This document shows, piece after piece, positions 1 to 50,505 of a stretch of 50,505 bases of DNA. Source of the stretch: a virus. The notes beneath the pieces are model-generated. The model was not told the DNA's origin, did not search any database, and worked only from the letters and a program-made list of their open reading frames with translations. Numbering within the stretch: position 1 is the stretch's first letter; every line of letters begins with the position of its first letter. Location of the stretch: IMG/VR virus record IMGVR_UViG_3300021957_000056, positions 1 to 50,505 of that record; one strand, 5' to 3'. Made by a program: the position numbers and the translations under genes.

Positions 1-133
1 TCCAGGAATGGTTACTATTAAGGTAAACTAATTGAGAATCTTCTCTACCGCTCTGTAAACTTAGTAGTTTATTCCTAGCATCTAAAATTTCTGATACTCC
101 TTTAGTGAATGGTCCACCTAATATTCTTGACAT
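1..133 (-). CDS. partial gene downstream of gp53-like protein, unknown
   Basis: Reading leftward from an ATG at 133, an open frame of 44 codons begins MSRILGGPFTKG and runs off the window edge without a stop. Its start overlaps the stop of the upstream gp53-like gene in a TAATG junction, the kind of coupling seen between the other baseplate genes here. The visible part carries no motif I recognise. Its position suggests another baseplate or tail component, but that rests on context only. Confidence 0.6.
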   Translation of the reverse strand, partial: MSRILGGPFTKGVSEILDARNKLLSLQSGREDSQLVYLNSNHSW

Positions 134-435
134 TACCTTGATTTATTAAGTTGGTCAAATAGAGTAAGTGCTAATGTTTTATCTGCAGGTATTCTGAGTT
201 GTTGCCCCGGTGTTGGTATTAAAGAACCATTAGTACTGTTATTAGCAGTAGCTATTACCCACCACAACGATGAATCTTTATAAAATTGATATGCAAGAGT
301 ATCATATCTATCACCTGTTGTAGTTATAACGTAAATATCATTTTCTGTTTCAGGTAATCTCGGGTATATAGCGTTAGTTCTATAATTTCTACCTTTATCA
401 GTTTTGATTCGTTCTATATTTTTATACCTTTTCAT
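133..435 (-). CDS. gp53-like baseplate wedge protein (LysM-like)
   Basis: A 100-residue protein. Residues 35-70 (YVITTTGDRYDTLAYQFYKD, then WWVIATANN) have the pattern of the LysM-like fold found in T4 gp53 and in tail protein X: a threonine/aspartate-rich lead, 'DTLAYQFY', then a tryptophan pair followed by 'ANN'. The C-terminus has 'PGQQLRIPAD', also typical of LysM-type tail proteins. T4 gp53 is about twice as long, so this would be a compact version that joins baseplate wedges. It follows the tube-initiator-like gene by 17 nt and its stop overlaps the next start. The family assignment is by motif, not alignment. Confidence 0.65.
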   Translation of the reverse strand: MKRYKNIERIKTDKGRNYRTNAIYPRLPETENDIYVITTTGDRYDTLAYQFYKDSSLWWVIATANNSTNGSLIPTPGQQLRIPADKTLALTLFDQLNKSR

Positions 436-452
436 CTACCAGTGTTATTAGG

Positions 453-1634
453 TTAATTTAAACCTATAAAGTTTCCTTGATCAAAGTCACCTCCAAATGC
501 TCCTGTTTCTCCTGATACTGAAGCTTTTCTACCTATGTAACTAGTACCTTCAAATTGAAATCCTTGTTGTGGTACAAATGAATGTATTGGGGTAAAAGCT
601 AGACTACAGTCTAAAACAGTAGGTAATTGCTGTTGATTGCTAGCTTCTCTACCTAACGAGTCTAATCCTATATCCCATGGGTATTCTTGACTCCAATTAA
701 AGGTAGCATTAGTTATAATACCCGGTATATTATCTAAGTAGTCACCTATTGTAACTTTTACAAAATTACCTTTCATAATACCGCTTTCAGAGTATGTAGG
801 AGCAGTAACTGAAGCTAACTGGTTAATTTTTTTGTAGATTGGAAACATTTCTTGTTTATTAGCAGCAGCTATTTTAAAACCAATACCTACAGTTCTTTCA
901 AAACCACTATAAGTATAGAAATTTTCTGCTCTACCATTATATTTCCAATTGTTCCAATCTCCATTATAAGCATCATCTAACTGGGTGAGATATGCATTAA
1001 AAAGTAAATGCTGATATTCTATAGGATTGTTATCATCTTCTACAGGTTTTACAATAGTGAATCTAAACTTTATTAAATCGTTTCCATATTCTACATTATC
1101 ACTATCCGAAGGAGATTCTAATATTTTGTTTGTTTTTTTAAACTCTATTACAGGGTCTTTTGCCGGTAATGGTCCTGTAAATATAGTTATCATATCTCTT
1201 AATCCTTTCTTATCACCTCTGACAAAATGTGTACCTGTACCATTTACCGGTACTTGTGCAAGTGTTGTTGCAAGCGTTTTGGCTACTCCTCCGATATTAT
1301 CTAGAGAAATGGAACTTCCAAAAGATATTTTATTTCGATCATCTTTCGGTTTTCTTGCTTCTTCATGAATCTTTTTATTATCACTATCTATTACACCTAA
1401 TGCAGCTGTGTTGGCAATAAATTTTAACCCAGGTTTCTGAGTTAGTAAAGTAGCTACTCTTTTTAAGTCATCTAATCCTCTTCCCAGACGTGTTGTAGAT
1501 TGATAGGTGGTTGAATTAGACACAGGTATATCTTTCTGTATTATAGGTTCATTTCCTATATTAACAGCATCAGAATACTTATATCTCTGATTTTGAGGTA
1601 TTCCCTCTTCAGTATATTTTTTAAGTATAGCCAC
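453..1634 (-). CDS. gp48/gp54-like tail-tube initiator or baseplate hub protein
   Basis: A 393-residue protein directly downstream of the tape measure and a 59-residue ORF, the position held by gp48 and gp54 in T4. The C-terminal third ('GDYLDNIPGIITNATFNW', then 'YPWDIGLDSLGREA', 'QQLPTVLDCSLAFTPIHSFV') looks like a tail-tube-type beta domain: a membrane-free, aromatic-rich protein ending in a flexible Gly/Phe tail. I infer a role in starting tube polymerisation on the baseplate. The start is GTG at 1634 (MAILKKYTEEG). No ATG occurs between it and the preceding stop at 1638, and the neighbouring stop lies only 3 nt away. The exact family (48, 54 or another hub protein) is not settled. Confidence 0.55.
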   Translation of the reverse strand: MAILKKYTEEGIPQNQRYKYSDAVNIGNEPIIQKDIPVSNSTTYQSTTRLGRGLDDLKRVATLLTQKPGLKFIANTAALGVIDSDNKKIHEEARKPKDDRNKISFGSSISLDNIGGVAKTLATTLAQVPVNGTGTHFVRGDKKGLRDMITIFTGPLPAKDPVIEFKKTNKILESPSDSDNVEYGNDLIKFRFTIVKPVEDDNNPIEYQHLLFNAYLTQLDDAYNGDWNNWKYNGRAENFYTYSGFERTVGIGFKIAAANKQEMFPIYKKINQLASVTAPTYSESGIMKGNFVKVTIGDYLDNIPGIITNATFNWSQEYPWDIGLDSLGREASNQQQLPTVLDCSLAFTPIHSFVPQQGFQFEGTSYIGRKASVSGETGAFGGDFDQGNFIGLN

Positions 1635-1637
1635 CTA

Positions 1638-1817
1638 CTACTCAGGTTTATTATCCGAATACTTATCTGGTGTTGCTCCGTTTAAGTCAAAAACTGAATG
1701 TTCTCCTTTTATAGGTGAATGTAATTCAGATGTTTCTAAAGCTCCTTGTCTTACCTCTGGAGTTTGTCCTTTAAGTCCAAGTTTAGATGTTTCTAATTGA
1801 TTTTTTAAAATTCCCAT
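1638..1817 (-). CDS. small 59-residue protein between tape measure and tube initiator
   Basis: A complete ATG-to-TAG frame encodes 59 residues, beginning MGILKNQLETSKLGLKGQ and ending in TPDKYSDNKPE. It is hydrophilic, with no membrane segment and no cysteines. It fills the 206-base gap between the tape measure stop (1840) and the GTG start of the next gene (1634), ends 3 nt before that start, and is preceded by a copy of the TATTTATA motif at 1830-1837. Gap-filling, overlap-like spacing and plausible composition support a real gene. The function is unknown; a structural or assembly role is suggested by position only. Confidence 0.75.
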   Translation of the reverse strand: MGILKNQLETSKLGLKGQTPEVRQGALETSELHSPIKGEHSVFDLNGATPDKYSDNKPE

Positions 1818-1829
1818 AATTATTTTTAT

Positions 1830-1837
1830 TATAAATA
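1830..1837 (-). promoter_or_regulatory. TATTTATA motif upstream of the 59-residue gene
   Basis: The coding strand reads CTATTTATAATAAAAATAATT just before the ATG at 1817 (12 nt between motif and start). It is one of fourteen like sites in the window's gene gaps; a late-promoter role is inferred. Confidence 0.45.
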
Positions 1838-1839
1838 GT

Positions 1840-4488
1840 TTAACTAAAATTTTGTGTTCCTAAAACCATTGCACGACCGGCTTTGTTACCGTCGATGTAT
1901 ACGTCTCCTCCTGCTTGTATAGCTGCCAGTATCGCATCTAGTTTCTTTTCTACGTCTTTATTATTACCTCCTGATAGATTAGTTCCTCCAATAACAATAT
2001 CATCTTTATTAAACCTCTGTATACCTTGACCAGGTCTAATAATAAAATCGTCCAATACTGGTTCACCATCTAAAGCATCTAGTAATCTCTGACTTCTCGA
2101 TGCTGCTATTCTTTCTGCAGAATTTCTATTTGAATATGATTTCTCTAAAGCAGATGCTCCTCTTTCAGTAGTGCTGGTGATGAATTCATCTAATTTATCT
2201 GTAAATCCTTGTTCATCTGCTTGCGTTCTTAATTCAGCAAGTTTCATTGAAGTCAACTTATTAGTACTTAATAAATTATTTAAATAACTATCAACCTGTT
2301 CTTGTGAAGACACTTTTGATGGCATTATTTCATAGTCTTTTACACCGCCAAAAAGTCCTGATATACCTTGTTCTGCAAATCTTGTTAAAAGAACTACTAC
2401 CTTATCCAGAACACCGGTTCCAACAAGTTCCATAAATTTATCTTTAACTCTTTCCATAGCTGCAGCTAATTGTTCACCAGCTGTAACTTGATCAGCCATT
2501 CCTGCTGCTGTTGCATCAGCTATTCCTAATTCAGCTTTCTTCTGCTCTAGAGCTATTTTATTTTCTTTATTTTCTTTTGTTAACTCATTTAATCTTTTTT
2601 TACTAAGTCTGTAGTCTTTTAGACTCATCGTTTCTATATTTTGATCGTGATCAGATATTTTTTGTTTGAGTTGTTCAATTTCTACAAGATTTTGTTTTTC
2701 TAAAGTTTGTTGTATTTTTAAAGCTTGTAAATATGCCTTTTGATTTTTTATTTGCTCTAAAGCTTGTCTATTTCTATCCGTCTGTAGTAGAAATGCGTCT
2801 TGTAGTTCATCTACTGATAGACCTATAACATCTGCAAGAGCTTGCATTACAATCGGACTTTTTCTTTGCTCTTTTGTCAATCCTTGTGTTATTTTCATTA
2901 CTTCAGAAGTAGCTCCTGCTATATTACCAGTCATTGCCATAGCTCTGGCTTTATCTAAATTTATATCTTTCCCTAAAAATAGTTCAGCTTCTAATTCAGC
3001 TGCTATACTAGATTCAAAGTCTAATAGGTTTTCTGATAGATTTCTTGCTTGAGTTAAGTTTAGACCTAATTTTCTAACCCCATTTACAGCTCTAGCTATA
3101 GCTATATTACTAAATCCAAATGATGCTGCTACCTGACCACTTGCTTCACCTACAGCAGACATTAACTGTCCGAAAGTTGCTGTACTCTGTCCTGAGTTAT
3201 AAAGTTCATTATTCATTAGCATTATAGTATCAACATTCTCTCTTGCGCTGCCTCCAAATGCTTCTGAACGTGCTGTTACTTTTGTTGCTGCTTCTGCACT
3301 AACACCCATTCTTTGAGACATTAGAGTAAGGGCATCTAATGTTTCTGTAGAGAAACGACCTCCTCTATCTAATTCCTCTACTAACATTGTTTGTGCTGCT
3401 ATAAGCTTAGTCATAGAAGCATAAGTCTTATTAATAGTTTTTTCAGAAGTTAATAAACTATCTCTCATTCCATCTGCTGAATCTCTAGATATCCCGAACT
3501 GTCTTGCAAGTTCAACTGATCTTTCTTGAGAACCAGTTAATATGCTAGCAAAGTACCTTAAAGATTTTACAACTGTGGTTATTATCATTAGTGGTATAAG
3601 AGATTTTTGAATTGCAGAACCCATAGCTTTAAACCTTGTTGTCATAAGGCCTTGCGACTGTAATGCATTTTCCATTCCAAGTTCTCTAAGTCTATTTATA
3701 GCATCCTGTCCTGTTAGTATATTATCATTACCGTCTAATAAGTGTTTTGCTAATCCTAATTCTATTACCTTTTGCTCATTTAGTTTTTCAGCGGATATAA
3801 CACCATTTTCATAAATACCACTTAATCTTTCATTAGTAACTGCTTGCTGTCTAACTAAATCATTTGATTGAATAAAAGGTTCTACTAATGCTGAAAGACC
3901 TGGTATCTGTTTAGATATACCCCCGATAATGTCAAACATACTGGAAAACTTATCATTGGTTCTGATAGTAGTTTCCTCTAATTCAGCAAATCCACTAAAT
4001 ACAACTTGTGCTTCTTCAGATGTTGCTCTTATAACTCTTCCTTGTTGTTGAATTAAGTCAATTTCTGTTCTTTTTTGATCTATTGCTTCTTTTTGTACAA
4101 TAGCTGCGTCACCTTTTAAATCTTTACTCTTTTCTACTAATTCAAGAAGATCTGCTTCAGCCTTTTGTTGTTGTCTATATAAATCGTTAGATTTTATGTT
4201 TAAACTATAAATTTGACGTTCAGCGTCTACTCTTTTAGCAGTAATATCTTTCAACGACTTCCCCATTTTAGCAGCTTTACTTTGTAGTCTGTTAAAATCC
4301 CTAACAAGACTATTAATCCTATTAAAATTATTGGATAGGTCTGTTCCTATACCGTCGTTAAGATTCTTAACTTCAGCGTTAACAAGACTGATGTTACTTT
4401 TAAGATCTTTTATCCTACCAGTAACCCCTTCAACTTTAGATAAAAGCTGTTCGTTATTAAATGCACTAAAATCTATATCTTTTGGCAT
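1840..4488 (-). CDS. tail tape measure protein
   Basis: An 882-residue protein that fits a tail tape measure by length, position and composition. Residues 1-170 are almost continuous heptad-rich coiled coil (many K/E/L/Q). Residues 297-318 (KSLIPLMIITTVVKSLRYFA) form a membrane-like hydrophobic segment typical of tape measures. A long alpha-helical part and a second coiled coil (about 570-650, KQNLVEIEQLKQKISDH) follow. Tape measures set tail length and are threaded through the tail tube; T4's is gp29 (590 residues), so the tail here may be longer. It directly follows the chaperone pair, matching the usual chaperone-frameshift-tape-measure order. The C-terminus is glycine-rich and ends in 'GRAMVLGTQNFS'. 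Confidence 0.85.
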   Translation of the reverse strand: MPKDIDFSAFNNEQLLSKVEGVTGRIKDLKSNISLVNAEVKNLNDGIGTDLSNNFNRINSLVRDFNRLQSKAAKMGKSLKDITAKRVDAERQIYSLNIKSNDLYRQQQKAEADLLELVEKSKDLKGDAAIVQKEAIDQKRTEIDLIQQQGRVIRATSEEAQVVFSGFAELEETTIRTNDKFSSMFDIIGGISKQIPGLSALVEPFIQSNDLVRQQAVTNERLSGIYENGVISAEKLNEQKVIELGLAKHLLDGNDNILTGQDAINRLRELGMENALQSQGLMTTRFKAMGSAIQKSLIPLMIITTVVKSLRYFASILTGSQERSVELARQFGISRDSADGMRDSLLTSEKTINKTYASMTKLIAAQTMLVEELDRGGRFSTETLDALTLMSQRMGVSAEAATKVTARSEAFGGSARENVDTIMLMNNELYNSGQSTATFGQLMSAVGEASGQVAASFGFSNIAIARAVNGVRKLGLNLTQARNLSENLLDFESSIAAELEAELFLGKDINLDKARAMAMTGNIAGATSEVMKITQGLTKEQRKSPIVMQALADVIGLSVDELQDAFLLQTDRNRQALEQIKNQKAYLQALKIQQTLEKQNLVEIEQLKQKISDHDQNIETMSLKDYRLSKKRLNELTKENKENKIALEQKKAELGIADATAAGMADQVTAGEQLAAAMERVKDKFMELVGTGVLDKVVVLLTRFAEQGISGLFGGVKDYEIMPSKVSSQEQVDSYLNNLLSTNKLTSMKLAELRTQADEQGFTDKLDEFITSTTERGASALEKSYSNRNSAERIAASRSQRLLDALDGEPVLDDFIIRPGQGIQRFNKDDIVIGGTNLSGGNNKDVEKKLDAILAAIQAGGDVYIDGNKAGRAMVLGTQNFS

Positions 4489-4496
4489 GTATTTCT

Positions 4497-4508
4497 TTAT
4501 AATAAATA
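4497..4508 (-). promoter_or_regulatory. TATTTATTATAA motif upstream of tape measure
   Basis: Coding strand CTATTTATTATAAAG, 8 nt before the tape-measure ATG at 4488. It is a one-base variant of the window-wide motif (TATTTATT rather than TATTTATA). Confidence 0.4.
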
Positions 4509-4521
4509 GGAAAGACCTCTA

Positions 4522-4791
4522 TTATTTAGAAGTCTTTGTATTATAGCTTGGATTAATATCAGGTTTATGTATTTTTGCTTTTTGCATACCTTTAGCTTTT
4601 TTCATAGCTTTTTCTTCTGCTTCATTTTTTTTATCGAAAAAATCTTTAATTTCCTGAAAAGTAAACTTTCTCAGCCAGATTGGCATATTATATACATCAC
4701 TCCAAGTATACCCACCATTACCGTGGAATACTATTTGATGTACCTGTGAGAATACAGAAGATCTATATTCAGAACTTAGGCCAAAAAAACC
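4522..4791 (-). CDS. frameshift-expressed C-terminal extension of the tail assembly chaperone
   Basis: An open frame of 89 codons with no usable start for its first 35 codons (the first ATG is at 4686, mid-domain). It opens just after an in-frame TAG at 4794-4792 and overlaps the end of the upstream chaperone gene at a run of seven T residues (4789-4783). After the shift it reads GLSSEYRSSVFSQVHQIV, then YTWSDVYNMPIWLRKF, then a Lys/Glu-rich helix, ending NPSYNTKTSK. The codon phase needs a +1 or -2 shift, not the common -1. In many long-tailed phages a frameshifted second chaperone lies exactly between the tube gene and the tape measure, as here; by position it corresponds to T4 gp51. A homopolymer sequencing error is the alternative. 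Confidence 0.8.
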   Translation of the reverse strand, partial: GFFGLSSEYRSSVFSQVHQIVFHGNGGYTWSDVYNMPIWLRKFTFQEIKDFFDKKNEAEEKAMKKAKGMQKAKIHKPDINPSYNTKTSK

Positions 4792-5506
4792 CTACCCCTA
4801 TCGGGATGTCAACCCCTCCTGCTGGTCCATCCTCTGGATAGTAAATCATATCTATATCCGGTGAGACTTTTAAAATTTGATCTCTAAATGCTCTTGCATC
4901 AGAAGCTAATAGGTAATTATCTACGTAATTTCTTATATCCGCTGATTGTTTTGATCCTTCAACTGAAGTAATACAGAACTTTAATCTGGTAGTTACCTCG
5001 GAATTACCTTCTGGGTCAATCTTTGCTAATCCGGAAAGTTCTTCTTCTATAGCTTTTTCATCAGCATGGGTTAATATTTTATAGGTTACAACAACACCAC
5101 TTTTCGGCATAGTAAATTTAAACTCATTTTTACCTTCCTTAAGTAGGTCTAAATCTATATCTTTTTCGTTTAACTTACTTAGGTCAACCATTATATCGTT
5201 ACCTCTATATCTTACCGGGTAATCTTTTCCATAAGCAAGTATTCTTGCAGCAATCATAATAGCGTTCTTATCACCAATAAGTAGGTCGTTGTAGTTTACA
5301 TTTTCAGTAACTATTAAGGATTCTAAAAGTTTATCGATTACCGTACCATTATTTATATAATTACTATTAGTAAGAATATCTTCTTCTTTAGCAGTCATAT
5401 ACTTCATCTCAAGTTCTCCTTTAGATAATGGAGAATCTTCTGGGTAAAGTAGTCCTTTTGATGGTAATACTACGGTTTCTGTAGGTAATTTGAATTTTGT
5501 ACTCAT
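4769..5506 (-). CDS. gp26-like baseplate/tail assembly protein (upstream chaperone)
   Basis: A 245-residue protein. Its N-terminus (KLPTETVVLPSKGLLYPED, then 'ELEMKYMTAKEEDILTNSNY') and its end (IPIGVGFFWPKF) match the pattern of the T4 gp26 base-plate family. In T4 this protein takes part in hub assembly; in other tailed phages the equivalent position encodes the shorter tail assembly chaperone. The terminal codons GGG TTT TTT TGG carry the slippery T run from which a C-terminal extension appears to be made. It has its own upstream motif (5532-5543) and lies below the tube-gene terminator, so it heads its own unit with the tape-measure chaperone extension. Confidence 0.8.
   Translation of the reverse strand: MSTKFKLPTETVVLPSKGLLYPEDSPLSKGELEMKYMTAKEEDILTNSNYINNGTVIDKLLESLIVTENVNYNDLLIGDKNAIMIAARILAYGKDYPVRYRGNDIMVDLSKLNEKDIDLDLLKEGKNEFKFTMPKSGVVVTYKILTHADEKAIEEELSGLAKIDPEGNSEVTTRLKFCITSVEGSKQSADIRNYVDNYLLASDARAFRDQILKVSPDIDMIYYPEDGPAGGVDIPIGVGFFWPKF
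4783..4792 (-). promoter_or_regulatory. putative +1/-2 ribosomal frameshift site
   Basis: The coding strand reads G TTTTTTT GG, in zero frame GGG TTT TTT TGG CCT. The 20-base overlap between the zero frame (stop at 4769) and the downstream frame (opens after TAG at 4794) contains this run. A tRNA-Phe in the P site can re-pair perfectly after moving +1 or -2. The -1 frame hits TAA at 4778-4776 and is ruled out. Confidence 0.7.
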
Positions 5507-5531
5507 AAATAACGTTTAAGTATAACTTGTC

Positions 5532-5543
5532 TTATAATAAATA
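5532..5543 (-). promoter_or_regulatory. TATTTATTATAA motif upstream of gp26-like gene
   Basis: Coding strand GTATATTTATTATAAGAC, about 25 nt before the ATG at 5506 and just below the terminator at 5567-5594. It is placed as expected for a promoter after a terminator. Confidence 0.5.
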
Positions 5544-5566
5544 TACGAATAATTTATTTTTAAACC

Positions 5567-5594
5567 AACAAAAAACCCGACTAAATGCCGGGTT
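5567..5594 (-). terminator. rho-independent terminator after tail tube gene
   Basis: The coding strand reads AACCCG, a 9-nt loop, CGGGTT, then a T run (the plus strand shows aacccg 5574-5579 and cgggtt 5589-5594, with an A tract at 5570-5575). It sits 25 nt after the tube stop at 5619. Tube mRNA, one of the most abundant late messages, would end here. Confidence 0.8.
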
Positions 5595-5618
5595 CTTATA
5601 AAGTATGTAGTTTAGCGG

Positions 5619-6104
5619 TTAATAGTTTAAGATACAGTAGTCCATCGCTACAGTTAACGATACGTCAACTACCTCACTGTTTGCCCAATCGTAATCACCG
5701 AAATCTGCTGTTGTTACAAATCCTCCTTTGATTACCCATTCTCCTACGATATCTCCTACTGGTCCTAATATATTAAGTGTTAGGTCCTTTTTGTAGAAAT
5801 CTGAATATCCAGCTCTACCTGTTACAGACTCATAAGATAATCTTGCCCACTCCATCACAGATTGTGCTCCTGATGGTGTGATTGGGTCATATAAAGTCAT
5901 TGTTATATCAGCCCATTCTCTTTTACCTCTAATTTTTCTATAAGAGTTAATATGGTCTAACTTAATCACCTCATCTGAGAATTCTGGTGCTGATACGTTC
6001 TTTACTAAGAATGATGGAATACCATCTACGTAAAGGACAAATCTATTCTGAACTTTCGGTTCGAAAGCTCTAAACATTATTTCATTTGGATCTAATACTG
6101 CCAT
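5619..6104 (-). CDS. 19: tail tube protein
   Basis: A 161-residue protein, almost the length of T4 gp19 (163). It forms the hexameric inner tube of the contractile tail. It begins MAVLDPNEIMFRAFEPK and contains the family pattern 'QNRFVLYVDGIPSFLVKNVSAP' (in part), 'KIRGKREWADITMTLYDPI' and a C-terminal 'DYDWANSEVVDVSLTVAMDY'. It lies directly downstream of the sheath gene as in T4, has a TATTTATAATAA motif 15 nt before its ATG, and is followed by a terminator, so it is probably a single-gene transcript as well as part of a read-through from the sheath gene. Confidence 0.93.
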   Translation of the reverse strand: MAVLDPNEIMFRAFEPKVQNRFVLYVDGIPSFLVKNVSAPEFSDEVIKLDHINSYRKIRGKREWADITMTLYDPITPSGAQSVMEWARLSYESVTGRAGYSDFYKKDLTLNILGPVGDIVGEWVIKGGFVTTADFGDYDWANSEVVDVSLTVAMDYCILNY

Positions 6105-6119
6105 GTTGTTTTACTTTAT

Positions 6120-6127
6120 TATAAATA
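6120..6127 (-). promoter_or_regulatory. TATTTATA motif upstream of tail tube gene
   Basis: Coding strand AGATATTTATAATAAAG, ending 15 nt before the ATG at 6104, in the 36-base gap after the sheath stop. Confidence 0.5.
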
Positions 6128-6140
6128 TCTAAATTTTAAA

Positions 6141-7874
6141 TTATGCTCCAAAAGTTGCACCTGTTGGTTCAACAACGAAGTCTAATACTATGAATTCTGC
6201 TGTTTTAGCCGGCTGAATGTAGATTTGACCTACTAATTGGTTTCTATCTATTACGTCAGCTGTATTGTTAGTATCGTCCATTACTACTCTGTAAGCGTAA
6301 AGACCTTGTCTCTGTGTTACTGAGTCTAAGAATGGATTAACTGCTGATAAGAATTTATTTCTTGTTGTTATTGTATTTTGCTCAAATACTAACGTTTGTG
6401 CTTGATCTCCAATAAACTTCTTAAGATCAATCAATAATCTTCTTACATTTACTCTATCTAAAGAACTTGCTTTAGTCTGTAATGTTTTCTGACCAAATAT
6501 TGCAATACCTGTTCCTGGGAATGTAGCAATTGGATTAACTTTAGAATCGTATAATGTATCTCTATCGTTTCTAGTTAATTTTCTTTCTGCTTGAATCACT
6601 CCTGGTATTCCACCTCTTACAAGTCCTGCAGGTGCAAACCATGGTGCTGCTGCTCCATCTGTGAATGCATATACTCCTGGAATGTAAACTGATGCTGGTA
6701 CCCATACGTTCTTACCTGTCGATGATGCTGTTTGCAACCAAGGCCAGTATGCTGCTGCATATGAACTATTTAATAAGTCTGCTTTACCTGTTACGTTAGC
6801 TACTGAAGCTCCATATCCGAATAAATCAACTACTGCGATACAATCTCCTCTAGTCTCTGCTAATGAAATTACTTTATCTACAGTCGCACTGTGGTTATTT
6901 TTATTTAATCCTGGTGTTGATATTACGTTGAATTTATATTCGTCTGTATTTTCTAAGATACTAATAATATCTGTATATCCAGCTTCTACAACCCCTTGGT
7001 TGTTAGTATTAATGTTTTCAAAGAATTTGTTTTCATTTGCTGCTGGAATATCTCCTGTTGCACCGTAGAATGATCCAGATGATGCTACCGGTAGAGAACC
7101 AGTATATGCTGCAGTAGAAACTGTTACTCCGTCATTAGCTAGATAATCAATTGTAGTACCAGGAACTGATGGTATTCTAATATAATTAGAACTGTTTGCA
7201 TAAGATCCTGAAGATGCTACATATTTTACTCCTGCTCCATCTGTACCAATTTGAATATTTGAATCACCTACTTTCTTTTGTATAAAGCTATCTGCATTAG
7301 GGTCTAGACTTAAGTTATTAAACGTCTCTAAAATAACTTTGTTCTTGTGACTATCATCTCCTCTTCTTACTGAAAGTGTAAATGTTCCTTTTGTACTGTT
7401 TACGTTAGATACTTCCCATCTTAAGTTATCTATAGATCCTGATACTAGTGATCCATCTGAATTTTCTCCTCCATATGTTGCTGAGGTCTGGTTATTGTAT
7501 ATAGTACCTTTACCAATTGTCTTAATAGTAAATGGTTGTGTACTTCCATTGTCTGATGCTGATACGTGTGTGTTATCTGCTTCAGCAAATGTTCCTGTCA
7601 CTACTCTAGATACTAGACAAGAGTTACCTCCTTGAGAGAAGTAAGACTTTACTGCAATTGATGTTAAGTATTCATAAGAATCGGATCCTGATGTTACAGT
7701 GTCTCCAAATTTTCTTACGTATTCATTATATGAGGTAACAACTGTAGGTACTTCTACTGGTCCTTTGACTGTAGGTCCTATAATTGCTGCTCCTGCTTCG
7801 ATAGGTGCTGGGGCGATAAATGAGATATCATTTTCTCTCTGAAATACACCTGGTGAGACGATTGTTTCTGCCAT
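6141..7874 (-). CDS. 18: contractile tail sheath protein
   Basis: A 577-residue protein, somewhat shorter than T4 gp18 (659). The start MAETIVSPGVFQRENDIS, the early 'GAAIIGPTVKGPVEVPTVV', 'YNEYVRKFGD', 'KSYFSQGGNSCLVSRVV' and the C-terminal 'GQIYIQPAKTAEFIVLDF' are classic sheath features. The conserved C-terminal domain (about 390-577) makes the sheath mesh; the middle (about 120-330), rich in Ser/Gly/Asn, is the exposed variable insertion. Unlike T4, where 18 and 19 precede portal gene 20, this pair is separated from the head genes by the fibre region and the modification cassette. Two motif copies lie upstream. Confidence 0.95.
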   Translation of the reverse strand: MAETIVSPGVFQRENDISFIAPAPIEAGAAIIGPTVKGPVEVPTVVTSYNEYVRKFGDTVTSGSDSYEYLTSIAVKSYFSQGGNSCLVSRVVTGTFAEADNTHVSASDNGSTQPFTIKTIGKGTIYNNQTSATYGGENSDGSLVSGSIDNLRWEVSNVNSTKGTFTLSVRRGDDSHKNKVILETFNNLSLDPNADSFIQKKVGDSNIQIGTDGAGVKYVASSGSYANSSNYIRIPSVPGTTIDYLANDGVTVSTAAYTGSLPVASSGSFYGATGDIPAANENKFFENINTNNQGVVEAGYTDIISILENTDEYKFNVISTPGLNKNNHSATVDKVISLAETRGDCIAVVDLFGYGASVANVTGKADLLNSSYAAAYWPWLQTASSTGKNVWVPASVYIPGVYAFTDGAAAPWFAPAGLVRGGIPGVIQAERKLTRNDRDTLYDSKVNPIATFPGTGIAIFGQKTLQTKASSLDRVNVRRLLIDLKKFIGDQAQTLVFEQNTITTRNKFLSAVNPFLDSVTQRQGLYAYRVVMDDTNNTADVIDRNQLVGQIYIQPAKTAEFIVLDFVVEPTGATFGA

Positions 7875-7902
7875 TTTTGATAAGGTTTATAATATTGTCT
7901 TA

Positions 7903-7910
7903 TATAAATA
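7903..7910 (-). promoter_or_regulatory. TATTTATA motif, sheath-proximal copy
   Basis: Coding strand CATATATTTATATAAGAC, ending 28 nt before the sheath ATG at 7874. It is the nearer of two copies in this gap. Confidence 0.5.
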
Positions 7911-7926
7911 TATGTAAATAATCGAA

Positions 7927-7945
7927 ACCACATCATGTGTGTGGT
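7927..7945 (-). other. hairpin between cassette and sheath gene
   Basis: ACCACA (7927-7932) and TGTGGT (7940-7945) are perfect inverted repeats around a 7-nt loop. On the coding strand the stem is followed by TTTCGATT, too weak a T tract for a confident terminator. It lies between the two motif copies and may be an attenuator at the end of the cassette transcript. Confidence 0.35.
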
Positions 7946-7958
7946 ATTACTTTACGTA

Positions 7959-7966
7959 TATAAATA
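7959..7966 (-). promoter_or_regulatory. TATTTATA motif, sheath-distal copy
   Basis: Coding strand ACTCTATTTATATACG, 21 nt after the last cassette gene ends. Two copies before the sheath gene would suit a very highly expressed message; this is inference. Confidence 0.45.
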
Positions 7967-7987
7967 GAGTGTTATTTACTGAAAATA

Positions 7988-8239
7988 TTATTTAAAAGGA
8001 GTGAAAGTTCCAGTTTCTGTATCTACGGATCCTCTTCCGTATTTCACTTGAAGATCCTCTGCATATTTTTTTTCTAATTCTAAAGTTTCGTCATAAAATT
8101 GTCTTACCTTAACTTTTTTACTTTCAACTTTAATTTCGTGAAATCCTATCTCTGATAGTTCTTCCTTCATGGCAGCTCTTCTTAACTGTATTAATTCTAA
8201 ATTTTTTAGCTCTTGCTCTGTTAATTTAATTGGTTTCAT
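7988..8239 (-). CDS. small helical phage protein, unknown
   Basis: An 83-residue protein starting MKPIKLTEQELKNLELIQ. Residues 1-65 are charged and helical (likely coiled coil), ending with 'KYGRGSVDTETGTFTPFK'. I know small proteins of this shape (helical start, then 'KYG...V..ETG') from marine phages but no function. It is the last gene of the cassette unit. Its ATG overlaps the preceding stop by 4 nt, so it is translated with that gene, but it may belong functionally to the tail unit. Confidence 0.7.
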   Translation of the reverse strand: MKPIKLTEQELKNLELIQLRRAAMKEELSEIGFHEIKVESKKVKVRQFYDETLELEKKYAEDLQVKYGRGSVDTETGTFTPFK

Positions 8240-8877
8240 ATATGGTTATCTGGTATTAGTAGGTCTGTATCTAAGATAAGAAATAATTTTTTTCTTTCCA
8301 ACCATTCTTTCCAGAAAATACTACCTTCATAATCGGCTCCATATATTTTCTGTAGGTTAGTGTTTAAGTTTAACATTTCTGACTTAAATTTCTTTTCCTC
8401 TATTTTAAATGCTTTTTCGAAAGCTTTACTATATCCTGTGAATAATCTTTCATCTAATGTTTGATAATATATTGAACCAAATATACATTCTTCTTTATTT
8501 ACGTTATCAAGTAAAGGCCTACTTTGGATTTTAGCTTTTTTAAAATAGCGATTAATATCTCCTTTATATTTTATATTATCAATATTAAGATTAGGTTTAA
8601 ATTTTATAATTTTTTCATACTTATCAAAAACATTAATTAAATTAATAGCTTTCCAAGTAGAGTAGAAATAAGAATATAACTTATAATCGTATATAGGTTT
8701 TTCTACATTTATTTCAAAACTATTACAATACTTTTTATACCTATTTGCTTTATTTATCCACCTTTGATTACTATCGGTATCCCATGTATGTATATATACG
8801 TCTGTCTGTTTATCTAGAAAAGGAATAATATTATCCGATAGGTTATATAAAAAACCAGATATAATTAAAGCCTTCAT
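8236..8877 (-). CDS. glycosyltransferase-like protein of the modification cassette
   Basis: A 213-residue protein. It begins MKALIISGFLYNLSDNII and contains 'DVYIHTWDTD' (about 26-35), 'YSYFYSTWKAINLI' and 'KIIKFKPNLNID', with a late 'YGADYEGSIFWKEW'. A beta-alpha start followed by 'HTWDTD' and 'KFKPN..I' resembles small phage and capsule GT-like proteins, but there is no certain DxD metal site: 'DTD' at 33-35 is a candidate. Its start overlaps the radical-SAM stop upstream by one base. Call by context and shape; it could be non-catalytic. Confidence 0.5.
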   Translation of the reverse strand: MKALIISGFLYNLSDNIIPFLDKQTDVYIHTWDTDSNQRWINKANRYKKYCNSFEINVEKPIYDYKLYSYFYSTWKAINLINVFDKYEKIIKFKPNLNIDNIKYKGDINRYFKKAKIQSRPLLDNVNKEECIFGSIYYQTLDERLFTGYSKAFEKAFKIEEKKFKSEMLNLNTNLQKIYGADYEGSIFWKEWLERKKLFLILDTDLLIPDNHI

Positions 8878-10367
8878 TAATTTCTCCCTAAATCAAGTCT
8901 AGTCCATTTATCTTTTAGGTTTCTATTCTTTTTAAGAAGGTCTGGTTTATATTCTGTAGTTTCCCAGCCTTCCATACCTCCTGGTGATAGTTGAACGTCT
9001 TTTATACTTTTATCAACCTCAATAGAATCGTACCATTCAGCAAGCATTGGAAAAGTCTTTTTAAAGTCCTTACCTCTTCGAACATCGTACTGCTCATAGA
9101 AAGATTTAAAGTCATGAAAGTGTTTATCCTTATCTGCCTCTGCTCTTGCATGTCCTTGATCAACTCCATCTACATAATCAATAACTCTTTGAGTTTGAGA
9201 AATCTCGTGCTCTAATAGTAATCCTGAGTCCCTGTGTTTATCTAGCCAAACTTGTACTTTTTCAACAGCTTCTTTTTTAACATTTTCAGGTAAGTTAAGA
9301 GGGGACATAAATGCAGGCCATCTTAAAAAATTTAAATCTAAAGTTGGCATATTTGGTCCATATTTCTTTTTGAGCTCTAACATATCGTCCATAAACTCTG
9401 TCATAGACATTAAAGAGAGTCCTGATACTGTCATCATAACTACTATTTGACGTATATTAGCTTCTTCTATCATTCTTACTACATTAGACCTCCACTTATC
9501 ATAATCTATCCCATCTCTTAAGTACTCAGCATGAGGACCTAAAGATTCGTTAGAAGTATAGATATCGTATGATTCAATATCTAATACGTGAGTAGTTTCA
9601 ATAAGCTTATCTATTAAAATATCCTTAACACCTAAATTAGAATTAATTGATAAATTTAAATTAGGAGCTGGTTTATCTGCGACCATTGCTAAAAATTTCC
9701 AAAACCCTGGACTAGTAGAAGGTTCTCCTCCTGTTATTCTTAATGTCTGTAGATCTTGAGATAAACTAGGCCACCATCTTAAGAAAGCATCTACATATGG
9801 ATTACCGTCTATATATTTATTTTCTGGGTCAGCCCAAGTTCCGTTTTGTTGATATGCTCCTGCTGTAAGAGTTTGAAATTTTTGATAAGGACCATTTTTA
9901 TCTATATCTTTACCCCAAGTAGTTGAGTAACTAGGATTACAGTATGAACAAGCAAAATTACAAGATCTATCAAAAGATAGTTCTACAGTACGTAGATTAA
10001 TATTAGTATCCCAAGGAGTATTAGGAAGTGCCTGTATATCGGCTGTTTTATATTCTTTACTTCTATATACTCTATCAGATATATTATTTCTTCCTAAATC
10101 TTCTACTTTCCAACAGTAGGAACATTCAGCTGGTCTTTCACCTTCAAGCATCATTTTTCTCATTTTCTTTTTGTGCTTGGTATTATGCAATGCAGATGGA
10201 TTCTCTACTAACTCCTCTACATCTATAGGATGGGGCAACGGAAGGAAACATGATCTTGTGAAACCACTTCCTAGGTCTATAGTTGCGTTGTACCATTTTG
10301 CTGGACAAAATGCCTTATTTACTGAGTTGAGGTTATCCTCTTTCCATTTAATTAATCTATCTGACAT
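8877..10367 (-). CDS. radical SAM protein with N-terminal twitch-type cysteines (4th of four)
   Basis: A 496-residue protein. The radical-SAM motif is C136-x3-C140-x2-C143 (CNFACSYC), with the SAM-binding GGEP at 213-216. N-terminal cysteines C21, C40, C82 and C85 are spaced as in proteins that place a half-SPASM ('twitch') auxiliary iron-sulfur site before the radical-SAM barrel. Such enzymes make a 5'-deoxyadenosyl radical and usually modify peptides or proteins. Its N-terminus has one cysteine (C40) where two of its paralogues have a CC pair. A variable insert between motif and GGEP (about 150-205) is longer than in the others. Substrate unknown. It follows the third radical-SAM gene by one base. 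Confidence 0.85.
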   Translation of the reverse strand: MSDRLIKWKEDNLNSVNKAFCPAKWYNATIDLGSGFTRSCFLPLPHPIDVEELVENPSALHNTKHKKKMRKMMLEGERPAECSYCWKVEDLGRNNISDRVYRSKEYKTADIQALPNTPWDTNINLRTVELSFDRSCNFACSYCNPSYSTTWGKDIDKNGPYQKFQTLTAGAYQQNGTWADPENKYIDGNPYVDAFLRWWPSLSQDLQTLRITGGEPSTSPGFWKFLAMVADKPAPNLNLSINSNLGVKDILIDKLIETTHVLDIESYDIYTSNESLGPHAEYLRDGIDYDKWRSNVVRMIEEANIRQIVVMMTVSGLSLMSMTEFMDDMLELKKKYGPNMPTLDLNFLRWPAFMSPLNLPENVKKEAVEKVQVWLDKHRDSGLLLEHEISQTQRVIDYVDGVDQGHARAEADKDKHFHDFKSFYEQYDVRRGKDFKKTFPMLAEWYDSIEVDKSIKDVQLSPGGMEGWETTEYKPDLLKKNRNLKDKWTRLDLGRN

Positions 10368-10368
10368 A

Positions 10369-11652
10369 TTATGTTAATTTATAAACGTTATATAACTCTT
10401 CAGCTATTGGGAATGTATATTTAAAGTTTTGTTTTCTTGATTTATCTAATAATTGTGTAGTCCTTCTAAATGTTCTCCACTCTTTTGGATTAGATTTATT
10501 AGGAAGTTTTAAAGTTGTAATAATTTTTTTAACTTCTTCAAATGACTGTAAGATACGTGCATGCTGCAAGTCATTTTTTACTCTATTTTGAGAATAAGGT
10601 GCTTCTCTTTTCTCTAATTCTACTTCTAAGTACTCTAATACTTTAGGTTTTATATCATCTGGTAGGTTTGTAATACTAAGATATACTGGGTTATAAACAA
10701 AACTAATAAATAACTTAATATCTCTATCTAGGGCATAATCCAACATTTCGAATACATACATTACATTTAAAGCTGATATAGTACAAGCTATTTCTAATAG
10801 TAGTTTATTTTCACTATTAGGATCTTCTTCTATTTTTTTACGAGTTTCTAACCATTTGGTAATATTATTATTTACTGTCAACCAGTTTCCAGGGTATCTT
10901 AAATAATGAAATCTATCTCCTACTCCATCTAAACTAAACCCTATTCTTGTCATATGAAAAGAAGTAAGTATATCAATATATTTTGGAGTAACAATAGTAC
11001 CGTTAGTATTAAAGCTCATAAATTGAGTCTTTGCATATCCTTGTTTTACACAGTAGTCTAATATTTCCCATTGCTTTTTCATTAACATAGGCTCTCCTCC
11101 GTATATATCTAATTGCTGTATTTTAGGTAAAATTTCTTTTAAGTACTTCCATATACTACTTTCGTCTAAATATGCTTTAGAGTATTCTAAAACTTCTGCG
11201 TCTAGTTCTTTTTCAGTGTAGTTAGGATGTAGTACTTTATGATCATTTCTCCACTTAGAAGAAGCGGATATATGGCAAATTCTACAAGCTAAATTACATG
11301 TATTCCCTAAATTTAACTCTAAGAAAAATATATCGTCACCACTACGTGTAGGTATAGCTCTATTAGTTTCACTAAAAGTCATATTATCTCTAACTCTTTT
11401 ACTTTCAAACCCAGCATCTTCTGCATCCCAGCAGACTTTACATGCTGATGATCTTATATCATTTTTAAATTCTTTTAACATAGTCTGTCTTGTATGACTA
11501 TTTAAAGCATCATTTATAGATACATCTCCTGCTTTTATCAACTCTCCTTCTTCATTTCGAAAAGGTGCATTAAAAGTATGACAACATGCAAAAAATGTTC
11601 CATTAGTTGCTAATCTTAAACCCTTTTCTAAATTTTTACACTCTATAGCCAT
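10369..11652 (-). CDS. radical SAM protein with N-terminal twitch-type cysteines (3rd of four)
   Basis: A 427-residue protein. N-terminal cysteines are C5, C23-C24, C71 and C74; the radical-SAM triad is C119-x3-C123-x2-C126 (CNLACRIC) and GGEP is at 185-188, followed by 'FNTNGT' and 'FSLDGVGDRFHYLR', typical barrel strands. The N-terminal region 'LATNGTFFACCHTFNAP', with 'GDVSINDALNSHTRQTM', is the usual layout of N-twitch radical-SAM proteins (short beta hairpin with CC, then 'W/L..' helix, then CxxC). The C-terminal 120 residues are helical and rich in Lys. It probably acts on a protein or peptide; the partner is unknown. The start ATG shares a base with the previous stop. Confidence 0.87.
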   Translation of the reverse strand: MAIECKNLEKGLRLATNGTFFACCHTFNAPFRNEEGELIKAGDVSINDALNSHTRQTMLKEFKNDIRSSACKVCWDAEDAGFESKRVRDNMTFSETNRAIPTRSGDDIFFLELNLGNTCNLACRICHISASSKWRNDHKVLHPNYTEKELDAEVLEYSKAYLDESSIWKYLKEILPKIQQLDIYGGEPMLMKKQWEILDYCVKQGYAKTQFMSFNTNGTIVTPKYIDILTSFHMTRIGFSLDGVGDRFHYLRYPGNWLTVNNNITKWLETRKKIEEDPNSENKLLLEIACTISALNVMYVFEMLDYALDRDIKLFISFVYNPVYLSITNLPDDIKPKVLEYLEVELEKREAPYSQNRVKNDLQHARILQSFEEVKKIITTLKLPNKSNPKEWRTFRRTTQLLDKSRKQNFKYTFPIAEELYNVYKLT

Positions 11653-12677
11653 TATATCGTAAGGTTATGTCTTATATTATTTGCAGGAGGTAACTTCCTG
11701 TATTCTTCTAATAAATAATTGTACTCTGGGTGTTCTGGGTCTCCTACGTCAACTTTTTTAAAGTCTTCAGCATTATATGTTCCCCAATTAACTACTCTAT
11801 TATAAAATATTTCCCAATTAATATGTGTATGTCCAAAAAATCGTTCAGCCATTGTATGAAAATCTTCCATTTCTGTATAATTATCTTTTTGTACTACAAA
11901 CGAAAGTGTTACTCTATCTAAAGTTTTAATTTCTGATATATAAGCTAGGTTATCCATTAGGTCGTCCCACTTTCCTCCTAACCTAGTATAATTTTCATAC
12001 GTATCTTTATAAGCTGCATCTATAGAAATTTCTGCTGACTTAATAAACTTATGGACTTTAGTCATTCTAGACCAGTTAGAGTGATTCCATAAAGTAGCAT
12101 TGGTATGCAAATGCATACTTTTTAAATTAGGGTATAGAGAAGGATCAAAATTCATCATCCACTTTCTAAATGTTCTAGAAAAAAACGGATCACCTGAACC
12201 TGTACATTCTATATGTTGTAGTCCATCAGCTAATTGTGTTTCTATAGCTTCCATTATTTGCTCTGTTCTCTTTCTTTCAGCTCCTTGATAGTTTATCTTT
12301 TCTAACCTACAACTAGGACATTTTAAATTACAACTTTGATCAAAATTAAATTTTACTGATTTAGGATAAGGATCAATAGCAAAATCATCTATTTTTTTAA
12401 GGAATTCTTCTTTCTTCATAAATCCATCTGACTTGCCTTCTTTTAGTCCGGTAAGTTTAGGACATCTTGATTCTATACAATACTTGTAAGAACCGTCAAT
12501 CATACTCCTTCTTATATTATCTGCTTTCTCTGATTGCCAATTTTCAGTGATTTTCATAGGATCACCTAGATTTTCCGGTAGCCAGTTAGGGCAACACATA
12601 TAACTTTTATAATCGAAAAACTCTGCGAATTCGAAAGGCTGTAAGCAAACATAATCTTTTTTGTCTAGAGCTGCCAT
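11652..12677 (-). CDS. divergent, shorter radical SAM protein (2nd of four)
   Basis: A 341-residue protein. The radical-SAM triad is C116-x3-C120-x2-C123 (CNLKCPSC), but the usual GGEP is replaced by TGSGDPF (159-165), with an extra C158 just before it. N-terminal cysteines C11, C28-C29, C67 and C72 form a twitch-like set, the last pair spaced C-x4-C rather than C-x2-C. It lacks the long C-terminal helices of its paralogues. TGSGDP-type proteins can still be active: in other families the glycine, aspartate and proline of this loop bind SAM. The order of the four genes makes gene duplication within the phage the simplest origin. Confidence 0.82.
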   Translation of the reverse strand: MAALDKKDYVCLQPFEFAEFFDYKSYMCCPNWLPENLGDPMKITENWQSEKADNIRRSMIDGSYKYCIESRCPKLTGLKEGKSDGFMKKEEFLKKIDDFAIDPYPKSVKFNFDQSCNLKCPSCRLEKINYQGAERKRTEQIMEAIETQLADGLQHIECTGSGDPFFSRTFRKWMMNFDPSLYPNLKSMHLHTNATLWNHSNWSRMTKVHKFIKSAEISIDAAYKDTYENYTRLGGKWDDLMDNLAYISEIKTLDRVTLSFVVQKDNYTEMEDFHTMAERFFGHTHINWEIFYNRVVNWGTYNAEDFKKVDVGDPEHPEYNYLLEEYRKLPPANNIRHNLTI

Positions 12678-14074
12678 TATATTAGTTTATTAACATTATA
12701 AGATTCCCCTGTTTTATCGTCTTTTGGAAGAGGAATAGTCTGGTCTCTAAAAAATATTTCTTCTTTTTCGTAGTTACCTATAGTTGCTCTAATTTCTTCA
12801 AACCATTCAGTATACTGTGGGTTAGTTTCTAAAAAGTTTTCTTTTCTTCTTTTATCTAAAACTGTAGTAACTCTTAATAACTCCCTTCTATTAATCTGTA
12901 GGGTAAGTAAATCGTAAGGACTTTCAGAAAATAAATACTGTATCCACGAAGATAGTGCCATTTCAATAGCTTGTTTATACTCTTCCTTATCTAACTGATT
13001 AAAATATTCTTGAAGTTTAGTAAGTAGTTCGTCTTTTAATTCATCTGGTAGTATTCTAATATCGTAACATGGAGGTCCTGATAGAAAATTATTAAATACT
13101 ATATTACCTGGTTTAACTCCAAGTTTAAAAATCGTTTCAAATAAATCTGTAACGTAAAATACATTTAGAATACTAATAGTAGGTGATACAAATACTTCTA
13201 TACCGTCAGCTATACAGGTCTTTATGTTATTGTAAACAGTATCCCACTTAGTTCCATGTCTTGCCACCTCAGCTAGTTTACCTGTTGCATCTAGTGAAGC
13301 AAATAATTGAACTTTACCTTTTGGATCTTTTTGAAACTTACTCCATAGGTCTTGTAAATCCCATTTTTTAAATTTTATATGACTAAAATTAGTATTGTAT
13401 CTAAGTAACACATCGGTTCTACCAGCTTCAATTAGCTTTTCTAATATCATATAATGTTCGTCCATGATGAGGGGTTCTCCACCAGCAAAATATATCTCTT
13501 CTACTTCATCTATATGTTTATGCACATAGTCAAATATGTCTACTTTGCTTTCACTCCTAAAATTCATTAATCCAGATTGTGATTTACCGTGTATTGCGAT
13601 TTCATCATCTACCCACTTTGAACTAGCAAAAGTTCCACACATTCTACATTTAAAGTTACATATATTAGACCATCTAAAGTCCCAATATTTAAGAGAAAAT
13701 TGTTTATTATATCCAGTTTCAGGATCAGTATCTTTTAAAAGAGGTTTGATATGTTTTTTAAACTTATCTGTAAGGTTAACTCTAGGGCTAACTGCTCCGT
13801 TATCATCCATTAAGTAACACCTACCACAGTGCATTGGACGTTCACCCTTAAGCATTTTTTTACGAATGGTTTTCATAGTTAGTCCATTCCAAGCCTCTTC
13901 CATTGTCATATCCTTTGTATTACCTAAAGGCATATCATGAGGAGTCATACAGCATGGCTGCATATTACCATTAGGTTGAACCATCAAATGTGTCCAGGGT
14001 AATATACAGAAAGAAGGACTTATTGGAGTGTCCTTACTTTTATTAATCAGCTCTAATGTTTTGCTGCTTTTCAT
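12677..14074 (-). CDS. radical SAM protein with N-terminal twitch-type cysteines (1st of four)
   Basis: A 465-residue protein that shows the family layout most clearly. N-terminal 'FCILPWTHLMVQPNGNMQPC' holds C23 and C41-C42; 'MPLGNTKDMTMEEAWNG' is the typical 'GN...S.EEIWN' spacer; 'GERPMHCGRCYLMD' holds C83 and C86. The radical-SAM triad is C139-x3-C143-x2-C146 (CNFKCRMC) and GGEP is at 198-201. This matches radical-SAM proteins with a twitch domain placed before the barrel. The start overlaps the GT7-LamG gene stop by 4 nt, tying the radical-SAM group to the glycosyltransferase group in one translation unit. Confidence 0.9.
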   Translation of the reverse strand: MKSSKTLELINKSKDTPISPSFCILPWTHLMVQPNGNMQPCCMTPHDMPLGNTKDMTMEEAWNGLTMKTIRKKMLKGERPMHCGRCYLMDDNGAVSPRVNLTDKFKKHIKPLLKDTDPETGYNKQFSLKYWDFRWSNICNFKCRMCGTFASSKWVDDEIAIHGKSQSGLMNFRSESKVDIFDYVHKHIDEVEEIYFAGGEPLIMDEHYMILEKLIEAGRTDVLLRYNTNFSHIKFKKWDLQDLWSKFQKDPKGKVQLFASLDATGKLAEVARHGTKWDTVYNNIKTCIADGIEVFVSPTISILNVFYVTDLFETIFKLGVKPGNIVFNNFLSGPPCYDIRILPDELKDELLTKLQEYFNQLDKEEYKQAIEMALSSWIQYLFSESPYDLLTLQINRRELLRVTTVLDKRRKENFLETNPQYTEWFEEIRATIGNYEKEEIFFRDQTIPLPKDDKTGESYNVNKLI

Positions 14075-15492
14075 AATTCTATATCTAACATCTTAGCCCA
14101 AGGGGTTAATATTTTTTCCCTAACTAATTTATATTTTAATTGTGCTATTCCGTCGTTTTTATAATCTATTTTATTTTGCTGCATTCCTAATACATACTTT
14201 CTTTCATTTGCTGCAGTAGTTTCACCTTTTGCCCATTTACCGTCTACCAAACCTTCATCTTCATGAGGTAAACATCTCATTCTACCTTCAACTCTATGAG
14301 GGATAATTGAATTAGGTATTTTAAATTCTTCAGTTTTTATTTCAGTATTAAAAGCGTTAAACTTAGAAATAGGTTTATTTAAATCTAAATCAACTACTAA
14401 TTCATCTTTTGGAATATTACTATCTAAATTGATGACTTCATCAGGTGTTAATGCCTTTTTCCAACAAAAAACTTTTGCAATATCTCCTTTGAAAAACTTA
14501 AATCCATCTGAATCTTCAACAGATGGGGATGTTCCTAAATAAATATCTTGTTGTCCATAACTTTTTAATTTACCTGTCCAAGATAAAGGAGATGGACTAC
14601 CGTATCCTCCTTTAGAGTCTATTTCTACACCATTAAGGTATAAATGAGATAGTTTATTTTCAAAATCTATAACAGCTGTAATCCAGCTCCATTGACTATC
14701 GTACCTTTTTACCCACATGTAGTTATGGTTATTAAAACTATTCCAAAAAGTAAGTGTCAGGGCCCTAGAGTTATTAAACGATATACCGTAGTCGTAACCT
14801 GGGATTCTAAAGATAGGGTATTCTACGTATTTAGTATCTTTATCTCCTATAAGAAATATTTTATTTTTGTCAGGTTGTTGAAAAGATCTACATAATATTG
14901 AAACTGTATGAGATTTAGATGTTAACCCTCTATACTTTCTTTCAAAAGGTAATTTTGCATAAGAGTTATTACCTGATAATGAAAGGTATTTCTGTTTTAT
15001 CGGATTTTTAGTTAAGTATGATACATTAGTCATACCTTCTTTATGACATCTCCAAAATAAATCATCATCTTCCATTCCCCAATCCCAATAATCATTAGAG
15101 TATCCATTAGTTCTTTCAACTTGTTCTTTGGTAAATAAGACTGCTCCTCCAAAGTACTCATGATACTTAAGTTGATAGTCCATTTGTTGTATTTTAGTAG
15201 CTATATGTCTAGGTGCATCTGCAGGATAAGAATAATCAGCTCCTCCATCTTCTTCAGGAATCATATCTATATCGTGCCATACTATATAATCACAGCCGTC
15301 CTCAAAAGCATGTTTTGCTCCTATATTTTTTGTTGCACCTCTATTAAAGAGTTTATCATCTACTTGATGAACTATATATATCTGAAAGTCTATGCCTTGC
15401 TCTTTCAAGTACTTACCTATCTTAGGTATGAACTCATGCATATGTAACTCTCTGTTTCTATACGGTACACAAACTCCTAACTTATGACCCAT
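14071..15492 (-). CDS. GT7 glycosyltransferase with inserted LamG-like domain (2nd copy)
   Basis: A 473-residue protein in three parts. Residues 1-165 are a beta-1,4-galactosyltransferase-like (GT7) catalytic half: 'VCVPYRNRELHMHEFIP', 'VWHDIDMIPEE' (metal-binding D74-x-D76), 'YFGGAVLF' (114-116 FGG) and 'WDWGMEDDDLFWR' (WGMEDDD 138-144). Residues about 167-355 are a LamG/concanavalin-like beta sandwich ('YLSLSGNNSYAKLPF', 'LYLNGVEID', 'DIYLGTSPS', 'FFKGDIAKVFCWKKALTPDE'). Residues 402-473 return to the GT7 C-terminal lobe ('GRMRCLPHEDEG', 'NDGIAQLKYKLV', 'AKMLDIEL'). It would transfer a sugar, with the lectin-like part holding the glycan or protein acceptor. It is a paralogue of the gene just upstream. 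Confidence 0.85.
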   Translation of the reverse strand: MGHKLGVCVPYRNRELHMHEFIPKIGKYLKEQGIDFQIYIVHQVDDKLFNRGATKNIGAKHAFEDGCDYIVWHDIDMIPEEDGGADYSYPADAPRHIATKIQQMDYQLKYHEYFGGAVLFTKEQVERTNGYSNDYWDWGMEDDDLFWRCHKEGMTNVSYLTKNPIKQKYLSLSGNNSYAKLPFERKYRGLTSKSHTVSILCRSFQQPDKNKIFLIGDKDTKYVEYPIFRIPGYDYGISFNNSRALTLTFWNSFNNHNYMWVKRYDSQWSWITAVIDFENKLSHLYLNGVEIDSKGGYGSPSPLSWTGKLKSYGQQDIYLGTSPSVEDSDGFKFFKGDIAKVFCWKKALTPDEVINLDSNIPKDELVVDLDLNKPISKFNAFNTEIKTEEFKIPNSIIPHRVEGRMRCLPHEDEGLVDGKWAKGETTAANERKYVLGMQQNKIDYKNDGIAQLKYKLVREKILTPWAKMLDIEL

Positions 15493-16922
15493 TATGTTCT
15501 AACATTTAATTTTATATATTCAGGTTTTTCTTCTACCGATAAGGTAAAATACTTACAATTTGTTAATCCATCATTTTCTAAATTACTCTTATTATTTTTA
15601 GTTAATGAATTATAATATAATTGATTTTCTCTACTTTTCCAATCTACCCAGTATCCGTCTATATAACCTCCTTCTTTATGTTCTAATAATCTATATTTAC
15701 AACCTCTTCTCTTAGGCATTTTAAAAGATTTAGAACTTCCTGTGGTAAGGTCTTTTAATTCTACATTATTTAATTCTCCAATTGGTTTATTATTTGCTAA
15801 GTTTATTAATTTATTATTTTTACCTATATGTCTACTATCTAAACTACATATTATATTTTCTTTTAAATAATTAAACTCTTCTGCTTCTGTGATTATTTTA
15901 TCATGGTAATTATTAGATAAATGTTTTACTTCGCTACGAGTTAATATCTTATCAAATACATTAAAACTATCAATATATCCTTTAAAAAATTTAGGATGTT
16001 CTTTTCTATTAGGATCACCAGTTCCTAAATATAGGTATGGTTCAGCATTATACTTTCTAATATGGTACTTATCCCAACTTACAGTATCAATTTTTTTACC
16101 ATTAAAATAAAATTCTATTTTTCTTTCTTTTGGATCAATAGTAACAGCAGTTCTTACAGGTATATTAGGAATAAACTCTGTAGTTGATGATAGAGTTACA
16201 TCGTTTACTAAAAATAATTCAAATTTATATGTACTAAATGAATTATAAGATAAGTTTAAATCATAACCTGGTATAGCAAATACAGCATATTCATCTGTTA
16301 TTTCATTAGCATCACATATTATAGGATCTGGGTAAAAAGAGGTAACGAAAGATATTGGTCTAACAAAAGTAAAGTTATTAGGTATCTTAATATAAGAGTC
16401 TTTACCGTTAAAATATAAAGCTGGTTTATCTAATGAAGGTATACTGTACCCTATATCATCTAAAACTACATTTTTCTCCTTACATCTAAATAGTATATCA
16501 TTATCCTCAAAACCCCAACCTCTGTATTTATTAGAATATCCATTTATGTCTCTGAAAGTAGAAACTGGGAATAGTGTAACGCCTCCGAAATAATCTCTTT
16601 GTATAGTTCTTTTAAAGTTACCAAGAGGTTCAAACTTATTAGCTAACTGTAACGGAATATCGCTATACTCATAACTTCCTTTTACAGGTATAAGATCTAC
16701 ATCATGAAAAATAACATAATCGCAACCTCTTTTCTCAGCTTCTATAAAACCTATATTGAGAAGTTTAGCTCTATTGAACTTTTTTTTATCTTCTTGATGA
16801 ACGACAATAACGGTATAATCAATCTTAGGGTAGACGTTTAGAAATTGATCTAACTCTCTAATAAATACTCTAAGTTGTTTTGCACGATCTCTATAAGGAA
16901 TTATTATTCCTAACCTATGCAT
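15492..16922 (-). CDS. GT7 glycosyltransferase with inserted LamG-like domain (1st copy)
   Basis: A 476-residue protein with the same three-part plan as its neighbour. The GT7 start is 'LGIIIPYRDRAKQLRVFI'; 'FHDVDLIPVKGSY' gives the D74-x-D76 metal site; 'DYFGGVTLFPVSTFRDINGY' and 'YRGWGFEDNDILFRCKEK' are the acceptor and catalytic loops (WGFED 136-140). Residues about 166-345 are LamG-like ('ALYFNGKDSYIKIPN', 'EFYFNGKKIDTV', 'PYLYLGTGDP', 'FFKGYIDSFNVFDKILTRSE'). Residues 407-476 close the GT7 fold ('GCKYRLLEHKEGG', 'LENDGLTNCKYFTL', 'PEYIKLNV'), matching the end of animal B4GALT proteins. The two copies differ at most positions, so the duplication is old. Confidence 0.87.
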   Translation of the reverse strand: MHRLGIIIPYRDRAKQLRVFIRELDQFLNVYPKIDYTVIVVHQEDKKKFNRAKLLNIGFIEAEKRGCDYVIFHDVDLIPVKGSYEYSDIPLQLANKFEPLGNFKRTIQRDYFGGVTLFPVSTFRDINGYSNKYRGWGFEDNDILFRCKEKNVVLDDIGYSIPSLDKPALYFNGKDSYIKIPNNFTFVRPISFVTSFYPDPIICDANEITDEYAVFAIPGYDLNLSYNSFSTYKFELFLVNDVTLSSTTEFIPNIPVRTAVTIDPKERKIEFYFNGKKIDTVSWDKYHIRKYNAEPYLYLGTGDPNRKEHPKFFKGYIDSFNVFDKILTRSEVKHLSNNYHDKIITEAEEFNYLKENIICSLDSRHIGKNNKLINLANNKPIGELNNVELKDLTTGSSKSFKMPKRRGCKYRLLEHKEGGYIDGYWVDWKSRENQLYYNSLTKNNKSNLENDGLTNCKYFTLSVEEKPEYIKLNVRT

Positions 16923-16923
16923 G

Positions 16924-17100
16924 TTATTCTACGTCTTTAGGTACCATTTTATGAAACTCTTGTAGATAGAACTGTATTCTATTGTCCCAGTCTTCCTTAT
17001 CTACTTCTTCAAACCATAAACTTAGAGTATCTATACTAGTGGCTATTTTTTCTAGTGCTTTTACTTTTCTAGTTTCTAATTCTAATTCTTCTTTTGTCAT
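16924..17100 (-). CDS. 58-residue acidic protein inside the cassette
   Basis: A complete ATG-to-TAA frame encodes 58 residues, from MTKEELELETRKVKALEK to EFHKMVPKDVE. Its ATG overlaps the preceding glycosyltransferase stop (ATGA), and it ends 1 nt before the next ATG, so it fills an otherwise empty 175-base gap in an operon with no other gaps. It is helical, acidic, cysteine-free, with 'DTLSLWFEEVDKEDWDNRIQ' in the middle (two Trp). Likely a small partner protein or regulator. A role as a substrate of the radical-SAM enzymes is possible but has no direct support. Confidence 0.8.
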   Translation of the reverse strand: MTKEELELETRKVKALEKIATSIDTLSLWFEEVDKEDWDNRIQFYLQEFHKMVPKDVE

Positions 17101-17936
17101 ACGTTTACTATTAATTCTGTTAATTTATCCCAGTGTGGATAATCATTATAATCAATATACGAAAAATTCTTCAATTCTTCTATAAAAAACTCAGGTTTTT
17201 TTATATCTATTCTATCACCCTGGTCTTTTATAGCATCGTACATTTTTTCATATTCCCAGTGCCAACTATAATCTTCTCTTGTATCTACTACTTCTCTTAT
17301 TCTTTGCATACAGGTAGAATCCCACTTAAAATGATGTACTTGTGTAAATACATGATCTATAGGCATTCTTTTTCTATGCCATCTACCCCAGCTATTTTTT
17401 TGAGGTGTAAAATAAGCATAATGTTGGCCAGAAGTTACATCTTGAAACCCTTTCATTAAAGTAATTTTATTAGGACAAGCTTGAGATAAAGGATATCTAA
17501 AGAAACCAGCTAATGGAAAGGCTTTATGAATATCCGTATCTCTCGTTATTTCAGGAAAAGTACCATTAGGGCCTAGACGGTCTAAGAACCCTCCTGTGAC
17601 AAAGTGAAAATCATTGTCTTCACAGTCCTTTATTATATCTCTAACATCGTATGGATAGACTTGTAATTCATCATCATCTGACACTATCCACCATTCGTCA
17701 GGTTTAGTTTTTTTTATATCATTGTATATTTCTGTTACTCTATCCCAATTATATCTAGGTTCAGTAATTACCTTAAATGGTTCGATTCCTAGTTTCTCTA
17801 CTTCTTCTAATATACCATCATTTTCATCTTGTCTATATACTGCTACATATACTTTATCTACTATATTTTTATAGTGTTTAAGCATATGTGGTAATATATG
17901 AGTATTTCTACCTACAACTGTAACTAAATTAAGCAT
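17097..17936 (-). CDS. GT-A (family 2-like) glycosyltransferase
   Basis: A 279-residue protein. The start 'LNLVTVVGRNTHILPHMLKH' with 'VDKVYVAVYRQDEND' is the first beta-alpha-beta of a GT-A fold, and 'EWWIVSDDDELQVYP' (D87-D89) is the nucleotide-sugar/metal DxD site. Residues 95-190 are an acceptor region ('FLDRLGPNGTFPEI', 'GQHYAYFTPQ', 'DHVFTQVHHFKWD' at about 200), where 'HHFKWD' is common in GT2-like proteins of this kind. Overlaps on both sides (8 nt with the methyltransferase gene, 4 nt with the 58-residue gene) put it in the cassette. It would transfer a sugar to the same acceptor as, or another from, the GT7 pair. Confidence 0.8.
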   Translation of the reverse strand: MLNLVTVVGRNTHILPHMLKHYKNIVDKVYVAVYRQDENDGILEEVEKLGIEPFKVITEPRYNWDRVTEIYNDIKKTKPDEWWIVSDDDELQVYPYDVRDIIKDCEDNDFHFVTGGFLDRLGPNGTFPEITRDTDIHKAFPLAGFFRYPLSQACPNKITLMKGFQDVTSGQHYAYFTPQKNSWGRWHRKRMPIDHVFTQVHHFKWDSTCMQRIREVVDTREDYSWHWEYEKMYDAIKDQGDRIDIKKPEFFIEELKNFSYIDYNDYPHWDKLTELIVNV

Positions 17937-18693
17937 GCTTTATAAATGTTATTCCTGTACTAGAAGGTTTATCTTTTACTATCCCCTCATTAAAGAAGTT
18001 AAACTTTTGCCATTCGTTCCCTATTTCTGAAATAAATTTAGAAGGTCCTTCTGTAAAATCTTGGTAATTATGTTTACTGTCTTCTGAAATTATATGATTT
18101 TTAGAGTAGTTCTTATCAGTATCATGTACTGAGATTATACCGTTTTTATTTAATAGCTTACTATATAGTTCAAAATCTTGTTTAATATTTTCATACGAAT
18201 GTCCTGCATCTATATGAAGATAATCAATTTTTATATCTTCTTTTACAAAAAAGTTATAATAAGCATTTTCTGTTGTTTCTTTTATATACCTTGGGTAAAA
18301 ATGAGATCTTAGAAATGAGCTATATTCAGTCCAATCAGTTTCCCCTCCTATCTTATTATCTGCATCTACTATAATAGTAACTCCTATATCACCCCAGTTG
18401 TTATGTTTATCTCCTTCAAATATATTTTGATCATGTAGATCTATTCTAGCTTGAGTCATAATACGAGGAATAAAACCTCCTCCACTACCTAAACACACAC
18501 ATGTTTTAGCTCTTATATATTGAATAGTTGAGTAGATTAGTAGACCATCCCCCATATCAAAATCAGATGCTCCATGTGTCCACCTGTATTTAACAGGAGT
18601 ATATTCAATATATTCTTTACCTTCAGTATCTACTTTATACTCTTGATTATTGGTTATAAACTTACTTATGAAATCTTTATTTGTTATAGACAT
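17929..18693 (-). CDS. class I SAM-dependent methyltransferase
   Basis: A 254-residue protein of the Methyltransf_24 kind. Motif I is 'CVCLGSGGGFIPRIM' (65-79), the strand-4/5 region is 'IDYLHIDAGHSYENIKQDF' (156-174, with D162, H165 and E168), and 'GIISVHDTDKNY' (185-196) is the post-motif 'HD' metal or base pair. The extended N-terminus (1-55) has 'YRWTHGASDFDMGDGLLIY'. Proteins of this kind methylate sugars or small molecules in O-antigen and capsule clusters. In this setting it may cap or modify the sugar added by the neighbouring transferases. It overlaps both neighbours (1 and 8 nt). Confidence 0.82.
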   Translation of the reverse strand: MSITNKDFISKFITNNQEYKVDTEGKEYIEYTPVKYRWTHGASDFDMGDGLLIYSTIQYIRAKTCVCLGSGGGFIPRIMTQARIDLHDQNIFEGDKHNNWGDIGVTIIVDADNKIGGETDWTEYSSFLRSHFYPRYIKETTENAYYNFFVKEDIKIDYLHIDAGHSYENIKQDFELYSKLLNKNGIISVHDTDKNYSKNHIISEDSKHNYQDFTEGPSKFISEIGNEWQKFNFFNEGIVKDKPSSTGITFIKHA

Positions 18694-19562
18694 TATCTTC
18701 TTGGTAAACTACTTAAGTCTAAGTTAGGTAAATTTATACAATTTTCCAAATGTTTTATATGATTTACGTATGAAAATCCTTTTTTGTTATTTAAATACCA
18801 TCCTTTTAGTGGTCCGTAGTGTTTAAAGTATACCTCTGATTCTTCCGCTGTCCATATACCTTTATCATGTTCACTGCCCCAATCCCAATCTTTGCAGTTC
18901 CAGTAATTAGATATTAGTGAATTATACTCTATATTCTTTTTATCTAATAGATGTCTTAATAGTAATTGTTCTGAGAATATAAGATATTGTGAATTAGGTG
19001 CTTTTAAAGATGTAAATTCTTCCATCATCTTTAAGCTCATTTCAGCATATTCTTTTGTAAAATCTGGATCTGGTAAGTTAAGGAAAGATACATTTACAGA
19101 AGATGGTTTCCATCTTTCTTTTATCGATAATTTACTAACATATTCATCTATAAAGGTTGGGTAATACCCTTTGCCTTCTTCAAGATTACAAACATATACC
19201 TTATCTAAATCTAATAAATGTTTTACTGGTTTATAAAAATGGGTATCATTATCCATTATTATAGCAGGTTCGTTTAACTCTGCTAAAACCTCTACTTTAG
19301 TTGCAGCCCAAAAAATATCTTTATTTATTCTTCTAGGCTTAGGAAGAGTTTTTATAGAGTCCCAATATTCTAATAGCCTATGTTTATTTAAAAAATCTAT
19401 TGTAAGATCATCTGCATATAAAACACACTTATCATCTCTGTTGTGCTTTTTCCATAAGTGTACAGATGCTAATAAAAGAAGAACATTAAATTTACTATCG
19501 ATATAATAATCGTTAGAATTATAATTCTTTTTTATATTCTCTAAAACCCATATTACTGTCAA
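18693..19562 (-). CDS. GT-A-like glycosyltransferase, first cassette gene (TTG start)
   Basis: A 289-residue protein. 'FNVLLLLASVHLWKKHN', 'CVLYADDLTIDFLNKH' and 'PAIIMDNDTHFYKP' (DND 104-106) outline a GT-A fold like capsular and GT8-like sugar transferases; 'EVYFKHYGPLKGW' lies near the end. The chosen start is TTG at 19562 (MTVIWVLENIKKN). The frame opens just upstream after TGA, with no ATG or GTG before the conserved first strand, and nearby ATGs are out of frame. It begins 17 nt after the adjoining fibre gene ends. It heads the modification cassette, which has no motif of its own here. Confidence 0.75.
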   Translation of the reverse strand: MTVIWVLENIKKNYNSNDYYIDSKFNVLLLLASVHLWKKHNRDDKCVLYADDLTIDFLNKHRLLEYWDSIKTLPKPRRINKDIFWAATKVEVLAELNEPAIIMDNDTHFYKPVKHLLDLDKVYVCNLEEGKGYYPTFIDEYVSKLSIKERWKPSSVNVSFLNLPDPDFTKEYAEMSLKMMEEFTSLKAPNSQYLIFSEQLLLRHLLDKKNIEYNSLISNYWNCKDWDWGSEHDKGIWTAEESEVYFKHYGPLKGWYLNNKKGFSYVNHIKHLENCINLPNLDLSSLPRR

Positions 19563-19579
19563 AACCTTTCATTTTTTTA

Positions 19580-20035
19580 TTACGGTGTTACGTGTGTTGT
19601 TGTGAAGTGTGCATAGTATACAGTCGCTTGAGTAGTACTTGTTGTAATAGTAAGTGTAGCGTTAGTACTAATTTGAGAGCCGCCACCTCCTGATGCCGTT
19701 CTCCAACTATCGAATGTATAAGGATAAGTTGCCGAAGCAACTAATGTGGGGTTATTCTCCCCTAAATCCATATTTTTTATGACTATTGTACCTGATGTAG
19801 CTCCTACTGAGTAAGGGTTAGTTAATTCAATTGTACCTCCAGTACCTGCAGTAGCACTACCATAAAATACGTCAGTGTTTTGTAATGTACTTACCGAGAA
19901 GGGTGCTGACTGAGCTGGATGAAAGTCATTTAGTGCAGTATCCAATTGAGCGTTTGTATCACTAGCAACATTATTTGCCCAAATATCGAAAGTTGAATAT
20001 GCTATGTTAGTTGCTCCGTAAGTATGGTATGACAT
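19580..20035 (-). CDS. small beta-rich virion-type protein with B-repeat-like end
   Basis: A 151-residue protein starting MSYHTYGATNIAYSTFDI. The second half ('YPYTFDSWRTASGGGGSQIS', then 'ATVYYAHF') resembles the Listeria-Bacteroides/InlB-type surface repeat (FxxW...G...IS...T...YAHF). This, plus its place below the S74 fibre, suggests an attached fibre-tip or accessory adhesin. No signal peptide. The call is by motif only. Confidence 0.55.
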   Translation of the reverse strand: MSYHTYGATNIAYSTFDIWANNVASDTNAQLDTALNDFHPAQSAPFSVSTLQNTDVFYGSATAGTGGTIELTNPYSVGATSGTIVIKNMDLGENNPTLVASATYPYTFDSWRTASGGGGSQISTNATLTITTSTTQATVYYAHFTTTHVTP

Positions 20036-20045
20036 AATTTACTTT

Positions 20046-20594
20046 TTAAAGTATTTCTATTTTCTTGCTAGGAAATATTTTCCCTAATTCTATTTTTATT
20101 TTTTCATATCCAAACTCAAAGATATTAGCTGCAAGTTTAGGATCAATCATTTTTCTCATCTCCTTCTTCGTTCCAGTTTCAATTTTCTCAATTGATGTGA
20201 TGGTTCTATAAAGTTTAATTTCTTCCCCATTTTCATCAAAGCTGGTATAAGGTACTTCTTTTGTAACTTCTTTTTCCTCTAATATAGGAATTGTTACTTC
20301 TTCTTCTCTTGCAAGATCTACCTCTATTAAATTTGGTACAGTTTTCTCTACTCCTTCTGATTCATCATTTTCATAATAAATCACTTTATCTCTCACTAAA
20401 CCTACCATCGGTCTATCTTCTTCTTCTACGTAAGTCTTATTAAACCTACTTGCATGCTCCTTATCTATCCAGTATGTCAATTGAAACCTTGCTTTTGATG
20501 TAACTCTGTTTACTTTGAAACTTTCTATTCTAACGTACACTTCATGAGAAGGTCCGTTACTTGTTTCCAAGTCTACGTTTAAAATGTAACCCAT
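20046..20594 (-). CDS. beta-rich protein downstream of the S74 fibre, unknown
   Basis: A 182-residue protein starting MGYILNVDLETSNGPSHE. An N-terminal beta domain (residues 5-60, 'VYVRIESFKVNRVTSKARFQ') is followed by an acidic segment and a Lys/Glu helix ('KEMRKMIDPKLAANIFEFGY'). Phage proteins of this shape often sit next to fibre genes. It starts 10 nt after the S74 protein stop; no catalytic motif is visible. A role in fibre assembly or attachment is inferred from context. Confidence 0.55.
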   Translation of the reverse strand: MGYILNVDLETSNGPSHEVYVRIESFKVNRVTSKARFQLTYWIDKEHASRFNKTYVEEEDRPMVGLVRDKVIYYENDESEGVEKTVPNLIEVDLAREEEVTIPILEEKEVTKEVPYTSFDENGEEIKLYRTITSIEKIETGTKKEMRKMIDPKLAANIFEFGYEKIKIELGKIFPSKKIEIL

Positions 20595-20604
20595 TAACTT
20601 TTTT

Positions 20605-22113
20605 TTATTTACTTAACTCGTCAACTTTAGCTGATAATTCTTTAACTGCTTGAATTAATACAGCTGTCAATTTAGCATAATCAACTGCTAAATGTCCGTG
20701 CTCTCTCTCAGTTACTATTTCAGGATACTGTGCTTTTACTTCTTGTGCTATTACCCCTATGTCGTGACCTTCGTGAGAGTGTATTGTTTGTTTTTCTTCA
20801 TCAGATAATTCTTTCCAATCAAAAGATACACCTCTTAAAGCTTTTACTTTATCTAATGCACCTCCTAATTCTTCTACATTCTCTTTTAATCTTTCATCCG
20901 AAGAATAGAATGATGTAATATCGTTAGTAGCTCTAATTTCTCCTGAAGTACCAGATGCTGCTGTACCTACACCAAAGCTATCAAATTGTACATCGTCTGT
21001 TGTATCTAATGCATGTACAACACCGGAAACTGTATCGTCTGTTAATGTTAAGTTAATACCAGTCTGTCCTGTTGTATCTGAAACTGCAAAGTTAGTATTA
21101 TCAGAAATATCAATTGATGATAAAGTTGATATTGAACCTAACCCTAAAGTTGTTCTTGCTGCTGCTGCATCTGCATCATCTACAAGTGTTTTACCAAATG
21201 CTGATATTGTTGTTGATGCTGGTAAAGAGAATGTTAAGATATCTGCATCTGTATTACCTGTTGTTAATACTTGTGCTTCTGATCCTGTTGCTCCTGCAAT
21301 CCAGTAATTGTTAGTTCCATCCCATAATAGTGATCCTGTAGCAGGTGAATCGTTAACTGCTAAACCACCTAATGTAGAAGCAACTCCATTAACTGCTATA
21401 ATATTATCACCGATATTTAGTGTGTTTGAATTAACCGTTGTAGTAGTACCGTTTACAGTTAAATTACCTGATAATGTAAGTCCTGTAAATGTTGGAGAAT
21501 CTCCTGTTCCTACTCCTAGTGATGTTCTAGCTGTAGCTCCTGTTTCTAATACAAAGTTAGAACCATCCCCTACTATTATACCTCCATCTGTTACTGCTAA
21601 TCCTGCAACGTCCGCCAGTTGTGCATCATATGCCTGTACATTTGTTCCGATAGTTAATCCAAGTGATGTTCTAGCTGTAGCGCCTGTCTCTAGAACAAAG
21701 TTGGAACCATTTCCTACTATAAATCCTCCGTCTGTTACTGCCAGTCCTGCAACATCTGCAAGCTGTGCATCATATGCTTGAACATCTGATCCAATTGCTA
21801 GACCTAAATTTGTTCTTGTACTATTACCATCAGCAAGTGTCAATGCACCTCCTGCTGCTACAGTACCATCTCCTGATACATTACCAAATAAAGTATCCTC
21901 TAAATTACTATAGGTTACTTTCTTTTCAGTCCCTGCATCGGAAAATAAAAAGTTATCTGCCTGATCAATTGTTGCACCTCCTAGTGCAGTAAGTGAATCC
22001 AGGTTAAATGAAGTGGCTGCTACTCCTGTTAAGTTAGTACCATCTCCTATGAATGATCCAGTAAACGATCCTGTTAAGGCTGTGTTTATACCGGTTGCGC
22101 TATCTATTCTCAT
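20605..22113 (-). CDS. tail fibre with C-terminal S74 intramolecular chaperone
   Basis: A 502-residue fibre. It begins MRIDSATGINTALTGSFTGS with the usual TGS-rich trimeric start and 'FIGDGTNLTGVAATSF'. Residues about 110-200 hold tandem 48-residue units ('QAYDAQLADVAGLAVTDGG', 144-nt DNA copies from 21518 and 21662, plus a partial copy). Residues 405-502 are a peptidase S74 chaperone: 'SDERLKENVEELGGALDKVK', then 'FDWK', 'GHDIGVIAQEVK' and 'AVDYAKLTAVLIQAVKEL'. In this family the chaperone guides trimer folding and cuts itself off just before the SDERLK serine, so the mature fibre would end near residue 404. The gene starts a unit preceded by a TATTTATA motif. Confidence 0.85.
   Translation of the reverse strand: MRIDSATGINTALTGSFTGSFIGDGTNLTGVAATSFNLDSLTALGGATIDQADNFLFSDAGTEKKVTYSNLEDTLFGNVSGDGTVAAGGALTLADGNSTRTNLGLAIGSDVQAYDAQLADVAGLAVTDGGFIVGNGSNFVLETGATARTSLGLTIGTNVQAYDAQLADVAGLAVTDGGIIVGDGSNFVLETGATARTSLGVGTGDSPTFTGLTLSGNLTVNGTTTTVNSNTLNIGDNIIAVNGVASTLGGLAVNDSPATGSLLWDGTNNYWIAGATGSEAQVLTTGNTDADILTFSLPASTTISAFGKTLVDDADAAAARTTLGLGSISTLSSIDISDNTNFAVSDTTGQTGINLTLTDDTVSGVVHALDTTDDVQFDSFGVGTAASGTSGEIRATNDITSFYSSDERLKENVEELGGALDKVKALRGVSFDWKELSDEEKQTIHSHEGHDIGVIAQEVKAQYPEIVTEREHGHLAVDYAKLTAVLIQAVKELSAKVDELSK
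21518..21805 (-). repeat. two tandem 144-nt (48-residue) fibre repeats
   Basis: The DNA at 21518-21661 recurs at 21662-21805 at 144-nt spacing with scattered third-position changes, encoding 'LADVAGLAVTDGG(F/I)IVG' repeats of the S74 fibre shaft. It is in-frame protein repetition, not a mobile element. Confidence 0.8.
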
Positions 22114-22149
22114 AATATTTTTACTTTAAAGTTATATCGGTTATTCTAA

Positions 22150-22157
22150 TATAAATA
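22150..22157 (-). promoter_or_regulatory. TATTTATA motif upstream of S74 fibre
   Basis: Coding strand TCGATATTTATATTAGAA, ending 36 nt before the ATG at 22113. It is the only motif copy upstream of the modification cassette, so it would drive 22113 down to 7988. Confidence 0.5.
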
Positions 22158-22170
22158 TCGACTATTTTAC

Positions 22171-22566
22171 TTAAATACTTCCTGTAACCCAATTTTCTAT
22201 ATCTTCGTTCCAACTATAGGATCCTGTATAAGATCCTGTAGCATCTCCTGTTGGTTTTGCTACTGGTGCTTCCCATAGAAATGAACCTGTATTTAGATTC
22301 CATGAGTTAAATGGTTGTGGTGCATAAAATACATCTGATGTTCTATCATATGTATATCCTACTCCTGCATAATTACCTCTTAATGAACCTGATTGATTTG
22401 TACGAGGAGTATTAGAATTCGGTTCATAATGAACATTTCCTCTTGTATTATATGATGTCTGGATCCACGTTCCTGGTGAATCATCTATAAAGTTATCAAA
22501 GAATGATGCATCTGCAACAATTACTTTAATTACTTTTCCTTGTCTGACCTTTGCGTAATGTGCCAT
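22171..22566 (-). CDS. small marine-phage fibre-region protein
   Basis: A 131-residue protein starting MAHYAKVRQGKVIKVIVAD. 'GTWIQTSYNTRGNVHYEPN', 'GNYAGVGYTYDRTSDVFYAP' and 'PFNSWNLNTGSFLWEAPV' are the signatures of a small protein I recognise as common beside fibre genes in marine phages. It is usually called a hypothetical structural protein. A TATTTATA motif ends only 3 nt before the ATG. Function unknown. Confidence 0.75.
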   Translation of the reverse strand: MAHYAKVRQGKVIKVIVADASFFDNFIDDSPGTWIQTSYNTRGNVHYEPNSNTPRTNQSGSLRGNYAGVGYTYDRTSDVFYAPQPFNSWNLNTGSFLWEAPVAKPTGDATGSYTGSYSWNEDIENWVTGSI

Positions 22567-22569
22567 GTT

Positions 22570-22577
22570 TATAAATA
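22570..22577 (-). promoter_or_regulatory. TATTTATA motif immediately before 22566 start
   Basis: Coding strand AGATATTTATAAACATGG, only 3 nt from the motif to the ATG. If it acts as a late promoter at T4 spacing the message would be almost leaderless. Confidence 0.45.
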
Positions 22578-22586
22578 TCTACTTTT

Positions 22587-23891
22587 TTATGTTGTATATG
22601 TTCCTGATGATGTAAACTTAACTACCTTATATGATCCGTCAGTAGTTACTGTAGGAGATCCTGATGTTGTACCAGAATAATTAGAACTTAACATTCTAAG
22701 TATTACTATACCAGATCCACCTGCTCCTGAATCTTGACCATCACCTGATGCTCCTCCTCCACCGCCTGTGTTATTAGTTCCAGGAAGTCCATCATCGTTA
22801 TAGGCTAAAGAGTCTCCACCTCCACCTTGTCCACCGTCACCACCATCTCCTGTATAACCTACACCAGTTCCGGCAGTTCCACCGCCTCCACCTGCATAAT
22901 AAGTTAAAGTACCTGTGATGCCGGACTGTTTACCATCTCCTCCATCTCCGGGACTATCATGAGCTCCATTTTCACCAGCTTGACCTGCTCCTCCTCCACC
23001 TGCACCTACGTATGGGTGTCCTGTTGAGCCAATGTCACCACCGTCGTTTCCTTGACCGACTGTACCGCTACCTCCAGTACCCGTAGCGTTGTATTGAGTT
23101 CCTCCACCTCCTCCAGAACCTCCGTCTCTACCGTCGTAACTGTTATTAGATGCGCCTCCTCCTCCACCGTTAGAGGTATAAGCTACTCCTGTACCTATTA
23201 AAGAAGAATCACTTCCATCATTACCTTGATTTTGATAAGTTGTTTGAGCTGCTCCACCTCCACCTACTGTAGCGGCAAGAGAGACACCTGCGGATATACT
23301 ACTAATAGAGCCACTTAATAATCCTCCGGCTCCTCCTCCTCCACCGTTACTCCCTCCAGAAGCTCCTCCGGCTACTACTAAGTACTCTATATCATATCCA
23401 GGTGCTGCTGCAACTGTTACTGTTTGATTATTATAAGATTGTGAATTTATACTACCACTATCAAATACCGTTACATTATAGTAATAAGTTCCTTCAGCTA
23501 ATGTTGTTGTGTTTCTAATAAACCCTGATGATGAATCGGCATTAGAGAATATTATTTCAAAAGAAGATCCTGATATACTTGCACTATACGGTGTTGATGT
23601 TATATTATCTGCTTCTGATAAACTCATACTAATAAGATTAGTACCTGAAGATATAGATGCTGTTAAATTTCCTACTGCATCGTTAAATACTGAAGTTGGT
23701 GGATTTGAAGGATTTTCCTGTCCTCCTATAGTTGCCCAAGATCCAGTCCATACAAATAAACGACCGGAATCTTTTTCAATCATCATTCTTCCTTTTTCAT
23801 AGCTAGCAGTAACAGAAGAAGTCCCGAATGGGACTATAAACGATCCTGTTACGTCTAAGGATCCTGACATTTCTATATTCTCATATAACAT
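22587..23891 (-). CDS. glycine-rich fibre adhesin
   Basis: A 434-residue protein. The N-terminus (MLYENIEMSGSLDVTGSFIV) carries the shared fibre base motif, and 'GRLFVWTGSWATI' follows. Residues about 80-165 are a beta domain with a Ser/Thr-rich binding face. Residues 166-434 begin with 'YDIEYLVVAGGASGG' and hold about a dozen glycine-rich turns ('GGGGGAGGLLSGS', 'GGGGGASNNS', 'GAGGGGAGQAG', 'GGGASGDGQDSGAGGSGIVI'). Glycine-rich sheets like this form polyglycine-II-type receptor-binding heads in T-even adhesins (gp38 of S16-type phages). Function as host-receptor adhesin is inferred. Confidence 0.75.
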   Translation of the reverse strand: MLYENIEMSGSLDVTGSFIVPFGTSSVTASYEKGRMMIEKDSGRLFVWTGSWATIGGQENPSNPPTSVFNDAVGNLTASISSGTNLISMSLSEADNITSTPYSASISGSSFEIIFSNADSSSGFIRNTTTLAEGTYYYNVTVFDSGSINSQSYNNQTVTVAAAPGYDIEYLVVAGGASGGSNGGGGGAGGLLSGSISSISAGVSLAATVGGGGAAQTTYQNQGNDGSDSSLIGTGVAYTSNGGGGGASNNSYDGRDGGSGGGGGTQYNATGTGGSGTVGQGNDGGDIGSTGHPYVGAGGGGAGQAGENGAHDSPGDGGDGKQSGITGTLTYYAGGGGGTAGTGVGYTGDGGDGGQGGGGDSLAYNDDGLPGTNNTGGGGGASGDGQDSGAGGSGIVILRMLSSNYSGTTSGSPTVTTDGSYKVVKFTSSGTYTT

Positions 23892-23894
23892 AGT

Positions 23895-26279
23895 TTATTC
23901 TGATATTGCCCAGTATAGGTAAGTTTCTCCACTTCCGTTTGTACCGTCTCCTGTGGTTCCATTTAGTGTAAAACTTGTTGAATTAAAATTCATAGTGTGT
24001 ACACTTCCGTCATCTTCTGCAGCATTACTGTCTACCATTAAACGATTATCTCTTGGATTATCTGTATCCCTCGCATTATCTAATATAAACCAAGGTTCTG
24101 CTGCAGTTGTTGATTTAACCATTACAAATTTAGGTTTAAATCCTACTGTTACAGCATTTCCTGTTGCTCCTGTTCCTGTATAAGTTCCAATCTTTTGATA
24201 TCCTTCTACATTCGCAAAACAATATGCAACATATTCATCACCGCTTTTATTCGTATGGTCATTAGCAATAGAACCTAATTGAAAAGTTGTTGTATTAAAT
24301 CCTTGTGGGCTTCTATTTAGTTCATTATCTCTTATTCCGGTAGTATTAAAATATAAAGAATGTTGTTCATCAGATGAATTTAAATATCCTACCATCCAAT
24401 TATACCCTCCTACAAGTCTTTTAACTATTACTAATTTTGGTTGTACCCCTAGTCCGTGTTCTACTGTAGAACTTCCCCCACCGTCTCCAGTATATGAAAC
24501 TATACTAAATCCTGCGTCGGTATTTCTATTTACTATACCTGTATAGTTTGGTACATAAAATCCTATTCTTGATACTCTTGGGTGATGACTAGTAATAGCT
24601 GATCCTTCTACATATCTCCAGTATCTATGTTTTCCTTTACTTAAAACATTAGCATCTGTTTCCGTTGCATAATTACCTGAGTCAACAATACCACATCCTA
24701 CAGGATCACCATTATTCATAGAAGTAGAATAAGCAGTAACCCAATCGCTATTATTATCACTCCATTGAATAGTAATATTAGACGCACGTGCTGATGCTCC
24801 AAATGTAGAGTATGAGTATGCTCCTTTTACATAAGTAGGAGTTGTAAAGTCATAAGTTTTAGTCCCTATAATATAGTCTCCACTATCACTACAGTTATCA
24901 GATGTAGCAGTAAAAATGTCTGTAGATGTTGTTGAGCTTAAACTAGCATATAAACCTGCTTTCCAACACCAAGCTATAAAAGTAGAATTATTTTTATTAT
25001 TAGAACCATCATTACCTAGTGTAAATCCATCTGAATCAAATGATGTAAAGTAACTAGTGCCAGAAAATTCTTCTGATGTTAAATTTGGAAATAAATATTT
25101 CGCAGGTCCTCTTGTTGAATCTCCTATATTGTGATTATCAGAAAAATCTCTACCCTTTATCCATATAAGATCTGGCTGAAATCCTACACCTGTGATAGCT
25201 TGAGTGCTGCCATTACCTGTATAAGTTACAATGTTGAAATTTTCAGTTGGTGCTATAGTATACGAACCAGAATCTCCTACTGTTAAGGTACCTGATTCTT
25301 TGAATGTATGAACAAATTGTCCATCTGATCTTGTTGTTTTTATACCACCTTGTGCTGTTATTGAACCAGTAGGATAAGCTAGAATTGCTATTCCAGAGCC
25401 TCCTGCTCCACCGTTTGTTTGGGCACCACCTCCACCACTTCCGCTATTGGCTACTCCAGGATTAGCGGTACCTGTTGCTCCATGTCCACCTCCACCTGTT
25501 CCCCCAGCTGCATCTACAGAACCACCACCTCCACCTCCACCTGCTCTGGTAATAGATGTTCCTGTTATTGGAGATGCTAATCCGTTTCCACCGGTACCTG
25601 CTGACCCAGCACTACTGTTTGATCCAGCTGTACCTGCTCCACCACCACCTGCTCCTGCATATGGTGCCTCACCTGATCCGTCACCACCGTCATTACCTTG
25701 TCCTACAGTACCTGATCCACCTGATGTTCCACCGTGTGCTCCACCACCTCCAGATCCGCCATCACGTCCATCACCGGGGTATCCACCTCCTCCTCCACCT
25801 AAAGAGGTTACTGTTGTGAAAGATGTTCCGGCTGCGCTAACAAGTGTTGAATTACTACCGTCATTACCTTGTCCTTGAGATGTTTTAGTTGCACCTCCTG
25901 CTCCTACTGTTACTGTTATTTGTGAACCAGATTCTATATCAGATAAAGAAGAAGATAGGTAACCTCCGGCTCCACCACCTCCACCTGAACGACTAGTTCC
26001 AACTCCTCCTGATGAGCCTCCGGCAATAACAAGATATTCAATATCATCAGATGCTGCTGCTCCTCCTCCTGATGTTGCTGGTGCTGATTGTTCTCCTACA
26101 GTTATATATCCATCTGTTGTTGATCCTGTACCTGTATAAATTTTTACTACGTCATTAATACTATCATAGAACATACTACCTGTTGTAGCTGTTGCTAGAG
26201 AGTTAGACGCTATTCTTGGTAGAATAAACGATCCACTTGCTTGAAATGATCCTGATATGGTTATGTCTTCGTGTATCAT
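23895..26279 (-). CDS. large fibre: glycine-rich head, DUF7483-type repeats and a discoidin-like insert
   Basis: A 794-residue protein. It begins MIHEDITISGSFQASGSFIL (fibre base motif). Residues about 80-310 are glycine-rich ('DDIEYLVIAGGSSGGVG', 'GGGGGAGGYLSSS', 'GSGIAILAYP'). Residues about 350-794 are three 'GFQPDLIWIKGRDFSD...'-type units, the kind annotated as DUF7483 in marine phages ('FNIVTYTGNGSTQAITGVGF', 'GLGVQPKLVIVKRLVGG', 'VTVGFKPKFVMVKSTT'). The first is broken by a discoidin-like segment, 'NITIQWSDNNSDWVTAYSTS' to 'HRYWRYVEGSA'. It lies 3 nt before the glycine-rich gene downstream, its paralogue in the first part. Likely a host-recognition protein. Confidence 0.75.
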   Translation of the reverse strand: MIHEDITISGSFQASGSFILPRIASNSLATATTGSMFYDSINDVVKIYTGTGSTTDGYITVGEQSAPATSGGGAAASDDIEYLVIAGGSSGGVGTSRSGGGGGAGGYLSSSLSDIESGSQITVTVGAGGATKTSQGQGNDGSNSTLVSAAGTSFTTVTSLGGGGGGYPGDGRDGGSGGGGAHGGTSGGSGTVGQGNDGGDGSGEAPYAGAGGGGAGTAGSNSSAGSAGTGGNGLASPITGTSITRAGGGGGGGSVDAAGGTGGGGHGATGTANPGVANSGSGGGGAQTNGGAGGSGIAILAYPTGSITAQGGIKTTRSDGQFVHTFKESGTLTVGDSGSYTIAPTENFNIVTYTGNGSTQAITGVGFQPDLIWIKGRDFSDNHNIGDSTRGPAKYLFPNLTSEEFSGTSYFTSFDSDGFTLGNDGSNNKNNSTFIAWCWKAGLYASLSSTTSTDIFTATSDNCSDSGDYIIGTKTYDFTTPTYVKGAYSYSTFGASARASNITIQWSDNNSDWVTAYSTSMNNGDPVGCGIVDSGNYATETDANVLSKGKHRYWRYVEGSAITSHHPRVSRIGFYVPNYTGIVNRNTDAGFSIVSYTGDGGGSSTVEHGLGVQPKLVIVKRLVGGYNWMVGYLNSSDEQHSLYFNTTGIRDNELNRSPQGFNTTTFQLGSIANDHTNKSGDEYVAYCFANVEGYQKIGTYTGTGATGNAVTVGFKPKFVMVKSTTAAEPWFILDNARDTDNPRDNRLMVDSNAAEDDGSVHTMNFNSTSFTLNGTTGDGTNGSGETYLYWAISE

Positions 26280-26283
26280 ATAT

Positions 26284-26291
26284 TATAAATA
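26284..26291 (-). promoter_or_regulatory. TATTTATA motif upstream of 26279 fibre
   Basis: Coding strand ATAATATTTATAATATATG, 4 nt from motif to ATG and directly after the upstream gene's stop codon at 26292. Confidence 0.45.
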
Positions 26292-27374
26292 TTATGCAAA
26301 GGCGAAGTAAATATAAGTAGCGCCAGAACTATTAAAAGAGCCGTCTGTAGTATTAATTGTAAAACTATTAGATCCAAATGTTATACCGTTAGTACAGTTA
26401 AAATCTCTTTCATCAAGAGTTGATGTAAAATCTACAAAAGCATCGTTATTTACAGCAGCATGTCTTGTAGTATCTGCTACTAACCATCTATCACCACTTG
26501 GAGCTACTTTTTTAACAGCTATAAACCTAGCTTGAAATCCTAGACTTATTTCTAATCCTGTACTACCTGTACCTGTGTAATGAGCTATTTTTGAATACCC
26601 TGGTATTGAATGCCAACAGTATGCTACATAATTGTATCCATCATTTACTTCATCAGCACTACCTACAGTAAATACTGTATTTGTTGGTGCTGTATTATTA
26701 AAAAATACTCCACCGTTACCTGTGTCTACTCCTGATTGATTTAATCTTATTCCGTAATGAGAATAAGTACCATCATTAAACATAGTAGGCCATCCTGCGG
26801 AGAGATTTATAGCCTTAACAATAACAAGTTGAGGTGCAGAATCTAATCCATGTCCTATAGTAGCACTAGATGCATTATTACCTGAATAAGTTACTATACT
26901 AAATCCTGCAGTAGTATTTGCTTGTACAGTTGATGATATTGTACCGTTACCATTAGAAGAAGTGGTTCCTCCATTTGCTTTCCATCCCCATGCTATATGT
27001 GATTCACCATTTGAGTTTGCTTGACCACTTGAACCTACTGTAAATCCATCACTACCAAATGACCATCCTGAAAAAGCTTCTGAAAAGCCTGTGGTATTTG
27101 GTGACAATAAAAAAGCTCCTTGAGTAGTATCTAACGCACTCCAATGATCGTCAAAAGACCTTCCTTTTATTATTACTAAATCAGGTGCAAATCCCATTCC
27201 AGTTTTTGGTGAATTAGTTGGTCTGTCTCCTACATAGGCAATCGTACCAAAATGATCAGTACCAGTAGGGGCGTTAACTAACATAGTATTATCTCCTAAA
27301 TAGTTTTGAGCTAGTTCAGTACTACCTTTGTATACTTTTGATATGGCTGTTGATCCTAGATATAACGGTGCCAT
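26292..27374 (-). CDS. fibre with DUF7483-type repeats
   Basis: A 360-residue protein. The start MAPLYLGSTAISKVYKGSTE is the 'LGS..I..VY.GST' fibre lead. Three repeats follow: 'GFAPDLVIIKGRSFDDHWSA' with 'ESHIAWGWKANGG'; 'GLDSAPQLVIVKAINLSAGW' with 'YNYVAYCWHSIPGY'; and 'GFQARFIAVKKVAPSGDRW' with 'GATYIYFAFA'. Each unit pairs a beta edge with a Trp/Cys-centred strand. These are the same modules as in the 794-residue neighbour, without the glycine-rich head. Host-recognition role inferred; it starts 4 nt after the preceding fibre's stop. Confidence 0.75.
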   Translation of the reverse strand: MAPLYLGSTAISKVYKGSTELAQNYLGDNTMLVNAPTGTDHFGTIAYVGDRPTNSPKTGMGFAPDLVIIKGRSFDDHWSALDTTQGAFLLSPNTTGFSEAFSGWSFGSDGFTVGSSGQANSNGESHIAWGWKANGGTTSSNGNGTISSTVQANTTAGFSIVTYSGNNASSATIGHGLDSAPQLVIVKAINLSAGWPTMFNDGTYSHYGIRLNQSGVDTGNGGVFFNNTAPTNTVFTVGSADEVNDGYNYVAYCWHSIPGYSKIAHYTGTGSTGLEISLGFQARFIAVKKVAPSGDRWLVADTTRHAAVNNDAFVDFTSTLDERDFNCTNGITFGSNSFTINTTDGSFNSSGATYIYFAFA

Positions 27375-27378
27375 AATA

Positions 27379-29112
27379 TTATGTTACGAAATAAATTGTG
27401 TTCGAATTATATGATCCTAAAGCATCATATTGTGCTTGTGATCCTGCCCACATACTTAAAGATGAGTCATCTCTTGTATTTACTGATTGTGAAGCTACTA
27501 AATTAGCAGAACCAGTTACGTTTAAACTACCGGTAAATAAGTGAGTATCATTTAAAGTATCCCCAAATATAGTAGAACCACTACTAAAAGAAGATGTTAC
27601 TATACTTACTGATGAACTTAAAATATATTCATTAGCAGTAATATTTCCTGTTATTACTACATCTCCATCTACTGTTCCTCCTGTGTTAGATAAGAATGGT
27701 CCAGTTGAAGCAAAGGAGGCGGTTGGAGTTGAAGTTGCAAAAGATGCTGATGTTGCTGATCCTACTGTACTATGTACGTTTAATCCATGTACATAAGATG
27801 CAGTTGTAGCTGTTGCCTGTACATCTACTACATGCCCTCCTTTTGACACTACTACCCTACCAGTTCTTGACGAATTAAAGTCTAAATGTACAGCACTTGT
27901 AGTTGCTGTCTTTATATTGTTAGGGAAGAATAAATTATCATTACTATCATATACATAAACTGCTACATCTTTAGTTCCAAATCCATGAGATGCAGTAACT
28001 GCTGTTGCTGAACTAAATGATTGTGAAAATAAAGTTTGTGATCCTGATAGTATCCCTGCTCCTAAATTTACTATTTGAGCTGAAGAGGATATTGCTCCAT
28101 CGGCTGAACTACCTGATAAAATACCTGCTCCTAATGCTACAATTGCAGCTGCTGATAGAGAACCTGATATATCTGTTCCTATTTGAGCTGAAGATGATAC
28201 TATATTTGCCGGTATATTAGTTAATTCTGTATAATCAGAGGTTAAACTTCCTATAGTAGTTGCAAATGATGCACTTACTGCTGTAAATGAACCTGATATT
28301 TGAGTTTTTAAAGCATATGAACCAGTTGCTGCCTCTATTGTATTTAATCTTGTCTTAACTGATCCAGATTCAGTTCCTAAAGCGGTAATTGCTGTGTCTA
28401 TTGAACCGGATTTAACTTCAATACTATTTAGTCTAGCATTCTGTGTAGTGTTGGTAGTCTCTAAAGATCCTGTTTTAGTATTTAATGCTTCAAATCTTAT
28501 GTTACCTGATCCTGATATATTATCTGCTATCTGTGCTGAAGAAGAAACTATATTAGCTCCTAAAGCAACTATTTGTGCTGATGATGATATAGCTCCATCT
28601 GATGAGCTTCCAGATAAAATACCTGCTCCTAAACTAACTATAGCCGCCGCTGATAAAGAACCTGATATATCTGCTGCAATTTGTGCCGAACTTGAAACTA
28701 GGGTAGGTTTATTAGATAAGTTATCAAAATTAACTGATCCTGATACTATATGACCACCTTTTGCTACTACCACTCTACCTGTTGTTGAGGTATCTAATGT
28801 AATATCTACAGTATTTGTATCTGTAGTAGTAACAGTTTTTGGTATAATTATATTGTCATCGTTATCATATACTTGTACTATTACGTTTTTAGTACTAAAG
28901 TTATGAGTAACTGTCTTAGAAGTTGCTGAAGTAAATGTATCTGATACTGTAGATACTTGTGATAAAGTTAGTCCGGTAAGTTCAGATCCATCTCCCTGAT
29001 AAGATCCAGAGAATGATCCAGAGAATTTAGATGCTTCTATAGCACCGTCTACAGTAAGTGAGCTAAACTCAGGGTTTGAACCCGAGAGAGCTATTTTTTT
29101 CCAGTTTGGCAT
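27379..29112 (-). CDS. long fibre with WKK N-terminus and TGS-rich shaft
   Basis: A 577-residue protein. The N-terminus MPNWKKIALSGSNPEFSSLT is shared with other large fibres here and probably docks to the same baseplate or fibre partner. The shaft repeats 'SGSLSAAAIVSLGAGILSGS', 'SSSAQI' and 'TGSFLS'. Two globular cores are seen: 'SKTVTHNFSTKNVIVQVYDN', then 'TGRVVVAKGGHIVSG', and a near-copy further on ('SHGFGTKDVAVYVYDSNDN', 'GRVVVSKGGHVVD'). The C-terminus 'WAGSQAQYDALGSYNSNTIY', followed by FVT, is a typical phage fibre tip. A GC-rich leader precedes it. Confidence 0.78.
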   Translation of the reverse strand: MPNWKKIALSGSNPEFSSLTVDGAIEASKFSGSFSGSYQGDGSELTGLTLSQVSTVSDTFTSATSKTVTHNFSTKNVIVQVYDNDDNIIIPKTVTTTDTNTVDITLDTSTTGRVVVAKGGHIVSGSVNFDNLSNKPTLVSSSAQIAADISGSLSAAAIVSLGAGILSGSSSDGAISSSAQIVALGANIVSSSAQIADNISGSGNIRFEALNTKTGSLETTNTTQNARLNSIEVKSGSIDTAITALGTESGSVKTRLNTIEAATGSYALKTQISGSFTAVSASFATTIGSLTSDYTELTNIPANIVSSSAQIGTDISGSLSAAAIVALGAGILSGSSADGAISSSAQIVNLGAGILSGSQTLFSQSFSSATAVTASHGFGTKDVAVYVYDSNDNLFFPNNIKTATTSAVHLDFNSSRTGRVVVSKGGHVVDVQATATTASYVHGLNVHSTVGSATSASFATSTPTASFASTGPFLSNTGGTVDGDVVITGNITANEYILSSSVSIVTSSFSSGSTIFGDTLNDTHLFTGSLNVTGSANLVASQSVNTRDDSSLSMWAGSQAQYDALGSYNSNTIYFVT

Positions 29113-29175
29113 AATCTACAGTTCACGGTTGGTCACCTTTTCAGGCCCACTTCCCCCAAAGGTTTCCCCGGAGGC
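29113..29175 (-). other. GC-rich 5' leader of the 27379-29112 fibre
   Basis: This 63-base stretch between a TATTTATA motif (29190-29197) and the ATG at 29112 is strikingly GC-rich for the window. On the coding strand it reads GGCCTCCGGGG, then ACCTTT, GGGGGAAGTGGGCC, AAAAGGTGACC, AACC. Self-complementary pieces (GGCC/GGCC, ACCTTT/AAAGGT, GGTGACC) suggest a folded leader or small structured RNA. I recognise no named riboswitch. Confidence 0.4.
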
Positions 29176-29189
29176 CAATAAATGTTTAA

Positions 29190-29197
29190 TATAAATA
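29190..29197 (-). promoter_or_regulatory. TATTTATA motif upstream of GC-rich leader
   Basis: Coding strand GACTATTTATATTAAAC, lying between the terminator at 29212-29240 and the GC-rich leader. That is the arrangement of a promoter with a structured 5' leader. Confidence 0.55.
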
Positions 29198-29211
29198 GTC
29201 TATATAATATA

Positions 29212-29240
29212 ATAAAAAAAAGGCCGAAAGGCCAATTTTT
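29212..29240 (-). terminator. rho-independent terminator
   Basis: The coding strand reads GGCC TTTC GGCC followed by eight T. It is directly after the stop of the small gene at 29239 and ends the unit that starts at 34372. Confidence 0.88.
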
Positions 29241-29514
29241 ATAATAATTTTTGTAGTTTTGTCATTATGGTGTAGAATTGCTCGAATTCAGAACCTTTAT
29301 ATTCAGCTTGTCTTAGCTTGGCTATAATGAATGCAGCGTCTTCCTTAGTAAGTCCACTCTGTGTTTTTACTTGTTTTGGAAGCTGCACCTCTGCCGGTTG
29401 TATTTTAGGCTGTTCTTTAACAGGAGCTGGTTTAGTTTTCTTATTTACTAACCTATTAGCTTCCTGTTTAGCTATTTTATCTTTTAATCCCATAAAATTA
29501 TAAAACCATTTCAT
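29239..29514 (-). CDS. small basic protein between fibre genes
   Basis: A 91-residue protein starting MKWFYNFMGLKDKIAKQ. Positions 20-50 are a Lys/Pro/Gln-rich linker; the C-terminal 'SGLTKEDAAFIIAKLRQAEY', with 'FEQFYTIMTKLQKLL', is a compact helical pair. No known domain recognised. The closely spaced position (16 nt from the neighbouring fibre) and the terminator right after suggest it finishes that unit, perhaps as a fibre-assembly helper. Context only. Confidence 0.65.
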   Translation of the reverse strand: MKWFYNFMGLKDKIAKQEANRLVNKKTKPAPVKEQPKIQPAEVQLPKQVKTQSGLTKEDAAFIIAKLRQAEYKGSEFEQFYTIMTKLQKLL

Positions 29515-29530
29515 TAAAAACTTTTAACTA

Positions 29531-30775
29531 TTAACTAAAGATCCAAATTCCTTCGTCACTAGTATTAATTGCTATCGATCCTACTCCTTGGAATGTTGGA
29601 GCTGCATCTAATGTTGGATTACCTGCTGCTGTTTGAATGTTACCTAATTTAGAGGCTGCTGTAGCAGATGTTGCATTTGAAGCTATATTTTCTCCATATG
29701 CGAATACTGAATCTGTATCTTTATAGAATATACCATCACCTGTATTAACTGTTGATCCACCAGCTCCTCCAAATACTATACCAGTATCTCCTGAGTTACT
29801 ACCTGAATTTATAAGAATAAATTTATCCTCTACATTTAAGTTAGTTACTGATGCTTGTATTGTATCTCCTGTTACATTTAAATCTCCTGCTATTGTTACA
29901 TCTCCTGTAGTTGTTACTGTAGCAAATTGTACGTCATCTCCTGTAGCTACTCCTTGATTTAATGCTTTTACTGAAGCAATAGATGTTAATTCTGAATCCA
30001 TTAAAGCACCTGCAGCTGTTACATTTGTTGCATCTGTTACGTCAGCCGCAGCTTCTATTGCTGCTAATTTAGAACTCTCTGCATCCGTAAATGTATTTGA
30101 ATCACTTCCTGCTTCTACTGCTGCTACTACTTGTGCTGAAGATGACATTATACCGTCTCCAATAGTAAAAGTAATCTCATTGTCACTTACTGTCGTACTA
30201 ATAGAATTATCACCTGTGAATGTTAATGTCTCACCAGTTGTATAAGTATCGTTAGATCCGTTATCAGCCGCTAGAGTAATAGTACTTGTAATGTTGTCTA
30301 TTCTTGTACCTAAAGCAGTTGATGCTGAAACAAATGAACCTGATATATCAACAGCTATTTGACCAGATCCTGAAAGTAATGTTGGTTTGTTTGCAATATT
30401 AGTAAATTCAATCGATCCTGAAACAACATGACCACCTTTTGCTACAACAACACGACCTGAAGTTGATGTATCAAATGTAGTAGTTACTGTGTCTGCATCT
30501 GTAGTTGTTACTGTTGCAGGTATAATTAACTGATCACTACTATTATATACTTGAACTGTTACGTTCTTAGTATCAAAGTTATGTGATGTAGCTACTGATG
30601 TTTGGTTTGTAAATGTATCAGTTATTGTAGCTACTTGAGCGATTGTTAGGTTTGTTAAACCAGATCCATTTCCTACATGGGAACCGGACAGCTGAGTTGC
30701 TTCTACTGTACTGTCTACGTTTAATGTTGAAAGTTGGGCTGTTGAACCACTAACTACTATCTTTTTCCAGGCCAT
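29531..30775 (-). CDS. tail fibre with WKK N-terminus
   Basis: A 414-residue protein. The start MAWKKIVVSGSTAQLSTLNV is the shared fibre base. The next part, 'THNFDTKNVTVQVYNSSDQ'-like, is a near-copy of the core seen in the 577-residue fibre ('SGRVVVAKGGHVVSGSIEF'), followed by 'SNDTYTTGETLTFTGDNSIS' and 'TFTDAESSKLAAIEAAADVT', shared with the 1171-residue fibre upstream. The C-terminal 'GDLNVTGDTIQASVTNLNVE' and 'DGIFYKDTDSVFAYGENIAS' make a tip. It looks like a recombinant of modules found in its neighbours. Confidence 0.75.
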   Translation of the reverse strand: MAWKKIVVSGSTAQLSTLNVDSTVEATQLSGSHVGNGSGLTNLTIAQVATITDTFTNQTSVATSHNFDTKNVTVQVYNSSDQLIIPATVTTTDADTVTTTFDTSTSGRVVVAKGGHVVSGSIEFTNIANKPTLLSGSGQIAVDISGSFVSASTALGTRIDNITSTITLAADNGSNDTYTTGETLTFTGDNSISTTVSDNEITFTIGDGIMSSSAQVVAAVEAGSDSNTFTDAESSKLAAIEAAADVTDATNVTAAGALMDSELTSIASVKALNQGVATGDDVQFATVTTTGDVTIAGDLNVTGDTIQASVTNLNVEDKFILINSGSNSGDTGIVFGGAGGSTVNTGDGIFYKDTDSVFAYGENIASNATSATAASKLGNIQTAAGNPTLDAAPTFQGVGSIAINTSDEGIWIFS

Positions 30776-30815
30776 TTTTTAATTGTTTTTAATTTTATTA
30801 CTATTTTATTACTTA

Positions 30816-33800
30816 TTATGTTACGTAAATGAATGCGTCACCACTAGCACTTACAAAGAGGTTACCATCTTTTTGATAATTTGCATCTGCTATATCATTT
30901 GCTACTGCTGCTATATAAGCATCTGCTGCTATTGTTGTTTGAGCTGCTGTACCTCCTGTGAAGTCTAAAGCAAATCTATTTTCTGATTCATCCCAACCTA
31001 AAGAAGCTCCTTGACCTTCGAAGAAGATACCTGCATCTTGTGCAGAAGCTCCAGAGTTAATCGTAATGAACTGATCCTCTACTGCTAAGTTTGTTACTTG
31101 CTGTTCTACTCTATCACCAGTTACTGTTAAGTCTCCTGATATAGTTAAGCTTGCAAATGTTGGTGAAGCAGACTGTACTAATGATTGGTCTATCGCTTTT
31201 ACAGCTGCTAAGTTAGCTAATTCACTATCCATTAAAGCACCTGCTGCTGTTACGTTTGCCGTATCAGTTACATCAGCTCCATCTTCTACATTTAATGCTG
31301 TTCTTGTTTCTGCTGCAGTTAAACCTTCAACTTCTGTTCCATTAATTCTAAGGAAGTCATCATCAGCTACTGCATCGTTAGCAGTTAAAACATTACCGTC
31401 TGATATACCACCTGCTAATCCTTTTACAAATGCTAGGTTAGTTACTTCACTATCCATTACTGCACCAGCTGCTGTTACGTTAGTAGCGTCCGTTACGTCA
31501 GCACTAGCCTCTATTGCATTTAATTTAGAGTGATCAGCGTCTGTAAATACGTTTGAATCAGTAGCAGCTTCAACTGCCGCTCTAATTTCTGCATCTGTTT
31601 GATCTGCTGTTGCAGAAGCTTCGATAGCATTTAATTTACTGTGATCAGCATCTGTAAATGTATTAGAATCTGTTCCAGCCTCTACTGCTGAAACTATTTG
31701 AGCTGAAGAAGACATTATACCGTCTCCGATTGTAAATGTTATTTCGTTATCACTAACTGTAGTAGTAATCGAATTATCACCTGTGAAAGTTAATGTCTCA
31801 CCAGTTGTATAAGTATCATTTGAACCAGCATCCGCAGCTAAAGTAATAGTACTTGCTACATTATCTATTCTTGTACCTAATGCATTTGAAGCTGAAACGA
31901 ATGATCCTGATATATCAGCTGCTATTTGAGCAGATCCTGATAATACTCCGTATCCTAAAGCTGTTATTACTGCTGACTCAGACCCTGTAGCTCCAGCTAC
32001 CCATCTGTTATCTGTACCATTCCATAATAACGATCCTGTTGCAGGTCCGTCATTTACAGCTATACCTCCTAATGCTGCTCCATTACCGTTAAGAGCAATT
32101 ATATTATCGTCTATATTTAATGTCTCAGAGTTAACTGTAGTAGTAGTACCACTAATTGTTAAGTTCCCTGTTACTGTAGTATTAGCAAATGTTACATTAT
32201 CACTTGTTGCTAATCCTTGGTTAATTGCTTTAACAGCAGCTAAGTTAGTTAACTCACTATCCATTAATGCTCCCGCTGCAGTTACATTTGCTGTATCTGT
32301 TACATCTGCTGATGATTCAACTGAGTCTAATTTAGTCTCTTGAGCATCAGTCATTAACCTTTTATTTGTAGCATCCGTAAAGTTAGTCGTTGTAAACGTA
32401 GGAGTTGCTCCACTAACTACTGATTGGTTTAAAGCTTTTACATCTGTAATCGATGTTAATTCACTGTCCATTAACGCTCCAGCTGCTGTTACATTAGCTG
32501 TGTCTGTTACGTCTGCACTTGATTCTACTGAATCTAATTTTGTTTCCTGAGCATCAGTCATTAACCTCTTATCAGAAGCATCTGTGAAGTTAGTAGTTGT
32601 AAATGTTGGTGTTGCACCACTTACTACTGATTGATCTAATGCTTTAACATCTGCGATAGAAGTTAATTCTGAATCCATTAAAGCTCCGGCTGCCGTTACA
32701 TTAGTTGTATCTGTTACATCCGCACTAGCTTCAATAGCATTTAATTTTGAATGATCTGCATCAGTAAATACATTTGAGTCTGTTGCTGCTTCTACAGCTG
32801 CTCTTATTTCAGCATCTGTTTGATCTGCTGTTGCACTAGCCTCTATAGCATTCAGTTTAGAATGATCTGCGTCTGTAAATGTATTTGAATCTGTTCCTGC
32901 CTCTACTAAAGCTACTGCTTGAGCTGAAGATGATACTATACCGTCTCCAATGGCAAAACTAATTTTATTATCTGATACTGTAGTAGTAATTGAATTATCA
33001 CCTTCAAATGTTAAAGTTTCACCTGTAGTATAAGTATCGTTAGATCCTACATCTGCAGATAATGTTATCGTACTAGCTACGTTATCTATTCTAGTTCCTA
33101 ATGCATTACTTGCCGAAACAAATGAACCACTAATATCAGCTGCTATTTGTGTCGATCCTGATAGTATTCCATATCCTAATGCCGTCAATACTGCTGATTC
33201 AGATCCTGTAGCACCTGCTACCCATCTGTCGTTATCTCCATCCCATAGTAAAGATCCTGTTGCAGGACCATCGTTAACTGCAATACCACCTAAAGCAGCA
33301 CCGTTACCATTTAACGCTATAATATTATCATCGATATTTAACGTTTCAGAATTAACTGTTGTTGTTGTTCCTGATACTGTTAAATTACCTGTTACTGTTG
33401 TATTTGCAAATGTTACGTTATCACTAGTTGCTAACCCTTGGTTTATAGCCTTTACAGCTGCTTCATTAGTTAACTCACTATCCATTACCGCACCTGCTGC
33501 TGTTACGTTAGCAGTGTCAGTTACATCTGCACTTGTTTCAACTGTATCTAATTTAGTTTCCTGTGCATCGGTCATCAACCTTTTGTTGGTTGCATCTGTA
33601 AAATTAGTAGTTGTAAACGTAGGAGTTGCTCCAGATACTACTGATTGATTTAATGCCTTTACATCTGCTATAGATGTTAATTCCGAATCCATTAATGCTC
33701 CTGCAGCAGTAACGTTTGCAGTGTCTGTTACGTCAGCTGATGCTTCAATTGCATCTAATTTTGTCTTATCACCGTCAGCAAATGCCCCTTCTGATGGTTT

Positions 33801-34331
33801 TGGTTGTAATGTAGAAATTGTTACTCCTTTAACACCGGCTAAATCTGTTAACTCACTATCCATTAATGCTCCTGCTGCTGTTACGTTAGTTGTATCAGTA
33901 ACGTCTGCTGCTGCTTCTATTGCATTTAATTTACTGTGATCAGCGTCAGTGAATGTATTAGAATCAGTGCCACTTTCTACTAAGGATACTACTTGAGCTG
34001 AACTAGAAACTACACCGTCTGCAAGTGCTATAGTAATTTCGTTATCGCTAACTGTTGTACTAATAGAATTGTCACCAGTGAAGGTAAGAGTTTCTCCAGT
34101 CGTATAAGTATCGTTAGATCCATTATCTGCTGCTAAAGTTATGGTACTAGCTACATTGTCAATTCTAGTGCCTAATGCATTACTTGCAGAAACGAATGAT
34201 CCTGAAATGTCTGTTGCTATTTGTGCTGATGAGGATATTACGCTATCCCCGAGTGTTGCTAAATAATTAGCATCGTTATTTAATTGTGATATCGCTGATC
34301 CGGATACAACGACTTTTTTCCAAGTTGGCAT
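30816..34331 (-). CDS. giant repetitive tail fibre (1171 residues)
   Basis: A Thr/Ala/Ser/Asp-rich fibre starting MPTWKKVVVSGSAISQLNND. It is built from 'ADVTDTANVTAAGALMDSEL' units and 'TFTDADHSKLNAIEA' units, and contains two roughly 320-residue segments repeated in order (DNA about 31441-32400 and 32662-33621, 1221 nt apart), including 'TLNIDDNIIALNGNGAALGG' and 'GPATGSLLW'. The C-terminus ('QFITINSGASAQDAGIFF', 'DGNLFVSASGDAFIYVT') is a tip like those of neighbouring fibres. Repeats allow the shaft length to change by recombination. No catalytic motif. Confidence 0.78.
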   Translation of the reverse strand: MPTWKKVVVSGSAISQLNNDANYLATLGDSVISSSAQIATDISGSFVSASNALGTRIDNVASTITLAADNGSNDTYTTGETLTFTGDNSISTTVSDNEITIALADGVVSSSAQVVSLVESGTDSNTFTDADHSKLNAIEAAADVTDTTNVTAAGALMDSELTDLAGVKGVTISTLQPKPSEGAFADGDKTKLDAIEASADVTDTANVTAAGALMDSELTSIADVKALNQSVVSGATPTFTTTNFTDATNKRLMTDAQETKLDTVETSADVTDTANVTAAGAVMDSELTNEAAVKAINQGLATSDNVTFANTTVTGNLTVSGTTTTVNSETLNIDDNIIALNGNGAALGGIAVNDGPATGSLLWDGDNDRWVAGATGSESAVLTALGYGILSGSTQIAADISGSFVSASNALGTRIDNVASTITLSADVGSNDTYTTGETLTFEGDNSITTTVSDNKISFAIGDGIVSSSAQAVALVEAGTDSNTFTDADHSKLNAIEASATADQTDAEIRAAVEAATDSNVFTDADHSKLNAIEASADVTDTTNVTAAGALMDSELTSIADVKALDQSVVSGATPTFTTTNFTDASDKRLMTDAQETKLDSVESSADVTDTANVTAAGALMDSELTSITDVKALNQSVVSGATPTFTTTNFTDATNKRLMTDAQETKLDSVESSADVTDTANVTAAGALMDSELTNLAAVKAINQGLATSDNVTFANTTVTGNLTISGTTTTVNSETLNIDDNIIALNGNGAALGGIAVNDGPATGSLLWNGTDNRWVAGATGSESAVITALGYGVLSGSAQIAADISGSFVSASNALGTRIDNVASTITLAADAGSNDTYTTGETLTFTGDNSITTTVSDNEITFTIGDGIMSSSAQIVSAVEAGTDSNTFTDADHSKLNAIEASATADQTDAEIRAAVEAATDSNVFTDADHSKLNAIEASADVTDATNVTAAGAVMDSEVTNLAFVKGLAGGISDGNVLTANDAVADDDFLRINGTEVEGLTAAETRTALNVEDGADVTDTANVTAAGALMDSELANLAAVKAIDQSLVQSASPTFASLTISGDLTVTGDRVEQQVTNLAVEDQFITINSGASAQDAGIFFEGQGASLGWDESENRFALDFTGGTAAQTTIAADAYIAAVANDIADANYQKDGNLFVSASGDAFIYVT
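31441..33621 (-). repeat. large direct duplication inside the 1171-residue fibre
   Basis: Two near-identical in-frame copies of about 960 nt lie at roughly 31441-32400 and 32662-33621 (offset 1221 nt; for example the 'MTDAQETKLD' codons at about 32344 and 33565). A third partial copy lies toward 34000-34200. Synonymous differences show the copies are not fresh. Confidence 0.75.
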
Positions 34332-34364
34332 TGTCTATAAGGTTTTAAGTTACAATTTCTTTAT

Positions 34365-34372
34365 TATAAATA
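34365..34372 (-). promoter_or_regulatory. TATTTATA motif upstream of 34331 fibre
   Basis: Coding strand CGTATATTTATAATAAAG, ending 33 nt before the ATG at 34331. It opens the unit 34331-29239. Confidence 0.5.
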
Positions 34373-34384
34373 TACGGCATTTTA

Positions 34385-35623
34385 CTAATCTTGTCCTATA
34401 TAAAGATCATAATTTGAATCTAAATACATTCCTCCTTTGACCGCAGTTGGTGAAGCTGACTGAGTAGTTAATACTAATATTCCTTCATTAGTGATACTAA
34501 CCCTTTTGTCACTTCCACTATAAATAGCTAGACTATCACCACTACTGTCTAATTGCAGTGATAAACTTCCAGTTATTTGTATATTATTTGTTGTTGCATA
34601 ATCAGATCCAGTCAAACTAAATATACTTGTATCTGATAAATTTTGAACGGCATTTGTAAAATGGGATGATCCTGTGTTTAAATTTATTGAATCATTCTCA
34701 AATGCTAATCCTAATCCAGGAGATATAAAAGATGCTGTATCTGCTTGTACAGAATGTGATGATGAAACTTCAGTTACTATCTCATGTGAAGCAGAAACTG
34801 CATATAGTGCATATGATGCTGTTCCAAGTAGGGAACCTGTCATTCCTCCGTTAAATGTATTACTACCTGTATAGGTTACATCAGCTTCAATAGTTAATGT
34901 TGAACCTGTTATATGTTTGGTTAAGAATTTTTCTCTAGAGGTTAACTGTAAATTACCTACTTCTAGTAATTTAGTTTGCATGTGTTTTGATCCTGAATGA
35001 TGATCTTGACCAGGTGCTAAGCTCATACTATCAGCATACAAGAACATTTTAGAAGCTGATTCGTATGCTCCTAATCCTATTACTCCTCTAGAAGCTCCTA
35101 CATAAGAACCAGTAGATGTTTGTATATTAAATCTCGGACTAGTTTCAATAAACTGATCATTAAAACTTACCCAACTATCTGCGGTAGATACTTCGGCAAA
35201 AAATTCAATACCGCTTCCTGATTGTATAATTTGTTTACCAGTAAATGTATTACTTCCTGTAGTAGCATAAGATCCAGTAACTGCTTTTATACTATTAACT
35301 TCAGTTTGTATAGATCCTGTAAATGTATTTAACCCAGATACGTCTGCTGCTTCCCCACCAAATCCGTTAAATACACCCCAAGATGCTGAATCTTCAAATC
35401 TAGTTTCAAAGTCAGCTACAAATAAAGTAGCTTGATAAGTCGCTGATGCACTCTCTACCCATACGATTTGATCGTGAGCAATACGAGCTACAGGTATAGC
35501 ATTAAGATCAGATATAGCTGCAACGGAATAAAACGCCCCACGAGTAAATTCTATATTCGATAAGGCCGTACCCGAACTACTAGCTGCTGTTGTTAAATCT
35601 AATCTTGAACTAAATAAAGGCAT
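34385..35623 (-). CDS. fibre or fibre-linker protein
   Basis: A 412-residue protein starting MPLFSSRLDLTTAASSSGTA. A probable coat-like head at residues about 20-90 ('GAFYSVAAISDLNAIPVARI', 'HDQIVWVESASATYQATLF') is followed by TGS-type shaft segments ('TGSIQTEVNSIKAVTGSYAT') and a coiled C-terminal half with 'SASHEIVTEVSSSHSVQADT', shared with the 1322-residue protein upstream. The end, 'GGMYLDSNYDLYIGQD', is a typical fibre tip. It lies 10 nt after the large adhesin and ends that unit. Confidence 0.7.
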   Translation of the reverse strand: MPLFSSRLDLTTAASSSGTALSNIEFTRGAFYSVAAISDLNAIPVARIAHDQIVWVESASATYQATLFVADFETRFEDSASWGVFNGFGGEAADVSGLNTFTGSIQTEVNSIKAVTGSYATTGSNTFTGKQIIQSGSGIEFFAEVSTADSWVSFNDQFIETSPRFNIQTSTGSYVGASRGVIGLGAYESASKMFLYADSMSLAPGQDHHSGSKHMQTKLLEVGNLQLTSREKFLTKHITGSTLTIEADVTYTGSNTFNGGMTGSLLGTASYALYAVSASHEIVTEVSSSHSVQADTASFISPGLGLAFENDSINLNTGSSHFTNAVQNLSDTSIFSLTGSDYATTNNIQITGSLSLQLDSSGDSLAIYSGSDKRVSITNEGILVLTTQSASPTAVKGGMYLDSNYDLYIGQD

Positions 35624-35633
35624 CTATTAAGGT

Positions 35634-38600
35634 TTATGGTAAACTACCACTTGAATTAATTAATCTTATTGCTACACTTGAGCCAAATACATCTCTTGTT
35701 TTTCTTCCAAATACAAACCACTCTTCAAAATTACGGTATTCTGCTGCTGGTCTTATTGAATGTAAATCTCCTGAGTTTATTGCAAACCCTCCTCCGTCTG
35801 TATTGACTACTGGTACTGCTCCTCCTACTGTACTATTAAATGATTCTTGTATATTAGTTGGAACGTACATATCAGATCCTGATGGATACACTACTACTAG
35901 CTGTCCTGCTGATGCTGTACTTATTGTACCAATATCTGCTAAAACGCTATCTAAATTACTACCACTACCACTTGCAAGTAATGTTGCTGATTGTCCTCCA
36001 GATAGTACAATTTTTGAACTACCAATTGAACCGGAAATTAATCCTGCAAACAATGATTGCGAAGCTGCTGATAATGCTGTTACTTGAGGTGGTGAATCTC
36101 CATTCACTGTAGATCCTCCCATAGTGGCTAAATAGCCATTGGTTAGGTTTGAATCACTACCCAGTGTTGAAACATATAAATACACCTCTCCATAATCTAA
36201 TGATCTAGTTACTATTATTGATTCACTAGTCAATGTTACAGTTTCACCGTAATTATCTCTTACGGTTAAATCTACAAAATAAGTACCTCCATCTAATGAT
36301 CCAGTTGGCTGTACTTTAAATGGTGATGAAGTACCTTGAACGTCAAACTTATCTCCATTAACACCTGCTACTGTAAAAGTAAATGGTGTGTTATTTTCAG
36401 TATCTGTTACTGTTAGTGTACCTGCTTGTGAACCACTTGTAGCATTATTAGATTCAAAAAGATTTGTTCTAGTAAAGTTTGCTACTGGTGATTGGTTACC
36501 AAATACTGTTGCAGTCACAGAACCACTTCCTATATTATCATATTGGTCTCTAAATGTAATCGTGCTTGAGAATGTATCTCCACTTTGAGTAGTTGAACCA
36601 CTTAATGTTACACCTGCGGTTAAATTACCGCTACCATCAATTACTATTGCTGCATTAGAAGAAGTAAACGATTGTACTGTTGCTCCTGCATATGCTGGTG
36701 AATAAGATGCTCCAACTTGTGCTGGATTACCTGATCCAAATCCTGTAGCATCTCTAAACACATCTCCACTTGTAGCTGATTCTATAATGTAGATGGCTGT
36801 ATCTCCTGTTAAAGCTCCATCGTCTGCTGCTGCTATTGTAAATTCACTTGCTGATAAAGCTGTACTGAAAGAATGTGTATCAGCTAAACTTGCTGTAAAT
36901 CCGTATACTCCTGCATTAACATTATTACTATTTGCTTTTATGTATATATAAGGACTATCAACAGATGCACTTAAACTTCCTGTTAATCCAGTTACAGTTA
37001 AATTAGCACTTGGTAAAGCATCACTCTCCGTATCAGCTACTGTTACTCTAAATAAGTTTGCTGTTCCTCTTGCTGCATTTTCATTTCCATTAGATTGAGA
37101 AGTAGCACTTATGAATGGCGGATTATTAGTAACTACGTTAACTGTAATACTACCACTGCCTATGTTATCGTATTGGTCTATAAATGTTATATTAGATGAA
37201 ATACTATCTCCAGATGCTGTTCCTGAACCGCTTAAGTCAAATCCTAAAGTTAATGCTCCTGCATTACTAACTGCTAACTGAGCATTAGAAGAAGAGAAAG
37301 AAGTTACTGCTTGACTACCAAATGAACCTGAGTATGTTACTCCTAGATCACCTTGAGTCCCAGTTCTACCGTTTACATTAGTAACTATGTTAGTAGTGTT
37401 AGTTGCTGATTCTATTATACGGAATGTTCCGTTAGTAGTCATCGTACCTATACCTGCATTTGATATACTTAATGATTTGTTGTAATTTCTTACTTCATCG
37501 TAATTATCTTTTATACTTGCTGAATAATTATATAGTCCAGCTGCTAGGTTTGATGCTGCTTGTATTTGGTAGGATGATGAATTAGCATTTTGAGGCACTG
37601 CATTAAATGATGATGCATGAGTACCTGATAAAGACATAGAGTAAGGAGTATCTGAATCTGGATCTGATATCGTTACACTTGTTAAGTTTGTATTAGTAAT
37701 TGATAGGTTATCATTTAGATTAGCTGTCTGTTCTGTAAATGATGCTGTTGGTATTCTATTTCCTAAAACAGATACTGATATACTACTTGTAGTTAGAGTA
37801 TTGAAAGTATTTCTGAATGAGATTATAGAATCTATAGTTGCTCCACTTTGAGTTACTGAACCGCTTAAATTAACTCCTAATGATAATACACCTGTTGAAC
37901 TGTTAATTGTTAAAGCTGCATTTGATGATGTAAATGCTCCAGCTTGATTTGATCCAAAATCTGCTTGAGTAGAACCATATAAAGTAGTCTTTATAGAAGT
38001 CCCACTAGTATCGGACTCTATAATACTTGCTGCTGTAACATTATCTGATATAGTGGCAGGAGTATCATCAGTAATTGGTATTGTAATCGTAGCAGGTGCT
38101 GATGCTGTATTAAATGAATCTAGAACTTTTACTGTATATTTATATGAATTTATTAAATCTGAATTTAAAAATACTCCGTTCTTTCTAGTTACTGCTCCAT
38201 TTGATGCCATTGAGAATGGATTTTCATGAGGATCAGAAGTTAAAGAAGTACCTCCATAAGAGCCTGTTGCTACAGGTGTTCCGTCTAGTTCTAATGAGCT
38301 TAAATTAAATGCTGTAAATGTTATAGTGTCTCCTTCAGCATCACTTGCTGCAATTGTATCTACTGCTGCTCCATTAGCACTATTTTCATTTAAAGCACTA
38401 AGTGTTTGATTATTAACTACAGGTACAACGTTATCTGTTACATTAACAACTATAGGTAAAAATGCTCTAGCATCTAAATCTTCACCTCCTTCATAGTGTT
38501 CATCTGAAGCTGTAAGGCTAAAGTTATAAGATGAAGTAGTTTCAAAGTCTAATGAACCAGATACCTGTCTTAAACTTACATAACTACCTGTTCTTGCAAT

Positions 38601-39602
38601 TGTAAATTTATCGCTTAATACATCCAAACCTCCAGATCTAATTGTAATAGTGTCAGAGTTAGCATCTGTGAAGTAGATTTTTGCTATTTCTCCAGTTGAA
38701 GAATTTTCATTCCTACTGGAGGTAAAAGATGTAATAATTGATCCTGCTGCTGATGTTTGTCTAAAGACCGGTGCCGAATTGGCTGTAACATCAATATGTA
38801 TTGTTTGTGTATCTACTGCACCAAAAGTATCTGCTACTTGTACTAGTACCGGATGTGCTAATGTTCCATCACCTCTGTTTACAGTATTAAATTGTTCTGT
38901 AGAAGAAGTAACGTTTAGTGTCAGTACACCATTTGTTGCTAACCTTACTAGGTCTGCTGTATATCCTGATTGTGTAGTAAAAGTTAATGCTTGGGACTCT
39001 GGATCTGTCGCTGTCAATGTAGTTATAGTTGAACCGCTAGCTACAAATTCTGCAGTATTAAATTGAGTTGCACTTGTAATAGATGGCCCCGTATTGGGGA
39101 AAAATACTGCATTTAAAAAGTCTTGGACACTTCCAGTAGTCCCTGCATTAAATGATGATGTAAATAATCCTGGTAAATGAGCTTGTGATATTACTTTATT
39201 ACCATTAAATGTTGTTGAATCACTTCCAGCTCCAAATCCACTTCTTGCTGCTGATTCTGATATTATACTGTCGTCTAAAAAAGATGCTGTTAAAGCATAT
39301 GATGAAGATTCTGAAGAACCGAAACCACCTCTTACTGCTGATTCTGATATAAAAGTATCTGTAATAAATGATGCTGTGTCTGCTTGTTGAGCATGTGAAG
39401 AAGAAAGTTCAGTTATTATCTCATGAGATGCTGAGATTGCATAAGATGCTGAAACGGCAAAGGCAGCATGAGAGGCTGTTGTTGCAGCCGCACCTACCTC
39501 AGCTCCGTTCACCAGTAGTGATCCGGATATGTCTAAGGAACCTGTTAGGTTACCGTACGATCCTAAATTAGGATCTATCTGTTTCCATCTTATTAATGCC
39601 AT
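35634..39602 (-). CDS. giant adhesin with cadherin/Ig-like repeats (1322 residues)
   Basis: Begins MALIRWKQIDPNLGSYGNLT, a fibre base variant, then 'SASYAISASHEIITELSSSH'. From about residue 190 it is made of cadherin/Ig-like beta domains: 'ATDPESQALTFTTQSGYTAD', 'TTSSYNFSLTASDEHYEGGE', 'NENSANGAAVDTIAASDAEG' and three repeats of 'IIES(A/D)(T)' with 'FRDQYDNIGSGSVTA'-type strands about 200 residues apart. Acidic DxxxD loops look calcium-binding. The C-terminus (about 1140-1322) is a separate globular part ('YGEVYLYVSTLGSDS', 'AAEYRNFEEWFVFGRKTRD'). Likely a long receptor-binding protein. It starts 7 nt after the preceding gene. Confidence 0.75.
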   Translation of the reverse strand: MALIRWKQIDPNLGSYGNLTGSLDISGSLLVNGAEVGAAATTASHAAFAVSASYAISASHEIITELSSSHAQQADTASFITDTFISESAVRGGFGSSESSSYALTASFLDDSIISESAARSGFGAGSDSTTFNGNKVISQAHLPGLFTSSFNAGTTGSVQDFLNAVFFPNTGPSITSATQFNTAEFVASGSTITTLTATDPESQALTFTTQSGYTADLVRLATNGVLTLNVTSSTEQFNTVNRGDGTLAHPVLVQVADTFGAVDTQTIHIDVTANSAPVFRQTSAAGSIITSFTSSRNENSSTGEIAKIYFTDANSDTITIRSGGLDVLSDKFTIARTGSYVSLRQVSGSLDFETTSSYNFSLTASDEHYEGGEDLDARAFLPIVVNVTDNVVPVVNNQTLSALNENSANGAAVDTIAASDAEGDTITFTAFNLSSLELDGTPVATGSYGGTSLTSDPHENPFSMASNGAVTRKNGVFLNSDLINSYKYTVKVLDSFNTASAPATITIPITDDTPATISDNVTAASIIESDTSGTSIKTTLYGSTQADFGSNQAGAFTSSNAALTINSSTGVLSLGVNLSGSVTQSGATIDSIISFRNTFNTLTTSSISVSVLGNRIPTASFTEQTANLNDNLSITNTNLTSVTISDPDSDTPYSMSLSGTHASSFNAVPQNANSSSYQIQAASNLAAGLYNYSASIKDNYDEVRNYNKSLSISNAGIGTMTTNGTFRIIESATNTTNIVTNVNGRTGTQGDLGVTYSGSFGSQAVTSFSSSNAQLAVSNAGALTLGFDLSGSGTASGDSISSNITFIDQYDNIGSGSITVNVVTNNPPFISATSQSNGNENAARGTANLFRVTVADTESDALPSANLTVTGLTGSLSASVDSPYIYIKANSNNVNAGVYGFTASLADTHSFSTALSASEFTIAAADDGALTGDTAIYIIESATSGDVFRDATGFGSGNPAQVGASYSPAYAGATVQSFTSSNAAIVIDGSGNLTAGVTLSGSTTQSGDTFSSTITFRDQYDNIGSGSVTATVFGNQSPVANFTRTNLFESNNATSGSQAGTLTVTDTENNTPFTFTVAGVNGDKFDVQGTSSPFKVQPTGSLDGGTYFVDLTVRDNYGETVTLTSESIIVTRSLDYGEVYLYVSTLGSDSNLTNGYLATMGGSTVNGDSPPQVTALSAASQSLFAGLISGSIGSSKIVLSGGQSATLLASGSGSNLDSVLADIGTISTASAGQLVVVYPSGSDMYVPTNIQESFNSTVGGAVPVVNTDGGGFAINSGDLHSIRPAAEYRNFEEWFVFGRKTRDVFGSSVAIRLINSSGSLP

Positions 39603-39609
39603 CTATCTA

Positions 39610-40026
39610 CTAATCACCAAATTTGCCACTAATCATATACTCATCTTCTGAGTCTACGTTGTAGTTTAGTCCATCGTTAAGTGTAACCAAGACATTACTG
39701 CCTGTTTGTGCAACAGAGTCTAGTACGTCGTTCTCGACAACAACTCCATTAATAAATAGTGTGAAATCTTTACTAGTCAAACTAGGAAAACCCTGTGGGG
39801 GTGTTGCAAGATTTAATGACTCCCACTCCAAGGATGCACTTGATGCTCCTGCAGCGGTTACATTCACTGTTTTTTGATTACTTGAAAAAACTTTATTTAA
39901 TGATAAGTAAGCTTTTTGTTCGTTTGTCATCGATTCTTCTATATTAATTGTGTTCATTTTAGAAGCAGCTTGGTCAAAGAACCTGATACTTCTACTGTTT
40001 ACTCTTGTATTTGAATATTTTGCCAT
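39610..40026 (-). CDS. beta-rich structural protein, neck/fibre junction
   Basis: A 138-residue protein starting MAKYSNTRVNSRSIRFFDQA. The second half is a single beta domain ('DFTLFINGVVVENDVLD', 'TGSNVLVTLNDGLNY'), a pattern I have seen in small phage structural proteins. Its ATG shares a base with the stop of the upstream gene. It might decorate the neck or base of the giant adhesin; this rests on context. No functional motif. Confidence 0.6.
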   Translation of the reverse strand: MAKYSNTRVNSRSIRFFDQAASKMNTINIEESMTNEQKAYLSLNKVFSSNQKTVNVTAAGASSASLEWESLNLATPPQGFPSLTSKDFTLFINGVVVENDVLDSVAQTGSNVLVTLNDGLNYNVDSEDEYMISGKFGD

Positions 40027-40889
40027 TACTCTGGTAAATTGTTTATGTCTACGACTGATTCAACTCCAAATAAAACCGATGCCTTGTTAAAGAACTTAGC
40101 ATTACCTTGTGGAAGTGTATTTTCTGCATTAGGAACAACATGTCCTAATAATTTTATTTGAAAATTAGTCTTTACACTTCTATCTTGCCCTTGAACGAGT
40201 TCAGTTATTGTTGTATAATCATCAATCATAGCTCTAAAGTTAAACTTATCTGGATCTCCCCAGTAAGCATCAGAGGCATAATTGATACTTTCAATGATTC
40301 CGTTCATTTGTTCAACATATTCAGTAAAAATAGTACATGAATAGTTTATATTAAGGTAGTCAGGCATAACTACTCCTTGATATTCTTTTGCAATAGACCT
40401 AGTCAATAACGCTGAGAATCTATCATATTGGTTCTTCTTTGACCACTTCTTTTCAAACACTCCAAACTGTGTTGGATTATTAGCATCCATCTTATTACCT
40501 AGGTTTCTATTCTTTTCTACACTATCTCTCTTAAAGAATATTAAAGGTACTTGTATCTTACCGTTTCTATCTCTATAAAAACCGTCTTTCTGCACTGCTG
40601 ACCATCTTTCCGGTGAACCATATAGTACAGGAACGATCTTTTTAGAGCCATTCTGTATTACGGACGGCTTAATAACGTTGTTAAAGTAATAAAATATAGC
40701 TTCATCTATATCTCTTAGACCGATAGCAAACTTTTTCACACTGTCATTCTTTACAGAACGTTGGTGTTCACGTTTGAACTTATCGTTTACCTCAGTTTTC
40801 TTACCTTCGTAACCTTCTACTTTGTAGGTCTCGATAGAATTCTGAGATATCTCTCTTTGAGATTTAGGATTAACGTTATTATCTGCCAT
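40026..40889 (-). CDS. gp15-like tail terminator/sheath stabiliser (candidate)
   Basis: A 287-residue protein starting MADNNVNPKSQREISQNSIE. 'EAIFYYFNNVIKPSVIQNG', 'KKIVPVLYGSPERWSAVQKD', 'GKIQVPLIFFKRDSVEKN' and 'GVVMPDYLNINYSCTIFTEY' read like the tail terminator fold (T4 gp15, 272 residues). In T4 gp15 caps the tail tube and sheath below the head. The position between small connector genes and fibres, and the length, agree. The 'AMIDDYTTITELVQGQDRSV' end is variable. The family call is by pattern and is open. Confidence 0.5.
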   Translation of the reverse strand: MADNNVNPKSQREISQNSIETYKVEGYEGKKTEVNDKFKREHQRSVKNDSVKKFAIGLRDIDEAIFYYFNNVIKPSVIQNGSKKIVPVLYGSPERWSAVQKDGFYRDRNGKIQVPLIFFKRDSVEKNRNLGNKMDANNPTQFGVFEKKWSKKNQYDRFSALLTRSIAKEYQGVVMPDYLNINYSCTIFTEYVEQMNGIIESINYASDAYWGDPDKFNFRAMIDDYTTITELVQGQDRSVKTNFQIKLLGHVVPNAENTLPQGNAKFFNKASVLFGVESVVDINNLPE

Positions 40890-41151
40890 ATCTTCTTGTT
40901 ACGTGTGCTCTATACTGTCTCTTAAATTGAGAGAATACATCAAACAGTTTTTGTAACCTTTCATCTGTTGGATACTTCTTCAATATCTTTTTAAAATCTT
41001 GATAAGCATCTTCTAAGTTATCATCTACACCTATTAATGGTGTATATTCAACATCCCATGTCATTTGACCGGTAACTGGATCTGGTCCATCTACTTTAGT
41101 TGTTTTGAAGTCAGGATTTTCCTCTTCTTTAAGTATATCTCTTATTTTCAT
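40879..41151 (-). CDS. small connector-region protein, unknown
   Basis: A 90-residue protein starting MKIRDILKEEENPDF. The first 12 residues are the 'MKIR(D/E)IL' lead common to small marine-phage proteins, followed by 'DPVTGQMTWDVEYTPLIGVD' and a helical 'AYQDFKKILKKYPTDERLQK', ending in a basic 'RAHVTRRYGR'. It overlaps the gp15-like gene by 11 nt and lies 1 nt from the next gene upstream. No known domain; a role in head-tail joining is inferred from place. Confidence 0.6.
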   Translation of the reverse strand: MKIRDILKEEENPDFKTTKVDGPDPVTGQMTWDVEYTPLIGVDDNLEDAYQDFKKILKKYPTDERLQKLFDVFSQFKRQYRAHVTRRYGR

Positions 41152-41152
41152 A

Positions 41153-41647
41153 TTAATATTGTTCCATTTGATGTGTAATACCAGTACGTTCTCTTCTTGT
41201 TTGGTGACAATCTACTATAATTGATAGTGAAGAACCAAATCTTGAACCGTATTGGTTTAAATTATATGTTTTATCTCTACCTACAAACAGTTGATTCTCT
41301 CTAACTGTATCTACTTCATAGTAGTCCTCATGCCAAACTAAAATATCTCCCACTTCCGGTACTACTGATACGTCTTCTAAGTCCTGTCTTATGAAAGCAA
41401 ATGATGCTTCCCTACTTAGATCAGGTCCAAAGTCATCAGACGTTATAACTTGATCACCTCTTGTTATTAAACAGTTAAGTAATAGTGGTGACCAATAGGT
41501 CTTATCTAATGCTTCTCCATATAAATTAGATATTGTATCCTCTAAACTTATCTTATAATAAAGAATCTCTTGTTCTACTACATCTTTTAACAGTTCTCTG
41601 TTAATATTTACCAGTAAATCAAAATCTCTATTACTTCCAAATAACAT
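41153..41647 (-). CDS. head-tail adaptor-like protein
   Basis: A 164-residue protein starting MLFGSNRDFDLLVNINRELL. 'EILYYKISLEDTISNLYGEA' is a helix, then 'SFAFIRQDLEDVSVVPEVGD', 'ILVWHEDYYEVDTVRENQLF' and 'SSLSIIVDCHQTRRERTGI' form the beta strands of a small adaptor. Position in the neck operon suggests a gp14-like or stopper-type connector. T4 gp14 is longer (256 residues), so this is not a clear match. The overlap with the upstream gene is one base. Confidence 0.55.
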   Translation of the reverse strand: MLFGSNRDFDLLVNINRELLKDVVEQEILYYKISLEDTISNLYGEALDKTYWSPLLLNCLITRGDQVITSDDFGPDLSREASFAFIRQDLEDVSVVPEVGDILVWHEDYYEVDTVRENQLFVGRDKTYNLNQYGSRFGSSLSIIVDCHQTRRERTGITHQMEQY

Positions 41648-41943
41648 TATATCTTCTCTATCGTTTTTCCTGCTACTTCTACACCTACTACTGTAGAGTA
41701 TTTACTCATAGCGTTAGTTTTTAATGCTGCAAATGCTTCTTGTCCAGATTTTTGTGAAATTAACTTAACTTTAAACACTTGTCTACCCTTTCCTAAGTCA
41801 GTAGTCAGTGTTACTGTAGTTACTCCTGGTAGAGCTCTTACTAATTCACCTATTTTAGCGGTACTATCGTCTTTATATACGAACTTTACCATAGCTTCAT
41901 AAGTTTTATACTCTATTTCACTAATTATCTGTAACAATTTCAT
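41647..41943 (-). CDS. small neck-operon protein, ferredoxin-like fold candidate
   Basis: A 98-residue protein starting MKLLQIISEIEYKTYEAMVK. Alternating beta-alpha-beta pattern ('GELVRALPGVTTVTLTTDLG', 'KGRQVFKVKLISQKSGQEAF', 'KYSTVVGVEVAGKTIEKI') fits a ferredoxin-like or ACT-like fold. It overlaps neighbours by one base on each side. I know small proteins like this in marine T4-like neck clusters but no function. Confidence 0.6.
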   Translation of the reverse strand: MKLLQIISEIEYKTYEAMVKFVYKDDSTAKIGELVRALPGVTTVTLTTDLGKGRQVFKVKLISQKSGQEAFAALKTNAMSKYSTVVGVEVAGKTIEKI

Positions 41944-43085
41944 TATCCAATGTATATAGTCATAGGTACATCACCTAAAGTCTTTCTTAGATTGTCTCCT
42001 TCATTTGCTTTTCTTTCTAATTGTGCCTGTCTTGACGTCTGATCAAGCATTTCTCTTAAATTAGTCACTAGTTCAGTCTTTTCTGCCCTTGCATCTGTTA
42101 ATAAGTCGGCTTGATTAAGTGTTGCTTCTGATCCAGGTACTGGAACTGACTGATATTTACCTCTAACATATGCTAATAGCTCTTTTGCTAGTGCTAATGT
42201 GTATTTAAACACCCATTGTCTACCTACACTGTTAATTAATGAGTAAGTTGGGTTTTCATATGGTACATCTGCTACAGTTTTAACTAATCCATCACCATCT
42301 TGGTATACACTATCCCTCTTATCACTACTTTTATAGTATTCGAACCTTAAATTAGCAGCTTTTTTAGGAATAGGGAAGATTTTTAACTTATTATTGACTA
42401 ATTCAAAGGAATAAGTTGATCTTCTTATCTGATCATTGAATTCTATTGCTTGAACCTTAAGCATATCGAAAGAAGCTGGCATTAATAGGAAGTTTACCCC
42501 TGGACTAAATGATCCAAAGTCAAAAGCATCCATTAATGACTGTACTCCTGTACCTGTACCAGCATATGGGTCAAAATAACGTAGTATTGCTGGTGGTGCC
42601 TCGTAAAACACACGTCTTACTTCAATTCCACCTGTTATACCATCATTTGTTGCCCATTGATCCAGGTCATATTCTTGTATAGAAGCTGTTAATGCTAGAG
42701 ATCCTGTATATCTTGTTACAGTTCCTCCTACTTCTGCTTCTGTACCGTAGTTTTTTGAAATATCTATTGTTCTACCTAATGAAGGGTCAATTAATTTGTT
42801 ATTAACACTACTACCTGTGGTAGATCCTTCTAATGATAGATAATTTTCTCTTATTTTATATTGGAATACTTCGTTCCCGTAAGTCGTTACAGCTTCTTCA
42901 AAACAAGCATAAAAAGAACCACTGTTTAGTTCAACATCCATTAAAGGAAATCCTAATCTTGTACCACAAAAACTTGCTACCTTATCGGCATCAGTTTGAA
43001 AGTCGGTATCTGTATCATAAAATCCAAATGGTGTAGAACCAGTCGCAAAGGTAGAACTACCATTCCATGTTACTATATTCGCCAT
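41943..43085 (-). CDS. gp13-like neck protein
   Basis: A 380-residue protein. The start MANIVTWNGSSTFATGSTPF and 'CGTRLGFPLMDVELNSGSFY' with 'FEEAVTTYGNEVFQYKIREN' are typical of neck/head-completion proteins of marine T4-like phages; T4 gp13 (309 residues) seals the portal after packaging. 'TRYTGSLALTASIQEYDLDQ' and 'FLLMPASFDMLKVQAIEFND' are beta core, and 'FYKSSDKRDS'-like segments follow. It heads the neck operon: a TATTTATA motif lies 14 nt upstream, right after the gp23 terminator. The call is by layout and pattern. Confidence 0.65.
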   Translation of the reverse strand: MANIVTWNGSSTFATGSTPFGFYDTDTDFQTDADKVASFCGTRLGFPLMDVELNSGSFYACFEEAVTTYGNEVFQYKIRENYLSLEGSTTGSSVNNKLIDPSLGRTIDISKNYGTEAEVGGTVTRYTGSLALTASIQEYDLDQWATNDGITGGIEVRRVFYEAPPAILRYFDPYAGTGTGVQSLMDAFDFGSFSPGVNFLLMPASFDMLKVQAIEFNDQIRRSTYSFELVNNKLKIFPIPKKAANLRFEYYKSSDKRDSVYQDGDGLVKTVADVPYENPTYSLINSVGRQWVFKYTLALAKELLAYVRGKYQSVPVPGSEATLNQADLLTDARAEKTELVTNLREMLDQTSRQAQLERKANEGDNLRKTLGDVPMTIYIG

Positions 43086-43099
43086 CTATTACAATTTTA

Positions 43100-43107
43100 T
43101 ATAAATA
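43100..43107 (-). promoter_or_regulatory. TATTTATA motif upstream of neck operon
   Basis: Coding strand ATACTATTTATATAAAATT, ending 14 nt before the ATG at 43085, immediately after the terminator. It starts the unit 43085-34385. Confidence 0.55.
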
Positions 43108-43109
43108 GT

Positions 43110-43136
43110 ATAAAAAAAAGAGGCCCGAAGGCCTCT
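43110..43136 (-). terminator. strong terminator after major capsid gene
   Basis: The coding strand reads AGAGGCC TTCG GGCCTCT then eight T: a perfect 7-bp stem (43119-43125 with 43130-43136) and a U tract. It lies about 30 nt after the gp23 stop and ends the capsid message. Confidence 0.92.
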
Positions 43137-43165
43137 CTTAATATTAATTCTAATAGGTTAAACTA

Positions 43166-44752
43166 TTATATCTGAGATAAATCAGAAATAAAGATTTTAC
43201 CGTAGAATTCTGGTCTGATCATCTTCTTAGCATATCTTGTCATAAGACCTTTTCTTGGAGTGAAAGTCTCTGGGTCATACACTAGAGGTGTCATCATTAA
43301 TGGTACGTATGGAGCATAAACTGCACCAGTTTCAAGGAATTGACTTCCTCTATATCCCATTAACATTGTATTCTCAGTCATATATGGATTCTTGTATACT
43401 TTGAATCTGTTCGCTAACGAACCTACTCTCTGTACACCCATGTTAAACTCTTCTGCATTACCATCAGTGTTAGCAGCGTATCCTGGGATACTTTCTAATA
43501 CTGTAGCAACAGTTGGAGAACAAACTACGAAGTTTGCACCACCTCTTAAAGTTTTCTGGTGAATCTTGTTAGATACTTTTTGAATCTTAGTACCTAATGT
43601 CTGGAACCACTGTCCTTGAGTGTTGTAGAAATCAGAAGTTGAAGTAGTCCAGTTTGAACCATCCCATACTTTGTTGTTTTCTGCACTCCAGTGATCTGTA
43701 GTTCTTGCATCTTGAATAAGCATATCTAGGATCTCTAGGTCAATCTCCATAGAGATGTATTCGCTTAATAAAGAAGTTAACTCAGCCTCAGCATCAATAC
43801 TGTGGTATGCGTTAAGATCTTGTGCGAATTCTGGAGTCCATTGTGCTTTCAGTTTTCTTGTTTTGGCAACAATCGCTTCAGAAGCTAACTGAACGTCAAT
43901 TTCTGGTATAGTGATTGATGTATCAACAGCAGCAGAAGAAGCAGCTTCAAAGTCACCTCTGTCGTTGTCAACTGGCTGGTTGTGGAATAATACGTTAACT
44001 GAAGTTGAGTTGGTAACGTCACCATCTGCAACAACGAATTCAATATTACTTCCATTTATTTTAGTATACTGTCTTTCTACAGCGATAGCAGTTGAACCTG
44101 TTTGTAGGCTAAATGCTCTAATACCTAAAGTATCATAATTTGAGCCTAAACCTGCAGTTGGGATACTTACTGTATCAAATGCAGTTAAGTCAACGTCTAC
44201 GTCGTAATATACAGATGCTGAAGTAGCGTTTGCTACTGTAGCAGTTTGAGCTGAAGCTGTTTGGTTAATTGAATAACCGAATTGTCCTGCTCCGTAAAGA
44301 CCTCCTGAAGGATCAGTATCAGCTGCTAATTTAGAATTAGCTGTAGATACGTTACCGTACATGTTATCTCCGTCACCTCTACCGTTAGTAGCAGTTCCGT
44401 ATTTAAAGTCTAGGTAGAATACAAGACCTGATGGTAAGTTCATTGGCTGAACTGATACAAAGTCTTGAGCTACGATTTGTGCGAAAACTTTTCTAACTAA
44501 AGGTAATGCAACACCTGCCCATGCTTCACCGTCTCCGGCTGTGAATGAACCTCCACCAACGTTAGTAGCGTTAGCTTCTGATACGATCTGCTTAGCTTGG
44601 TTTTCAAGAATCATTGCCATGTTACCAGCAACTCTTTCGTCTGAAATACCTTCTAATAGACCTGAAGCTGACCACTTATCTGCTAACTTTGCAGAATCGG
44701 CTTGCATGCTCTTATAGTTATTTGAGCTTTCAAGTAAATTTTTTACTTCCAT
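43166..44752 (-). CDS. 23: major capsid protein
   Basis: A 528-residue protein, close to T4 gp23 (521). It makes the hexameric head lattice. 'NVGGGSFTAGDGEAWAGVAL', 'KVFAQIVAQDFVSVQPMNLP' and 'SGLVFYLDFKYG' match the T4 'MVRRAIPNLIAFDICGVQP' region, and the C-terminal 'APYVPLMMTPLVYDPETFTP' with 'ARYAKKMIRPEFYGKIFI' is canonical. The first about 60 residues are the scaffold-facing pro-segment. Candidate gp21 cleavage points are E50 in 'MILE' (I-x-E rule) and E59 in 'IVSE', the latter at the position of the T4 cut before 'NATN'. A terminator follows. Confidence 0.95.
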   Translation of the reverse strand: MEVKNLLESSNNYKSMQADSAKLADKWSASGLLEGISDERVAGNMAMILENQAKQIVSEANATNVGGGSFTAGDGEAWAGVALPLVRKVFAQIVAQDFVSVQPMNLPSGLVFYLDFKYGTATNGRGDGDNMYGNVSTANSKLAADTDPSGGLYGAGQFGYSINQTASAQTATVANATSASVYYDVDVDLTAFDTVSIPTAGLGSNYDTLGIRAFSLQTGSTAIAVERQYTKINGSNIEFVVADGDVTNSTSVNVLFHNQPVDNDRGDFEAASSAAVDTSITIPEIDVQLASEAIVAKTRKLKAQWTPEFAQDLNAYHSIDAEAELTSLLSEYISMEIDLEILDMLIQDARTTDHWSAENNKVWDGSNWTTSTSDFYNTQGQWFQTLGTKIQKVSNKIHQKTLRGGANFVVCSPTVATVLESIPGYAANTDGNAEEFNMGVQRVGSLANRFKVYKNPYMTENTMLMGYRGSQFLETGAVYAPYVPLMMTPLVYDPETFTPRKGLMTRYAKKMIRPEFYGKIFISDLSQI

Positions 44753-44774
44753 GATTAATTTTTATTTTAAATTA

Positions 44775-45983
44775 TTATTTAATTATTCCTGCTAATTTTT
44801 GCATTCTTTGTGCAGCTTCTGATAATACAATCTCTTCTGGTTTAGAAGCAGTTGTACCAGTTGCTTTACTAGCCATGCCTTTAATCTTAGCTTCTGAAAC
44901 ATTTCCTTTTTTAACATCTACGATGTTGTCCGAAACAGTTTCAAATACTAGTTTAACTTCTTTTACTGTCTCCGCTTTATCGAATGCAGCAATAATGTTA
45001 ACTTTTTGTGATTCAGAAAGATTATTAGATTTGAAGATCTTATTAACGTAAAGTAATTTAGAGTTAAGAATGTTTACCTCGTTTAACTCTGATTTAAGAG
45101 TTTCGATAGTTTCCATAGCTTGATCTAAATCTGATTTATCATCTGTAGATTCTTCATTAACAACTTTGTTAATGTTAGTACCTTCAGCTGAATGATCAGC
45201 AGACTCTTGGTTAGTTGTTGACTTTGCAGTCACATCCTCTTCAACAGTCTCGTCTTTTTTCTCTTCGGCTTCTTCGATTGACTCATCTTTGTCATCTTTA
45301 GGAGCTTCTGATATCTCTTCAGTCGCTTCTAATTCTGCAAGTAATTCGTCAAGGTCGATTTCTTCTTCGTCACCTGCCATATCTGGTTCTTCCATATCAG
45401 CAGCCATATCATCTCCCATTCCTTCGATGTCACCAGCGTCCATATCGTCAGCAGCAGCGTCTCCGCCTACTTCTTGAGCAATAATGTCTCTGATCATATC
45501 TTTGAATTGGTCAACAGATAAGTTACTAATATCTTCGTCACCATCTACTGGCTCAACATCGTGTTCAGCTTCGTCTTCAGATTCTTCTGAATCATCCTCA
45601 GCTTCTGTGTCGTCAGCAGCTTCTACTGGTTCTACCTCTGAAAGGTCTTCCTCTACTTCTTCGTGAGTACCACAGCTTCCTTCATGTGTTTGACCACATT
45701 TAGCACAAGCTTCAGTTACCTCCTCGATCGCTTCGTCAGTTGATTCGTCAATTGACTCTTCAACTTTATCTTCAGCAGATTCTTTTACTTCTTCTTCAGA
45801 CTCGTTTACTACTTCTTCTACTTCTTCAGACTTAGAGTCCATTTCTTGTAGTTTAGCAGCTAACATGTCTTTTAGATGAGGTGTTAAAGTCTCTTCTAAA
45901 GCTTCCTTAGCGTTAGCAATAGCGGCTTCTCTTACAGATTTAGCTTCAGCAATAGCTTGCTTGAATAAATCTTTGTTTGCCAT
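44775..45983 (-). CDS. 22: prohead scaffold (core) protein
   Basis: A 402-residue protein, longer than T4 gp22 (269). Helical start (MANKDLFKQAIAEAKSVREA), a very acidic middle (residues 55-250), and a conserved end: a coiled coil 'TIETLKSELNEVNILNSKLL' with 'YVNKIFKSNNLSESQKVNII' is the gp22 signature. A small Cys/His patch, C93-x2-C96 with C104, H100 and H107, lies in the acidic part. Gp22 forms the inner core around which gp23 assembles and is then destroyed by gp21. It lies 22 nt before gp23 in a shared unit with a long leader containing two hairpins. Confidence 0.85.
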   Translation of the reverse strand: MANKDLFKQAIAEAKSVREAAIANAKEALEETLTPHLKDMLAAKLQEMDSKSEEVEEVVNESEEEVKESAEDKVEESIDESTDEAIEEVTEACAKCGQTHEGSCGTHEEVEEDLSEVEPVEAADDTEAEDDSEESEDEAEHDVEPVDGDEDISNLSVDQFKDMIRDIIAQEVGGDAAADDMDAGDIEGMGDDMAADMEEPDMAGDEEEIDLDELLAELEATEEISEAPKDDKDESIEEAEEKKDETVEEDVTAKSTTNQESADHSAEGTNINKVVNEESTDDKSDLDQAMETIETLKSELNEVNILNSKLLYVNKIFKSNNLSESQKVNIIAAFDKAETVKEVKLVFETVSDNIVDVKKGNVSEAKIKGMASKATGTTASKPEEIVLSEAAQRMQKLAGIIK

Positions 45984-46004
45984 TATAAATGAAAATTTGA
46001 TTTC

Positions 46005-46027
46005 TGTAGTTATTGAAAAAAACTACA
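46005..46027 (-). other. leader hairpin upstream of scaffold gene (start-proximal)
   Basis: TGTAGTT (46005-46011) pairs perfectly with AACTACA (46021-46027) around a 9-nt loop. On the coding strand the T run lies in the loop, so it does not look like a terminator; it may stabilise or regulate the scaffold/capsid message. Confidence 0.45.
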
Positions 46028-46048
46028 ATGTTATTTAAATGTAAGTTG

Positions 46049-46068
46049 ATACAATATATTAATTGTAT
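46049..46068 (-). other. leader hairpin upstream of scaffold gene (promoter-proximal)
   Basis: ATACAAT (46049-46055) pairs with ATTGTAT (46062-46068), a 7-bp stem with a 6-nt loop, about 8 nt after the motif at 46076-46083. It would lie near the 5' end of the mRNA if the motif is a promoter. Confidence 0.4.
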
Positions 46069-46075
46069 ATTCTTA

Positions 46076-46083
46076 TATAAATA
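46076..46083 (-). promoter_or_regulatory. TATTTATA motif upstream of scaffold/capsid unit
   Basis: Coding strand TATATATTTATATAAGAATA, 92 nt before the ATG at 45983, the longest leader of any motif in the window. It would drive scaffold and major capsid, which end at a strong terminator. Confidence 0.55.
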
Positions 46084-46105
46084 TATAACGTTTCTGGAAA
46101 ATTGA

Positions 46106-46684
46106 CTAGGACCTTAAAATATCGTTTATTATACCTTCTAAGTTAGTATATTTACTTACTTTAATTTTTCCTTCTTGAAGTGCGACTGGGTTCATAAATG
46201 CCCCGTGTGTGGAAGGATTAGATACAAAATCCCAGCATACTAATTCAAAATCTGGTTGTACTTCTAATGTTCCTTCGTTAGTCTGTTGAACTGATCCTGT
46301 ACCTCTAGATGAGATACCTATAGTATGACCAGCTTTTATAATTTCTTTTACTATATTACCAGCAGGAGTATTTAGTAACTCTACTTTACCCATTAAATCA
46401 TTACCCTTCCAATATAGCTCTTTTACTATATGAGAAGCATTTTTTAATGATACTACTGGAGATTCTGGGTGATCTAATTCACCAAAAGCATTACCATTCT
46501 TTACAAACTCATCTGTATACTTTTTAGCTTCTCTTGCTAAAATGTCTTTTGAGTAAACTCTACCGTTTTGATTTTCTGATGTTGCTCTCTGCATAACACC
46601 TTCTACTTCAAATGTTCCCGGCTTTTCCTTAGATTCTCTAAGTACCGATTTGAATGGTGTTACATCTACTAGTAATTGTGCCAT
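46106..46684 (-). CDS. 21: prohead core protease
   Basis: A 192-residue protein, near T4 gp21 (212). It matures the head by cutting the scaffold and capsid pro-segments. 'FEVEGVMQRATSENQNGRVY' opens the family core; H72 in 'NAFGELDHPES' and S125/S126 in 'GHTIGISSRGTGSV' are the likely catalytic His and Ser, followed by 'FELVCWDFVSNPSTHGAFMN'. A Lys-rich short tail ends the protein. It lies 11 nt after the 542-residue gene above, and the scaffold substrate lies next after it, as in T4. Confidence 0.95.
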   Translation of the reverse strand: MAQLLVDVTPFKSVLRESKEKPGTFEVEGVMQRATSENQNGRVYSKDILAREAKKYTDEFVKNGNAFGELDHPESPVVSLKNASHIVKELYWKGNDLMGKVELLNTPAGNIVKEIIKAGHTIGISSRGTGSVQQTNEGTLEVQPDFELVCWDFVSNPSTHGAFMNPVALQEGKIKVSKYTNLEGIINDILRS

Positions 46685-46695
46685 GTTATTTTATT

Positions 46696-48324
46696 TTAGT
46701 TACTGTTACAGCTTGATTCATGTACTTTGTAACCCTCTTTCTCCATTTCAGAAATCATCTTTTTCATTTTACCTTCAGTACAATGACCTGCGTTAATAGT
46801 GTCCTTACCTTTTTTAGAGAATTTAATACCTTCACTAGCATATCTCTCTTTAAGTTTTTCGATAATTTCATTACAGTGACCTTCATCTACTTTCATATAC
46901 TGGTTATGTCCTTTATCTTCATTCATACTGTAGATAGTCTGTTTAGGCTCTTCCTGCATTGCTGGTTCTGGTCTTTTAAATATAGCAGTTTTTGGTAACT
47001 CTATATTTTTCATATAACCACCTTTCATTACAGGTCCCATATCTTTTTTAAATGCACTCATAATAGTTGGTGCTAAAAATGCTCCAACTTTTAATCCATC
47101 TTCGTTTTCGATGTCACCACATTTACTAAATACTCCTTGTAGTTTTTCTTGCATTCTATCATTAAATGATTCTATTTCAGTGACAAGGTTTTGTAAATCT
47201 ATAACACAAGTTTTAAATCCTTTTAAACCATCGTACTGATCTGATAGAGAAGCTAGTCCGTTAGTAGCAGCTTCGTTTAATGCTTTATCATTTAAAGTCT
47301 TCTTTATTATAGTTTTAATAGCTTCTTTTAACTGTTCGTCTTTACCCATAGCTTTCTTAATAGCTTTATCTTTAGCAGCCATATAATCATCTTTATCTAT
47401 GTCTCCATCACCGTCATGGTCAGTTCCTTTCTTTTCTTCAACTTCTGCTTCATGTACATAATCAGTATTAACTGATACATACTCTTCAAATTCAGCTATA
47501 GGATCTACACCGTTTATTAAATCGTTATAATGAGTCTTAATAAAATCAAGAGCTATACTTTGAGATAAATCTGGGTATTTACTTCTAATTATATCAATTA
47601 CTGCTCCTATTGCTAATTTTTTTTCTTCTAAAGACATTTCAGGTGCTTCTTCAACAACCTCATCAGCCAATGCTTTTTCAACTTCTGCTAATTTTTTAGC
47701 ATCTTTTTCAGCTGACGTTCTTTCCATGTCTCTAATCTTATCAGCAGCTGCTTTTAATTTATTTACATCAACTCCTAATTTAGCTGCAAGATCATCTAAC
47801 TTCCCTTCTTTTAACATTACTTTAGCTTCTTTTAGATCAGCTTTTTTCATACCGTTAAATACGTCTATTTTACCTTCTCCTCTTTTAGTTTCCTCTTCTC
47901 TATCATGTTTGTCTACTTTTGAAGATTCTCCAGAAAGTAAATTTAAATAGTGATTAGGATCTTTATCTAAATTACCTTTAGCTTTTTGCTCAGCTTTAAA
48001 ATAATCTTCAGCTTTAATATTAAATTTATCATGAGCCATTATACCTGCTGAGGTTAGTTCGTACCCTATTCCTCTTTCAAGTGCATCTAACGAATAAGTT
48101 AATGCTGGTCTGTCATCATATACTTTTACGTTCTCGAATGCCTCGTTTATAGGTGCGTCAAAGATCATTTGTTTATTTTTAAGAATTTGAACTGTATCAT
48201 CATATCCGTTAAACTTAGTTACAATATTAGGAAATTGTAATCTCATCTGGCGAACAAATTCTCCTTTTGCAAGCCTACCTTCTAGTACGGCTTTATAATT
48301 TTCTGTTACTTTTACTGCTTTCAT
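46696..48324 (-). CDS. head-module protein with EF-hand loop, unknown
   Basis: A 542-residue protein starting MKAVKVTENYKAVLEGRLAK. Residues about 150-230 are Lys/Glu/Ala-rich helix (coiled coil). Residues 302-313, DHDGDGDIDKDD, match the 12-residue EF-hand calcium loop (D1, D3, D5, G6, I8, D12). The C-terminal part (about 470-542) has three cysteines ('EGHCNEIIEKLKERYASEG', 'GHCTEGKMKKMISEMEKEGY', 'ESSCNSN'). Located between portal and protease, the site of the prohead core genes in T4, it may be part of the core or portal region. The start overlaps the previous stop by 4 nt. Confidence 0.6.
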   Translation of the reverse strand: MKAVKVTENYKAVLEGRLAKGEFVRQMRLQFPNIVTKFNGYDDTVQILKNKQMIFDAPINEAFENVKVYDDRPALTYSLDALERGIGYELTSAGIMAHDKFNIKAEDYFKAEQKAKGNLDKDPNHYLNLLSGESSKVDKHDREEETKRGEGKIDVFNGMKKADLKEAKVMLKEGKLDDLAAKLGVDVNKLKAAADKIRDMERTSAEKDAKKLAEVEKALADEVVEEAPEMSLEEKKLAIGAVIDIIRSKYPDLSQSIALDFIKTHYNDLINGVDPIAEFEEYVSVNTDYVHEAEVEEKKGTDHDGDGDIDKDDYMAAKDKAIKKAMGKDEQLKEAIKTIIKKTLNDKALNEAATNGLASLSDQYDGLKGFKTCVIDLQNLVTEIESFNDRMQEKLQGVFSKCGDIENEDGLKVGAFLAPTIMSAFKKDMGPVMKGGYMKNIELPKTAIFKRPEPAMQEEPKQTIYSMNEDKGHNQYMKVDEGHCNEIIEKLKERYASEGIKFSKKGKDTINAGHCTEGKMKKMISEMEKEGYKVHESSCNSN

Positions 48325-48551
48325 AAGTAATCAAACATTTTAGTATTTGACGGCCTTTTAGGTCGTTGTTGCTGTTTCCAGCCTATTTTTGTTAATGTCT
48401 TTTTAGCCCTTTTACCTTTGCCAAATGCCTTTGGTGTAGCATATTGAGCTCCAGTTCCAGGAGTAAACGTTGCGGACCCACCAGTTACGTTGGCTTCGTC
48501 CAATTCTTGCATTACCTCTCTAATTAGTTTAACAAGATTTGATCTTGTCAT
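48321..48551 (-). CDS. small basic head-module protein
   Basis: A 76-residue protein starting MTRSNLVKLIREVMQELDEA. The middle is 'NVTGGSATFTPGTGAQYATP' and the end is basic ('KGKRAKKTLTKIG', 'KRPSNTKMFDYL'). A 'GTG..YATP.AF' block is familiar from small marine T4-like head proteins. It overlaps both neighbours by 4 nt. By place it may correspond to the small core proteins (gp67/68), but nothing in the sequence proves it. Confidence 0.55.
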   Translation of the reverse strand: MTRSNLVKLIREVMQELDEANVTGGSATFTPGTGAQYATPKAFGKGKRAKKTLTKIGWKQQQRPKRPSNTKMFDYL

Positions 48552-49402
48552 AGCTTCTTAAGCTCGTTAACTAGTTCGTAGTACTGCATCAACTTAACTA
48601 AATGATTATCATCTATTCTTTCTTTATTAGAAACAGGCTTAATAGCCTTAGATACTTCATCTAATTTAATTTTAACAACCTGATTATCAACTCTAGAGGC
48701 TAGTTCATTTACTATACTGCTGAGAGTATCAAACTCTTTATTAACTATATTACGTAAACGTGTACCGGAATTAACCGATGTAATAAATTCTTTTAAGATC
48801 CTTTTTTGTTCTGGTAATAGATCTTTATATTTGTTATTGAATTTTTCTAATAGGATTTTAAACGTTAAAAGCTTTAAATCTTTATCATATTTAGAATATT
48901 CTTCTACCAGTGTATCTTTCACGTCTTCCTCTACTTGAGGCTGTGAAGTTAAATGTTCTAATATAGTAGTCTTATTATCTACAAGTAACTGAGGGTCTAT
49001 TAACGTCTCAGTACTTTGTCCTTCAAGTAGACAGTATAGTGCAGCTAATGCCTTATAGTCTCTAACTTGGATACCAAAAAATTCATTGATATCATAATTT
49101 TCTTTTATATCAGAAATTAAACTATATTTCTGTTTTTTGAGTACTTTTTGATCTAATTTTCTTGATACTTCAGTAATAGTAGATACAATAGCCTCAGCTT
49201 TAGATTGTGATACATTTCTATTACGTACTATAAATTCATATAGTTTGTATTCTTTTGCAAGAGTTGACTTATTAGCAAAATGTTCCTTTATAATAGAAAC
49301 AGCTACAGAATCCTTATTATTAAGAGTATCTGATGCAATTTGTTTTACTAACAATTCAAATATTAGTCCTGTATTACGGAATTTTGAATGTTTTATCTTC
49401 AT
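48548..49402 (-). CDS. helical head-module protein, unknown
   Basis: A 284-residue protein starting MKIKHSKFRNTGLIFELLVK. It is almost all alpha-helix, Lys/Glu/Leu-rich ('LKLLTFKILLEKFNNKYKDL', 'ELASRVDNQVVKIKLDEVSK'), with no cysteine cluster or active site. It lies after the portal gene and has a TATTTATA motif 17 nt before its ATG. I do not recognise the family; its neighbours suggest a head-assembly part. Confidence 0.65.
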   Translation of the reverse strand: MKIKHSKFRNTGLIFELLVKQIASDTLNNKDSVAVSIIKEHFANKSTLAKEYKLYEFIVRNRNVSQSKAEAIVSTITEVSRKLDQKVLKKQKYSLISDIKENYDINEFFGIQVRDYKALAALYCLLEGQSTETLIDPQLLVDNKTTILEHLTSQPQVEEDVKDTLVEEYSKYDKDLKLLTFKILLEKFNNKYKDLLPEQKRILKEFITSVNSGTRLRNIVNKEFDTLSSIVNELASRVDNQVVKIKLDEVSKAIKPVSNKERIDDNHLVKLMQYYELVNELKKL

Positions 49403-49419
49403 TATACACGTTTACTATA

Positions 49420-49427
49420 TATAAATA
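49420..49427 (-). promoter_or_regulatory. TATTTATA motif upstream of head operon
   Basis: Coding strand TACATATTTATATATAGTAA, ending 17 nt before the ATG at 49402, just after the portal stop. Starts the unit 49402-46106. Confidence 0.5.
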
Positions 49428-49431
49428 TGTA

Positions 49432-50505
49432 TTATTTTCCTAAATCTTTGATGTTATCTTCATTAAGAAGATCCGCCTCAGTTTTAGTTTCTTTTTTAAA
49501 TACAATATTCTTTAATGCTTCTTTGTTTTTATGGTAGACAGCTTGAGTTGTAATGTTTTCCATTACGTTTTCATTGTCGGATGGATATCCTCCTTGCATA
49601 CCATGGACCCCTAGAGGATCACGTCCTCCTAATGCATCGTTTGTGCCGTATATGGAAGCTTTCTCTCTTGGTCTGCCTCCTTCTGGTCCTGGTTGTCCCC
49701 ATTCTTGGTCTTTTTCAGGTTCTACTTCAGAATATCCTGTCGGTAATTCATCTGGTCCTCCTCCTTTTGGAGTATTAGTTGACCTTCTACCGTACATAGA
49801 AGCTAGATCATGAGGGGTACCGTATGTTACTCCAGACTTAGCTGGATCGTTACCTTCTGCTTCTATTTGTGCTATTCTAAAGAGTCTCTTACTGTCTTCT
49901 TTTACGAGCTCTCTCATTTCCATATAAGCATCTTCTGATAAATCAAATATGTTTTCGTAAATATAATCAGTAGAGAATAATTTAGTATCTTTCATTTGAT
50001 TAGCTAAATCTACCTTCTCTTTTAGAAGAGCTACTTTCTCTTGTTCAAAGATTATAGAAGGAGTAGTTAACTTAAGTTCGAAGTTAGTTAAACTTTCTCC
50101 TGTAAATCCTTGCGTGTATAAATGTACTAGAGCTATTTTGGTTAACTCTGATTCCATTATCTTTTGAATACGTTCTACTGTTCTTGCAAATCTTATATCT
50201 TCTGCCGCTAAAGTAGCTTTACCTTGTAGATCTCCTTCAAATCCAAAATATGCTTTTGGTATTTTAAGAGCTGCAAACATCTTAGCTTGTAAGTACTCTA
50301 CATCTTTTGTTCCATCGTATTCTAATCCTTTTGTAGTTTCAATTCTAGTAGAAGTATCTCCTCCTCTTACAGGCATGTAGAAGTCCTCCATCATATTCTG
50401 CATATTGAAACGTAAATTATACTGTCCATCTTCTCCTATATAAGGAGTCTTTTTCATACCATTAATAGTCTTTTGCATAAACTGCTCTACTTCTGCAGGT
50501 GGAAC
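49432..50505 (-). CDS. 20: portal protein (C-terminal part, cut by window edge)
   Basis: The frame is open through the right edge (in-frame codons GTT CCA CCT GCA continue past 50478), so 357 residues of the C-terminal part are seen; T4 gp20 has 524. It forms the dodecameric DNA gate of the head. 'QFMQKTINGMKKTPYIGEDG', 'NLRFNMQNMMEDFYMPVRGG', 'YLQAKMFAALKIPKAYFGFE' and 'GKATLAAEDIRFARTVERIQ' are the T4-type clip/stem region. The last 120 residues are Gly/Pro-rich ('PKGGGPDELPTGYSEV', 'GQPGPEGGRPREKASIYGTN'), an extension specific to marine relatives. The downstream head gene begins 29 nt after it ends. Confidence 0.95.
   Translation of the reverse strand, partial: VPPAEVEQFMQKTINGMKKTPYIGEDGQYNLRFNMQNMMEDFYMPVRGGDTSTRIETTKGLEYDGTKDVEYLQAKMFAALKIPKAYFGFEGDLQGKATLAAEDIRFARTVERIQKIMESELTKIALVHLYTQGFTGESLTNFELKLTTPSIIFEQEKVALLKEKVDLANQMKDTKLFSTDYIYENIFDLSEDAYMEMRELVKEDSKRLFRIAQIEAEGNDPAKSGVTYGTPHDLASMYGRRSTNTPKGGGPDELPTGYSEVEPEKDQEWGQPGPEGGRPREKASIYGTNDALGGRDPLGVHGMQGGYPSDNENVMENITTQAVYHKNKEALKNIVFKKETKTEADLLNEDNIKDLGK

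Follow-up and report, generated by a model that had tools for sequence, protein, structure and literature searches.

Why does a T4-like phage carry glycosyltransferases, a methyltransferase and four radical-SAM (rSAM) enzymes in a single block between its fibre and tail genes, and what would those enzymes modify? The window in which this block lies is the whole of a 50,505-base IMG/VR virus record (IMGVR_UViG_3300021957_000056), whose minus strand is tiled by long ORFs. The record represents a marine virus of bacteria; its sheath shares 67% identity with the one in Flavobacterium phage immuto and is far less similar to those of other cultured phages, so the host is probably a member of the Bacteroidota.

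Gene Content and Boundaries of the Unit

As first drawn from the ORF list, the block comprises 12 minus-strand genes (19562 to 7988), transcribed in the order GTa289, MT254, GTb279, p58, GT7L_A, GT7L_B, rSAM1, rSAM2, rSAM3, rSAM4, GTc213 and p83; nine of the 11 junctions are overlaps of 1 to 8 nt, and the other two are gaps of 1 nt. On the 5' side lie p151, p182 and a fibre gene with a Peptidase_S74 chaperone, and on the 3' side the sheath, tube and hub genes. The features are, in transcribed order:

22150 to 22157, minus strand: TATTTATA, promoter-like motif 5' of the fibre gene; presumed start of the unit formed by fibre and cassette
20605 to 22113, minus strand: fib502, tail fibre with a C-terminal Peptidase_S74 intramolecular chaperone (PF13884, 62.7 bits)
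20046 to 20594, minus strand: p182, conserved, nearly always tied to the cassette and likely fibre-associated; no Pfam or PHROG match
19580 to 20035, minus strand: p151, small beta-sandwich (Ig-like/bacterial-repeat-like) protein; candidate acceptor or tip protein
18693 to 19562, minus strand: GTa289, GT-A-like, DUF6734 family
17929 to 18693, minus strand: MT254, class I methyltransferase (Methyltransf_24)
17097 to 17936, minus strand: GTb279, GT2-like glycosyltransferase
16924 to 17100, minus strand: p58, small, uniformly conserved protein
15492 to 16922, minus strand: GT7L_A, GT7 (beta-1,4-galactosyltransferase-like) with a LamG domain
14071 to 15492, minus strand: GT7L_B, GT7 with LamG apparently inserted ahead of a C-terminal His-containing part
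12677 to 14074, minus strand: rSAM1, N-terminal twitch/SPASM and radical SAM
11652 to 12677, minus strand: rSAM2, divergent radical SAM
10369 to 11652, minus strand: rSAM3, N-terminal twitch and radical SAM
8877 to 10367, minus strand: rSAM4, N-terminal twitch and radical SAM
8236 to 8877, minus strand: GTc213, glycosyltransferase-like by resemblance
7988 to 8239, minus strand: p83, small sheath-module protein outside the cassette
7959 to 7966, minus strand: TATTTATA, presumed sheath-operon promoter, with another copy at 7903 to 7910
6141 to 7874, minus strand: gp18, tail sheath
5619 to 6104, minus strand: gp19, tail tube

An earlier note on this DNA had placed the cassette between fibre and tail genes and described it as a run of nearly always overlapping genes, and both statements hold; its boundaries, however, needed correction at either end. 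The 83-residue gene had been counted as a member, but p83 adjoins gp18 in 40 of 41 sheath loci and also lies beside the sheath gene in immuto, a phage that lacks the cassette, and it is therefore a gene of the sheath module. Upstream, the limit had been set at 19562; the true unit starts at the S74-type fibre gene, reaching to about 22113 and including p182 and p151. In immuto (vB_FspM_immuto) the tube and hub genes are collinear with those of the window, whereas p83 is preceded by a lysozyme gene and short genes instead of the cassette. Among the 41 sheath loci, rSAM genes lie upstream in 18 and different genes in the remainder, so that the locus has the makeup of a T4-like hypervariable or host-recognition region: a variable block by the sheath gene, within the structural module and accompanied by fibres. 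The G+C content of the cassette (8236 to 19562) is 30.2%, against 36.6% for the upstream structural genes, which is consistent with a mobile module.

Promoter-Like Motif and Transcription

The motif TATTTATA occurs in 14 minus-sense (coding-strand) copies in the window, 12 of which fall within the 2.4% that is intergenic DNA, and no coding-strand copy is found from 7966 to 22150. Counted across loci, the motif stands within 120 nt before gp18 in 28 of 31 cases, gp19 in 17 of 17, the hub gene in 14 of 17 and the fibre gene in 23 of 63; the corresponding counts for cassette genes are 0/247 for rSAM4, 0/81 for rSAM3, 0/83 for GTb and 0/59 for GTa. For the sheath-anchored set the count is 68/72. 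Because it precedes gp18, gp19 and the fibre gene but almost never a cassette gene, the block probably shares the fibre's late expression, and from its sequence context the cassette looks to be co-transcribed with that gene from a late-type promoter. Coding-strand sites lie at 1830, 6120, 7903, 7959, 22150, 22570, 26284, 29190, 34365, 43100, 46076 and 49420; they mark the majority of operon boundaries in the structural module, and the motif is probably the late promoter of the phage group.

Conservation of the Unit

Profile scans of viral contigs returned at least 582 relatives of rSAM4 and 393 of GT7L, of which the 80 top-ranking of each kind were examined, and gene-order statistics were taken over 178 loci. 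The order fibre-p182-p151-GTa-MT-GTb-p58-GT7L-GT7L-rSAM recurs on many of these contigs, and the set is found in numerous uncultured viruses of aquatic origin. The fibre gene is followed by p182 in 54 loci, p182 by p151 in 58 of 59, p151 by GTa in 59 of 59, p58 by GT7L_A in 110 of 110, and both GT7L_A by GT7L_B and GT7L_B by rSAM4 in 105; in the loci read, an rSAM gene lies within five genes of GT7L_B in 119 of 121. These figures show a genuine unit rather than genes adjacent by chance, and they bear on two checks suggested in the earlier note, namely whether gene order is kept in viral metagenomes and whether rSAM and GT genes are associated across phages. GT7L is present in 27 of the 59 rSAM4-anchored loci read that have enough upstream sequence, so rSAM arrays are found in other contexts too.

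The structural genes at the 5' end belong with the enzymes, since 50 of 51 p182 loci continue into p151-GTa and, in a separate search, all 16 full-length p151 loci have GTa289 next; the p182 and p151 queries came from cassette-bearing loci, and some contigs appear in several searches, so these counts are not independent. The exception (L242) carries a p182 remnant with an internal stop at codon 41 directly 5' of p83-gp18 (L242:10001-10480); p151 is missing, and no N_Twi_rSAM protein is found anywhere in the 121,930-base contig. It is, judged from its sequence, a natural near-empty site at which the cassette and p151 were lost together. This co-loss and the p182/p151 pairing show a near-obligate linkage to specific structural genes. 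Cassettes without p151 mostly have other S74 fibres or LamG tip-like proteins just upstream; in L144, p182 directly precedes GTa, and in L290 a diverged p182 lies ahead of a reduced cassette. We also tried distance correlations as a measure of coevolution between p151 and the enzymes and set them aside as not discriminating, because the range for p151 and the cassette enzymes (0.42 to 0.70) is not clearly above that for gp18 (0.51 to 0.65).

Radical-SAM Enzymes and Glycosyltransferases

Each of the four rSAM proteins scores above the Pfam cut-off for Radical_SAM (PF04055) and contains CxxxCxxC. The earlier note had assigned all of them an N-terminal twitch and reported GGEP as well; this stands for rSAM1, rSAM3 and rSAM4, which score 377, 283 and 307 bits against N_Twi_rSAM (NCBIfam NF033640, spanning the N-terminal twitch and the rSAM core; cut-off 170 bits), a model whose name specifies no reaction, but not for rSAM2, a weak and divergent member at 68 bits in which GSGDP replaces GGEP. 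The cluster-binding cysteines are kept across hundreds of homologues, the strict CxxxCxxC pattern being found in 103/104 for rSAM1, 29/29 for rSAM2, 78/86 for rSAM3 and 237/238 for rSAM4, the most frequent rSAM in the cassette family. Pairwise identity among the four is 16-28%, which marks them as old paralogues rather than recent duplicates. rSAM1 has no sequence match in the PDB. Among 50,697 cultured-phage records, the only matches to rSAM1 and rSAM3 come from Vibrio phages and from one marine single-cell virus (~24-26% identity), and rSAM4, GT7L_B, p182, p151 and GTb279 have no relative.

The arrays can be long. In one viral locus (L005:2278-13537), two GT7L genes precede eight rSAM genes interrupted solely by two small LamG-like or unassigned proteins, and genes resembling a 2OG-Fe(II) oxygenase, a GT and an APS kinase follow 3' of the array. 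Three loci binned as Pelagibacterales or Flavobacteriales genomes (L209, L212 and L214) contain the phage cassette; they are probably phage contigs that ended up in those bins. The main cellular carriers among the rSAM4 relatives found are Bdellovibrionota, predatory-bacteria relatives (L179, L181, L182, L192, L206 and others). Their N_Twi rSAM genes form pairs or arrays, some of which, by eye and unscored, lie beside GT- and carbamoyltransferase-like genes; some rSAM4 pairs, as in L182, have no GT neighbour.

The two GT7-LamG proteins were correctly recognized in the earlier note: both exceed the Pfam cut-offs for GT7N, GT7C and Laminin_G_3. Their N-terminal part (residues 3-155 of GT7L_B) gives its best Foldseek alignments to B4GalT1 and B4GalT7, at 33-37% identity and with invariant DxD and WGxED common to both. 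In contrast to these enzymes, the GT7L proteins have no membrane anchor and hold a ~200-residue LamG domain between the N-terminal and presumed C-terminal parts. A GT7 C-terminal part would carry a metal-binding His and a DGL..LKY segment; the conserved tail after LamG, with an invariant His and DG, is collinear with the B4GalT C-terminus, and a second stretch aligns to B4GalT7 at only 3 bits. The C-terminal piece, used by itself as a profile, finds no B4GalT match, and its homology taken separately is not significant, so the suggestion that LamG is inserted within the GT fold comes from the collinear motifs. The same LamG module occurs as a separate small protein 3' of rSAM4 in 23 loci, as well as between rSAM genes, and a second cluster of small proteins near rSAM genes (63 loci) is LamG-like at weak score.

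MT254 passes PF13578 (41.5 bits), in keeping with its initial description as a methyltransferase. The five GT labels fared unevenly: the two GT7 assignments stand, but GTa289 (TTG start, at the position of the family's ATG start) passes PF20508, a Pfam family of unknown function (DUF6734), GTb279 falls under the Pfam GT2 cut-off (24.4 against 27.5) and GTc213 has no Pfam match, so that these three labels denote resemblance only.

Recurrent neighbours of the cassette include an NAD-dependent epimerase, UDP/GDP-sugar dehydrogenase, DegT aminotransferase, dTDP-sugar epimerase, carbamoyltransferase and APS kinase. The NDP-sugar and carbamoyltransferase genes, taken with the GT-side rSAM arrays of Bdellovibrionota, favour rSAM enzymes that tailor sugar rather than peptide. 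BtrN is a known twitch rSAM enzyme that acts on an aminocyclitol.

Possible Targets of the Enzymes

We propose that the cassette is a late-expressed module for building and tailoring glycans that is functionally tied to one fibre set (the S74 fibre, p182 and p151), a reading to which we give about an even chance. Working in the cytosol, the GT-A enzymes (GTa and GTb) and the two GT7 enzymes would lengthen a glycan borne by fibre or tip proteins while the LamG lectin domain holds it during growth; MT254 and the N-terminal-twitch rSAMs would next oxidise, epimerise or otherwise tailor single sugars, and the receptor-binding surface would thereby be tuned or disguised. Phages differ in how many rSAM and accessory genes they have and of which kind, as expected of a diversifying surface structure. 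A simple hydropathy scan of the cassette proteins shows no strongly hydrophobic (membrane-like) segment; together with the cassette's apparent late transcription alongside the fibre gene and its near-obligate pairing with small genes that look structural, this favours the virion as target. The arrangement resembles, by analogy, that of bacterial flagellin-glycosylation islands, in which modifying enzymes adjoin the gene of the glycosylated surface filament.

The same enzymes could instead alter the host LPS or capsule recognized by the linked fibre, blocking superinfection or re-adsorption of progeny. Tight fibre linkage is also expected if the enzymes modify the fibre's receptor, in which case it would represent fibre-receptor matching, and GT genes of the pelagimyophage host-recognition cluster have been read, in the portion of PMC7029224 that treats them, as modifying host O-antigen. 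NDP-sugar genes within linked islands fit such a role, and the Bdellovibrionota rSAM4 relatives beside GT- and carbamoyltransferase-like genes could serve cell-surface glycans. On the other hand, the cassette encodes neither strongly hydrophobic segments nor, as far as seen, a flippase or GtrA-like protein, apparent expression from a late structural operon would be late for superinfection exclusion, and near-obligate pairing with p182 and p151 is not required. The earlier note had considered virion fibres the most likely substrate. Conservation of the cassette and its fibre link do favour virion modification, but because the linkage is also explicable by fibre-receptor matching and by the interpretation in that part of PMC7029224, we go no further than even weight for the virion and regard modification of the host surface as a less probable but serious rival.

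Radical modification of protein, as in RiPP biosynthesis, would have the rSAMs act on a virion protein, at its peptide backbone or its side chains (the conserved Gly-rich C-terminal stretch of p151 being one example), with the GTs serving separately. SPASM/twitch domains are frequent among peptide-modifying rSAM enzymes, and p151 has a conserved WRTA.GGGG region; p151 is, however, Cys-free, some rSAM islands lack it, and the nearest enzyme neighbours are GTs and sugar-nucleotide genes. The expected precursor with a conserved leader and variable core does not appear either: p58, the one small ORF that the cassette contains, is Cys-free and conserved from end to end, shows no leader/core split and was rejected as a precursor. 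We consider this explanation unlikely. p58, always directly 5' of GT7L_A, is a probable adaptor. A role in auxiliary metabolism or in modifying phage DNA, with no bearing on virion or envelope, is more improbable still, because placement, gene order and promoter context track the fibre genes and not replication genes, even though marine-phage rSAM genes are usually classed as auxiliary metabolic genes.

If the virion is the target, p151 and the S74 fibre are the candidate acceptors. The predicted model of p151 is a beta-sandwich (mean pLDDT 77; the N-terminal third is poor) whose fold search gives weak Ig-like, pilin and InlB-repeat matches, none in the PDB and one in the viral library at E<=0.001. 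A p151-like domain also occurs inside a ~960-residue protein of other viral contigs (L361:2394-5276 and L363:2394-5276). We tentatively suggest that one or other of the two is a glycoprotein whose glycan would be built in the cytosol by lectin-split GT7s and finished by rSAMs, in a system widespread among aquatic T4-like phages.

Relation to Known Systems and Implications

T4-like marine phages are already known to carry cassettes of rSAM and GT genes in their hypervariable region (PMC7029224, PMC5332604). The pelagimyophage host-recognition cluster, as outlined in the relevant part of PMC7029224, contains GTs, tail fibres and in some cases rSAM gene cassettes; the g15-g18 hyperplastic region of cyanomyoviruses (PMC2984593, in a passage citing Millard 2009) is a hypervariable block of the structural module; and the available parts of two further accounts report that one T4-like genome holds 12 rSAM genes (PMC5332604) and that rSAM genes are enriched in Tasman Sea phages (PMC7150976). 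The earlier note knew of no described function for such a unit, and the portions of PMC7029224 and PMC5332604 concerned with it indeed report no functional test, but they do note GT and rSAM cassettes. The cassette in the window resembles the pelagimyophage and cyanomyovirus regions in being hypervariable and in lying in the structural module with fibres, GTs and, in some, rSAM genes; it differs from them, as they are described in those passages, in its strongly conserved order, its coupling to one fibre set and its hosts, which are probably Bacteroidota. GT7-LamG, p58, p151 and p182 receive no mention in the sections of PMC7029224 and PMC2984593 on hypervariable regions, and in the virion-glycosylation literature that we searched, no paper describes this cassette. 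What is new is that the order is fixed and coupled to a specific fibre set, as well as the promoter architecture, the case of co-loss, the LamG-GT7 arrangement and the corrected boundaries.

In the parts of the literature at hand, rSAM genes are repeatedly reported as unexplained genes of marine phages (PMC5332604, PMC7150976, PMC7029224). The cassette also reveals enzymes of uncommon build, in which a lectin apparently divides a galactosyltransferase fold. Its tie to a fibre set within one apparent transcription unit turns what would be called auxiliary metabolic genes into a testable hypothesis of virion or receptor modification with named acceptor candidates.
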